From: Ceratodon purpureus | Lineage: Eukaryota; Streptophyta; Bryopsida; Pseudoditrichales; Ditrichaceae | Assembly: GCA_014871385.1 (NCBI GenBank) | Contig: CM026422.1 | Location: 10,084,564-10,148,563, forward strand | Direction: 5' to 3' | Length of the DNA: 64,000 nt | Part shown: positions 1-64,000 of the stretch, piece after piece | Layout: every line of letters begins with the position of its first letter | Position numbering within the stretch: position 1 is the first letter of the stretch | Program-made: the position numbers and the translations under genes | Notes under the pieces: generated by a model | The model's input: only the letters and a program-made list of their open reading frames with translations | What the model was told of the DNA's origin: nothing | The model's database searches: none

Positions 1-108
1 AGACTGGAACACTAACTTAACGCAGCTTTCGAGCTCACATTATGGAAGCCTTTTATTGCAACTGAGAATTTGGAAGAGCTTTACGGACTTCAATGTGGGG
101 GAGTGCAG

Positions 109-547
109 ATTTGGAATGAGGAGGAATGCGTGGGCACCTTGAAAGCACATACAGGAGTAGTCTCAGCCCTTGCTTTCGACCAAGATTGGCTTTACAGTAG
201 TAGTTGGGACGGCTTTGTCAAGGTCTTTTCCATTCCTTCTTTTTCTGAAACTCAGTTCGAGTTCAGGCACTTGAAAGCGTCGTTTGGTCTGTTTCTGTGC
301 ACAGGAAACAGAATGTATCCCGTGAAATGTATCCCGTGGCGTAGGACGTGACTTGCGACTTAAAAAAATTGGGCATTTGACGAACCTCATTTGGACATTG
401 TTGGCAATTTTGCAGGCGTGGCCACTTGAGGATGTATTGAGTGGCACTTCAAATCCGGTTGAAAGGAAATGCAGCCAGGCAGCAGTAACAGCACTCTGCT
501 GCTCTGCACAGGACAAATTATTTGTTGGTGCAAAGCAGGAAATTCAG
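109..547 (+). CDS. WD40-repeat protein, two internal exons of a partial gene
   Basis: Two exons can be placed. The first (109-222) follows a TGCAG acceptor and encodes a WD40 blade reading IWNEEECVGTLKAHTG, then SSSWDGFVK. It ends at AAG before GTCTTT. The second (416-547) follows TTTTGCAG, opens with AWPLEDVLSG, continues with DKLFVGAKQEIQ and ends at CAG before GTATCG. Both are whole codons, so they join in phase 0 into one and a half WD40 blades. The rest must lie to the left of the window or be lost; I found no convincing further blade up to 1.3 kb. The closest pattern I recall is the plant zinc-finger/WD40 (ZFWD) group, but no zinc finger is visible here, so the exact family is open. It could equally be a decayed gene end. 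Confidence 0.55.
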
Positions 548-3418
548 GTATCGATTCTTTCCCGTAATATTTGACTAATCTTTTTTGAGTCTCATTTGTG
601 GCTTCACATTTCAAGGCCACAACATGGATGTGCTTCAAATGTTGGACTACCTATATAATTATGATCAAATGTTAATTCGACGACCGAAAGGTATTGATAA
701 GATGAAGGGCTGGTATTGACACTGAAAACTTTCTCGAATCCACATCCGGTGAATTTAACTCGTCACTGCAACAGGTATACGGTGTCCACTAAAATCGAAC
801 CAGTTTAGGTGGATCATCTTCTTGCTGCCTCCGACGTACATAGGCACTCTTACAAATTCGAAGTCCAGGAAAGACCTTACTCAGTTTTCTCTGGATGCAA
901 ATCGTATCCATGAAGTAAGTTATTCTTCCACTACATGGTCCAATTTCTAATTCCATTTAGATCTTGCAGAGTTTCTCAGATTCTTTTGCTTGTCATATTT
1001 GTTCATATTGATTATGTGGATGCACGCAGTGCTGACTCTGCTGTGACTTCGAATAGAAGGTGAGGACAGATTGTATTCGCTGCACAAGTCATCGTTGAGG
1101 AGAGTGGCCGGATTTTAAGGCATTGAAGTATGTATGCCTTCCAAAGAAATCCATCTTCTGCTACAGTATTTCCGCGACTGCCTTTCTTAAGTAAGCTACG
1201 AAGGCGTATCACCAGTGATGGGATATTCCGCAAACGAAGAGGTATCATGTTGCAAGGTGACGGTAAACTCTGAAACTAGAACGCGCGAACACCAGATGAT
1301 GCCAGAGTGGATTCCTCAATTCCCTCAGATTTCTCAAAACACGCACGCACACACTCTAATCCGGAGTGAGGTTACAAAACTGGGAAAGCCATTCATTGGG
1401 CGAACTTTTAGCAGTCCCCATATCTCAGAAAGCATACCGTACACTAGCACAGTCTATTTCAAGCACTCTGACACCACCACACAACCAGGTGCCCAGACTC
1501 AGATTATTTCGGATCACTGAAGATGTTTTCTTTTTTTCTCTTTTTTTCATAAATTAAACACTGAAGATGTTCCACGAGGGAAGATTATCTACACCGAAAA
1601 TCTTCTGGCGGCAAGTGCGGGTCGGGCCGGGCTTGGGTTGAGACAGGGAGCGGCCCGACCCGGCTCAAGCCCGGGTCGGTGTTGCGGCACCGGCATCGGC
1701 ACCGGAGGTTGGCATGTTCATATCGCGTTTCCCGGGCAGTGGTTTGTCGGGGCTCTAATGGCAGTGAGCCTGCAGCTGAGGTGACGAGGGAATTTTTTTC
1801 GAATGCAGGCAAGTGGGTCATCGTCAAGCGAGCGGGGTGCACGGGGTGGTCCTTCGTGGGGGCAGAGGAGCTCGTGGGGTTGCGGCGGAGCAATGCGGCA
1901 GTGGATGTAAGGCAGGAGTTTCTAGAAGGCGGAGCTTGAGAGGAGTCAGAGCATTGGACGGGAGCTCGACTAGCGCCGCGTCGGAGGAGGAGGAGGATGT
2001 AGAGATTCTAGTCGAGAAGTGGTTTCCTGCATTGCCTCCCATATTGGGTAGTAACCATAGTACGAGTAACACATTGTAGTTTCCGTTTCTGCTGCACAGA
2101 GTCATTGAGCACAATCGTGGAGAGCCTGCGAGGCGTTTTCTATGAGGAATGTGACCAGCAATGACCACTTCGTTTGATGGCCACTGCCCCCCGCGGCCTA
2201 TCATGCTTCGTGTGCTCAATGTTGAGGTGAGAGCCTTGGTTGTGAGGATTTTAAAGGAAATGTGGAATTGGGTTCTGCTTTGTGAAGGGTTTAGCTCGTA
2301 CGGTTTTGAACTGCTGTGATTGAGTCCTGAGGTTACAGGGTACTCTTTTACTCCGCATTATGGATTGGATACTTGGATCTTTTAACTATTCGTACATAGA
2401 TGGACATTGAAATACTTTTAAAGTATTGTTGAGTACGCCACCGAAAATGTGTGACCTTGTGATGCAATGATAGGCTTCTTGTCCCTGTTTTGAAGGAAGA
2501 TATTCTGGATCCGACCCAGAAGTTTATTTAGCTTATTGTGATGGGTTGGGTAGTTGCTCAATTTACGTCGTCTTCATTACAGTTGCAAAAGCCAGTATTT
2601 CCAGGGGTTTATATGAGTCAATTATCTGGATACCGTGTTGAATTAATTAGGGTTATTGAATCTCGATTTTCGTTGTTTTTGTCCAGAGTTACTACTTCCT
2701 GAGCCAATTGAAGCAAGTGATGGTGTCCTAGTTCCTACAATCCTCTCCGCAGCACACTTGAAGATCCGTGAGTTTGACTCAACAGGCTTGAAGGTTTTGT
2801 TTCTCAGACTCGGTGGGTCGCTTTTCTCCAACTTGTATGGCAGAAGAGGAAAATCTGTATGGCTGGAATACAGTAATCGTGGTTGCAGCAATTCTGGACG
2901 TTGTCAAGTTGGCGAATCGAGTGTTTTCCGTTCTGTAGGAGTGGGTCTTTCCCCTACTATCGCTCTTATCCTCTCTGCTTGCTTCACACCGAGTCCCTGC
3001 TGGCCGTAGTGCTGAGCTGAAACACCGTTTCTTGTGCTTATTGCAGTGGCTTCTGCAACTAACTGGCCCGTCTTATGGAACCAGCTTCCCCGTAGAGGTT
3101 TTATCCTCCATGATCTCCAGTGATCGCTTCCTTCAATCAACTAGAAGACGTTCTGGACGCGCTCTTAGAAGAGCATGCATTGTGGAGTTTGTCGTCTCTC
3201 TGTTCTTGTACAAAAGAATACAAATGTCTTCTTTTGTAGAACTTCAGTCAGTGGCCTAATTGTAGAACTTAGTGGGTTGTAGAACTCCACTCTTCCGTCA
3301 CTCGCCTGAGCTGCACTTCTCTTGCTCTCAATTCAAGCTTCTTCAAGTCCTTTCTTTAAACTTTCTTTTGGCTTTACACCTACAGATTCAAATATTTCCG
3401 GGTGGATCCACTTCAGCC
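548..3418. other. Intergenic stretch, no recognisable gene
   Basis: Short open frames exist on both strands but none resembles a known family or shows consistent exon borders. A GC-rich patch at about 1619-1680 holds imperfect inverted copies of a GGGCCGGGCTTGG-type sequence, probably an old insertion. The part next to 3419 may hold the promoter and 5-prime UTR of the glycosyltransferase gene. Confidence 0.5.
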
Positions 3419-6118
3419 ATGCAGTGGCAATCCAAGATGGGCTACCCCAAGGTCCGCTTCATTGTGGCCATGGCGTGTGCCTGCGCTCTTGTCTATATCC
3501 TCTCTTTCATGCTCATGAGCCCGCATCCTGGCTACTGGAACACCTGCCCTCCGCAGTCATGCACACCCCTCGCCTCTCCTCTTCAAACAAATGATTACTC
3601 GCAACGAGCTATATCTATGGAGGACGAATTCGAATCGGTTGTCAGCGCCAAACATGAAATGGAAGTTCTAGCTTCCGCCCCTCAATTGCAACCTCAGCCT
3701 AAGGGCACGGATATTTCCCGGATCGTATTTGGCATTGCCGCGGCCGCCGACATGTGGGAGGCTAGAAAAGAGTACATTAAGCTTTGGTGGAAACCTGAAA
3801 TGCGAGGATTCGTCTGGCTGGACGAGATCCCAGATGGAGCGAAATTGAGCGACGAGTATCCGCCGTTTAAAGTCTCTCAAAACACTTCGGAGTTTGAGTA
3901 TACTTATAAGGGAGGATGGAGGTCGGCGATAAGAATCTCACGGATTGTTTCGGAGACGTTTCGACTTGGATTGCCTGACGTTGACTGGTTCGTGTTGGGC
4001 GACGATGATACTCTGTTCTTCACTGAAAACCTGGTGCAGGTGTTATCGAAGTACGATCATTCAAAGAAGTATTACATTGGGAGCAACTCCGAGAGCCATC
4101 TGCAGAATATTATGTTTTCGTACAACATGGCGTTCGGTGGGGGCGGGATTGCTATCAGTTACCCGCTTGTGAAATTGCTGGCGACGATGCAGGATAGTTG
4201 CATCGCGAGGTTTTGCTCTTCTCCAACTTCGTGGATCATTGCTTTTTCGATTGTTTAGAGTGCTTGCTGACCGCACAGTCGATCGTCTTTTTGTATATTC
4301 AAGTTTCTTGCAGTGCAGTCCTGATCGGTCTGTATGTTGCAGGTACCCTCATTTATTCGGAAGCGATGACAGACTGCATGCGTGCATGACGGAGCTTGGT
4401 ATTCCTCTTACGAAAGAGCCAGGTTTTCATCAGGTTTGAACATATTCCTCTCTGGCTTTCCAATAGGTTAAAAATGTTTATTGATTTCTACATGTTTTAT
4501 CATAGCATTTCTGAATTGAAGAGATGACCAACCTTTGAAACCCAAGCTGGATTTGACATAGATACACTATCCTCAGTGGAGACGTAAGTAGCGAAAAGAG
4601 TGTCCACAATGACCAGAAGCTCTCACCGAACGCCAAGTTGTACGAAAACATAATATTCTGCAGTCCACGATGATCTAGGACACAATTGGTAGTCTCCTAG
4701 ATCATCGTGGACTGCAGATGGCTATCGTATGTTATAATTAGATTGTTGCTTGTCTCGGCGACTCTTATATGCCTATGATCTTTCTCGATATATTTTCTTA
4801 TAGCTAGGAATGTGATTTGCAATTGGGATGCTCTGGATCGATCTCCAAGGTATTTCTTTGATAACACTTGACTTCGAAGTCTGAAATGTAGTTGTGGGTA
4901 CCCTGTAGTTTGACATGTACGGAGACGCATATGGAATACTGGCAGCTCACCCTGTTGTCCCCCTTGTATCCATCCACCACCTCGACTTCATCGATCCCAT
5001 TTTCCCGAATACACTCACCAAAAACTACACTCGTCTCGACTCCCTGAATCATCTTCTCGAAGCTGCCAATCTCGAAGCCGCAAGCACAATGCAACAGTCC
5101 ATTTGCTACGACAAACTGCGGCGATGGTCGTTCACCGTTTCGTGGGGCTACGTAGTTCAAGTGTACCAAGGCTTTATCACTCCTCGTGAATTGGAGGTTC
5201 CCCAGAAGACGTTCGTGTCATGGCACAAGGAGACTAGCAACGTGCAGTTCCCTTTTAATACTCGGTCCAACTCTGATGATGTGTGCAAGAGGCCTACTCG
5301 CTTCTTCATGGAGTCGGTTCAAGCTCCATCTATGAGTGGATCCCAAGCAGCCATGGAAAGCTTATTTTTACGTGAGGCTAGCGAAGAGAAAAAAGATTGT
5401 ACGGAGAAGCTGCTGCCTTTGAGTGCTGTCCAGCGAATCAAAGTTGTCAGGGAGTTCACGGACCAGACTTGGTATCAGGTACCCTCCTCTCTCCACGTCC
5501 ATACACCTTTTTTTGTTGGTTGCAACAACATCTAGTAGGACTCTAACACACCCTGTAGTTATTATTATGTTAAACATATTCTCAATAGCAAGTTCTAGCA
5601 TTGGCAGCAAGGCAATAACACTTTCAGAATTGAACAGTGTCACCTTAATCGATTTTATGGTCTCCTTTTCTTATTATTGTTCGCTTTGTAACCAATGGAA
5701 TTCCGACTCATTTGGTTCCAATCGTAAGTTAGATATCAATTGTAGGATCCATGCCTGGACGTTTTGCAAGTCATTTGGTGAGCATGCTTTTGTTTAGTAG
5801 GTGTAACTAGAATCCTGCACTGAATGTTGCTGTTGCTAGTAGTCCAGAACAGATTGTCGTGGCTTCTGAGCAGTAGGGAGAAACTTTGTTGAAGAACATT
5901 CTGGCACATTTTGAACGGTGCAAGCAATCATGCTTGAACGTTAGTTTACAGTTGTGAACAAGCTTTCCCAAAAGCAATTAGATAACAGTGATCTGTGTGC
6001 TCTCTTCCTGCAGACGCCCAGGCGATCATGCTGTCGAGTGAGGAGGTGGATGAACGAAGACATTGACATTCATGTGGGTGCATGTAAGGACGGCGAAACT
6101 CTAGTCAGCACCTACTAA
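3419..6118 (+). CDS. DUF604 / GT31-like type II membrane glycosyltransferase (fringe-related)
   Basis: Four exons: 3419-4209, 4343-4433, 4909-5478 and 6014-6118, all with GT-AG borders and matching phases, giving 518 residues, a normal length for plant DUF604 proteins. Residues about 10-30 form one hydrophobic anchor preceded by basic residues, so a Golgi type II protein is expected. The GDDDT at residues 194-198 is the DxD-type nucleotide-sugar and metal site of fringe/GT31 enzymes. Further family hallmarks are the GGGG stretch before AISYPL, the PHLFGSDDRL segment in exon 2, the GFHQFDMYGDAYG segment across the exon 2/3 join and AAHPVVPLVS. The C terminus keeps the family's Arg/Cys-rich PRRSCCRVRRW. 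I chose the first Met just upstream of the anchor; a second Met six codons on is also possible. The acceptor substrate is unknown. Intron 2 contains an unusual antisense copy of exon 1, described separately. Confidence 0.9.
4624..4728. repeat. Antisense copy of exon 1 in intron 2, interrupted by a small hairpin
   Basis: Bases 4624-4663 are the reverse complement of exon 1 bases 4100-4139 with one mismatch. The match resumes after 4712 and covers exon bases back to about 4091. Between the two parts lies a 48-base insert (4664-4711) that is itself a hairpin with 17-base perfect arms and a 14-base loop. It is bracketed by two copies of CTGCAG (4658-4663 and 4712-4717). Counting the palindromic CTGCAG copies, the perfect arms are 23 bases (4658-4680 and 4695-4717). 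Confidence 0.85.
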
Positions 6119-7770
6119 ACATTGTTCTCCTCGAGTATGAATTATCACTCATCTTCGACGCCTCCAATGAAGCGTCCAGTAAATTGCGACTAGGTTAAGC
6201 TCTACGCAAAGATTTTAAAGATTTTAAAAAATCACACAGCACATGAACCAGACTCTGGTAACTCCTTGTGTCGCCATATTCTGTACATAGGAGGTGACTA
6301 CCGGTAGTCTAATATTTCATTCCTCGTTTTAGAGGATTGCAAAGATGACAGGTCCTGAATTTATTGAGTACAGAATCTGTGCGTTAGGAGACGTGGGTGC
6401 TTATGCCCACTTTGACATGCTCGTTTGTGAGGACTTCGAAATGTTTTTCTTGAAACATCTAATACAAGCTGCAACTAGCGCGAAGTCGTTCAAAATTTGC
6501 ACTTTTGTACTATTCTACTGGACATCATGAGCCATTTTTGTACTATTTTACAGACCACCTTTTCCTTCGTTCTGATGAGTAGTCTTTGCTTCGCCATAGC
6601 CTCTTTAGTTAAATATTTCAAAGTGCAATACATAGGTGCGATATGAGTCAGTAGGTGTATTACAGAATTAATCTGGGTGTCCATGGATTATAAAGTGGAG
6701 ATAACTTGTTTTCATTTGAAACTCTAGTTTTGTGAATCTTCTCCGGCTCTTTGTGCTCTTTAGATTGCAAGTTAAACTATTTTGATCAACTATAAATCTA
6801 CTCCATGAAGTTTGGGTCTAGAACTTGTGGTTGAAGCTTGTTAATTTTCATTTACCTACATACTATCCAGTGTTCAAATGAGATTAGGCAAAAATTGTTT
6901 CAAAGTCAACTGAAGTGTGCCATGTGCCATCATTTGATTGGCTATGATCCATAAACTTTGAAGTTTGAAAGTAGTTATAAATTAAGGAAGACTTGTATTA
7001 GATGTTTGAATAAAGGGAGACTTTGAAAATCAAGGATGGTATGTAATGCTACTTTGAATTGTTAAAAGCATACATCGGAATATCCCTTGTTATTGAAGTG
7101 ATGACGTCTAGGCACAATACCATTTTTAATACCAAAAATGTATTTTCGTAGTACAAAAACAATTTTTGTTGAACTTATATTGGAGTTGTCTTGAATCATT
7201 GTTCATTAATTTTACATAAATTTAATATGATTCAAAAAAATAATGATTTTATGTTTGATAAATATTGATCCAACATGCAATATGTTTAATAAAATAATAG
7301 TGTATTAATATAATTTTAATAAGTAATGCATCAAGACATGATCTATGTTAATATGAAATCAATCCAATTGAGGTCATTAAAATGATACTTCTATAAATTA
7401 ATATATTTTTTTGCTTGAAAAAATATAAATTGATTATTCATATTTATGTCATCCATAAATCTATTTCATTCATGTTCATAAATGTATTACCTACATTATG
7501 GCACAATGTTCAAATGCAACAAAATTTTCTGAAGAAGTGAAGTATCCTCTTCTTTCATTCCCTAATACCTGATAGAGAATTTAAGATTTTTTTTAATAAT
7601 TTGCAACCATTCATCTAATTGTCCATAGATTCAAAATGAAGATATAACTCTAATAATATTGATAAGAGTCTTAAACACCCCTAAATCATATTAGTGTAAT
7701 ATACCAACATGCAATGTTTGGTAAAGATATTCTATTTAGTATCTCTTCTAAATACTCATAAGACACATTA
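6119..7770. other. Intergenic, increasingly AT-rich, no gene seen
   Basis: The first 600 bases after the glycosyltransferase stop may hold its 3-prime UTR. From about 6700 the sequence becomes AT-rich with no frame of recognisable protein. It looks like old transposon flank leading into the Helitron remnant. Confidence 0.5.
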
Positions 7771-7876
7771 TTGCATTTAAAAATAATTTTTGTTAATTTT
7801 TTATTTATTTTTAAATTAAATAAAATTAGAAAAAATATATATAAATTGAAGTATACTTCAAGGATGTAAAAATAAA
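7771..7876. repeat. Left copy of a direct repeat bracketing the Helitron remnant
   Basis: This AT-rich segment starting TTGCATTTAAAAATAA is closely matched by 10821-10921. The two copies share the start TTGCATTT, a central AAATAAAATT stretch and a shared end at CAAGGATGTAAAAATAAA. Outside these limits the two flanks differ. Confidence 0.75.
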
Positions 7877-8380
7877 TATACAACAGATATTTTGTTATCT
7901 AAGTAATTAAAAAAAAAAAAAAAAACAAAGAAAAAAAAAAAAAAAGCCTCACGAGAGCACGGTTTCAACCATATGATTGTTTTTGGAATGACAGAGATAA
8001 TTTGTATGAATGCTCGTCAAAAGAAGTTGGTAATTTTTTTGAATCACTACGTTGTTGGGAATATGTGGACTGACAAAGTTGATAAATCACAGTACAAACT
8101 ACAAAATCAAGCCTTATCCGAACGTAGAGCAAGAAGACTCGAACAAAGGCTGCACACAGTATGAATTACCAAATGCAGTGCTCTCCAAATACACAACTAC
8201 TTCTGATGATTTACATATGTATACTTCTGATGATTACTTATATATATATCTGTAAAAAATGTAACGACAATAGCCATAATCCACCATATGCACCCTATAG
8301 GCTATGTTGTGTATCAATAGCCGTTTTATTTCAATTTCATATTGAATTGTCATCCTTTACATATTTAGTTACTGTCATTC

Positions 8381-10393
8381 TTGGACATATACTTACACAT
8401 TCAGAACCATAAGTGGAGTTTTTATACTGGAATGATAGTCAAAATAAGTCTTCTGAACAATCCATTATTAAGTTATGATAATATTCTTGATCAAGATATT
8501 TTAGTGGATGAGATTTCAACAAAGATTGGACCTATTTTAGCTCAAAATATGTCCACAAATCCTTGGTACAAAACATACAAATGTATTTTCAAACAAGCAA
8601 GAAATACCGGCATATGTGTACTATTTGCTGTCATTGTCTCAAAAATCATGGAAACTCATTCTACCAATTTTCCAACATTCGATATGATGAATGTATCAGA
8701 ATCAGTTTACAATCTTGCTTTGATGTGTAACATGAGTTCCAGCATAAATATGAAAAAACATGAAGATTATTATATGATTGGCAATGTTTGTAAAAGGAAC
8801 AATAACAAAGTCAACAATTGTGAACCAATTACATTTCGAGGTAATGGGTTGAATGTAAATAACAAAGAGATGACATTGGAATTAGCATTATTCCCATTTT
8901 TATTTCCTCATGGAAGTGATTTTTACAATGGAAAAACCACATTCAATTAGTATTTGAAATTTAGAATGAACACATTATTCTCTCCATTCACAATGTACAA
9001 ACCATATTTATTGTACATGTATGATATAAGGCAGTCTTTGCAATTCATTAAAAAAACCTCAAAAACATGTCTAGACAAAGACATTAAAAGAACCAAGAAA
9101 CAATTTCCACAAATGAATGAACAAAAGGTTCTTCAACATGTTACAAAGTACAATCTGCCAAATTCGCTCACAGGCTCACCACGGTGGCACAAATCCCAAC
9201 TTGAAGATATTCTATCAATGGTCTCGAAGTTTAGAATGCCCTATTTCTTCCTTACACTTACGGCCGACGAAATAAGTTCATTACGTTGGAGCAAAGTTCA
9301 AACAATGAACGACATCGCAAAGAATATCAATGGATCAATGACATGGAAAGATTGTCCTGTTGTATGCACAACTCTATTTCATGTGAGAGTTCAGAAACTA
9401 ATGCAACAACATTTACTTTGTGATAATCCCATTCTTGGTCTTATTGAACATTATGCGATCCGGTATGAATTCCAAGGAAGAGAGCCCTTACAGGCTCACA
9501 TTATATTGTAGATGAGTAATCCAACAGATATAAATAGAATCACAAATGAACTTACCGCTATGATATCTGGAGCTTATGATCAAACCACCCAAAAATTCAT
9601 TGAACCAATCGATCCCCTCCAACTCAGTCTGTACAAAATAGTCATGCGAAAACAGTTACACACATGTATGACACATTGCCAAAACAATACGAGCAAATGT
9701 AAACATGGATTTCCATTAAACATTCAAAATGAAAACCAATCTACTTTTTATTCTAATTCTAGCTGTTGGATCTACTATCTCCTAAATATTATGAAGTCCG
9801 CAATGTTGTTATGTACCATGCTATGTTGTTGCTCTTAGGCAATGCCTATTTAAATCTACAACGTATTGGTCTTACTATCAAGTGAAGTACTCAATGCAAT
9901 GTGAGCCATACGGCAGAGTTGAGCTGTACTCCTAGAACGCTGAAAGATTGAAATTTCAAAATGTTTTTACTACACAATTACAGCTCATTTCATCACTTAT
10001 CATTGCAAGACCAATTACTCCTTCACAAGCCGTAGTTACATGCCTACAAATCTCTACCATTCAGAAAAGCATTCAAGATGAAATTCAACTTATGTTGCAA
10101 AAGATAATCTTGGCAACTATGTTTACAAACATAACAAGGTTATTGATTCACAAATTTCCACCCAACATGCAATAGTGAGGCGCTTTTTTTCAATGTTCTA
10201 CTGCGTACAGTAGGCTACAGAGATGAAAACTGTTTATTATCTGCTGACAATAATACAAGAAGTTATGTGTACGAGTGTTACAAACGTGAATTAATCCACG
10301 ATACAGATAGTATAATGATATACCTACATCAATATGCAGACCGGAATTTGATAAAGGCTGATAATTTGTCCCGATTCTTAGAAAGCCTACTTT
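8381..10393 (+). pseudogene. Decayed Helitron helicase-like N-terminal (Rep-type) protein
   Basis: A single reading frame from 8381 to 9838 encodes a Helitron_like_N-type protein broken by two in-frame TAG codons, at 8948-8950 (just before YLKFRMN) and 9509-9511 (just after QAHIIL). Family landmarks are LFPFLFPHG-like ALFPFLFPHGSD, PRWHKSQLEDILSMV, the Phe/Leu-rich FFLTLTADE strand and the RYEFQ segment. The HUH nuclease motif that normally reads RG-x-x-HxH here reads REPLQAH, so one catalytic His is lost. The downstream Cys/His segment (HTCMTHCQNN, SKCKHGFP) is also typical. Beyond 9838 the frame shifts; a fragment reading LIHDTDSIMIYLHQYADR is visible at about 10290-10350. No helicase half was found, so the element is truncated and dead. 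Confidence 0.8.
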
Positions 10394-10794
10394 AAGAGTA
10401 CCCATATTTGGATGTAGAACAAGAAATGAATATGAATGATTTCATATCAACATAGAGTACAAGAATACTCTTGCGCTTTCTAGTTTTGAATAAGTTCTTA
10501 TGTTTTGAAACTTTTGTACTTGAAAACTATATTTTCTACTTTTGAATACCCACAACCAGAATGTTTTTTAAATGTTAAAAGTACAAGAAAATCCAAATTT
10601 ATGTGAAAGATTCATGACACAAATACAAAATACTGCACGTACTTTATAACCATGGTTCTAGGTACTCCATTAAGTGTGATTTCTTCATAGATATTTTTGA
10701 CCACAAAACTAACTGAGGAGTTGAAAGTAATATTCTTGCCTGCAATTTTTACGTATTTGTCTTCATATCCATCACCCTTCCATCCACCAATGTG

Positions 10795-10820
10795 GTGGGG
10801 CTCGCCCCACGAGAGGCTAG
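10795..10820 (+). mobile_element. Probable Helitron 3-prime terminus: GC hairpin plus CTAG
   Basis: A short GC-rich palindrome (GTGGGG at 10795-10800, loop CTCG, CCCCAC at 10805-10810) is followed six bases later by CTAG at 10817-10820, and the next base is T. This is the canonical Helitron end: a hairpin, then CTRR, then insertion before T. It lies in otherwise AT-rich DNA a few hundred bases downstream of the Helitron protein remnant and in the same orientation. A homologous flank begins at exactly the next base, which supports the boundary. Confidence 0.7.
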
Positions 10821-10921
10821 TTGCATTTTAAAATAATTTTAGTTAATGTTGTTTACAATTAAATCAAATAAAATTGAAAAAAATATATAAAATGAAGCAT
10901 AATTCAAGGATGTAAAAATAA
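10821..10921. repeat. Right copy of the direct repeat, starting exactly at the Helitron end
   Basis: Homologous to 7771-7876. Its first base is the T that directly follows CTAG, so the repeat boundary and the inferred Helitron boundary coincide. Confidence 0.75.
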
Positions 10922-12072
10922 AGTATTAAAATAAAGATGTTATAGACAAGACGTGACCAATCCTCATAAGATGTAATAAGTATTGTTCGAAAAGAATTTT
11001 TAAGCAATAACTCCCAAATTCCAAAACTTTGATTTTGAAGAGTATAACTTCTAGATTGAATAAGGTTTGGATTAAATTTTCAACAATGGATGTGACTAGG
11101 TGCAAAATGGATGTCACTAGATTTTTCTAAAAGGTGCATGTTGTATTTCTTATATTCTTCACATCAAAATTCAAAACACTCCTGAGATCAGAATTCTTAC
11201 TTAGTGGTCACATGACCTACCACTAAGTAAGAAATCAATGATCAAGTCTCGCTCAATCTTCTTCATCTTCCACCAAAAGAAAATCCTTGTCAAACAGCAA
11301 ACAATCCTGGACATGTCAGACGCTTTCATGTATAAGAAGCCCTTCGCCAAGAGGTACGAGGAATCCACAGGCAACCCCCTCTCAGCGCTACTTTGCGACT
11401 TCCCTCTGTCTCTCGTTACACGACCGCTTCCTTCGCAACCTCACCTCCGCTTCGATCCTTACCTTCACTCACCAAACACACCTCGTTTCTCCTCGCAAAA
11501 TCATGTATGCGACACTTTCTGTAACACAAGCAACCAGAAGGTCCCTAAAAATCTCCAACACACCGACTTCCACAACCAAATGATAAAAATTGTTTTCCAG
11601 GTGAGAATATAACATAAGAAGGGATGTAATATGAATAAAGCCCATTTCCAAAGAAGGTTCTCCTATTTCGATTCAATCCACAATCCAACCGTTGCACATG
11701 TTTCATGTGCTTGCCCTTCAATCCTTCTAACTTCACCCAGAACACAGCAGTCGTAGAGAACGACATAGAACATGATAAAATTAAAAATGCTAAAGACTTA
11801 GAGTCGACTGTAAGGTAGTTCACTTGTGATATTCACCTCATGAATATTTCCTCTATCAAAATCCTTTGTGTTTAAAAAAAATGGACCCATTGTAATATGG
11901 GCGCCAAAAATTGATAGTCAATAATCAAATAATCAATTTACAAACTTACTCCTGTATTGAGAGACGAGCTCTGTATCTAGAGCAACAGTACTCTACCTCT
12001 TACACTAACTCCCGCGTGCGAACAAAGTCGCTACTAGATCATGCCTCATTGTACAGGAGCAGAACGGAAAAC
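10922..12072. other. Intergenic between Helitron remnant and the cytidylyltransferase 3-prime end
   Basis: No gene recognised. It contains the perfect hairpin at 11194-11233. The part from about 11850 to 12072 is the expected 3-prime UTR and polyadenylation region of the minus-strand gene. Open frames around 11240-11600 look random. Confidence 0.5.
11194..11233. repeat. Perfect 15 bp inverted repeat (hairpin)
   Basis: TTCTTACTTAGTGGT (11194-11208) and its exact reverse complement ACCACTAAGTAAGAA (11219-11233) enclose a 10-base loop. It could be the tip of a small foldback element or a structured RNA segment; nothing else around it decides. Confidence 0.8.
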
Positions 12073-14953
<2,881 letters not shown>

Positions 14954-17377
14954 CTACTCGCCCCCCACCCTCACCCCAAAAACCAAAAAAAAAAAAAAAA
15001 AAAAACCTGCAACCCAAACCCCTCCCCCTCAACAAACCCCACCTCAAATTGTCTCCCTCACTGCCCAACCCCTCCACCTCTCATCGCCATCTCCCTGTGT
15101 TCCTCTTCTCCCACTCCTCCTCCAACTAACAAGTCTTAATCCAATAAAAGCTCCCTCAGCAAAACGAGGAGCCGAGAACACAGCCCAATGTCGGCCTAAG
15201 AGGTGCAGGCATGTCAGTTCATGGTCCCAGCTAGTGCCCTTGCTCCGAGCGCCTCACACCACAAGGGCACCAACGAGGGGCACCAGAAGAAGCCAACAAG
15301 CTGCAAGTATAGTTCCGGTGCGACGTGATTCTGTGAACCATGAGCTTCCACAAAACTTGCCCCAAAACCCAAGCGAGTGAGTGGCAATAAAGGCGGTCGC
15401 TTCCCGGGGCCTCAAGCAATGAATGCCGGCAACTGGGCTAGTTATTGGCAGTGTGCCATTCGATCTCCCGAATGTTCGTGCAACGCACGCGGATCCTCAG
15501 ATGCAAAAACGCAACTCCACTTCGAGCCCAAACCGCAGATGGATCCCTTGCAGATCGGCGACGCTTCCGATGCGTCTTGCCCTTCAACTTCTCACCCATC
15601 GCTTTCTCCCCAGCTGCTACCTACCTACCTACCTACCTTCCTGCCCGGCCCACCTACCTACCGGGTTTGCTAGACCGACCACTTGGTGGGCCCCTCGAGG
15701 TGTGTGCCAGCAGGCCAGTGGCCTGTTCTGCGAGCGGTCTGGGATTGGTCGCGCTGCGTCGTCACCGCCACGTGGGATGTGGTCGGAGCATACGTCACCT
15801 ATTTCCGCCACGGGCTGATCAATGCAAGGGGTACATTTGTCGTCGGGTCCTTCGTTTCCATGTTGTTAGTAGACTTGAAATTCTCGGATGTACTTTCGGG
15901 GTAGATAGGATTCTGCAATAAGTACCGTACGTCTGTTTTGGGTGCAGTGTTCGGTTAAGGAGGGAGGTGGCGTTATGTACTCCGGGTCTGGATGTGAGAG
16001 TGTGGAATGTAGCTCGGTGGTGGAGTGTGTCGGTTTTGGGAGTGAAAGGTCTTTTCCTTGGGAGTGCTGTTTGTTGCTAGGTGGGAACGGGAATGGGAAT
16101 TTTCACGGTTGTTTTATTCCTAGTGTTCTTGCTACCAACAGTAAGGATGGTACTACCTGGTTGGCTTTTGGGTCACATTTTTGTCTAGAGTTTCTTGGAA
16201 TATGTGTGTTGGAGGGAGGCTATATATATGATTTGATGGCAATTTTTCTCTGATGCAAGTAACTTGTAACTTATGTTCTCACATTGAACTTTCAGGTGCA
16301 TGACTCAGGATTTTGTGACTTTGGGCATGTGAAGTGGTCCAGGGAGTTGGAAGTTGGTTTGAGTTGCAGGAAGTTGGGATTGTGTATTGAGTGATCTGGG
16401 GAGAGGTGGCAAAGTGGCAGGGTGGGGGAGGGATCAGCACCTGGCACTTGTTTTCTGGGAAATAAAATATCACCTTGAACTAGAAAGTTCTGGGTAAGTT
16501 TGCCGACCAGGTTGCGTGTTTTTTACCTACTACTGCATTGAGATGAAGGTGGGGCTCATTTTCTTATTGATCGTGGAGGGGTTTGATGTTGTGCATGAGT
16601 GGCTTTGTGTCACGTCTTCTTCTCTGCTTCAAGTGGAAGCTCTCAGCTCCTGTAAGATACAGACTAACTTACAGTGGTGCAGGCACACAGGACATGATTG
16701 AGGAAACGGTTGCTTCACGCTGTAAATTTAGCTGTTTGGCAGTGGGCATCACTCAAGTTACGTAACTTGATTCACAGGAAGGTGATGATTGCGTCTGCCA
16801 ACTGAACAAACCTTTGCGGAAGTTGTGTGAAGCTTTTCTTTTGTCCTTCCTTTCTTCCCAAGATTTTTGTCATTTGGGTGTTGTACACTTCGTTACATGA
16901 ATGCGATCTTGCAACGGATTAAATATCCGTTTTTGTTGCAGAGCAATCTTTGGAAAAAGAAAATACCAGAAACTCAATCGGAAGGCCATGGTTTTATTTA
17001 TTATTTATTTATTTTATTTTAAAAAAAATATTTATGCAGAAAACAAGAGGACCTCATGGTTTTGGATGTACAAATAGTTTTGAATATTTTCCTCTTTTAA
17101 TCCCTAAGTGATATAGTACTTAAAAGTTGTGTAAGTAAATTCTTTAACTCCTTAAGTATATCTAAACCACATAATATTGTAGGATAAATTTTCTTCCTTC
17201 CATTACTATACAACATGATACCTTTCTAGAAATTCTTCATGACTTATTGAGAGTTTAATGAAATGTGGAAATAGACATCAAAATCTACAAATATAAATAT
17301 TTTTAGAAAAATTTAATTAATTCTTATTTACAATGCTACTGATGGAAAAGTACTCAAGGTGTAAGGTAGGACCACCC
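14954..17377. other. Intergenic and promoter side of the cytidylyltransferase gene
   Basis: The first few hundred bases hold the 5-prime UTR and promoter of the minus-strand gene: C-rich sequence, an A-run at about 14990-15005 and, at 15617-15664, CTAC repeats. From 15.9 to 16.8 kb some open frames exist on the plus strand but none has a recognisable domain. After 16980 the sequence turns AT-rich and leads to the foldback element. Confidence 0.45.
15617..15664. repeat. CTAC/CCTA microsatellite
   Basis: Runs of CTAC (about 15617-15638) and again CCTACCTA (about 15652-15662), separated by a short GC-rich segment. Confidence 0.85.
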
Positions 17378-17861
17378 AAAATTGCTAGTGTTCTGAAATG
17401 ATTATAATATACTCCTTCGATTTCGAAAAGAAACCGAGGTTTTCTTTTGAGGCATGATTAAGTACAGTGACTACAGTCAGAATGCAGCAACTGCCATTTA
17501 GTTTCATCAAGTCAGAATGCAGTAACCATTTAGTTTCATCAAGTTAGAATGCAGCAACTGCCATTATCCAAAATTCCTTGGACTGGGGTCACCTCCTCGT
17601 TTGAATTCCTGTCAGATGACTTACCTGGTAATAATAAAACCATAGTTTCTCTGTGAAATAAAGTATATGTGGAAACCATGGTTTATTTGTGAAACAAAGG
17701 GAATACTACAGTAGCTCATTTTAGGGCAAAAATGTAGGCCTCTAATACATTTCTTACTGTTTTAGGTCAGAAACAATAAGGAATGTACTAGTGGCTTACA
17801 TTTATGTCCTAAAATGAGCTAGTGTGGTAAATTTGAGCCATTTCAGAACACTAGCAATTTT
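17378..17861. mobile_element. Foldback / MITE-like element with 23 bp perfect terminal inverted repeats
   Basis: AAAATTGCTAGTGTTCTGAA (start of the left arm, 17378-17400) is matched by its exact reverse complement at 17839-17861, 23 of 23 bases. A second inverted pair lies inside, around TAGCTCATTTTAGG (about 17709-17723) and CCTAAAATGAGCTA (about 17808-17822). The interior also carries direct repeats (17476-17565, and two copies of an AAACCATRGTTT segment near 17640-17700). No coding capacity. Confidence 0.75.
17476..17565. repeat. Tandem repeat, about 35 bp unit, 2.6 copies
   Basis: Units start at 17476, 17511 and 17543, each beginning GTYAGAATGCAG and containing CCATT; the first two continue with TAGTTTCATCAA. 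Confidence 0.8.
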
Positions 17862-18902
17862 ACAACAACCTACTTTAGTTGAGATTTGGTTGTTCATTTG
17901 TTTGTTTCACTTTCAAGTAAAGTTACCTATTATATCATCTATGAATTAGATAACCGATCGAGGCGCGTAGCGGCGAGTCGGTTATCGTTCATAACCGGTT
18001 GCTCACTCTTTAATCGCAACCCTTGATCTTCATGATCCAAGGGTATAGGATGCAAGTTGATAGGAGAGAAGGTTATGAGTTGTAATTTGTGATGGTGATG
18101 GGACGGGTTGCCCAATGGGATGAAGCCATGTAAAGATTGAAAACGACAGCAACCAATTATGGTATTACTAAGATTTTAATGTAGTAAAAAAGTAATATAA
18201 AATACAATAAGGGAATTTGTACAAAGTGTTCAAAGGGACATCACACCTAACAATTTTGAAGATTGTATATATTCTCCGAAGTAACCTCTCCAACTTGGGA
18301 GAAAGTGAACTGGCCTTGGTCCTTCAGTCTTTTGTAGACTTCATTCTCCACCCACAGTTTGGACAGAGATTGTATACAGGATTCTTACACTAGCATGTTC
18401 AAAACAACAAATGCCAAATTGAGGGCGCTACTTATAATGAGCATGGTGTTTGATAAAAATTTAATCAATGTGTCAAATCTGGAGATGCTGAACTGTTTCA
18501 GCATGCAATCATAATTCAGAGCAGAGTCCCCAGAGTGACAATACGCTTTGAGAAGAGCATATGCACTATGATCACTGAATCTGGAAAGAATTTCTTACAT
18601 AGAACATCAGTGACTAAACGAAATCCTACAATATTGGGGCCTGGAACAACTGACATTTTCTAGCCAGTGGACTTTCAATTAAACAATTGCAAAGTTTCTA
18701 GATAAATCTTCAAAGTTCTGCATTTGGACTATGGAAAAAGCTAGAACAGATAAACTATCCATGAACTTCAAAATGCCTTCTGCTTACGCTGAAGACGAAA
18801 ACCAGAAGATGGCTTAATTGTGAACTGCCAATTCCGAGCCTTAAAGCTGTAGTCCTAGTGACAAGCATTCAAGAATGGCGTGACCCAGGTAGCATCATTA
18901 AC
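17862..18902. other. Intergenic, downstream of the metal transporter gene
   Basis: No gene seen. A GC-rich patch at about 17947-17987 holds ATAACCGA and TCGGTTAT as an 8-base inverted pair around GCGCGTAGCGGCG, possibly the end of another transposon. The last 200 bases are likely 3-prime UTR of the minus-strand gene. Confidence 0.4.
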
Positions 18903-21120
18903 TTACTCCCTGTAGGCATGCTCTGGGCGATGCATCACCTCGTAGTCAAGGTGTACAAAAGCTCGCTCTATTTCTGGTAAAGACTCAAGTTTGTTTTGAA
19001 GTGATTCACCAATGTCGTGAGTTTGTTGCAGAGGCATGTCCCCTGGTAACACAATGTCAACCTCTGCAAAGTAATGTGAGCCAAATGTGTAGGCACGGAC
19101 AGTGTCGATTTGACGAATGTCCTTGTGGTGGTTCCAACACAGATACGTAAGCTTCCGTAGAAAATCTGGAGAAGCCGTTCTACTAACCAATGAATTCACA
19201 TTCTCCACCACTGTCAGTGACCACGTCCGCATGGTGTAAAGCGCCAACTGCATACATGTCCCAGTAGAACAAGATCAGAAATGAGATACTTCATCTAAAG
19301 TGTTTGATTCTGGACACATACCCAGTGCACATAGCATACGAGGCATTATTTTGCAAAACCCAAAGCATACGTACAGTATATGGCAGTCAAGAAATCAGTG
19401 TACAGCACAGAATTAAATCAGAACGTATGTTAAGCAGAACTGGATTCATCATAATCAGTGAAGGTTAGTAATCTGTAGGCATACCACTATAGCGCCAACG
19501 GGATCAATCCACCAATAATATATGCTGGCCAAAACTGCCGCAATCAGACCAATCACATTGGTAATGACGTCAAAGAAGTGGTCTTGCGCGTAAGCTCTCA
19601 CGATCTCATCACGAAACATTCTGCAGTATACCATAAGCATAAACTTCACGACTGTTGTCCCCACCATTATTCCAATCACCCAGTCTCTAGATCCAGCAAG
19701 TGCAAGCGAGTGTTCCTGCCCAACCAAAAGTTCACCGTTCATCAGGCAAAGATACCTCAAAAAACTGGAAGAAAGTAAACTCCGTCACGAATCACGTCGA
19801 ACAACCACACAAACAAGCTGACCGTGTAGGGTAAAATTGTGTCGGATACATTTTGACGGCCATAACTGCAACATAAGCCCCAGTATATGATGATTGTGTT
19901 TTCAGAAGAAAACACGCCATACCTTTGCAATCAATGTCCGACCGGACTCAAAAATGATTTGAAGGCCAAGTGTTGCCATTATCGAAGCAAATATCAGAAT
20001 GCCCTGTAGCCACAACCAGAAAATAAGAGGAAAATCTTTAAAAACGAGAACGAGTTGCAAACCTGTAACAAGCTGTAAGACAATAGTAATTAAATTTCGA
20101 CCCGATTGAATTTTCAGCAACAACATAATCCGTAATGATTATATCTTCCACACACATGTATCGCAATCTTTGAAGTAAGGACATTACAAATATATTTTTC
20201 CAGCCAGTTAGTATTGATGGACCTACCAGAGGCTGCATCCGCTTCTTGCCAATTGGATAAAGGTAAGGGTTCTGCTTGCGCATGGATCTTGCCGTGTACC
20301 AAAGGATGAAGCCAGAAAGCAAGTCTAGCATCGAGTCCAAAGTAGAAGCAATGATGGCCAAACTCCGACTCTTCACACAGGCATAGACTTTTGCTACCAA
20401 TATGATCATGTTTGCAATATTTGATATTCGAATGGCAATCCTCTCCCTTTGTTTTGTTTTGTCTCGCTCCTCCTGCAATACACGTGACGTCAATAAAAGG
20501 CTAGCCGTAACAAGTAACACAAACTCACATGATATCAAACTTAGAGATGTGCCCCTTCTGATCCTAAGTTCCTGATACACGACTTCTCAGCATGACGAAA
20601 TCACATTAGTGACCTTGAACTGCGCTAATCAATCTAGTGAAAATGAAAAACTATCTAGAGCTCGGAGGCCGACTCACCTGAGTGGTGGTGGGTATGTACC
20701 CTTGCTCTGTAATAGCGTCCATTTCCACGAAGCTTTCTAACATCTCGTCCTGCTGTCTATAATACTCATCAGTGACCTTTCCACCACCTGCAGATAGAGG
20801 CCTGCCTTGTCAAGGATATTGTCGAATACCATGATCACCACGCAAGTATTCAAGTTCAGGACCTGGAACAAGAGTGTCCCTAAGACATGGGCACCTTCTC
20901 GAAACTCGATCGGGATCGATACAATTACTCAACAAATCGTAAATTATTTCAAGCACAACACTCGGACTATTCAAATCGTACCAAATTTTCTCATACAATC
21001 GGCCACAGTGGTCCTTGGTGACTCTGGAGGCTGAAATCCTGGCAAGCGAAACGATTTCACATCCAACCGCCATGGCCTGTCCGCATTGCCATGAGGGCCC
21101 AACAGCGCCTCCGGATCCAT
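18903..21120 (-). CDS. MTP11: Mn-type cation diffusion facilitator, MTP9/10/11 group
   Basis: A membrane antiporter expected to move Mn2+ out of the cytosol into Golgi/prevacuolar compartments in exchange for protons. Six exons on the minus strand: 21120-20982, 20787-20678, 20472-20227, 20003-19923, 19715-19485 and 19247-18903. All have GT-AG borders and consistent phases, giving 383 residues, a normal MTP11 length. Family features in order: a soluble N terminus with [14 protein letters not shown]; the first metal-site helix with [23 protein letters not shown]; a membrane helix with [17 protein letters not shown]; the second metal-site helix with [15 protein letters not shown]; and a cytosolic domain with [31 protein letters not shown] and HDIGESLQ. 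The DxxxD and DHxFD motifs fit the Mn branch of the family better than the Zn branch. I started at the Met beginning [12 protein letters not shown] because it joins exon 2 in phase. MTP9, 10 and 11 cannot be told apart here. Confidence 0.93.
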
Positions 21121-23106
21121 GTTGTGGCACCTTCCTCCACCAGACAACGCGGTTTAAGCAGATACTCAACCCTGCTTTTTCATTATGAGCACATATATTG
21201 TTAGGATTGCGTGGTCCGTGCAAGACAATCATAGTAGAGAGTAGAACTACCGGTGTACATAAAAGGGCAATAAGTCTAACATTTCTTCGTAAACAGTGCA
21301 CACTTTGCAAATTGACGGCAAAAAAACTTACCCCAAACCTACAATTTCTGAAGGCTGTGCCAAATCCCCCCAAAATTGTACCCTAATGACTAACAACCTC
21401 ACAGATACATATTTACTGCAAAACGTAACCAACAAACTGAGGAGACGTGCCTCCACCGACTTTCTCAACAACGCAACAAACAAAAGAGGCCAGGATCAAC
21501 CACCGCCGAGCTGGTCACACCGAGCCTTCGAAACAAACATGAGAGAACACTGGACCAATGCTCAGAAACTGCTTATCGGTACATTTCCTAACCGACCTTG
21601 TCACCAAAACCTGCAACCGACTGTCCAAGCAAATAGTCTGCAGTACTGCCAGCGACGATGAAAATCGTAGCTAACGACTCACTCCGATAAAGAATCCTGG
21701 CTTCCTAAACGCTCATACTTGGGTTGAATATTTTCCAGCCTTAAGAGGTTTCTATCTTCGCACAAATAAATTGAATTCCTACACGTCCCAAATCAAAGGA
21801 TTGCGCTGCAAGGCTGTGCTCGCTGAGCAGCCTCACAGAGACAACTTTACAAGACAGTTAACCGTCACAGTCCCCATCTCCTGAAACCAGTGATCGAACC
21901 CGGTGATACAGCTGCATGTCTCATCACCAAGATTAATCTCTCATGTGCATCCACCGGCCACCTTCTCTCAAGAACCGGCCCCACTAACTAACAGTACAAC
22001 CACTGTCGACCCAGCTCTTCAAGACCGTTCACAGTACACCAATCTACCTCACCGACAGCTCTCAAACCCGACCATGATAAGCTAACCGGCCACAAACTAT
22101 TTAAATCTGAATCCCCTCCAAACAACTATAATTTAATCTTACACAAGACTACAGACCGCCCCGATATTTACAACTGCAAGAAACCAAATGGTCGAGACCC
22201 ACCTCTGATCAACTAGCTCATGAGCCGACCAGGTCGAATATCCAGTCCTCAGCAAACTAGCCCTTCGATGATGCCAGGCGGTTCACTCTGCTCGATCAGG
22301 TTTCGCCGCAGCAATCTAGGAGTTTCTTCCAGTGGCTCAGCACTGAGCGTAGTGAGTCCGCTTCGGACGAGATCGATATATCAACATTCGACGTTTACAG
22401 TCATGATCGATAACTAACATGTTCTGAAATTATGAGCATCGCCGCTCATGATATTAAGTCATAGCAACTTAGTCGCTCACAGGGTACTAATCCGATCGTG
22501 TAGTGAGTATATTCAATACATGGTGTTCTGCGATTGGGCCATGTGCTTGATCCTCGAGTGGTGTCTGCGGAGGGGCCCTAATTGACGGTGGAGTAATATT
22601 TTATCTCATGTCTATCTTCAGAGATCTTCGGAGTTCCGACATTCGGATTCATTGATATGTATGAGGCTGGCTTTGGTTGATCCACATGGCAAAGTTTGTG
22701 GTGAGAGTGCAGGGGGCGACAGTGATGCTTGGGGCTCAAGTTGTGCTGCTGGATATGGCTGCCGAGTGGCGGCCGTCCACTGCAACAGTTGCTAACTTGC
22801 TGCAGGTGGTGTTTGCAAGGTGCTTCTGGTATGCGATTGTGAGGAGAGAGACGGGTCTTTTTATTTTCCCTCAAGGAGCGTTGCACCGAACCTCAGGTTT
22901 GGTTCAGGTTTGGTTGTCCATTTTTCTGACCCTGACCTTTTTGGAGTTTTATTTGGAATTTGTTTTGCCATATTTGGAGCCTTTGGGCAAAACTCTGGTA
23001 TCATGGTATGGGTTCGAATGGGACTGTCTTCGTTCGAGCGGCTCGGTAAGGGTTCAGCAAGTTTTTTGTGAGCAGCGTTGACTGGTACTTCGAGGATGAG
23101 TTGTTA
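21121..23106. other. Intergenic, no recognisable gene
   Basis: The part near 21120 is the probable promoter of the metal transporter gene. An open frame at 22677-23081 (+) has no recognisable domain and unusual composition, so I do not call it a gene. Confidence 0.45.
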
Positions 23107-23255
23107 CCCTTGAAATAAACCTCGCCCTCGTCTTAATGACGAGGCCCCCAACCAGGGCTGCCATTGGAGGGGGGCAAAAAGCTTAAAAAGGGAGGGGAGG
23201 AGAAAGGGGAGGGCCCGCCTCGTCATTAAGACGAGGGCGAGGTTTATTGCAAGGG
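23107..23255. mobile_element. 149 bp MITE with long inverted ends and 9 bp target duplication
   Basis: The element begins CCCTTG and ends CAAGGG. Its arms include a perfect 32-base inverted repeat (23114-23145 against 23217-23248) with the CTCGCCCTCGTC core. It is flanked on both sides by the same nine bases, GAGTTGTTA (23098-23106 and 23256-23264). A 9 bp duplication suggests a Mutator-type transposase in trans; an 8 bp reading would suggest hAT. Confidence 0.85.
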
Positions 23256-23410
23256 GAGTTGTTACTCCTAGTTAAATACCTACACAATTTTGTACCAGTT
23301 TGATGTGAGAGTACCTGTAGGTAAAATATTGTGACAAAGCATTTTGTGGTTCCAGGTCCATTCATATTCATACCCTACTACACTGAAGTCCAGATAGGTT
23401 TGTTGTGTGT

Positions 23411-23411
<1 letters not shown>

Positions 23412-23454
<43 letters not shown>
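23412..23454. repeat. Poly-T run of 43 bases
   Basis: Uninterrupted T run. It could be the poly(A) tail of a minus-strand retrocopy, but no coding remnant was recognised upstream of it on that strand. Confidence 0.9.
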
Positions 23455-23455
<1 letters not shown>

Positions 23456-25427
23456 AGTCAAATGGTGGAAATCCATTGCAATAAAAGAACTTACACCGCA
23501 GCAAACCAAAGCAAGAGAACTTACCTGGGGAGAAATTTTTTGAACTTTTTACCTCCTAATACTATGTGTGCTTTTGTTCTGGTGGTCTGTTCTCATTGGT
23601 AATAAAGGTACCATTTGTCCCCCAAAAAAAAAAAGTCCAGATAGAAACTTATAATAGATATTGAAGTCTTCGTGGTATAGTGATGAGGGTAATTTTTTTG
23701 ACCTTAGTTTTTTTATGGGACCTTTAAGAAGCACCTACGCTCCCAACATTGGGAACGAAGGCGTTCCCCAAGATCCCAAATAGAATGACACGTTATCAAA
23801 AAAATGTACTTTTATTAACCTCTAAACGCCCAAACGACCAAAAACTGGTCGATTTCATTCTTTGACCGCCCGCAGCTGTCATTCAGTGAACAGTTTTTCA
23901 TCCACGTAAATTTTTTTGAGCTTGGGATGGTGAAATCTATCCAAATTACTTTTTTTTGTAGTAAAATTCAATGTTTTTTATTTTTAGGACCCCTCCAAAG
24001 TGCAAAACCTCAATACCGCGCAGTCCACTTTTTCAATCTTGAGTTTGGTGTGTGTGTGGGGGCAATAGCTATGGTGTGTAAAATCTGCTCTTGGTAGAAA
24101 AAATTACAGCCGCCCGGGAGTGCAAATTTTGTGGCGTGGGCAGTTGGATGTTTTAGGGGCAGAGGAGAAGAGTGTCAAAAAGGGAGTCCATGTAGGCAGC
24201 CTTGGGGTAGAGGGGAAGGGTTCCCTCTAAAACAATGCCTCTACATGGCACAACCACATTCAAACTCACAACAATTCCAAAACAATGGCTTTGGCTATGG
24301 CTAAGAAGGATGCAACTACAAGGGCACTCAAGGAGGCTAAATTCACAAGCTTGTAGTATCCAATGCAAGCAGTAAAGGTGGGAGAGTGGAAGATTCCCAT
24401 AGCCTCCAAATCAGTGTGCAATCAAGAGTAACAATGTTAAGATTCAAAGAAGTCATTGCAGCCTCCAAAGAGGAGATTGATCTAACACTAACAACCAAAA
24501 CATAACTAGGGGTGGCCGTCACCTTCAAAACATTACCAAGTGCAAATACATGTAAGCAATTCAAAGAATGTCATAACAATGGAAGATTGATTCATGCAAT
24601 TGTAAGATTGAGGGGTGAACCTCTCAGCTTGGTTACAAGAAGAGGGCACATTGAGAATTGCAGTCTGCACTACAATACAGCAAACAGTGAGCTAGCAAAA
24701 ACGACACTGAGGGGGGCGACATTTGGTGAAGGAGCTGTGGGATTCAGAGCTGTAGTCGGGGTGAGAGAGGCAGCAGCAGTGGGGGAGGGGGGGGCGCATG
24801 GTGAAAGCGGTGAGAAGGGAGAGAGTTGGGCTGTTTGAGGGGGCGGGAGAAAAATCAGATCGTGGATGAGGGATTACAGCTGCTGAGAGAGAGAGGGGCC
24901 GGGCTGATCGGACGAATGCGAGTGGAGGGGAGGGAGGTAAGAGAGAACTGACGGGCTGTGAGGAAGAGAGGGGGGGCTGCGGGAGAGAGCAGACTGTCGA
25001 GGAGGGGTAGGGAGATCTCGGGGATTGAGGGAGAGCTGTGGAAAGGAATTGTAGAAAAAAGAAAAAAGAAAACTGAAGGAGAGAGGGACAGTGGGTACAC
25101 GGAGAGAGGAAGGGAGAGAGCTGTGCGAGAGAGGGGGCGAGAGAACTGATACGGTGAGGAGAGGACGGGCGGAGATTAGCGGGCAGAGGGGAGTGGGGGC
25201 GGGAGAGATCAGCGACGACGGGGAAGTGTGAGAAGCAACAGAGAGAGAGTGAGGGCTGAGGAAGGAGAGAAGTGGAGGGCAGGCAAGATTCGAGGGGCAA
25301 AGGCGGTCCGAGGGAGAGAATGAGGGGGAATTCGGGGGAGCTGGGCAGAGTTGGGGCAGGCCGAGAGCTGTGGGAGTTCGCAGCCACTCTTGGATCTGTG
25401 TGTGTTCGCAGCCATTGTTGGAGAGGG

Positions 25428-26396
25428 ATGTGGCCAAATGAGAACATAATTGGAGGATACTGGTTTCCTGCTCCCCCACGACCACCACAGGAACTACGTG
25501 AGCACATAGCAGCAGTTGAACATTGGCTGCAGGAAGTACAAGGTGCAACCGAATATCAAACATCTTTGGTATTGGGGTTGTTTGATGAAACTTACCTAAG
25601 GAGGCTTCCCGGATTTGTGGGGACAAAGTGGGCAAGGATCCACGACAATAATCGAGGGCTCCGTGACTCCTTCCGACGTTGGACGGCCTACATCTTGAGG
25701 TGGGGTGAGCGAAGAGAAGAGGGGAGGGAGGATGGATTCCCCGATTGGCTCAACGAGCTTCTCCGGGGATACATTTGGCCAGATCCAATCACCTCCCCAG
25801 ATGGCTGGGAGGTCTCAAGAGAGGGAGGACGTCCGTGGACACTCAATGGTGGGCTTCCAGCCTATATGGGAAATGGAAACCGCAACCAAGAGGAGGAAGC
25901 AAACCAGCCACCACGAAATGGAAGGAGGGGGGGTCGCGGCAGGGCGTGGGGGCAGAATGGACGAGCCCGAGGGCGTGGGCAGCAAGACAAAGGACATGAC
26001 GGCGATGGAGCGGGGGGGCAGCTCGGCCGCAGGAGGGAGCGTGACAGGAGCGGGTCTCCAGATCTCGGCCATGGAGAGGAGGGCGAGGGCGCCGGAGGAA
26101 GCAACGCACGAGCAGTTCGGAGGCGGACAGGGGAGGTGGAGTCTCCCCCACCTGTGGAGCGCGGGGATGCAGCCACGGCCGGAGGTCGCAGCGAGAGGGC
26201 AGGCGGTCTCGGAGCATGGGAGCGAGCAATGGGCGGGAGACCTCCGGGAGAAGGCGTTGCGCGTGGGCGTGGGAGGGGCCCAGGGGGCCGGAGGACACCG
26301 CGAGGGGTATTACCCCCACCCGAACTGCGTGGGGTCGGCGGTGACAATGGACAGCTCTCCCAGGGTGCCGACGCAGGGCCCCGCGGGGGCGGCTAG
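25428..26396 (+). CDS. Open frame of unknown function in the 5-prime part of the piggyBac element
   Basis: Starts at the Met of MWPNENIIGGYWF. The first 100 residues are of ordinary protein-like composition: a Pro-rich start, then helical-looking segments (EHIAAVEHWLQEVQ, LRDSFRRWTAYILRWGER, FPDWLNELLRGYIWPDP) rich in Trp and Arg. The rest is Gly/Arg-rich low-complexity. It is in the same phase as the transposase but ends at a stop at 26394-26396. It may be the N-terminal part of the transposase (DNA-binding or localisation region) separated by frame damage, or an accessory protein. I do not recognise a family. The same Met opens a longer frame upstream (from 25272), which I consider fortuitous. 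Confidence 0.35.
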   Translation: MWPNENIIGGYWFPAPPRPPQELREHIAAVEHWLQEVQGATEYQTSLVLGLFDETYLRRLPGFVGTKWARIHDNNRGLRDSFRRWTAYILRWGERREEGREDGFPDWLNELLRGYIWPDPITSPDGWEVSREGGRPWTLNGGLPAYMGNGNRNQEEEANQPPRNGRRGGRGRAWGQNGRARGRGQQDKGHDGDGAGGQLGRRRERDRSGSPDLGHGEEGEGAGGSNARAVRRRTGEVESPPPVERGDAATAGGRSERAGGLGAWERAMGGRPPGEGVARGRGRGPGGRRTPRGVLPPPELRGVGGDNGQLSQGADAGPRGGG

Positions 26397-27540
26397 TCCC
26401 GGCTTGGTAAGCATCCCAATCCCCGCTCCAATCCCCCACCTGCAAACAGAGAATCACATACAACAAGTAGTGAGAAAAATAGGGAAGGAAATGAATTCTT
26501 CAAGTGAAGACACTTCAAGTGAGGAAGATGAGGACATGGAGATGGAGGGGGGTATGACCTGCGGAGAGGGTGGTGGTTTCTTGGTGACATTGAAAGGGAG
26601 AGGGGACGGGGTGACAACAGTTCGTGGAGGGCGCGGCCGTGGAGGAGGGAGGGGGAGCCGCGATGGGCGTGGGAGAGGAAGGAGTGATTGGGACAGTGGA
26701 GGAGAGAGCACGCTAGTGAGGGGGCGGGGTAGAGGGAGAGGGAGAGGGGGAATTCGGGGAGAGGTGGGTGGAGAGAACAGAGAGGAAGTGAGGGGGAGGG
26801 GGCGGGGTAGAGGGAGAGGGAGAGGGGGAATTCAGGGAGAGGTGGGCGGAGAGAATAGAGAGGAAATGATGAGAGGGCGGGGAGAGAGCTCCGGGATTCT
26901 GGGCAGTGGGGGTCTGATCGGGTCTGAGGGGGGGCTGCCGAGAGGCGAAGAGGGAGGGGTTTCGGGAGAGATAGATGTTGGAGAGTTGAGAGATGGTGGA
27001 GAGATGCAAGAGGTTGGGGAGTTGAGCGGGGGTGAGGAGTTGAGAGATGGGTTGGGGTTGAGAGACGCTGTGAGGTTGAGAGATGAGAGGGATGAGAGCA
27101 TAGCAGAGAGGGTTTCCAGTGAGGGAGAGGATGGAGTTCGGGGCGAGGGTGGGCTGAGCGGGGAAGCAAGGGGAGTGGTAGGCAGTGAGGGAGGTCGAGG
27201 GCGAGGGAGAGGAAGAGGGAGAAGGCGGGGGCGGGGGGCGACAGACCAAGGACAGGGAGATCAGGGTGGGAGCGCCGAGTCGGGCAGAGGAAGAGGGAGA
27301 CGTGGTGGAGGCCCGGGATCTTGGGGCGGGCGGGCAACAAGGGGGAGGTTGGGAGAGGACTGTTTGGATTTAGCTCAGGCTGTGTCAGCTGAAGTTCGGG
27401 GACGAGGGAGTGGTAGGGCCGGGAGGGGCAGGGGTGGGGCAAGGAGAGGTAGAGGGAAGGGGCCCCCAAGAAGCCAAAGAGAATTGTCCCCGGTTCTATT
27501 GAGGATCTGTTCTGTGAAGAGAGTTGGGCAACTGAGGTAG
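25705..27540 (+). CDS. Long Arg/Gly-rich open frame overlapping the previous one
   Basis: An 1.8 kb open frame of about 610 codons in another phase, dominated by RGRGRG, acidic SSEEDEDME and repeated LRDG/LSGGEE-type segments. Its length partly reflects the purine-only strand, which rarely makes stop codons. It could be an RGG-box protein or transposase N-terminal extension that has slipped frame relative to the catalytic part. The ATG-less start means the true start is unknown. Low confidence that it is translated. Confidence 0.25.
   Translation: MSEEKRGGRMDSPIGSTSFSGDTFGQIQSPPQMAGRSQEREDVRGHSMVGFQPIWEMETATKRRKQTSHHEMEGGGVAAGRGGRMDEPEGVGSKTKDMTAMERGGSSAAGGSVTGAGLQISAMERRARAPEEATHEQFGGGQGRWSLPHLWSAGMQPRPEVAARGQAVSEHGSEQWAGDLREKALRVGVGGAQGAGGHREGYYPHPNCVGSAVTMDSSPRVPTQGPAGAASPGLVSIPIPAPIPHLQTENHIQQVVRKIGKEMNSSSEDTSSEEDEDMEMEGGMTCGEGGGFLVTLKGRGDGVTTVRGGRGRGGGRGSRDGRGRGRSDWDSGGESTLVRGRGRGRGRGGIRGEVGGENREEVRGRGRGRGRGRGGIQGEVGGENREEMMRGRGESSGILGSGGLIGSEGGLPRGEEGGVSGEIDVGELRDGGEMQEVGELSGGEELRDGLGLRDAVRLRDERDESIAERVSSEGEDGVRGEGGLSGEARGVVGSEGGRGRGRGRGRRRGRGATDQGQGDQGGSAESGRGRGRRGGGPGSWGGRATRGRLGEDCLDLAQAVSAEVRGRGSGRAGRGRGGARRGRGKGPPRSQRELSPVLLRICSVKRVGQLR
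26718..26873 (+). repeat. Tandem duplication, about 78 bp unit, two copies
   Basis: Two consecutive copies starting near 26720 and 26798, each with GGGGGCGGGGTAGAGGGAGA and ending in GAGAGGAARTG. The unit is a multiple of three, so the Arg/Gly-rich frame is preserved. Confidence 0.8.
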
Positions 27541-29060
27541 AAAATTACAGTCACAAAACTGATGTATTTACAGGACCTGAGCCTGGTGTGAAAATAGAAT
27601 TTGAGAAGGTGCCTTCTCCAATTGGGCTTTTCCACAGATTTTTTCCTGTCTCTTCATTGAAAATCATTGCACATGAAACCAATCGATATGCCTCGGAGGT
27701 GATCAAGGATGATGGATGCACTAGAGGTGGCATAGATTGGATTCCCGTGACTTATAAGGATTTAGAGGGATATTTGTGCATCCGCATGTTTATGAGCCTC
27801 AAGAGATTACCGAATCTCCGGCTTTATTGGTCAAGGGACCAAGTTCTATATCATTGCCCAATCATTTCTTCTTTGATGTCAAGGAATAGGTTTGAGAGCA
27901 TTACCCGGTGTTTGCACTTGACCCCGGATTCTAGTAGGGAGGGGGACAAGGGGGATCCCAATTATGATAAAATCTGGAAGGTTCGATGGTTGGCCAACGA
28001 CGTGAGAGATGCATGTGCAAATCTCTGGAATCCCAATGTAGCCTTAACGGTGGATGAAACCATGATCCTGTACAAGGGGAAGTATTGTCCCATAAGACAA
28101 TACATGCCCAAAAAACCCACAAAGTTTGGTGTCAAAGTGTGGGTTTTGGCGGATTCGAAGGCTAAATATGTCCTCAATTTTGACATATATTGTGGGGCAA
28201 GCTCCAAGTTTGGTGAGAAGAAGAAGGAAAGTAGGAAGGGAGTTGGGAAGCAAGGTGGGAATGTAGTGAAGAATTTGATGGCGGATTTACACCATAGGGA
28301 GCACCTAGTTGTTGTTGACAACTTTTTCACTAGCATCCCCCTATTCTCTGATCTCTTGGATGTGGGTATCTTCGCCACGGGAACGGCAAGGGCAGATCGC
28401 AAGGGGCTTCCCCCTTGCTTGACCAACAAGACAGAGAATGGGAAGCATCACCAAGGATGGTTTGATTACCGGTTTCATTCTTCGGGGAAGCTATGTTGTT
28501 TGGTGTGGATGGATAAGAAGCCCGTTTTGCTCTTATCCACACATGCATTGCCATTGAGCCCCGTGGAGAAGCCATTGTATGTTTGGAGGTTGGTTGATGG
28601 AGCCAAGACAAAAATCCCCACCACCCCCATCCACTTAGAGTATACTAAGGAGATGAGGGGTGTTGACGTGGCGGACCAACTGAGAGGGGCTTACTCTTTG
28701 CTCTCCAAGAGCCATAAATAGTGGTATAGGGTCTTTGATTTTTTACTTGATACGGCCTTCATCAACTCTTGGATTATACACTCTGAGGTTTCATTTCAGT
28801 TTGGAGTGGAGCCACTAACTCATCTAGAGTTTCATTTGCAGCTTGCCCAGCAATTGGGGGCCTCTATGCCAGGCCCGAGGCTCTGCACTTCTACGGTATC
28901 GCCATTGGAGCCACGGGTGCATGGCACCTTGACATCTCCAAAGATAAGAGTTTGTATTGTGTGCGGGGTGCGCACCAACAAAAGCTGCCCAGGATGTGCA
29001 GGTCTTTTCATTTGTGAGGGAGAGTGCTACTTTTTTATACACAAGGCTTACCGATTGTGA
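27453..29060 (+). pseudogene. piggyBac-type (DDE_Tnp_1_7) transposase, one in-frame TAG
   Basis: Catalyses cut-and-paste movement of its element at TTAA. The frame is open from 27453 with a basic patch (KKPKRI), then the piggyBac core: GIDWIPVTYKDLEGYL, LYWSRDQ, the first catalytic Asp in LTVDETM, the second in VVVDNFFTS, and the third plus the neighbouring Asp in GVDVADQLRGAYS. A TAG at 28719-28721 follows KSHK, where the family normally has an aromatic residue before WYRVF. The frame then stays open and reads WYRVFDFLLDTAFINSWI. It ends with a Cys-rich zinc-binding tail (CIVCG, CPGC, ICEGEC, then His) before the stop at 29058-29060. So all catalytic residues and the tail are present and a single base change accounts for the break. 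The Met at 27588 is the first ATG of the frame, but homology begins earlier, so the true start is upstream. Confidence 0.88.
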
Positions 29061-29419
29061 GTTTTTAGCACTCATAGATCCTTTTTGATGGAGTTTTATT
29101 TTTGCAGCCATATGCAAAAATGCTTAGCCTCTGCAACCTCCTACAGCATGAGGGGAGGAGGATCACAAAGGTATGGCCAGCAAAGAAAAAAAAAAAAAAA
29201 AAAAAACAACAACAAAACCAATGACACTACCATCATCCCCAAATTTCTTGATCAAACCATACCTGTGAAGTGCAAGGGGGCGGTACAGTCAAGGGGCAGT
29301 ACAGTGAACTGGGGAAGAGGGCGAGGGTGGGACCGAGGCGGTTGAGGGGGGCGAGGGCGTGGGGTCAGCTGAAGCTTGGGAGTTATTGGGCTGTGGGAAC
29401 GTCGAGAGATGGGGACGGA

Positions 29420-29486
29420 CTGTGGGAGCTGGGGAGGCTAGGGGAACGGGGGAGGCCAGGGGAACGGGGGAGGCTAGGGGAACGGG
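29420..29486 (+). repeat. Short G-rich tandem repeat, about 22 bp unit, three copies
   Basis: Three copies of a unit built on GGGGAACGGGGGAGGCYAG. With four or more G-runs in close order it could fold as a G-quadruplex. Confidence 0.7.
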
Positions 29487-32400
29487 GAGGGGGTCTGATC
29501 GGGTACTCTGAGGGAACCGGGAGTGCCGTTGCAGGTCGGGGTGAGATCGTGGGAGGGGCAGTGACCACGCGGCGGGGCCGGCGGGGTATTTCGGGCGTAG
29601 GGACAGTCTGGACCAAACGGTCCTCGCACATGGCCCTCCACTTTTGCTGACAGGGCAGGGCTCTACACGGTTTTTTTGACTGCCCTCACACCTTGGGTTG
29701 TCCAAGGCCCTAGGTGGGGCAGCGGAGCCAGCTTGACCTTCTCCAAAATTTCCTCCTCGAAATAGGGAGCTGTGTCTTCACAAGGACGCCGAGCAAGTTT
29801 GGGCAGCACTTGTAGTGCACCTCGAATTCGGGCCTCCACTTCTTCCAATCTTGGAGTTTTTTGTAAGGGATTTTTTGCACACTTCTTTTCTAATACACTA
29901 TACTTTCAATATGATTCACTTGATTGAGCATCTCATGTGTGGTGATTGTGGTAGAGCTCATTTTCTAATTTGCCACTGTTTTTAGACCGTGGAGGTGGGT
30001 ATGATTGCAAGCCACTTTTCTCCCAATCTACTTGCTCTTTTTGGGTGATTCTTTTTGCAAAAGGGTCCTCCTATACTTAGAGTATGAGATTTATCAACCA
30101 AACCTACCGTGTACATGAATCTCACTCTCCTAGATCCATTTTTCTTATTGCTGCCCTGCTTTGGTCAACTCTCCATTTCAAGATTCAAAGCTCATTTTTG
30201 CACTATTCACTCACTTGATTTGCAATCAATCATCACAAGGGTGTTGCACCATGTATTCTCTACACTATCTATTCCTCACACCACCTAAACTATTCCAAAC
30301 ATCCAACTGATTTGAGCCCAAATGGAGTCTCCACGGCCATGGGCCCCAACTGCAGATTTCTCCACGGCTAGAGGCACGGGCGTTTGGGGGTTAATCTGTC
30401 CCACGACATGTCCAGAAGCGGGTAGGAGCATTGGACTGTGGGCTTGGAGGTCAGACGTTTTAACCCCACTGGGTACTGAGTTTAGAGTTTTGTAGATATG
30501 TTCCAGTTGTGTGCTGATCAGCAGATTCAGACTTTGCACTAAAGATTTCAGTGGAACTCTGGTAACTGCATACCTTCTAGGTTTTTTTTTTTTTTTTTTT
30601 TGGACAAATAGCTTCTAGGTTTCAGCTCTTGACTTTCTTGAAATGGAGAAATTGGAGTCTTGATGGTTCTTCCATTTGGATTTCTTTTTACTCTGTTTTG
30701 CTTAATTTTAGCTTGAATTTTTTCTTCTTTGTGTATAGTTTGATTAGCTCTCTGATAGACCACCTAAGCTGGACTTCCTTCCAGATGATTTGCATCCTGC
30801 CTGGTCTTGTTTCTTCAATCCGTTGCATTGTTTTCAGTTGGTTTCTGGCTACTGCCGGTTTGTGACCCCAGTCCTTGTGGCTAGTTACTTTTTCCATTTT
30901 TCAACCCCAGTGGGGATTTGGAAGACTGAATTTTAAGTGTTTAGTCCAGTTTGAAGGGAATTTTATTATTGTGACTCTGTTTTCAGTGACGAACGGGGTG
31001 ATTGTAGGCTTACTACGTAGCTCGATGTAAACCTACGAAGGAATTGCTTCTTTTTTTTTCCACAATTGCGTCATAATGCCACGTTTACTTTGCCTTCGGG
31101 ATTCTTGTAAACTCTTCTCTCACAATTATTTTGATGTACTTGTGTGACATCAACATGCCCAGGTGTTGGACAAAGATGTTGTCTATATTGCTGTTTTTTA
31201 CTTAGAATTAATACATTCAACTTTAATTGGTAACTTTGTTATTGTAGGAAGGATTGTGAGTTTTGTAACATAGATCTTTTAAATTTACTCATAACACAAT
31301 TCGTTTTTGGTCTTTTACTATTGGAAAGCAAGTTTAGCAGGGTAACTCCAAATCCTTCAAGAATTCAAGAATGCACATAATATCAAATAAAAAAAAGAAG
31401 CAAATGAGATAACGAAATATTTCTAATTATAAGAATTACAAGGATTTAGGATAGGAGTATGAGCACATACAAGTAGAGAAAGAAGTGCATCAAGCCAACA
31501 TCAAATAGAGGCAAAATCATGTAGCATGGTCAATTGAAGCAAAGCAATAGATTTGTGTTTAAAGAATTAGAAGTGGAACATCACAAGGTACTAGAAATTA
31601 CACACCACAAATCACAAATACAAAATTGTTTACAAAATTGATCAATGAAGTTTGATAAGAACATATTTTGGAACATTTTTCCCTCTTTTAGAACGAGGTT
31701 GAAAATTTTGAAGTTCTTTTAGTTAAGAAGATGAACTTGTTGCAGCGGAAATTGATATAGTTTCTTGCTCCAATGATATAGTGTTTGAGTCGTCCATTTC
31801 TCTAAGAAGAAGTTGGGCATGCTCAAAAGATAATTCGTTCTATTCTTCATTTTTTAAGACGTACAACATTTTAAATTGGTAGGTTTAATTTTAGACTAGA
31901 TTCAAAACAAGGAAAAACTTCATACATTAGATTCTTTTTACATCTATTTTAAGAATCTATAGAGATTAGAATAAATTTGTGATGGAAACATAAACATTCA
32001 ACTTTCTCTTAAAATCCTTGGAAAGCACGGTCACCGCTAAATTAAGGTGATTGAAGAGTCCAATACATGTGCATTATGAGCATTTTGATATTGTCAGTAC
32101 TCTTGTTGTCACGAAGTTTGTAAACGCAATGTCTCCATGTGCATGCGTATGCAGTGATCAGGAAAAGTAAGAATCGTTGTATATTATTCCATTGCTCTGA
32201 AAATTACTGAGGTGATTACTCATATTTAGTCAAAACAAGTTTTTTAATATAGTTCAAACAAGTCAAAATTTGTCACATGCAGTGACCATTATAGGTGAAT
32301 GAGATGGCCTTTGTGGATGCATTTTTTCTTTGTTTGCAGATAGTGTAGAGATTCTTTTGAGTCAATTAGACAACACACACTTCAAAATTTCACAACAGAT

Positions 32401-33734
32401 TCATGTTTTGTCTTAAAAATTAAATTTCATTTCCACTCCCTATTTTTGATATTTTTCTTTATTGTGGAATTTTAGAAAAATTTCTACAATGGCAACAAGG
32501 CACACCAATCATTCTACCTGTCATAAATTGTTTTATTTTTTGCGGCTATGTGATTTTGAGATATTAATTTTGGAGTGTGGAGAGATCTCCCCATTCCAAA
32601 GCCAAAAGTGCTGAGACACATCAAATCATTATCATTTTGGGAGGCTCGGATACAATTCTCTTGTGCAAGGTTGTAAAATAATGTGATTGAAAATACCAAA
32701 TCTATTCAAAGATACGGAGAAAGTGTTCATTTAACATTTAGTCTAGTCATACATCAAATATACCACTTGAGAAATCCAATTAGGCATGTAGCTAGCTAAG
32801 TTGTTTTTCATTACATAACATAACTTTTTAGTTCATAAAAATAGTGGTTTATTATAATAGTTGATGCAAATTATTGATAAAATATGTATAAGTTATGTCA
32901 AGCTTTCGATTTCGATTTAAAGAGCATCTTCACAAGAATAATATACAAAATAATTACAAATTGCAGTTCATATGATAAGAAGTTCAACATCAATTTCATC
33001 TTCGATATCATGAATTTGATAACTATAGCTAAAAGAAGCAAATGTAATGTATCTACAACTTAGAGTCATCAACACAGTGCTAGATTATCTATCTTTACAA
33101 ACTTATAAACAAAATTGATTACAACATGTATCACAAAATGTATCACAACATACATTGATAGTGAGACCTGTATTCATATTTCAAAATTGTTCCAAAATCT
33201 TGGGACCATGAAACCCCGGAAGTGCAAAGCCGTAAGTTCTAGGCTTGATGCACTTCTTTTTCTACTTCTATATGTTCATACTATCTTGAACCCTATACTT
33301 TAGTTTCAACTTGCTCCAAGTTTTGTATTTATAGGCGAACATTGAGGTCCCACACGTCTTGTTGCAGGGTAATTGGTTAATTACGTGTTATCTAGATACG
33401 GTAGATGTAAGATGAGGATGTACGTTTGGGTAGGTTATAAATTGTCGAAATTGGGTTAACTCTGTAAAGGCTGTTTTAACAGAATAACATGGCACACCAT
33501 GTGCTACCTATAACAAGAATTTTCTTTTAGAAAAAGTAGAGATCCTGGTTACGATCAGGATGTGTGAGGCCGCGACTTCTCGGCCCTCTGAATCGAACTC
33601 TGCATCTCCCCACACTAGTTATCACACAAGTGGGTGTTTCTGGTGTCAACCAAAAACCCAGGAGTATACAGGTCATTTACAAAGGTTCCTCCTTTTTGTT
33701 CTATAGAGCTATTCCTAAATGGAAACTGTATTTT

Positions 33735-33782
33735 TTTACTTTTACTTTTACTTTTACTTTTACTTCTACTTTACTTTTTACT
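33735..33782. repeat. (TTTTAC)n microsatellite
   Basis: About seven imperfect six-base units in the upstream region of the TFIIB gene. Confidence 0.85.
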
Positions 33783-33858
33783 ACAGATATATTTATTTTT
33801 AAGTGGTGGGAAAAAAGTATAAACTGTGACTGGAGAAAGACAGGTCGTGTTTGCCGTG

Positions 33859-33868
33859 GTTATATAAT
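33859..33868 (+). promoter_or_regulatory. TATA-like sequence upstream of TFIIB
   Basis: GTTATATAAT about 70 bases before the start codon, in otherwise mixed sequence. Position is plausible for a short 5-prime UTR but there is no transcript evidence. Confidence 0.3.
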
Positions 33869-33929
33869 TAAATTCAGAGCCGCTGATTTGTTTTGTGGTG
33901 TTTTCGGAAATTGGAAGTGGGAAGTGAAG

Positions 33930-36193
33930 ATGAATAAGATAATATGCCCCGAGTGCCGGAAGGCAAACGAGGTGGAGGTAGACCATGCCGCCGGGGATAT
34001 GGTGTGTGAGGAGTGCGGGCTGGTGCTGGAACAGCATTCGGTAGATGAGAGCTCGGAGTGGCGGACATTTTCGGATTCGACATCCAGCGACCCGGCTGAT
34101 CGTGTGGGTGGGCCTTCGAATCCACTTCTCACAGATCTAGACGGCAGGCTGTCGACGATCATATCCAAGGCACATGATGACTTCATGTCCTCCCTTGTGC
34201 GGTGGCAGAATAGGGGCTCGAATCCTGATCGATCGCTTATCATTGCGTTGAAGTCGATTGGGACCATGGCGGACAGGTGGGACGTTTCACGTCGACGCTC
34301 GCTTCTCCCGTCGATGTTATATCAAAGTGGCCAGAGCTCTATTTTGAGAGATGCAGCAACATAACAAAAATTACTGTATTAATGCAGCCTACCGAAGAGT
34401 GGAAATTAATTACCAGTACTTTAATTGTCCTTGAGAGCATATGCTGATCAAAATATTTTTGGCAGGGTATAATGATCAGGGATACATTTGTTGAAGGAAT
34501 TTGGGTTTTAGCGGTCGGTCTCTGCAGTGGATCGTTAGTAATTAGGCTTTGAAGCACTAATAATTTGAACACACAAAGTTGATATCAAATTGATGTTATC
34601 TTGATTTGTGCTCTCTCTAGCTATTCTACCCGTATGAGTTCAGCTCGAATAAGTTATCTATCGTTGCTTTTGCTTATGTGAGTAAATGCGGATTCCATCA
34701 AGTTAGCGTGAATATTTTTACTGATTGGGAAGCTGTGTGATGTAAGGCGGGATTCAGGCTCGGACTGGTGTCAACAATCAAGGATCGGGCTAATGAGATA
34801 TATAAGAAGGTGGAAGACCTGAAATCTATCCGTGGCCGAAGCCATGATGCGGTACTGGCTGCCTGCTTATACATTGCTTGCCGGCAGGAAGACAAACCTC
34901 GAACATTCAAAGGTTTTGCCTCCTTACCGCCTTCTGTCTCTGATTATGGAGTCACTTGTTTAGGATGAATTGTTTAGTATTTATCCTCTGTTCTGCACAA
35001 TTTTGAAAGAATCTGGTGCTCTTTAGAAGATATTATGCGCTCTAGGGCTTACTCAGTCATCCAAGATTTTGTTTGTGCCTAGTTATTATCAATTTTGGCG
35101 CAATAAAACCTATCCTTATTTTGAGATGGTGTTGTGGAAAAAACATATCTAGATATACCTGGAATGATTTCCGGCTACAGAGTTGACGCCTACACAACCT
35201 ACATACTCTTGAATGTTTTGGTTTTGCAGAAATATCCTCGGTTGCAAATGGAACATCGAAGACAGAGATTGGAAGAGCATCGACGTTTATTGTGAAGATA
35301 TTGAAAGAGGATATGGGCATTTCCATGGAGATGGGAACAATCCATGCTGGTGACTTTTTGGTAGGTCTACTCTTGCTTTCTTTCTGCTTGTTTGCATCAA
35401 TTAGAGCTGAAGTAGTCGGTGAACCAGTTAACACTGGTTCTCACATCATCATCATGATGAATTGTTCTCTGTTTGGCAATATGAGGCAGACATGTTTGTG
35501 TGACCTCTTTCGTCTTTGGACGTGGAACGAGTGAGAGTTTTTGTCTAATACTTAACGTTCTTATTATTGCAGAGGAGATTTTGCTCGCATCTTAACATGG
35601 AAAACAACGAGGTCAGAGCAGCCACAGAAATAGTGAAGAAGTCGGAGATGGCGCTGGACATCCGGTAAGTGTCATTCTCTCGTTCTACATTTTCAATATT
35701 TAAAGAAGTTGGTTAACCTGGTCAATTTTCCTTTACCTGAACAAACGAGATGGTAATGTTTCTAGTAGTACCGTATTGATAGTGTATCTTGTTTGACGTA
35801 CTGTTTTGTGCATATGCAGGAAGAGCCCAATAGCAGTTGCGGCAGCTGCTATATATATGATTTCACAACTCAATGAAAAAGAAAAGAGAGCTCTGAAAGG
35901 TACTAATTTAAACTTTCTAGACTTGTTGAGTTGTTCTTGTGTTTTTAGCAGTTTACATCGTGACTTAAGAATTGTTGAATATAGCCGTTATCTTAAACCA
36001 ACCGCTTGCTATGACGTCAGATATATCAAAAGTTGCCGGGGTGGCTGAAGTCACGATCCGAAATTCGTACAAAGATCTTTATCCTCATGCTGCCAAGCTC
36101 ATACCGGAGTGGTTTCTCAAAGATGTCGATTTGAAAAATTTGCCGGCAAACATAACAGGAATCAAGAAAGGAAGGCAGTCAGACCGATCATGA
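33930..36193 (+). CDS. TFIIB: Transcription initiation factor IIB
   Basis: Bridges TATA-bound TBP and RNA polymerase II in the preinitiation complex. Six exons: 33930-34276, 34758-34912, 35230-35360, 35573-35664, 35820-35899 and 36021-36193. All borders are GT-AG and all phases agree, giving 325 residues, close to other plant TFIIBs. The N-terminal zinc ribbon has C6, C9, C26 and C29 (CPEC and CEEC). Next come the B-reader/linker region with SSEWRTFSD and [10 protein letters not shown], then two cyclin folds. The first fold includes [23 protein letters not shown] and [19 protein letters not shown]; the second includes [21 protein letters not shown] and [17 protein letters not shown]. The C terminus is basic. 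Nothing is missing. Upstream in-frame sequence is open but unconserved, so I use the Met directly before the zinc ribbon. Confidence 0.95.
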
Positions 36194-36869
36194 TATCACA
36201 TATCAGCTGCAATTGCCTTTGCGGATTTACTATTGTTGACAATGTTGCTAATGCTAAACGTGCATATTGGACCACACGAGGTTCCAGCACACCAGAAATT
36301 TCTATGAATTATATGTATTGCTGAGTGCAATCATCTGCTCAATTTTTCCCCTTGCAACCTTTCCTGGCAAGTAAACATTCTTGACACACCAATTTGACAA
36401 TCTTTTAGAGCCCTCTAAACAATGAAGTGCTTATGAATGATGAGGAAAGAAGCTAATTATACATACCAGGCTATCAAGTCCGACGGTACTCTTAGAATTG
36501 ATAAATTCTCTGCTGTGCCTGCTGTTCGGTACCAATTCTCGATGATGGCTAGCAAGAATGTATCTTACAAGTTGACATGGAAGTGATCATTCTGATCTCG
36601 AATCCTTCTCTAATCAGGGCTCGTCGTCTAATAGTGGTGCACAGTAAATTGGCTCTCGTCCTGTGACCTCTGGCCATTATTCTGTCAAACAATGAATATA
36701 CATTCACATATGCAAGATTATTTACTGGTTACTCGGACACCGTAAGCTGCAGCAAAATCTACGAATCTCATAAAATACTACTGTTCTCAGTAAATGAACC
36801 AACACAAAATAGGGTTTGTGGACAGACATGACTCTTGTGAACATATGAGTCGACTCATATGTACTTTGG
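36194..36869. other. 3-prime side of TFIIB, no further gene
   Basis: No recognisable coding sequence on either strand; probably the 3-prime UTR followed by spacer. Confidence 0.45.
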
Positions 36870-37112
36870 TTAGGACAGCCATGGCCTGGGGTTCCCGGTA
36901 CAGCAGGTGTCCCTAGGATCGGTAACATACCGCCGCTCACGAGCCAACTGATTCCATTCCTTGCAAACTTCACGCAGCGTGAGAAAATCACGCAAAGGCA
37001 GCTTCTTATATATCTCAAAAGCCACGTTATTCAGGAAATTCCCCCACACCTCCGGATCCATGGTCTTCCTGCGCCTGACCTTCCTCTCAGAATCTGCAAT
37101 GTGCACAACCAC
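36870..37112 (-). CDS. Short F-box protein or F-box gene fragment
   Basis: An 80-residue frame whose core (from the Met at about 37062, MDPEVWGNFLNN) fits an F-box: two helices in AFEIYKKLPLRDFLTLREVCKEW, then NQLARERRY. F-box proteins plug substrate receptors into SCF ubiquitin ligases through Skp1. Here no kelch, LRR or other substrate-binding domain follows; the frame stops 20 residues after the box. A donor-like site near the end could lead to further exons downstream on the minus strand, but none was recognised. It may be a truncated relic. Confidence 0.5.
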   Translation of the reverse strand: MVVHIADSERKVRRRKTMDPEVWGNFLNNVAFEIYKKLPLRDFLTLREVCKEWNQLARERRYVTDPRDTCCTGNPRPWLS

Positions 37113-37536
37113 ATGATGAAACCTATAAGCCCATTAGAATGATCAACGCGTTTTAGCATGCCTCGGCGCATTCATGCAGAGGTGCAATACATGATCAACT
37201 TATTCCAATTGTGAACTCCACTAGACCTTGAGACGTATATTCTAAGACTTCTTCTCGCAACAGAAGTGAGAAGGATGGATTTAGGAATGTGTAATCTAAC
37301 CTTTGCGAGAAAACGATGCTTGCTGTAACGCTCTCCTTCGGACTATTCGTGAAAATAAATGATGGGCCGACATAGGTCAGTATTGCATCATGGACGCGCA
37401 ACACATGACCCGTGTCATGACGCGCACTTAATCCATACGTAGGTAAGAGAAAAACTCCGATACATACATGGGTAGTGACCAGACACTTTGAAGAACTTTT
37501 TCGGGTGCATTCAATTCATCCCTGTGGAAGCAGACG

Positions 37537-37677
37537 TCACTAGAAGAAGAGAGGGACTTGTACACTGAGCATGTTCACTGACTTGTGGCCAAATTCACTC
37601 ATATGTGACCAAATTCACTCAGAAATCCACTTTAGGTTGAGTGAACAAGTAGACAAGTCCCTCTTTTCTGCTAGTGC
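37537..37677. repeat. 141 bp inverted-repeat element
   Basis: TCACTAGAAGAAGAGAGGGA (start of 37537-37561) is matched at 22 of 25 positions by the reverse complement of 37653-37677. The centre holds two copies of a GTGRCCAAATTCACTCA sequence. Looks like a small MITE. Confidence 0.6.
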
Positions 37678-37796
37678 GACTCAGAAAATATGTATGGATG
37701 TCGTATTGCTGACGCTGGACTCATGGCTCAGGACGACGTGCCATCAAGCTCCAGTGAACAATTCATGCACGTGAACAGTTCATGCAAACTTTCCTA

Positions 37797-37929
37797 AGCA
37801 ATATCCGACAAAGTTCATGCAAAGAAGCAATATCAGATAAATTTCATGCAAAGAAGCAATATCAGATAAATTTCATGCAAAGAAGCAATATCCGACAAAT
37901 TTCATGCAAGGAAGCAATGTCCGGCAAAG
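37797..37929. repeat. 29 bp tandem repeat, 4.6 copies
   Basis: Units begin at 37797, 37826, 37855 and 37884, with a partial fifth at 37913. Each unit has AGCAATATC and TTTCATGCAA, with few differences between copies. Confidence 0.9.
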
Positions 37930-38012
37930 AGATTAGCAAGCTGCTTGACTAGATCTGTGTTGTTTTGACTCATGAGTGTGTTGATCAACTGCACTCAGCA
38001 TATATTATAAAG

Positions 38013-38062
38013 TTGCAGTTTATTTGCAGTCTATTTGCAGTTTATTTGCAGTCTATTTGCTG
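38013..38062. repeat. 11 bp tandem repeat alternating TTTA and CTA
   Basis: About four and a half copies of TTTGCAGTTTA / TTTGCAGTCTA, giving a 22 bp higher-order period, about 180 bases upstream of the acetyltransferase start. Confidence 0.85.
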
Positions 38063-38241
38063 TTCAAGCATCCGAACTGTCGCTTGGGGCAGGTGTTGGA
38101 TCCAGGTACTGTCAAAAAATTTCATCAGAGTGGCTAGCTGCAGGTTGGAGATTTGAGTTTGTAGCAACTCTGACACCCTTATTATGTACGATGTGTGCAG
38201 CGCGGTAGGGAGAGGGCGAATTGGGTACAATATTGCTTGCC

Positions 38242-40481
38242 ATGGCGGCGTCAGGTGACAGAAATATCTTTGCAGGAATGGCAGGCGGATTCGAGGTATC
38301 TAAGGTGGGAGGAATAAGAATCCGCCCTCTGCGTCCGGATGACGACATGGTACTCGCACAGAGCTGTTACAATTCTTTCGCCGTTTTCAATAACAGCGTA
38401 AATATTCCACCGCATTGGGATTTCTCCAGTGTCGAGGTTGCTGGTAGCATTTTAAAGCAAATAGCGACCGTACCGGGAATGTATGGAGTTGTTGCTGAGG
38501 AGGAGAGCTCGGGCGATTTAATGGGGGGGGGATATATGACTTCAGGTTCCATATCTTTAAACTTGAAATTCTTTCCGCTTCTAAACAAGGCATTTCAAGT
38601 TGCAAACAATGAAGGCTCTTGATCAAACTTTAAAGTATTATTGCCACTCCCTGTTCGCAGAGTAAAAATAGAGGTTCAAATCTAGGTGATAGAAACATCA
38701 GGTTCTGAGACGTCCATCTTAATATGTGCAGGAGATGCGTATGGAATTGGTCCCGTCTGGGCAGATAATGCGCACAACGGAAAAGGTGTTGGAAAAGCTG
38801 TGATGATCGCGTTGATTGCGAAGGCCAAGAGTGAGAATGCGAAATCTATTCGTCTAAACCAGGTAATCTTGTACATTCGACATGATCGCTAAGTCATTTC
38901 GAGACCCTTTAAAAATCAGCTGCTTATGGATACGTTTAAATGGGACAAGGAGTGTGCGGCCTACTGAAATCACATGTTTGAAAGAGAGAAAGCATTTAAA
39001 TGGAGTGACTGAGAAGTGTTGGTCACATGGACGAGTTGTGAAGATTGCTGCCAACGTTGTCAGTTTTAGCCTGTACGCAAGTTTGGGGTTCCTACCAGTA
39101 GAGTGTTGGCAGGAGCTTGAGGGCTGTGTGACAGAGGAACAATCTTTATCCGCAAGCCGCTCTGTTGGACTCCAGCCTCACCCAGGTACTCCTACACATC
39201 ACTATACTGAAACTACCAGTAGAGGGTAAAGCTTACCTCGCAACTGATTTTTGCCAATGATTCCAGGTGTTATTTAGAAGACAAATAGCAAATCACTCGT
39301 TGATAGATCTCTTTGATAGCGCATTCCACATCAAGCATTTTCTTTCAAAGTGCTGATCGATTCTCTTATAAATTCAGGAGTGCACGTTCGGAAAATGGAG
39401 GAAGCAGATGTGAAAGTCTGCAACGAACTTCATGGAAAAGCTAACGATTTCGGTCGAGCAGAGGAAATCAAAATGGCGATCCCAGCTGGTAATTCATGGG
39501 TTCTCGTACGAAACAAAGAAATCATGTACGTTTTACAACCGAGTCTGCTATGGAGAAATCCACATGGCTGTGATCCAGAAATGATCATGATAATAAAAGT
39601 CTATTTAGTAATTGCAACCCCTGTAATCTTTTAGACGCTAGATTGGCAGCCTTATCACGTCATCTTGCATCCAAATGACCTACTCTGATAATTGAACTAC
39701 ATCCGGGCATGTTTCTATGATTGCAGAGCATATACACTGGGCTTCGATTTCTCGGGCCATACCGTGGCCCAGACAGAAGAAGCGCTTGTGTCCCTCTTCA
39801 CGGGGGTATCTCTCCAGCATCCTGCCTCAAGTCTACTTCCAACTTTGCATTTGCCTGGCAAGCTCTATCCTCGCCTTCTGCACTGGGCACTTGCAGCCAA
39901 GCTCAAACTGATAAGGTGAGCGACATCGTCAGCATCTTCATCACCCCGAAGCAATTATATGGCTAACTGGTTTCTACTTCCTGTTTCGTTGTTTTGTATC
40001 ATGTTTCCTCTTCGGTTTCTTGTAATTTTTTGCTGAATATTTTGATCGGCTTCGGATTAAATCCCGCTGGATTCGCTGAAATCATTGGATAGTCAATTAT
40101 TACTGTTGTCATCAGAGAGTAGTTTCTTTATGATCCGCAAAACCTTGTCACAGCAGCTTGCAAAATCGCAGTAAGGCATAAATCTTTAGTGTATGTAACA
40201 TGTGTTGGCACTTGATCCTCATGGTTGAGAATCATATAATCATTTGTAGTCACTCTTTTGAGGTGTCTTCACTTTTAATTACCTCCTGGAGGTTTGTTTC
40301 GTAATAAGCCACTTGGGAAATTGTGGTGGATGGGGTTCCAAACTTCCATTTAGGATGTGATGAATCCTCCTTTAACTGTTTGTTGGTGTAATTTGATTGC
40401 AGGAGTTGTTGGCTCATGGTGATAGGCTCCTACAAATCTCCCCTGCACGACATGGTGTACTGTCCTGGCGTTAACGTCTAA
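38242..40481 (+). CDS. Two-domain GNAT family N-acetyltransferase
   Basis: Transfers an acetyl group from acetyl-CoA to an amine; the substrate cannot be told. Six exons: 38242-38545, 38732-38862, 39044-39185, 39378-39525, 39727-39915 and 40403-40481. Every border is GT/AG and every phase fits, giving 330 residues. The first GNAT domain has IRIRPLRPDDDMVLAQSCY, MYGVVAEEESSGDLMGGGY and the acetyl-CoA loop region GIGPVWADNAHNGKGVGKAV, then NVVSFSLYASLGF. The second, weaker domain starts at GVHVRKMEEADVKVCNELHG and runs through WVLVRNKE and AYTLGFDFSGHTVAQTEEAL. Exon 6 ends in GSYKSPLHDMVYCPGVNV, which matches the usual end of this tandem-GNAT group. Without exon 6 the frame would stop prematurely at the donor (ATA AGG TGA), so the last exon matters. 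The gene appears intact. Confidence 0.85.
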
Positions 40482-41567
40482 TTCGTTGTTGTCTTACTGT
40501 GGAAGCAGGTGCCATCGCTTAAAGAATGCATCAAATCCTTGGGTTTGAGGAAGACCTTGGTTATTAAATCAATAATGATCAGTATAGAAACCTTAAATGT
40601 TATGCAACTGGTGCAATTCAGAATGCAAAGTATACCACCAGAATGCAAAGCATACCAGGGTCTAATGTAGATTGTGGCGCATCTGCAGGACTATCAATAC
40701 TTACTTGTTTGACCCTTAACTCCCAGAGATATAGTAGTTGGGAGCATTGGATTTCAGCAGAGTTTTCCAGCATGATTGACACTGCTATAAACATAGTAAA
40801 TTAAATTAGAAGATGCAAGATGACGCGATAAGACTGCCAATCATACAAATATATTTTTAAATTGAGATCACACATTCTGCTAAAATTAGATATTCATCCG
40901 ATTGGTGGAATTGGAAAATTATAGTATGTATTTGAATTGTGTAAAGCATGCTCAAAACTGAAATTTTGGAGGGTGTGATTTCAAATTTAATCAAAATAAT
41001 TTTTGGTTAAGTTTTCAAAATTAAAAATAAAGTAGTCAAACCATGCCCTATATCAACAAGTAAAAATATATTACAATCTCTTACATTATAAATAGACTTA
41101 TACACAATTACTGTGAATTTTATAAATGAAAGTGACCTATCCATGTACGACTTTGGACAACTTTTTACATAGTGAAAATTAAAAAAATAGATACGTTGGT
41201 TAAAATCAAATTACATGCACTATTGTGAGAAATTTCAATATAATGTTATGAGAAATTTACCTATTCCCTTGAATTACAAAGTAACAACTCACTGTATGAG
41301 CCAACAACCACTATGAAGTTAAGGTAATTTAAAGGCTTTTTATTTCAATGATTAAATTACCCCTTCTCTTTAACCCTAATTCTATGTCTTTTCTCCACCT
41401 CTCTTAGAGCTTTCTTCTAGTCATGTTATAGGTTGGAACAAATATTATCTTTTTTGGGAGGATATTAAGGTTTTTCTTCCAATTATTTCATTTTTTGGTT
41501 TTAGTCTTCTTTCATTAAATTCACAAAAAAAACCTTAGATGGATTTTAATAGACAAATACCACTTAA
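40482..41567. other. Intergenic, no gene
   Basis: 3-prime side of the acetyltransferase gene, then AT-rich sequence with no recognisable coding content up to the TTAA border of the next element. Confidence 0.45.
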
Positions 41568-42660
41568 CCCCTAAAATTTTTGGCCATAAAATTCCAAATT
41601 CTACCTCAATTCTGCCATGTTTTAGTTCAGGGTAGAATTATGCAAATTCGAGCGTACTTTAAAGAATCTAACCGTAGGATCCAGTACCTAAATTGTACAT
41701 GTATGTGTACACACAAAATTTAGATTGTAACTCCTCATTGTTTGGAAGATCATAAGGTTTGAACTTGAGAGAAAAGTTTTTTTTGGTACTGGTAGGTAGG
41801 AACAGCCACCCTTCGGAGAGTGAAACAGCCAATTTTTTGAGATGGTGAGGTTGGAGGCTCTTCAGTTTTGGATTCTAAAGGGAGTTGAGAGTATGCTCAA
41901 AAAAATTGAAGACAATACAACACACAGGGGCATTGGAAAACCACATTTTCCGGTGACGGTCCGAGTCAAATGAAATGCATATACACTGGCTCTTTTTCCA
42001 CACTACAAATGCCTAAGAAGATCATCTATTTTTTGAAATCCGAACGGTGTATACATGCATTTGTATGGAAAAAAAAATTGTAGAGGAAAGAAATCCAAAA
42101 AATAAAGAAATCCAAAATAGATATGAATTTTACAGTGCTCATATACTGTGGTTTAGGAGGAGAAAATGGTGAAGGAAAATTGGGTGACGAAGGTGACCCA
42201 ATCACTATTGATCTGCCTAAAAGTTTTAATAAAACTTGGAACTTTGACTGAATATGTCTCAAGATCCGTGCGGTCAAAATTTACAAAACTTGGTACATAT
42301 CCGAATTGGATGGCTCTGAACAAGATCCTACAATTGGATTTCTCAAAATCAAGTTTTAAAAAAAATTGGGAAACAATTTCAGAAAGGATCATTTGGAAGT
42401 CACTACAGACTGTCACCAGATTTGGTACACCTCCCATCGGCCACGACCTGCCTCAACTGTCCTGAATTGAATTTTGATCTTTAAACACGAATTATTTCTT
42501 ATCTACGGGCCTGATGAAAATAAAATTTGGTCTTGTTAAAAAGATATGACAATTTCCCATGTTGAGCCAAAGTTACAACCACATCCAGTAAAATTTGACT
42601 CATAGGGAGCTTGACCGGACTCTAAATCATACCAAAATTGTTGAGTTGATGCTTTAGGGG
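41568..42660. mobile_element. Non-autonomous piggyBac-type element (copy D)
   Basis: TTAA at 41564-41567 and 42661-42664 brackets a 1093 bp segment that starts CCCCTAAA and ends TTTAGGGG, an exact 8-base inverted end. No transposase frame. The ends match those of copy A at 51869-52702 and, more loosely, the transposase-bearing element at 23.8-30.4 kb. Confidence 0.6.
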
Positions 42661-42844
42661 TTAAACAAATTTCCCGTATGCTAGTTTATAATTCTTAAAA
42701 TTTTCAATTTTTTTACATTCTTAGAATTATTTATGAACAAACATGCTATCTACATATGATAACAGTCAAGATTCTTTTGACCTGTGAATAGAGTAACTTA
42801 CTGCCTGGAACCTGAACTTCCTTTAAGACAACTTTAACCCTGTC

Positions 42845-42958
42845 CATCCGTCGCCCTGTCCGTCCGCCCGTCACCATCTGTCCGTCACCTCCTTCGTTCG
42901 TCCGTCCGTCCGTCACCACCTGTCCGTCACCTCCTTCGTCCGTCCGTCCGTCCGTCCA
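42845..42958. repeat. CCGT/TCCG-type microsatellite
   Basis: Dense runs of CCGT and GTCCGTCACC-type units, including a longer duplicated block (CACCTGTCCGTCACCTCCTTCG). A related GGAC-type array occurs at 51284-51320. Confidence 0.9.
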
Positions 42959-45361
42959 ACTTTGCGCCCTCGGCCTTTGGTGAACTCACACTCGAAGCTT
43001 AAACACGTCGACGCAGTGCTGCGACTCTGTGGATTGCGCCTCAAGCCAGGCCACCAAACGAACCTCAACTCCTCCATCGCCTCCATCGCCGCACCCAGGC
43101 TCCACACTACCAACACAGCTCCTTAGTGGATTGCTCACAACCTTACTCTTGATCCACTGCATGGGAGCGCCGTTGTCGTCGCCATGGGGATTCAGCAGGT
43201 AAGCCTCCGCAATCACTTCATTCCCAGGCTCCATTCTCATGTTCAATCCTCGTTTCCTAGGGTTTTGTCTCATTGCGCTACTATGACACTGTCCGCAATT
43301 CAGGCCATGGAGGAGGATTCGATGAAGCGATTGGATTTTGGCTGCCAATTTAGGATCGAGTTTGTTGTGAATTTGGTGAATTTGGCTTGGGATGAGCTCG
43401 ATGGTGCGGCTTGAGCTGCATTTGATTGCTTTACTGGTTCCTGAACTTGTGAGTTTGGTATGGAATGATGTGGCTAGGGTTAGAGTACTGGCAGTGGTTT
43501 CGTGTTGGTTGATTAGTCAGGGTTGTGATTGAGGTGATGTAATGGATGAGGTGATTGGATTTGGACTTGCAACTTCTGGTGCTCCGTTGCGCTGGAGTTT
43601 GAGAATGAGTTGTCAGGATCGCTGAACAGTCTGGTCTTTCTTGAGTGTCGCTATGGAGTAGCAGTTCATCTTGAGTTTAGGATTATTTTCGTTACATTTT
43701 CATGCTTTGGTAGTGAGCAGACCGCTAGTAATGTGATTTTTTCATCAAGGAGCTGGTCGTGCATTATCTTGAGTAGCTCCCGCGGGTTCATTTTTCTTTT
43801 AACAGCAGCCCTAGATACACGCGTACTGTACTTCAGACCTGTACTGCTTTTTCTCACGACTAAATCCTTTATCATAATGTTGCATTGTGGTAATTGAACA
43901 CGTTCAGTAGTATTTTATAACAGAAGCGTGTCTTTTTTGATTCAGGTTGCGTTGGCTATCACTCTAGATTTTTGCAAGTAAGAAAAATCCACGGTTCATC
44001 TGAACGCTGGTGGATAATATGGCTTGAGGTTAGATTCCTGCTCGCAGCGTGGCCAGAGGCTCGCCCTACCGGGGCTCCCCTGTGGCCGCGCTGGGAGCCG
44101 GAAGCTGCTTCTCCCAGCCCACTCTCTAGGACGGAATTGCCCATTCTACTGTAATGAGCCGAGAGAAATACGAAATGGAGAAAATATATAAGATGTCTCG
44201 AAGTCAGTCTGTACGTGACAAGCATCCACATGCGTTGCGGTTACTCCCACAATTTCATCAAGCCCGTCGAGATACTGACATAGGAGGAAATATAATGTTG
44301 GTTTGTCGGGAACAAATCAAATTTCCACCTGCCAAAAGTAAGGAAGTCCGAATTGAAAGAAAGAAACGTGCATCAAGCTAAGAGGTGCTTGGATGTTTAG
44401 TCGAGGGAAGCCTGGCAAAGCTAGGCTAGCAAGCGTTATACCGGTACGAGAATATAAAGTACGAGGTCCAATTGGAGCAGATGCAGCTTAACATCAAATT
44501 CGTGACACTATTACAGCTCTAGTTCTATGTTACTGCGTCTTCTGAATGCCTAGCTAGTACCCAATCCCTCCAGATAACTTTTCGGAAAAATGCATTATTT
44601 AGCATATCCCCATGTTAGAGATTGGCCTGGGTCGGCAAATACATGTTTGTGATCACACTATCCTTGACAAAGCTTGCATGGCTGAAGGTAGACAACATTA
44701 AATTCTAGAAGAAGATCACCATTTATTGATATTATGCGGTCTTCGTGCACAATTGATCGGCTATACACTGCGATACATGGAGTTTACCCTGGAACTGTAA
44801 ACGATAGAAGTCCCGTGTTCTAACCCTGTTCAAGTTATGGAAGATTTAAAGCTCAAGAATACCACAAAGCTTGAGCAATGGACATAGTAGTACAAGTTAA
44901 AACTGACAAGTCTTCTTAAAAAGTAACACACTACAATCTCTAAGGTGTCTCACCTAACAAACCTGCACACAACTCTTCACACAAAATCTACACAATGATA
45001 AGAAAAATGAACTTTCAAAATGCAAGTGACCATGTACTAAGTACTGAATTCACCGTTTTGCAAGGAAATGTACTGAAAAACTCTCCAAGTATTTCCACTA
45101 CTTTAAACCGGTAGTCCCCACTCACTCCCAAGGTTACCTCCCCCTTTTAACTTCGGAGTCAAAATATCTTGATCTACTACTGTGATTCCTTGAGAGCTCC
45201 GAGAGAGGTGGAGAGATCTCACATCATGAATAGGGTTCCAAATGGTGAGAGACTGTCCCGGCCTTATATACCCCGACACCCGGTTTAACACTTTTAGCAC
45301 CAAAACTGAACACTACATCAGAGCTGGCACTATAACTTAAGAGTTGGAAAACGGTAGTGTC
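42959..45361. other. Intergenic region with a possible small transcript, no supported gene
   Basis: At 43182 an ATG begins MGIQQ and is followed by a good donor (CAG/GTAAGC). At 43947 an acceptor leads to a short exon that stops after ten more residues or reaches another donor. A 75-codon Lys/Arg-rich frame begins at 44154. No homology is recognised, so a noncoding or UTR explanation is as good. A GC-rich patch at 44040-44135 is embedded in this region. The remainder up to 45361 is spacer and the 3-prime side of the GTPase gene. Confidence 0.3.
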
Positions 45362-47431
45362 TCACACCAAGCTTGTTACTTCAAGTGGGGACGCGATGCA
45401 ACGCCACGGTCCAAAAAGCGCCCTGTATGCTCCCATAAAAAATAAAAATAAAAATAAAAATACAAATACAAATACAAATAAAATGTGGGAACACGAATGC
45501 AATTCCTGAGCGATCCTTTCACGTAAGCCCTTGGGGCGTGCACCATCGTGAACTCCTGCAGCATTATTGCTGGATAGTGCTGGCGCCTTGAACACCGCCT
45601 CACCTCGTGCCTTCAACACCGCCTCAACTCGTGCCTTGAACACCGCCTCACGTCCTTCCTTGAACACCGTCTCACCTCGTGCCTTGATTTGATTCTCTTC
45701 AAACACGGCCGCGCTCTCTATACCGTCCATCCATTTCTTCAACTGCGGACCATGCAGCTCCAGCTTATAGAGCTTCTGGATCTCTTCGTTAATCCTCGCT
45801 TCTGTGATGTTGCTGTCGCCGGCGTCGGTGTTCTGTGTCACGATTGAATTCTGCTCTAAGGAGTCATCAAAGAGCGCAGCTGCTTCTACCAAAACTTTGT
45901 TCTCGTCCTTCATAGCTTCCTCCTTTCTCTCTAATATCTTCAGTATGCTCTCCTTCTTTTCCATGGTGCTGGTCGTGTCGTCCAGCACCTTCTGGATGTT
46001 TTCGTCCCTGATTGTGCGATGAGGCTCCATCTTGGTGTACACACGAATATGTCTGCTATTAGGGCACCCACAGACTCTACACTTCCCTGAAGAATAAGAA
46101 AGTTCTTTGCAGAACACGGCGTCATCTCTGGAGCAGGTAAGTTTTCGAATCAGTTTCAATTCAGGGTTCACTAAGCCGGATTCAACAAATTTGAAGCCGG
46201 CGTCGCTTACATCTAGATTAGAATCCTTCTCCACGATGTTTCCTTCCAAATTTTCGAACATACCCAATGTCGTCTCCGTGGGACTGCATTTATCATGGCA
46301 GACACTCCCTACGCACGTTTTCTCTGTGCAAACCATCTGCGGATGGTCGAGAGCCACATTTTCCTGGTACTGTTCCATTGTAAACAACTTATTTACATAG
46401 CTGCTTATATTGCCTCGTCCCTTCTGTAGTTCTTCTCTGGTCTTCTTCGTCTCCTGGAGGTTTTTCTGAATGTTGGCCGCTATATCGCCCAATGGTTTCT
46501 GAATTGATTCAAGCAAGCTTCTAACGCGGTTGAGAGATAAGGTGTTCTTGAGGTGGTGTGGCTCCAGTGTCGAAATATGAAGTATCAGCCTCACTGCCTC
46601 GTTTGCTGATTTGTTCCAGCTGCTTTCACAATCCTTAAATTCTAGTTCTCCTAAATCCCCACTCTCCTTCAAAATGACTTGATATCTGAAAGCCTCGCTG
46701 TCAAAGAAGTACATACTACTTTCGCTCCTGAGATCGATATTGACCGTGATGTCCTTCAGCATGTTCTCAAGGAGAGGGAGAGTGGACCCAATCGTAAACT
46801 GCGTGTTCTTCGAGTTTGTGAAGCAGAAGAGTATGTTGCGTGAAGCATCTTCGTGAAGTCTCTCACGCAGATGGGCGATGGATATCTTGAGGGAATTCGT
46901 GAGTGTCACTTCATCCGGCCTGAGAAGTATGCACACAGCATGCAGCACCTCATATCGGGCTAATAATGCATCCAGTATATGTTTAATGTTGTCTGCATCC
47001 GCATCAACGCCCTTTATGTCCAGAATTCCAGGGGTGTGTATGAACCGAACTTCCCCAAACTTCCCAAGGGGGAATGTGTAAGCCTCACATCTCTTGGGGC
47101 AGGATGCACCATCCTCAAGTTCAGCAGAACAGCCGTCATAGTTGCTGGGTTCTCCGAGGACAATATTTTTCGATTTAAGACGATTCAAGTATATGTTATT
47201 GTAATGGATTTGGAATTCGCTGTGTATGGGACTTTGGAGCCCCCCCTTAACCGCTTCATCGAGAGTAAGATAGCTGAGATAGTTACCAAGCGCGTTGATG
47301 AATGTTGACTGGCCAACTCCTGATACCCCGAGCAGGAGGATGTTTAGAGGGCCATTATGTGCGGGAGCTTGGGATTCTTGGACTGTCCCTGTGATCGAAG
47401 TAGGAATTTGGGATTCCTGGACTGTCTCCAT
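45362..47431 (-). CDS. AIG1-like GTPase-fold protein with C-terminal membrane anchor
   Basis: A single 689-codon exon. Residues 30-45 form the P-loop NILLLGVSGVGQSTFIN. Position 41, normally the phosphate-binding Lys, is Gln (codon CAG). Next come the G3-like FIHTPGILD and the AIG1-like LFCFTNSKNTQF, so the protein belongs to the AIG1/septin-like GTPase fold, a group used at membranes and in defence in plants and animals. The middle has a Cys-rich segment (VCTEKTCVGSVCHDKC, then CRVCGCPNSRH) that may bind zinc, then long coiled-coil stretches (KKESILKILERKEEAMKDE). Four 8-residue repeats of the type ARGEAVFK follow, then a hydrophobic run (VFVFVFLFLFLFF) likely to anchor the protein. A short N-terminal duplication (TVQESQ twice) precedes the G domain. 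Bacterial-style operon context does not apply. Because the key Lys is missing, nucleotide hydrolysis is doubtful. Confidence 0.75.
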   Translation of the reverse strand: METVQESQIPTSITGTVQESQAPAHNGPLNILLLGVSGVGQSTFINALGNYLSYLTLDEAVKGGLQSPIHSEFQIHYNNIYLNRLKSKNIVLGEPSNYDGCSAELEDGASCPKRCEAYTFPLGKFGEVRFIHTPGILDIKGVDADADNIKHILDALLARYEVLHAVCILLRPDEVTLTNSLKISIAHLRERLHEDASRNILFCFTNSKNTQFTIGSTLPLLENMLKDITVNIDLRSESSMYFFDSEAFRYQVILKESGDLGELEFKDCESSWNKSANEAVRLILHISTLEPHHLKNTLSLNRVRSLLESIQKPLGDIAANIQKNLQETKKTREELQKGRGNISSYVNKLFTMEQYQENVALDHPQMVCTEKTCVGSVCHDKCSPTETTLGMFENLEGNIVEKDSNLDVSDAGFKFVESGLVNPELKLIRKLTCSRDDAVFCKELSYSSGKCRVCGCPNSRHIRVYTKMEPHRTIRDENIQKVLDDTTSTMEKKESILKILERKEEAMKDENKVLVEAAALFDDSLEQNSIVTQNTDAGDSNITEARINEEIQKLYKLELHGPQLKKWMDGIESAAVFEENQIKARGETVFKEGREAVFKARVEAVLKARGEAVFKAPALSSNNAAGVHDGARPKGLRERIAQELHSCSHILFVFVFVFLFLFLFFMGAYRALFGPWRCIASPLEVTSLV
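45436..45483 (-). repeat. Six-base microsatellite encoding the membrane anchor
   Basis: On the plus strand AAAAAT units pass into AAATAC units. Read on the coding strand they give alternating Phe, Leu, Tyr and Val codons that form the C-terminal hydrophobic segment of the GTPase. Confidence 0.85.
45585..45680 (-). repeat. 24 bp coding tandem repeat, four copies
   Basis: Four consecutive 24-base units of the type GCCTTGAACACCGCCTCACC (plus strand) encode four 8-residue repeats in the GTPase, three of them of type ARGEAVFK and one EGREAVFK. Confidence 0.9.
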
Positions 47432-47842
47432 GTAGTGGAAGCCCCTTCGAAAGGGGGGCTAGGCTCCGGCCGGTCTTTGCTAGCACCTAAACTGCCTCTG
47501 TTCAGCACTTACAATTTTAGAACCTCAGAATCTAACGTCTCCCGAAACATGACTGAGGTTTAGATCATCAAGAACTAAGGCACCTCCCTAACAGACCCGC
47601 AATCGGCATCAGAGAATGCTCGCAATGATGAACCACGCGACCGCATAATTACTGTCTGCTTACTATGTACGACATTGGACCGGGCATACATTGTTTTTTT
47701 TTTTTTTTTTTTTGGGAGCAAATGAAAGATTTCATTGCAAAGAATTTTAAAATAGAACCTTTATTAGACAGACTTCTGAACTAAGATTAAGAAATCATAA
47801 CCAGTTAGGAATTATTCCACCTGGAGGGATTTAGTTCCACCC

Positions 47843-47902
47843 AACTTGTTTTCCAACTTGTTTTCCAACTTGTTTTCCAACTTGTTTTCTAACTTGTTTT
47901 CC
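47843..47902. repeat. 12 bp tandem repeat, five copies
   Basis: AACTTGTTTTCC five times in a row with one change in the fourth copy. Confidence 0.95.
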
Positions 47903-49171
47903 AAAAATACGTTGGTTAAGCCACTTAGTACCGGGCATACAACCTCACGCCAAGAATCGACAAAAATCAAACCTGCTGCTAGCTAGAAAATGCAATCGAG
48001 ATCGACATAGCAAGTGCTTTAATGTTCATCGAATAATGAATCATGCCTACGTAGTCTCAGTTTTCAAAATTATGCAGGTAGTGTAGTGTCCTGTTCTAGA
48101 AACACTCCGTACTACCCAGTACATCAACATCCATGACATATCATCATTCTCAGCATTGATAGACTTGAAACACACTACACCAGTACATCGACAAGTGTAC
48201 TGTTGACATTAGCATTTAATGTTGACATTCATTTATCATTACCATTAGTAATCAGCAGTCACTGTGATAATCTTGCTACAATTCGGACTAAGCTAGTCTT
48301 ATATCGCCATGCATGACATTTTACCAGAGTGCTCAATGACAGACTTGAACACACCGGACCCGAAACATTCACAGGCACGACAGATTATCACCAATGATTG
48401 ACACACAATACTTCGGACCCATCAGCATTGACACACTTCCAATATTTCGGACTCGTGCCAGTACATCAACATGCAAGACATATCACCTTCATCAGCATTG
48501 ACAGACTTGGAACACACCGGACCAAGCACATCGCCATGAGGACATATCATCAAACTGAATGTCAGCATTGCTAGAAGGCTTACCAGGCACGTGTGAATTG
48601 ATCTCCAATGAGACCAGCAGGTTACACACGAGTTCCAAAAAAATCGCTCAACAATCAGTCGTTCGGCTTCCCAGCGTACTCGTTGGGTCACGGATCACGC
48701 ATCCTTCACGAAGAGTGCACTGTGCAGGTGAGGCTCACCGTCACTCAAACTATCAACTATAACTCCAGCTAGGTCGTGATCAGTCCCACCCCAACTCTCA
48801 GACCAAAGCTTACAGCACTCTAACAATAGCTTGACTCGAGTACTGCTCTACATAAAATCTGTGGCAGTATATAAGCACCTGCGAGGGGTGCCAAATAAAG
48901 GTCCGATGATGCTCATCTGACGTATTCTTCTTTGAATTTCTTTTCTTTCTGCTTGAACCAATCAAGGTGTTAATGAACATCTGACTACTTCCGGTTATGC
49001 CCCTTCGTTCAAGTTATGCCCTCCACCGTCCTACCTAGGAGCTACGACTTCACGCAGGGATTGGCAGCCAAATTAGCTTGATGTAAATCGATAGCCACAT
49101 CATCTTGTGAAGCTGGTTCTGCTCTAAAAATCTGTATCGAGAACAAGAATAACTTATCACGTCAAATCGGC

Positions 49172-49364
49172 ATCGGAGAACACAAATATTAAATTCAGAA
49201 TTGGTGGTAACGACAAATGTGTCACAATTGATTGTATAGACAAATATAAGCATTGGTGCGGCATCGGCATCGGCAATATCGGAGAACAGAAATATTAAAA
49301 TCAGAATCGGTGGTAAAGACAAACATCTCGCGATCGATATACAGACGAATAAATCAGCGTTGCG
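49172..49364. repeat. Tandem duplication of about 88 bp
   Basis: Copies at 49172-49260 and 49278-49364, about 75 to 80 percent alike. They share ATCGGAGAACA, AATATTAAA, TCAGAAT and GGTGGTAA, and end near TTGCG/TGCG. A short GGCATCGGCATCGGC linker lies between. Confidence 0.8.
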
Positions 49365-49730
49365 CATCTGCGCGCCTGGTTCCCGCTGTTCGATTGACTT
49401 TGATGCAGTGCATGGGGCTTCCCATATATTCCCACGATCAATATCGACATATATAGTATGTAAAAATTTTAAGCTTTAAATCATCATCATCAAAAGGACT
49501 GATGGACCGTGTCTAATTGGCAGTTGTATATCCAGCCAGGATACTCCCTACTTACTGTACTGTACTGTGGGGTACACATAGCTCACGGATTCGGGTCTCT
49601 TTATTTCCCCCCAACGAGAGGTGCAACCAAACCACAACCGCTGGTTCGGTTGCTAGGCTCGGTGGGTTCCATTTTTCTGCCCTTCCCCGTTTTGGGGTCC
49701 TGGGGTCTTTTTTTGATTTTTTTTTTTACA

Positions 49731-49755
49731 AATTTGGGGCCGTAGGCCCCAAATT
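49731..49755. repeat. 11 bp perfect hairpin
   Basis: AATTTGGGGCC and GGCCCCAAATT enclose the three bases GTA. Confidence 0.9.
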
Positions 49756-50074
49756 ACATTATGAAGGTTCTCTTGAGATCACTAGGATCCCCACTCAAGG
49801 CAAATAATAGGGGCAGAGATTTGCCCCCTCCCCTCCCAACCCCCCGAGCCTGCCCTCCGAGCCACCCCATCAGCACCTCTCGTAGAGGGTATTTAGACAG
49901 ACCCCACGGATTCCAGTAGCAGTCACTGTACAGTGGAAAAAACTGGTTTTGAATGCATGCGAGATGTTTGTAAAGGTATCTATCATTATTCATAGTCTTC
50001 TGTCCTCCTTTTTTCATGGACCAAAGTTAGTACCATTCCTCAATACCGTCTTACCCTTCTACCTAATTCTAATT

Positions 50075-50834
50075 GGGGGAGAGCACGATAAAGTGGACCA
50101 CAAAGTGCAATATGTGATCACTAAGTGCAATATGTGATCACTAAGAAGTGAATATGAAGTGTGCTGTTTTTTAAAGCTCAAAGCTGATTTTGAGCATTTT
50201 GGTGAAGTTTTTGAGCATTTTAGTCACTTTCTAAGGTGTCATAAGGTATCTTACACGCATCTTCATAAAAAGAACATCCTCAATTGAAACTAAATTTGAC
50301 CACTAGTTCTAAATCATGAAAATGAACTTTTCCGAAGTCTTGATTTCTTCATTTGGTGCCCTCTATTGTCTTTAGAGGATGTTTTTTCCAATTTAAATAA
50401 CGACGTTCGGTGAAGAAAAACTCACAAAAAGTACCGCCAAAGTGACCCTCTTAAAAAACATCCTAGATATACTTCTCATCCGTCCAAACTTCCGAACGAA
50501 GTAGGTGGTGTTCATTTCCACGACCACAATTCACAAACGGAGGGCACCATCCGCTTGAAAGTGTTTTCTGACAAAGTTTGCACTCTTTTCTAGCCACTTC
50601 TTCAAATGACTACATTCACTTTGTCGCACTTTGAGGTACTCGTAGGGCATCGTAAACACCTTACCTTCTTATACAAATTTCCAGGACTCAAGATGACCGA
50701 GTCTATTTTCTATATCCTATCTTGCTTTCAACATATCAAAAACTTATATGGCACTTTTCTTAGTGTTTACAACAATGGCTGAAATTGGCAATGAGCTAAG
50801 CACTTTTGTGGTCCACTTTATTGTGCTTCCCCCC
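50075..50834. mobile_element. 760 bp inverted-repeat element, full copy
   Basis: The left end (50075-50108) GGGGGAGAGCACGATAAAGT... and the right end (50800-50834) are near-perfect inverted copies over about 34 bases, with AATT on both outer sides. Near the left end a 20-base unit with GCAATATGTGATCACTAAG is duplicated. No coding capacity; a partial second copy lies at 54255-54700. Confidence 0.75.
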
Positions 50835-51868
50835 AATTTCTTTTCCTTCCCTAGAAATTTTTATGAATAAAAATTTCAATCTATCTAGTGTTTTATTATG
50901 AGTCTACATACTACGGTGAAATCATGCACATCCTGTCTTTTTCAAATTCCAAGTCAAAAATCCAAATTTTGAAGGACTTTACAAATAACGAGCTAAGAAC
51001 TCACTCAAAAATTGATTAAGTTTGGAATTTTGATTTGCGTTAGAATGCTAGTGAAGTATATTTTAATAGATCACAAAAAGTATATGAACCAAAAAACAAA
51101 ATAAACATTTATATTTTTTTTATACACTGTCTACAACTTAATACTTCCACCCCTGGTTAAAATCATTGCTTTAATATGACATGGCATAGTTGAAATGAGG
51201 TGTTTCAGTTGCTCTAAAGGAACTTCATTCCATAGTTTTTTACAGGGTTGTTATAACAGACGGACATGGGCAAAATTTTCGGACACGGACGGACGGACGG
51301 ACGAACAGACGGACCGGTTGGTCCATGGTGAAAATCGGACATATTCTATGAATATTCCTAATTTTTCTCAAAAATGCTCAAATATGCTCGAATATGCTCG
51401 AATATTCTTTTATGGACCGGACATGACCCCTAACAGACGGACGAGTGGACCGGACGGTCTTTCGGACAAGGAGGTCCTATGAACAACCATGGTTTTTTAT
51501 TGCATTTTATGACTTCTTGCTCATTTTTAGGTATCCTATGCTTACGGAGTTTTAAGGATAAAGAACTAATGCACATTTTGTAGAAATATATATGGAAATA
51601 CTTTGAGCGAGGTTCCTTTTATGGACGACAATTGTCATGAGCTCCCATTCATAGAAGATGGAACTCCTATTTTTGAAAGTAAATTGTAAGAGAATTAAAG
51701 AAGTCTAGCTTATGGCATGAAGAAGTTGAATTGGCCTTTGCTGATTGGGATAATTTTTGGGACCGCATCTTGCACTTGATAGAGAAACCCTATTTTCTTT
51801 TTGTAATTAATCTTTTTCATCCTACAAGGAAGGCCCCATACATGAACGTGCTAAAATTCAGTTGTTAA
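50835..51868. other. Spacer with a GGAC-type microsatellite
   Basis: No gene seen. A GGACGGAC array at 51284-51320 sits inside a segment with repeated ATGCTCGAATAT-type words (about 51374-51400). Confidence 0.45.
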
Positions 51869-52702
51869 CCCCTAAAGGACAATAGTCGTGGAATGGGCGT
51901 TTTTAAAATTTGGGTAGGACGTTTCTTAGAATTCCAATTTAATTCCTAAATCTTTGAAAAAAATAATGTAGGTAGGCATTTTGAAGAGGTTTGTGCTGAA
52001 TTTTTTTTCTTTTTTTTTGAACACACTGAAAAAAAGTTACAAGGTTTTGAAGGTCAGAAGCTGCATTCAGCCATACTTCGGGAAAGTTCACAGCCACTGT
52101 GAATGCAGCAAATTCTGCCCAAAACTGCCCAAAGACGAAACTTTGAAATTCCACCAAAAATTGAGATTTTGATATTTTTCAAAAATAAAAAATTCTATGT
52201 ATAGAGAAGGCAGTAGAGTATGTTTCCACCGTTCAGATTTTTAATCCAATTTTTTTTCATATGCTATTTTTATTGTCAAAAAACTGCCTTTGTTTGTGAA
52301 TTTCAGTATACCCCCTAGCAGAAAATGATATTTTTGGCAACCTTCCACAACTTTTTTGAATATAAATTTTTAATACAATTAGCTAACTCAGTATTCTTTG
52401 ACGTGCATCAAAACCCCCAAAATCCACAATGCAAAAAAATGGTTTTTTGGGCCTTCAAAACTCCGTTGTTCCCTTTTTGCGCAGCAAAAAAAATCTTGTT
52501 TCTCAACTTTGAACGTAACGATCTTGCAATTGGTGAAGAATGAGTGTCTAAGATTTGGTGAACATGTAGACATAGAAGTTAGCTACAAGATCTTATGCAT
52601 AGATGTACTAATTAAGACCTCAACTTTGCAAAATCCACCTTGCTTTGAAGAGGGGCTGTTTTGAGGCAGTTTTGATGAAAAATACCCTCAGAACTTTAGG
52701 GG
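51869..52702. mobile_element. Non-autonomous piggyBac-type element (copy A)
   Basis: TTAA at 51865-51868 and 52703-52706. The 834 bp between starts CCCCTAAAGGACAATAG and ends CAGAACTTTAGGGG, with a perfect 9-base inverted end. The first 40 bases strongly resemble the left end of copy B (both carry AAAGGAC, then GAATGGGC, then TTTAAAATTTGGG or similar). No transposase frame. Confidence 0.7.
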
Positions 52703-52706
52703 TTAA

Positions 52707-53357
52707 CCAATCATTAAATCCTGTCAAACAAGTACGGGCACATGGGTCCTGGATATATTTTAATTTTTAGTAGGTGTCAACTACATGCAAAAGGTTAATC
52801 TCAGAAACAAATGTGTTCTTGCAATTAGGAACAACATCCTCTACTTTCCTGAACTGAAATATGTAAAGTTGCACAAAAATTGAGATAATTTGAGATCAAT
52901 TAGATATATTTGGTAGAAGAGTATCAATTTTTTTTAATTGTTATTGTTATTAAATAATGCACCTGTTTAAAAGTGTCATAAGCTGAAAACAAGATATTAT
53001 ATCTACTTTGTTAAGCTCTAATATTGTGTACATCTTTGAAAGGACAATTTTCTTTCCCACACATTGATTAATACCCAAGGTTAAAAATCAAACTTTGCAA
53101 AGAAATTGCAATTGACCATACAATGTCATTTCACCTTCTGAACCTTGAATAGCAACATTGGAATACCAAGGTAGTCCATTAAAAATAGGAGTTGCCCTTG
53201 CATGCATGGGCCAATCTGGCAATCAACTAATTGATTTCAGGCACCAGGGGTCCAGGACGTATGGCAAGTGCATTATACATTTGACAACCAAAATATTCAC
53301 AATAAGTAGTAAATCCAAAATACATTTTGTATTCAATTCAATCAATATCATGAGGTA
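52707..53357. other. Spacer between two piggyBac-type elements
   Basis: AT-rich, no coding content or repeat recognised. Confidence 0.4.
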
Positions 53358-53361
53358 TTAA

Positions 53362-53861
53362 CCCTTAAAAGGTCATATGTTTTTCTGATACTACACCCAA
53401 AATCTCTTTTAACCCTAAAGGACCATTGTCCTAGAATGGGCTTTTTTAGAATTTGGGCATGTATCTGTGACTTCAATTGCTGTAATCTTCTAATCTCTCC
53501 ATTCGATTATATTGAAATTTTTTGAGTTGTCTATTACAATAATTTAGTTAAAGATCTTACGGTTAGGATTAGAAAATAATGTTTTTTAGGTCATTTAAGC
53601 TTTTACCATTGTAAATGGCAGTTTTGGACCGTTTTTTGGTGAAACATAGTCAAGGAACTTTAGGGATTAAACTCCACTTTAAGCACAATTCTGTTTTCAA
53701 TTTCATTTGGCTCTACTATGAAGAAGTGCAGATCTCTTCAAGGTACTCGGTTTGACATTCTAAAAACTCCATTTGTTGTAATGGAGTGTAAGTTATAACT
53801 TATGAGCAAGATTCTCTCAAAAGAAAACCAATCTTGAGGGGCTGGGGTTGACCTTTAAGGG
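53362..53861. mobile_element. Non-autonomous piggyBac-type element (copy C), interrupted by copy B
   Basis: TTAA at 53358-53361 and 53862-53865. The left end is CCCTTAAAAGGTCA and the right end, reversed, is CCCTTAAAGGTCAACC. Without the inserted copy B the element is about 242 bp. Confidence 0.6.
53413..53666. mobile_element. Non-autonomous piggyBac-type element (copy B), nested in copy C
   Basis: TTAA at 53409-53412 and 53667-53670. The 254 bp segment begins CCCTAAAGGACCATTG and ends GGAACTTTAGGGA. Its left 40 bases and its right end (GGCAGTTTTG, then ACTTTAGGG) parallel copy A, so B looks like an internally deleted relative of A. Confidence 0.65.
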
Positions 53862-54254
53862 TTAAGCTTCAATTTTTTATTCACCTTCCAATCACCTTGA
53901 AGTTTATTGTCCGCTTTGTACATCTACTAGGCTTGACGACAGTGGTTCTGTACTTGAGGGAGATCACTGTTTAGCACAGAAGGGGATTTTGTAGTTCTCC
54001 GAGATGTCAATGTGGACTCGTGGAGGGCCGCCGGAATCCTAGTCTGTTGATGTACCGGAATACCGTCCATGTTGTCCAACGGGAACAACAACATGAGCTC
54101 GAGAGTACTGTTAGGGCCGGCTCAGGCTATGGCCAAACTCCGAGAGGAGATGCATCCCAATCAATGGAATTATAGAAATGCAAAAAGTTCCTCTTTTCAG
54201 CCTTCACACTTGAAGCCAAAGTCCAAAGAATGTCGCCTCAAAAAGAGCCTATGT

Positions 54255-54700
54255 GGGGGGAAGCACAATAAAGTGTACCACAAAAGTGCTCCGCTCATTG
54301 TCAATTTCATCCCCTATCGCAAAGACATAAAAAAGTGGCATCTTGTTTGTTGGTATGTTGAGAAGAAGTTTGGGTATAGAAAATAGACTTGATTATCTAA
54401 AGTGTAGGAGAATATGGTACAAATTCGCGTCTTCTACAAGTCGTACGAGAACCTGAAAGTCCGACAAAGTGAATGCAGTCATTTGAAAAAGTGATAAGAG
54501 CAAGTGTCAAATGTTGTCGGAAAACACTTTTGATTCCATGGTGCCCTCCGTTAATGAATTTCGGTTGTAGAAATGACAATGACCACTTCAAATGAAAGTT
54601 TCGGCGGACGAGAAGTATTTCAACGACATTTTTAAAACACTGTTTTCCGCAAAACTTTTTGTGAGGTTTTTTTCACGGAACATTGTTTTTCAAATTGGAA
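54255..54700. mobile_element. Partial second copy of the 760 bp inverted-repeat element
   Basis: Begins GGGGGGAAGCACAATAAAGT like the right end of the 50.1-50.8 kb copy and continues as a reverse-oriented, roughly 70 percent similar version of its interior (matching GCTCATTGYCAATTTC, GAGAAGTAT and ACTTTTTGTGAG words). The other end is missing. Confidence 0.65.
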
Positions 54701-55805
54701 ACACTAGTAGAAAGAGGCCTCAACTACACCAAGGTTCTACACCAAAAATGAACTTTGGTGTTCATCTATTTTCGACCCTGCAATTTCATTGGTGCAGACA
54801 AATTTTTGGTGTCAAAGGAATTGCCAATCCAAAAGTCCGTGTCAGATTTCTAATATGCAGAGTAGTCCATTAATATCGTCGAATTACAACACTGCCATGT
54901 CTTGCGCTCTCTGCTGTCGCCTCTACTTCATTAGCCGCGAAACGAGGAAGGTGATTTTATCAAAAGAAGTAATTAGTAACCCCCACCCAAACTAGTCCCC
55001 TGGCAACCTCGTCTGCTCTTTCGTTGGTTCCCAAGCCCAAGCGAGGACTTCGCATCGCGCACAATCCATGTGCGCACCTAAATATACACAAGCCGTTGGT
55101 TCTCCCCACCCTCACCCTAGGCGCCTCCCACTCTCCCCCTCGCCGCAGCTGCCCCTCCCTCTCTCCCTCTCTTCTCCGCGACGCCACTCTCCCGCCCGCT
55201 CAGAGTGTATCAGCTTCCCCATCCCCACGCCCTGGCCCTCGCTCTCTTGCACATACTAGCACAAAATTCTCTTGATCATTGGCAGATCACTCTCCGACTC
55301 TCTCCCTCTCTGCTCCCCTAGGTGCTTTTGATAGGACTCCGGGGTTGGGAAGAGTAGTCTGCTTCTGCGGCTGAAGCTCAAGCAATGACAAAACCCAAGT
55401 TATGAAGGACAGTGTCGGAGTCTGAACTGTGATAGTTTTGTTTTTGAGTTTGTTTTCATGATTGGGAAGTGGCTGAGGGTTTGTTTGATGTGGTGTTTGG
55501 CTTTTGTTTGGGTTTGTTTGATCTGGTGATTGGGTTTTGTCAAGCTTCATTGCTTCATTGGTGGATTTGGAGGAGAGTGAATGGGAGGTGACAAAGAAAG
55601 AAGGGATTGCGTTTCCGATGCAACATGTGTGCCTGTTCCTAGAGGCGAGTGTGAAGATGAGCATCAATGTGCAACGCTGCTTTAATGTGCACAAGATTAC
55701 AGAGACGCCCAGTTTGATAGCTGACACGATCCAATTGAAATCCAATCTTTTGAAAAACAACATCAAACGAACAAAATCAATCTCTATCTATTCGTATCAA
55801 AGTTT
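54701..55805. other. GC-rich spacer, possible promoter-like region
   Basis: From about 54975 to 55330 the plus strand is pyrimidine- and C-rich, like a promoter or UTR. An open frame at 55537-55863 (+) has no recognisable domain, and its end runs into the fragment described next. Confidence 0.35.
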
Positions 55806-56350
55806 GAAGGTACTATACCCCTGCCCAGAATGCTCCTTTGTTCAACCAGCGGTCGAGGTTTAGGGTTCCTTAAATTCTGGGGGCAGAAATCAGTAAGATT
55901 GTCGTGAACTAGGTGAGGAATTCCACCACCTCAGCCAACGCGCTGAGTTCCACCACCTTAGCCTGCACCTTTGCCTCCGGGACCATGGTGTCGGCACCAC
56001 CCACCATCTCCTTCAAACCCCCTCCCCCCACATCTGCCCTCTCCTCATGGGGGGCTTTCGGCACCGAATGCCCCTCAGCCTGCACCTCTGCCCCCGGGAC
56101 CATGGTGTCGGCACCACCCACCATCTCCTTCAAACCCCCTCCCCCCACATCTGCCCCCTTTTCATGGAGGGCTTTCGGCACGGAATGCGCCCCAGTGTGC
56201 ACCTCTGCCCCGTGGCCATGGTGTCGCACTGAGTTGATCTGTGAACTCCTACAACACAGACAACAAACAAATTATAAGAATCCAAAAAAATATTATATAA
56301 AAATAAGAAAGCAAGAGTTGCAATCCAAACAAATAATTTCGTCATGACTT
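55806..56350 (-). pseudogene. Rearranged fragment of the ParB/methyltransferase-like gene
   Basis: Bases 55806-55943 are about 80 percent identical to 61487-61623, an exon border plus exon of the gene at 58945-64000. In this copy the exon has a stop (TAG in TTCCTCACCTAG). Bases 56219-56290 match the region around the exon at 63665-63724 (shared TCTGTGAACTCCTACAACACA). The translated minus strand has AHSVPK-x-x-H repeats resembling AHSEPTSPH at the right edge of the window. Distant parts of the gene are thus joined here with the middle missing, so this is a deleted duplicate. Confidence 0.7.
55962..56230 (-). repeat. 117 bp in-frame tandem repeat, 2.3 copies
   Basis: Units start at about 55962, 56079 and 56196. 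Each encodes 39 residues on the minus strand, including ADVGGGGLKEMVGGADTMVP, so the array grew without breaking that frame. Confidence 0.85.
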
Positions 56351-56369
56351 CTTAAACTTCTCTGCCCCC

Positions 56370-56562
56370 CATCCCCAACCCCCACATTTTGTACAGAATG
56401 TACTTCTCCCCGCCCCATATCCCCCGCGGCCATGGCTGTCGCATCCCCTCTAAGAGTATCCTCGCGGCCTCCCCCCACCTCCCCCCTTCCCCAATACCCA
56501 CATTCTGTACAGAATGTACATCTCCCCGCCCGCGAGCCCCCGCGGCCATGGCTCTCGCATCA
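56370..56562. repeat. About 116 bp tandem repeat, 1.7 copies
   Basis: Two copies share CCACATTYTGTACAGAATGT, TCTCCCCGCCC and CCCGCGGCCATGGCT. The CCGCGGCCATGGCT word also recurs at about 63900, in the first visible exon of the gene on the right. Confidence 0.8.
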
Positions 56563-56972
56563 GGGAAAGTTCGTATGTGAGCGGAGAGCGTAGAGCGGAG
56601 AGCGGAGAGCACAGAATGGAGAGCACAGAAATGACAAGTAGCCAAATTTTCAAAAGCAAAGTAAACCCTATAACCATGGAAAATTACTAAATTAAGGCTT
56701 GATTTTGACACTTTTATTAGGAAAAGAGTATATTACCGTGGAAATCAGGGTTATCTCTGGTAAGAATTTATTACGTTTGTTCTCTAAGATACAAATTAGG
56801 GCTGATGTCATGATGACGTCATGCATATATTTTGTAAGATTTGTCATGGGTTTAGGCAAGATACAATGATCAGGCGTTGAGTTTTAGATCAAACAAATAA
56901 TTCTTTCATAGGATTATGTAAATGCGCAAGGAAAAAAACAACTTTCACAGAACGTAAAGGAGGCAAGGTTTG

Positions 56973-57066
56973 AAAACTTCCTGGAATATTTCAAAATTCG
57001 TGTATAATATCTTAACTGCTGAAACCAAGATATACCTTGTTAGAGTCCTTGTCTTCATCGAAGATT
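56973..57066. repeat. Direct repeat, copy 1
   Basis: About 94 bases sharing TGGAATATTTCA, GTTCGTGTA-like, AAACCAAGAT, CTTGTCTTC and TCGAAGA with 57857-57952. The two copies lie 884 bases apart and bracket the first unknown reading frame. Confidence 0.7.
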
Positions 57067-57198
57067 ACTCTCTCTTCCTAGGCAGCGAAGCTTTTTCATT
57101 TGAGTGATACAAGTAAGAGATTCTCATCATGAAACAGCACTTGGTAAGCTGGGTTCCACAGAAGGAGGTCACTCTTGGTTTCTTGAGCTTGTTTCTAG

Positions 57199-57720
57199 GT
57201 GGCGTATTTGGATAGTGACACAGTCCTTGGCATTCCTCTCTCTGTATGCGAAGGTAGCGTACGAGTTTGGGAGGGTCAATCTGCAAGCTTGAGTGTAACG
57301 TTTGAAGACTACAAGAATTCAGTGTGTTGCGCGATGCCGAAGGTGTGTAATGCGAGATCGAGGAGGACGAGAGCGGCTGTAGGTTTGGCCCGAAAGGCAC
57401 CGGCGAGTTATCAGGAGCTGCGGCCCTAGCTGCTGGAGGTGGAGCGCGCCAGGGAACGAGGCATGGACCTGCCACCGTTTAGGCACATCGGAAGGCTCCA
57501 TGTTGGTGAAGGCGAATGGCGTTGGACAGTGCTTTGTACCAATGAGCTTCTCCTTATTATGGAGTTGTCCCTAATCCCGTATCCATTGCCATCCACCGTC
57601 GATGAGAATGCAGTTGTTCAGCTGCCCGAAGTGATCATATCGGATGGCGAAACCTGCTGGTTTGATATCGACAAGAGTTGGACCGTATATCCCCCGAAGG
57701 ATTATTACTGTGAAGACTAG
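57199..57720 (+). pseudogene. Unknown reading frame with one in-frame TAG
   Basis: A single phase reads from an acceptor-like TTCTAG near 57198 to a stop at 57718-57720, broken by TAG at 57427-57429. Segments such as YLDSDTVLGIPLSVCEG and GEWRWTVLCTNELLLIMELS look like real protein, and the C-terminal part is rich in Trp, Asp and Tyr. No family recognised. A gene remnant or an exon pair is possible. Confidence 0.3.
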
Positions 57721-57856
57721 TGGGGTGTTCGAATACCTTCCTTTAGATTTGGTCCCTTATTAGATCTAGATACGAGTATTCCAGCATGATGTTTTTAGAT
57801 AATATAGATAATTCTAGGAATAAGAGAGCTCGAAACCACCAAAAAGAAATGGTCTT

Positions 57857-57952
57857 AAAAGTTCGTGGAATATTTCAGAGTTCGTGTACAATAATGGAGG
57901 TGCTCAAACCAAGATGTACACCAAGTCAGACTGCTTGTCTTCGTCGAAGAAT
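57857..57952. repeat. Direct repeat, copy 2
   Basis: Partner of 56973-57066; suggests a local tandem duplication of about 0.9 kb or the ends of a small element. Confidence 0.7.
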
Positions 57953-58083
57953 TCTGCGTCTTTAGATAAGACCATTCCTAGCTTCAATGTCAAGCAAGAA
58001 TCTATATAAGCCTTAGCAGACGTCCTTGAAGTTGTATAAGCTCAATCATTTCTGTAGAACTTAAGCGTGTACTTGCTAGGGAG

Positions 58084-58497
58084 TTGTTTGAAGGTATAGG
58101 CGATTCATTTGAGGTCGTTGCCTGTGAAACGGTTTTACAGGATTTGCTTAAGCGGATGGCGGATGGGCCTAACCCCTGGGATCATATAGGTAGTAGTGCA
58201 ACGCAGGGTTGGACTCCCCCGACGGTAATCACGTTTGAAGACGTCGAGAACGCTCGTGCTATGTCGAAGAGTTGGAGGCGTGAGATTGACAGCAGTCCTG
58301 AATACGCATGCCTTCGGCTAGCGAGGTGGGATTACTTTTCGTACGAGGGTCGCCATTGGAGTCCGAAGGACGAATACGAAGTCAATCGGTTCAACATCAA
58401 CTGGAGTGTTTTTAGGAGTTCTTGGACACTTGCAAATCCAATTAACAACGAGAGGTTGGAGACAGCGTCCCTTGGAGAATTAGTTGCGTTGAGTTAG
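58084..58497 (+). CDS. Hypothetical protein frame, weakly F-box-like
   Basis: A 137-codon open frame beginning without an ATG, so it is likely part of a longer gene. ENARAMSKSWRREIDSSPEY followed by ACLRLARWDYF resembles the second half of an F-box, where VSKSWR and SSPEY are common, but the first helix is not evident. It lies just after the direct repeat and is on the same strand as the preceding broken frame; the two may be parts of one decayed gene. Confidence 0.3.
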   Translation: MFEGIGDSFEVVACETVLQDLLKRMADGPNPWDHIGSSATQGWTPPTVITFEDVENARAMSKSWRREIDSSPEYACLRLARWDYFSYEGRHWSPKDEYEVNRFNINWSVFRSSWTLANPINNERLETASLGELVALS

Positions 58498-58944
58498 ATC
58501 AGTTGAGGACATTGCTATCTGCCAATGGGAATGAGGTCTTGGAGGTGCTGGAAGGAGAGAAAATGTCTCCGAGGAATGGTATCTGGATCTCTCCGAAGAA
58601 TAGGTAACATGGCTATAGAAATGTGAGATTTTGTTCATTGAGAAAGGCAAAACTCATAGCATGGTGAGCATTTTAGTTGTTCATGTTAGTATTCTCTAGT
58701 GTTCTGAACAGAATTTGCAGACTAAAATATCTTCATCACTGAAGTGGTATTTCCTTCAAGCATATGAGAAATGAGAGCTAAAAAGACTTGCAATTGTAGA
58801 CCTTTACATACACGAATACAAACGGGAATTGAGAATCATGAATATTTTAGCTGGTTTGCAAAAAAGTTAGACGATGGAGTATGTAATCAACTTCAATGAA
58901 ATCAAATCAAATCAAATGAAAACAATGATAGACCGTGGCCTCTT

Positions 58945-61900
58945 TCAAACTGAGAACATGCTACAATCGCTACTTCCACTCTCAGAACCCGATGACTCAG
59001 AATCTCTTTCTACAGCCTCTTCATTGACAAATAGAAGGGCCCTGGGATCAAAACTAGTGGGCCGACTAGGAACATATCTAAGTGCACCACATTGAAGGGC
59101 TTGTGCTAAGCCCTCTGCATAGTCCAGAAGTATAAAAGGTTGAATCGGGCTGGAATGAAGACGCCACGATGGAGTGGACCCGGCTCTATGCCCACTTCGC
59201 GGTGTTGTCACAACTACTCTGCAATAGAAAGCCAGAAGTGGTTAGATCGAATAGGTAAATTTGCGTACAGAAACAATACTAGATGAATTGCACGAAACAT
59301 ACAAATTCTAGAGTAAGACTTACAATACTTAGTGGGTCTTTGTTTCTTTGCTGGTGCTTCCTCTGCTGCTGCCGGTCTAGGATGTTTAGGGGGGCCCATC
59401 GGAGATTTTGCTGCCATATACGGTTTGAGAATGGCGTTGAATATGGCTTCGTCATCCTCAAAAGCTATAATATGACGACCAATAGCCTGGCAAGCCTTGA
59501 CAGAGGCCCCTGCAACTCATAGCATGGTGAAGAAGTGAGAAACCGAGGAAGGAATGAGAGGAATAATTATGTAGAGACATGTAAGAACCGTTACCTGTTC
59601 CTGCCTTCCAGTCGAGGACTATGTCGCCGGGCTTCGAGAGCTCTCCAATTATGCTCTCCATCATCTCAATGGCTTTCTCCCTTGGCCCTCTCCATGGAAC
59701 ATCCCCATTCATTTGCTGAGAATCAACGTCGATAAAGTTGAAAATCGCATCACTCTCGGTAATGTTGAGGTCGCCATGTATGACATCAAATTTCTTCGTT
59801 TGAAAGGAGAACTTAGATGGCGGCTCGCCACCACGAACGAAGACGCGGATCTAGAACCGATTAGTCTGCAATCAACCAAATTATGTCAGTATGAATAAAC
59901 GGAAGGGATAGTACTAAGTAAAGAGAAGGAAAGGAAAGGATGAAATTACCAGGTTGCCGGGGTTCGTAGGAGAAGTCAGGCCGAGCACATTGAAGCCCCA
60001 CCAGTCTTTGTAAAGGACAAACTTAGTGGCGCTAGCTTCTTCGAGAATCTCCGTAGCCAACGCTTGATCATTGTTGTAGATGATGCACAGAGCGCCATCA
60101 ATTTGCAAGTAAAGACTTGCGAAATAGAAAATGTCATACACATTTAATCCTTTTCACGGGAGTTCCAAGGAGGAATCACTATAGGGGGATCGGAAACGAG
60201 AGGGACAGGAAGATTCTCAGGGATGTCTACGATGATCAAGTCGACTCCCAGATGATTCTCATCCTGGCACCGCTCAGGAACTTGGTTCTGGCGGCCACGT
60301 CCAAACTGCAGAAAGAAGAAAATAGAGTTAGACTATATGAAATTAATTGAAGTGTATGTAATATCATATTACGTAAGAAGAGAATCATACCTTGCGCACA
60401 AACTCTAGAGTTTCACCCAATCTGGATGGCCACCCTTGTCTTTTAGCTCCATGTTACGAACCAGTAACGAGGTCACAGATGACTTGATGATGGAAACACC
60501 AGTGGAATGGGGAGTTCCTGCGGAGGAGGTGCTTGCCGAGAGAAGTCTGGCCTTCCTTTGCTCCAGAAGACCTCTGGTAATAGCGGATGCACTGACCGAT
60601 GAAGGCGCAGTCGTAGAAGTAGGGGACGGATTGGAAACGACAATAACAGGAGAGGGCACGGCAGCCCCCTTCTCCGGTGCGGAGGACTCCGCACCAGTCT
60701 CCTGAGAGCCCTGGGACTTAGCACCCAATTTTCGCAGTCTCCGCGCTCTTCCTTTCTACGGTGGAGGTGCAGATGATTGATCCTTCAGGCCTTCGGCCTC
60801 ATCCGAACCGTCTCCAGAATCCTCGATGGCTGATGATCCCCCGTCAAGCTCAGATTTGAGCTCCGCTTCGGACTCAATAACGAAACCTCGAATGCAATCT
60901 AGGTACCAACAACCAGTACCTAGGTGGGGCGATTTGTACCTCTTCAACTGCAGAGGAGTATAGATACACTGATCAGAGCCTTTCTCAATCCACGCTGAAA
61001 AGTACCGGGGGAACTTCTCGAGTGTAATTGCACCTTTCGGAAGCAGCTCTCTCTTAAAGTACCTAATGAAGTTCACTTGCCATTGATCAGAATCATGTGA
61101 TTGACATCGTATAAAAGCGAAAAGAAAATAAGATAGGAAGACGTGGTTCATAAGTGTCATACCGGTATGTCACACGCTTGACAACATTTGCAGCTCCCGG
61201 AAAAGTGGAAAAATCAGACTTCTTATGAAAAGCCTTCTCTGCGCGGGTACCAAGAAATGAGGGGAAGGCCTTTTCCCGAAGGAGAATACGCCAACTCTCC
61301 ACATATGCGTCCGGCCGCATAACTCCCGGGAAGGACTTCCACTTGATGACAAGGTTCTCCGTCTTGCAGATGTCATCAAACTCCCGGGTAACAGCATCCT
61401 CTATCTGCGACAGAAAGGTAAAGTCGTTGAGGTAAATATTGACATGGGACAAAGAAGAAGTGGTTTTAGTGTTTATTACAAAGTTTGAAGGAACTATACC
61501 CCAGCCCAGAATGTTGCCTTGTTCAACCAAGGGTCGAAGTCGGCCTCCTTAAAGTCCTGGGGCAAAAATCTGTAAGATTGTCGTGCACTTGGTGAAGAGT
61601 TCCACCACCTCAGCCAACGCGCTTTAAACTTTGCATCAACAGCTGCATGAACAATCTTCTGAAGCTTCTCCACTGTCATCTCCGGCTTGGAGAATTCACT
61701 GTAATGCCGATTGATCTGGGAAGTGAACATTACATGAACGGAAAGATTAGATTTTAAACTAGTAATTGGAAACTAAAGTAGAAATGTCAAGAAACTCACC
61801 TCTGCAAGGAAGTCATCACCGTTTTTGGGATTGGCAATGGCCAGGTACTTGGTGAAGTCCTTCTTCTTAATGGTGTCGACCATGCTGGTTGAAGCGGCAG

Positions 61901-62062
61901 ACATGGCATCCCAAACACCTGACGCAGTTTGCTCTGGAATGGGTGTTTTCTCCTTGTAGATCCTGGCAGCTTCGTCAGAAGCAGCATTTATTCCTCTCTG
62001 GGAAATAAAATTATCAACTTGTGAGTGTCGAGAGCAAGACAATTCATGTCATTTAGACGCGT

Positions 62063-62093
<31 letters not shown>

Positions 62094-64000
62094 AAGTGCT
62101 TACACGATAAAGAAATGCGATGAAGACTTTTGTTGGCAAAGTAAACCATCCAGGAATCGATGGTTTGTGATTCAAAGATATTTGATACTCGTCTGCTGTG
62201 AGGAGATCCTTGAACTCCTCCAATTTCATCACACCGAAAGAGCGAATACGAAAGAGTTTTGCCGGAAGATTACTCTTCACGTGATCATTCTCTGTAGACC
62301 TGTTCGAAAAGATGGTAGTTAATTAAAGGCGAGAAGTGCAAGTTCAAGCAGCTTGCAAGAAGTTGGGACAATAAATAGGGATAAAGTTCTTACCAGTTAA
62401 TGTCGTGCATGGCATGAAGAAGGTTTCCCATATGACCGCGTGGGTCAAGAACAATGCAATGCACGGAGATGTGCCACGCTGGATCTTCGCTGTGATGATT
62501 GTTGATATGTCTGTACCATGCGGCAAGGCGATGGTTACCTTCCCAGACATAGAACATCTTCCCAGAGAACTCCTTCCAGTCCGGGTCGGCCAAGAGCTCA
62601 TCTTCAAAAGCATCATTGACTTCTTGCCAACAAGGGCTCCAGTCAGCCTTGATCTCCTCAGTGACATCGGCTGTCTTCTCTTTGTGGTTGTACATGGAAA
62701 TGTACATGACACGGTCTCCATCTCTATATCCATTGACAAACTCTCGCTCCAAATGTTGAACTCCCATCTCTCCTACTGGTCGCACTCTTGCCATTGAGAG
62801 CATCCTGCAAAGAGGAACTAGGATACGGGACTTCGTCTTTGGGAGTATTCGGAGGTCGTTGATGACGCCAATGGAGTCTTGCTTGTGCTGTATCCGATGT
62901 CCCAATTCACTGTCCACTGCATTCGTCAATTCACTAGGACAAGAGGGCGCTGGCAACTGATCCTGTGTTTGAGTTACCTGTCAAAGGTCATACGTATTTA
63001 GACTTGATTCGAAGGCAAGGATCGTGAGCAAATCAAATAATATAAAGAATAATAAAAGAATTGCTTCTTAGACTGATACATCTCTTTTGAGAACCAAATC
63101 AAGTAGTAATTAATAGAGCACAGGCCACTATGTGCGTGGTGCACGACTATAATAATCCCTAGCTTGTCTGCAGTTCCAGTGACGGCGCCTCTTCCAAAAT
63201 TGCCTCGTCTGCTGGACAGGGTATGGCAATATTGCTGGGAGGGCGAAGACAACATGGGCTGGCCTCTTCACTCTAATAGGGGAGGAAGGAGAAGGTGGAG
63301 ACATAGGCGGAGTACCAAGTCGTGGAGAAGTGGGCATATAGGCCGGGGATGTAGGCTCGTAGACAGGGGACGTAGGAATGTACTGAGCAGAGTGGACCTC
63401 GAGAGGTCCACTACCTAAACCTACAGGGTTGCCTAAATCACACCTACATAAATGGGGCTGATCAAATGAATCCGAGAGGTCGGAAACATTGATCACTGAG
63501 ATCGGGGAACTGATGGACAAGGGTGCATCTGAGAATACCTAGAGAAGAGGAACAAAGTCAATGTCAGTTTACCATCTAAGTTTTTAGAACATAATTAGAA
63601 AGAATAATGGATGTTCAATATACTACGCAATGTTAAAAAGAAAAGGCAAAGATAATTAGAATACCTCAGTTTCTGCTGGAGTTGGGCCATCGAAGTCACT
63701 TGCAGTGAATTGGTCTGTGAACTCCTACAACACAAAGCGTATGCAAATCATAAGAAACCAGCCAAAGACATCAAGCAACAAGAAGATAAAAGTTGAAATT
63801 AAAATAATCCATTCCCATAAGAGTATCAACTATTCCCTTAAGAGCTCTAAATCGCACAAGGGAGCTCTAATTTGCACTCGCATCTGCAGCCACCAAGGCC
63901 GCGGCCATGGCTGCCGCAACCTCCACTGCTTCCTTCCACAATGTCTCCCCCACCTTCCCCCCCACCTTGTGGGGAGATGTCGGCTCCGAATGCGCCACTT
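58945..64000 (-). pseudogene. ParB-like / N4-N6 amino-methyltransferase-like fusion gene (broken, runs off right edge)
   Basis: Minus-strand exons: 63724-63665, from 63538 (end unclear), 62977-62394, 62299-62104, 61997-61800, 61715-61500, 61404-61163, 61062-60417, from 60305 to 59950 (with a frame break), 59850-59595, 59509-59329 and 59218-58945. The resolved borders are GT-AG with matching phases. An Ala-rich exon at 63870-64000 is partial. Domains in order: heptad-like YIPTSPV, YEPTSPA, YMPTSPR; a ParB/sulfiredoxin-like domain with VYVWEGNHRLAAW-type sequence (GNHR at 62528-62539) followed by the strand ISVHCIVLD; a helical middle; a Ser/Thr/Pro-rich linker; then a methyltransferase-like region with DLIIVDIPENLP (DPPY site), TNPGNLIRVFVRGG, ELSKPGDIVLDWKAGTGG (motif I) and AIGRHIIAFEDDEAIF. 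The tail is acidic and Ser-rich. TAG at 60758-60756 and a frame slip near 60140 break this copy, although the sequence before the TAG also resembles an acceptor. The likely role is nucleic-acid binding or modification; activity is doubtful. Confidence 0.6.
62065..62090 (+). repeat. 26-base G homopolymer in an intron
   Basis: Uninterrupted G run between exons 62299-62104 and 61997-61800 of the minus-strand gene. On the transcript it reads as poly-C just after the 5-prime splice site. Confidence 0.9.

Follow-up and report, generated by a model that had tools for sequence, protein, structure and literature searches.

A decayed accessory gene of a MULE-like DNA transposon in the moss Ceratodon purpureus combines a probable ParB/Srx-like region with an amino-methyltransferase-type domain

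The minus-strand gene at the end of the window, by which we mean the whole stretch of 64,000 nucleotides of Ceratodon purpureus DNA analysed here, is very probably a decayed copy of an accessory gene from a large and recently active MULE-like DNA transposon of this moss, whose product may serve the element in marking its own DNA or in countering silencing. The gene exists in numerous copies, which are scattered and in many cases open. From the N terminus, its protein is made up of a repeat region, a part bearing a ParB/Srx-type motif, a middle region and then an amino-methyltransferase domain. In the mechanism that we envision, the ParB-like domain would recognize sites within the element, the methyltransferase domain would place N6-methyladenine or N4-methylcytosine at those sites, and the mark would aid the element, its most likely benefit being to counter silencing by the host or to label the element's own copies.

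The carrier is a DNA transposon, mostly 14.6-18.7 kb in size, with inverted termini (GAGGG...CCCC), between which a MULE-like transposase lies divergently to the accessory gene. Among the matches listed, a ParB exon lies divergently within 3-16 kb of 43 of 150 transposase copies; the corresponding controls gave none on the same strand and one in convergent orientation. An exact 10-bp target duplication flanks six of 11 paired elements, a seventh has either a duplication agreeing in 9/10 bases or an exact 10-mer shifted by one base, and four of the 11 possess no target duplication of their own. MULE elements typically generate target duplications of about 9-11 bp, a range into which the 10-bp duplications fall. 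The Pfam MULE profile (PF10551) did not match the transposase at E values up to 1 or up to 10; the order D-D-C..H-N..E-SWIM finger was read in it by eye, as in a genome protein (L134) that scored above the PF10551 cut-off in one search and just below it in another and that has a SWIM match. Close homology of the transposase to this PF10551-positive protein was rejected, as just a short SWIM piece could be aligned.

The genome holds at least 150 matches each to the transposase core and to exon 1 of the accessory gene. All 150 transposase matches scored are 99% identical (146 without a stop), and all 150 exon 1 matches scored, the window copy included, are 88-100% identical (137 without a stop). 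Near-identical copies are spread over all 13 large chromosomes, a distribution that argues for mobility. The methyltransferase profile PF01555 has 32 matches in the genome; 20 loci were retrieved on the basis of this match, so that their methyltransferase half is present by selection, and all 20 also have the ParB half, located upstream on the same strand and in the same order, bearing out the suggestion in the initial annotation that this lineage has a family of such genes. The clades are just 30-42% identical to one another and their core is strongly conserved; omega was 0.12-0.24 and 0.02-0.13, and the protein is, as judged from these sequences, under purifying selection.

Nine minus-strand exons are each preceded by AG and followed by GT in the window (9/9), with the same borders found again in two other copies, and they are separated by eight introns of 84-106 bp. 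Exon 1 (62394-62977; open for 194 amino acids) carries the putative ParB/Srx-like domain with its YVWEGNHR motif, and exon 2 (62104-62299) the C-terminal end of this region; the middle region is encoded by exon 3 (61800-61997; without an assigned fold), exon 4 (61500-61715), the 3' part of which has a second copy at 55944-55798 (DNA identity 85%), and exon 5 (61163-61404), exons 2 to 5 being consistent in phase. A linker (exon 6; 60391-61062) is followed by methyltransferase motif IV (DIPEN) in exon 7 (59950-60305), by the methyltransferase core with the start of motif I (DWKAGTG) in exon 8 (59595-59865) and by the end of this domain (GRHIIAFEDDE) in exon 9 (59324-59509). The GNHR, DLIIVDIP, KPGDIVLDW-AGTG and GRHIIAFEDDE segments all lie where they had first been read. 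Between the window copy and a second copy (L029, hereafter copy A), 2267 of 2895 exon bases (78.3%) are identical, in comparison with 396 of 707 intron bases (56.0%), a difference that fits coding sequence.

A probable tenth exon (58945-59216, minus strand) encodes an acidic, serine-rich tail to which Pfam offered no match. Read from the acceptor at 59216, its open frame spans 90 codons in the window and 88 in copy A and a further copy, W2, so that the last exon of the initial annotation holds with this acceptor; with the acceptor at 59218 instead, a stop follows immediately. It shares 233 of 272 bases with copy A (85.7%), and the intron preceding it 65 of 93 (69.9%). Upstream of exon 1, on the same strand, exon B (63131-63538) contains three RNA polymerase II CTD-like heptads (Y-x-P-T-S-P-x), recognized by alignment and by matches to the Pfam profile RNA_pol_Rpb1_R that stay below the cut-off in both the window (E 0.0052) and copy A (E 0.00081); the W2 version has no match to this profile. 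The stop of exon B is kept in three copies and for this reason the segment is perhaps an alternative last exon. Exon A (63665-63724, minus strand; EFTDQFTASDFDG...) lies upstream of exons B and 1 and matches both in phase, and the gene probably continues in the upstream direction beyond the window end.

The window copy is dead and is broken from exon 6 onward. Its reading frame is in phase only into exon 6, where in-frame TAG codons occur at 60758-60756 and 60407-60405; the frame is also disrupted in both exon 6 and exon 7, and exon 8 contains a further in-frame TAG (59853-59851). Of the about eleven phase-consistent exons originally proposed, the nine bordered ones and the probable tenth stand, and the common phase is lost within exon 6. 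In copy A, exon 6 is open and the nine exons read through 965 amino acids without a stop. An internally deleted second family fragment (55798-56338, minus strand) retains the array, exon A (copied near 56249) and part of exon 4, and the right terminal repeat of the element is located at 56563-56690 (minus strand; inner border approximate), ending in ...CATACGAACTTTCCC. For the right end of copy A, the 40 genome matches listed are all 97-100% identical. When the window copy and W2 were considered as a composite, the target duplication was imperfect, and it was left out of the duplication counts. C-to-T changes in the dead copy affect 35 of 286 CG, 25 of 305 CHG and 111 of 1177 CHH sites; this lack of a CHG excess leaves methylation-driven decay (CAG to TAG) unsupported and provides no footprint of the silencing that the element would oppose. 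A tRNA scan returned nothing.

The C-terminal half is, by its sequence, a DNA amino-methyltransferase of the beta class. The N6_N4_Mtase profile (PF01555) matches across exons 8-9 with 36.8 bits (cut-off 26.7; E 5.2e-9), and the methyltransferase-like domain anticipated by the initial annotation is thereby confirmed. Among methyltransferase profiles, those of the bacterial enzymes DpnA (8e-9) and CcrM (2e-6) were matched. Profile similarity to both enzymes exists at motif I and, for CcrM, also from motif IV through to motif I, the match covering profile positions 14-228; this beta-class order, with motif IV preceding motif I, can also be seen directly in the exons. The moss protein differs from DpnA and CcrM in its D-x-P-[FYE] motif and in the ParB-like half upstream.

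The N-terminal half is probably ParB/Srx-like, as suggested by a motif and by sub-threshold matches. Of the two profiles named in the initial annotation for checking the fusion, only PF01555 matches: ParBc (PF02195) matched none of 17 family members, other profiles of the superfamily scored above cut-off in none of them, and DndB (PF14072) appeared below cut-off in four of the 17 (best 15.2 bits, E 0.011, with 29.1 bits required). A hydrophobic-x-[DE]GxHR motif is present in 16 of 17 moss members, in one of 373 window ORFs (exon 1) and in 40 of 20000 shuffles; it is also found in 70 of 70 YbdM-like proteins, a count that is not independent since the [DE]GxHR pattern was loosened after its first version fitted 3 of these 70. 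In the family alignment of exon 1, an FYVW-GNH core is invariant. Comparison of this half by hhalign with the 70 YbdM-like ParB proteins (insert removed) remained at chance level, 88 of 200 column shuffles reaching the score, and the motif alone was aligned to the YbdM-like profile. Searches of PHROGs and NCBIfam produced nothing relevant, those of solved-structure profiles only a ribosomal protein (E 0.05-0.08), phmmer one weak chance match and plasmids a single chance match (E 9); the single-sequence structure model had a pLDDT of 38. A prokaryotic or phage origin of the ParB half was considered and dropped, as no relative could be confirmed in viral contigs, genome contigs or phages, the contig scans being seeded by short peptide patterns and reaching only close relatives.

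The initial annotation had viewed the gene as a captured, intron-bearing bacterial gene; its introns are real, and the inverted termini, 10-bp duplications and transposase make it a transposon accessory gene and not a captured host gene. That a bacterial ParB-methyltransferase gene was captured once and retained by the host, with few paralogues and pseudogenes, is in our view highly improbable: introns and purifying selection would be expected of a host gene, and in Marchantia a host-encoded amino-methyltransferase plays a part in sperm (in the account given in PMC8885841), but the identity and chromosomal spread of the exon 1 copies, the terminal repeats with their duplications and the fixed, divergent arrangement with a transposase all speak against it, and copy number, termini and target duplications rule out a single captured host gene. 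An assignment of the element to Lanisha, a proposed cut-and-paste superfamily whose describers work on Ceratodon moss, is equally hard to credit. Lanisha, described by Maumus, McDaniel and Carey, is EnSpm-like and belongs to a clade in which the termini are mostly CA..TG and the duplications 2-5 bp long (as characterized in the text citing them, PMC12730594), a description from which the GAGGG...CCCC termini and 10-bp duplications of the moss element set it apart, as does a transposase with a SWIM-type finger, read by eye.

A different role within the transposon is a possibility that we take seriously, albeit as the less probable one: the ParB-like part would act as a clamp on the ends or on subterminal repeats, with methylation timing or limiting transposition. 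Dam methylation does so for some bacterial elements. The pairing of the gene with the transposase and the strong conservation of the core over such divergent clades agree with this role, but no binding site was found and the present observations fit anti-silencing equally. It is likewise possible, if somewhat doubtful, that clades 1 and 3 have lost methyltransferase catalysis and kept the domain for binding DNA or SAM, with clade 2 (D-Q/T-P-F/Y) being active. The consensus of motif IV is [DNS]PP[YFW], and the bacterial motif reads DPPY. Departing from this consensus, the window clade (clade 1) has DIPE in four of four sequences, two of them near-identical, for which reason its catalysis appears uncertain; DVPE occurs in both clade-3 loci and D[QT]P[FY] in all 18 clade-2 loci. 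Against a loss of catalysis, the motif IV Asp, the second Pro and the motif I region are invariant in a four-sequence alignment across the clades, and copies of clade 1 are abundant and have open frames. Finally, the ParB half of the window copy is similar to that of copy A, whose methyltransferase half is similar to that of W2. We consider it unlikely, but worth stating, that ParB-like targeting and methyltransferase halves are swapped between subfamilies as a self-recognition system in which each marks only its own DNA, akin to the exchange of specificity modules in bacterial restriction-modification systems; a land-plant mobile element would then write an amino-methyl mark. Two clades have D-x-P-E as motif IV, and the transposase is nearly invariant.

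With the accessory gene of a MULE-like transposon as the preferred reading, the moss element is a land-plant variant of an accessory class reported in algae: ParB-methyltransferase accessory proteins are known from transposons of green, red and brown algae, and in Sola1-1_Ec32 of Ectocarpus the accessory gene lies on the strand opposite to the transposase (in the passages of PMC12477816 that describe these elements). The moss element, in which one gene holds both domains (the ParB half by motif alone), shares this opposite-strand layout; it differs from algal Sola1 in its land-plant host, MULE-like nature and 10-bp duplications, and from the algal elements in its at least nine exons, very high copy number and the DIPE/DVPE motif IV of two clades. 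A further likeness is to the VANDAL MULEs, Mutator-type elements of plants in which an accessory gene encodes a self-directed anti-silencing protein that acts sequence-specifically on their own epigenetic state (as outlined in PMC12730594). Compared with VANDAL, the mechanism in the moss would be a new mark. The VANDAL anti-silencing protein is not known to be a methyltransferase. The sperm 4mC methyltransferase of Marchantia is also a bacterial-type amino-methyltransferase of a bryophyte, but it is a host gene presented as having no extra N- or C-terminal domains (in PMC8885841), whereas the moss protein is transposon-borne and has a large N-terminal half.

Should the intact copies be active, many mobile amino-methyltransferase genes would reside in a land plant, and all readings of 6mA and 4mC in C. 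purpureus would be affected. The accessory class of algal transposons would then take in both land plants and MULE-like elements, and a haploid, genetically tractable organism would be at hand for testing a transposon's own DNA mark.

The ParB-like/methyltransferase gene of the window belongs to a mobile element. DNA searches with the two element ends returned at least 40 matches each (from 1387 and 1451 candidates), and among eleven left-right end pairs, ten span 14.6-18.7 kb and one spans 32.6 kb. Six of the eleven paired elements have an exact 10-bp target duplication, and a seventh has either 9 of 10 bases duplicated or an exact 10-mer shifted by one base. The other four have no duplication of their own; one of them runs off its contig, and in three a flank, read by eye, equals that of another copy, a pattern that ectopic recombination or misassembly would leave. 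The termini read GAGGGAAGCTTGTACG...CGTACGAACTTTCCCC and are accompanied by inverted subterminal repeats. Walking upstream from the gene leads to a divergent gene on the opposite strand, the putative transposase, for which neither Pfam nor the PDB gave a match. By eye, its product displays the order DATYS, FMADNAQANW, CLFHW, NLAETVHN and a SWIM-type finger; the same order is found in a protein of this genome (L134) that scored over the PF10551 cut-off in one search and just under it in another (SWIM, 1.5e-5). With the 10-bp duplication added to this reading by eye, we regard the element as quite likely MULE-like, short of proven membership. Identity with Lanisha was rejected, since the termini and duplications differ from those described for its clade (PMC12730594).

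The window (C2:10084564-10148563 of the 362.5 Mb genome) holds a dead copy, as judged from its reading frame. Its right terminus lies at about 56563, and upstream it continues for 2.9 kb outside the window. There, at C2:10151488, its transposase remnant is interrupted by the right end of a neighbouring full-length copy, W2 (C2:10151489-10167163), whose own transposase has two stops. On the minus strand, from 62977 to 59324, nine exons with AG/GT borders are separated by introns of 84-106 bp. The initial annotation had proposed about eleven phase-consistent exons; this holds through exon 5 and into the early part of exon 6, but not beyond, as in-frame TAG codons occur at 60758-60756 and 60407-60405, both exon 6 and exon 7 have frame breaks, and exon 8 contains a TAG at 59853-59851. 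Its last exon holds with a suitable acceptor: acceptor 59218 meets an immediate stop, but with acceptor 59216 it is open for 90 codons (88 in W2 and in copy A, the intact comparison copy L029). This open frame and the identity to copy A (85.7%, against 69.9% for the preceding intron) make it a probable tenth coding exon. Across the nine exons, 2267 of 2895 aligned bases (78.3%) are identical between the window and copy A, compared with 396 of 707 (56.0%) in the introns. Copy A has one open frame of 965 codons with splice sites as in the window; W2 shares these sites and has one stop across the nine exons, located in exon 1. This excess of exon over intron identity, the open frame of copy A and the shared splice sites mark the gene as real and conserved at the protein level.

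The first exons of the element carry long, in-frame tandem arrays with units of 171 bp and 117 bp (L029:1-3189; L033:1-2970; window 55956-56226), and in some copies array-like sequence adjoins the terminus of an element, a pattern that insertion of elements into one another's arrays would give. A further exon of heptads resembling the RNA polymerase II CTD (YxPTSPx, at least three by eye) is present in three diverged copies (window 63131-63538, minus strand; L029:3463-3870; L039, 72684-73112 in extended window coordinates); it stayed under the Pfam cut-off in two copies and gave no match in the third. Because its stop is conserved and its phase is that of exon 1, the element may splice to either the CTD-like tail or the ParB-methyltransferase part.

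Elsewhere in the window, the plus strand carries a piggyBac-type transposase (27453-28718; DDE_Tnp_1_7, E 8.7e-68, open for 422 aa) and a Helitron_like_N domain (8951-9508; E 3.6e-20), which perhaps belongs to a degraded Helitron. An inverted repeat of about 450 bp (50385-50835 and 54254-54701; 74% identity) perhaps marks the ends of another transposon. Ordinary host genes encode Fringe-like/DUF604 (3266-4255), cation efflux with ZT dimer domain (18906-20586), TFIIB zinc ribbon (33540-34361) and AIG1-like (45365-47458; under cut-off) proteins.

The gene had been proposed as possibly one of a family in this lineage, which proved to be so. Among the matches listed, all 150 scored places match exon 1 at 88-100% identity (window included; 1900 candidates), 137 of them without a stop, and of the 32 genomic PF01555 matches 20 were fetched, in all 20 of which a ParB half lies upstream, the order being the same. 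Copies L029 and L030 lie on different chromosomes and share 99.3% identity along 8.3 kb. The core of the divergent gene likewise matched at all 150 scored places among those listed (2084 candidates), 146 of them without a stop. At least 43 of these 150 transposase copies have a listed ParB exon 3-16 kb off in divergent orientation, compared with none on the same strand and one convergent; the two lists of 150 pair only in part. We observed a near-uniform transposase core (99% identity at all 150 scored places among the matches listed) and a diverse accessory gene, with identities of 88-100% among the nearest 150 matches and 30-42% from clade to clade. In clade 3, the methyltransferase frames of L027 (C1:5952500-5962300) and L028 (C5:15300500-15310300) are 588 and 587 aa long, and this clade is multi-copy too; its ParB region matched at 150 of 150 scored places with identities that, among those listed, fall in steps from 100% to 44%, this list being therefore a mixture of several subclades. 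Chromosome C6 (110.5 Mb), likely a sex chromosome, accounts for 53 ParB exons and 17 transposase matches in the respective lists of 150, and older element copies may survive longer there; the C. purpureus genome has been described as about 360 Mb with sex chromosomes above 100 Mb (PMC8000587).

Exon 1 is under constraint. Nei-Gojobori omega is 0.12-0.24 in five of six clade 1 pairs, the sixth being too close. Of 136 clade 2 pairs, 39 have usable dS and give 0.018-0.13, with a median of 0.05; the remainder are saturated or too close. The aligned window copy, copy A and W2 are mosaic. Measured in blocks of 300 columns, identity between window and A is 89-93% within the ParB exon, 61-79% between about 62080 and 59100, and 87% in the final block; for A and W2 the ParB exon stands at 71-74% and the methyltransferase exons at 94-97%.

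The C-terminal half, initially annotated as amino-methyltransferase-like, is confirmed as such by a profile match to N6_N4_Mtase (E 5.2e-9) over the curated cut-off; a four-sequence profile matched DpnA (8e-9) and CcrM (2e-6, covering profile positions 14-228). Motif IV, DPPY in bacteria, reads D[QT]P[FY], close to the bacterial form, in 18 of 18 clade 2 loci (L009-L026), DIPE in four of four clade 1 sequences (window, L029, L030, L039) and DVPE in two of two clade 3 loci (L027, L028). DIPE and DVPE are without the aromatic residue, and activity may or may not persist in the window's own clade because of this.

For the N-terminal half, the ParB-like assignment survives in part. An invariant FYVW-GNH core, with an Arg beside it in at least 90% of alignment rows, runs through the 17 family members, none of which matched the ParBc profile; PHROGs and NCBIfam gave nothing relevant. 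DndB (PF14072) is the sole Pfam family to reach four of the 17, all under the cut-off (best E 0.011), and its match spans the motif in all three members whose positions were inspected; the DGQHR domain of DndB has been linked to the ParB/Srx fold (PMC4619093). A [DE]GxHR-type pattern, loosened after its first version fitted 3 of 70 YbdM-like ParB proteins, is found in 70 of 70 of these and 16 of 17 moss members. This loosened pattern occurs in one of 373 window ORFs of at least 60 aa, namely that of exon 1, and arises in 40 of 20000 shuffles of exon 1. Profile comparison with the YbdM-like proteins, the moss insert removed, stayed at chance level (88 of 200 column shuffles), and a single-sequence structure model, at a pLDDT of 38, was too poor to be of use. 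We regard this half as probably ParB/Srx-like.

A ParB-methyltransferase gene on the strand opposite a transposase has already been reported for Sola1-1_Ec32, in a source that also cites green and red algal cases (PMC12477816). The best-matching open-access papers among those listed contained no moss, MULE or land-plant case; given the known algal cases, novelty therefore attaches to the moss, MULE-like form only, within the open-access literature searched.

As to function, the ParB-like part would find or clamp element DNA, to which the methyltransferase part would add 6mA or 4mC. VANDAL MULEs code for a protein that controls the epigenetic silencing of the elements themselves (PMC12730594), and by analogy with such a MULE-encoded protein acting on its element's silencing our first choice is that the accessory protein may act in anti-silencing. 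We consider a role in transposition, as a cofactor, to be nearly as likely. A dead copy that had been heavily methylated at CHG sites would be expected to carry an excess of C-to-T changes there; the window copy shows none.
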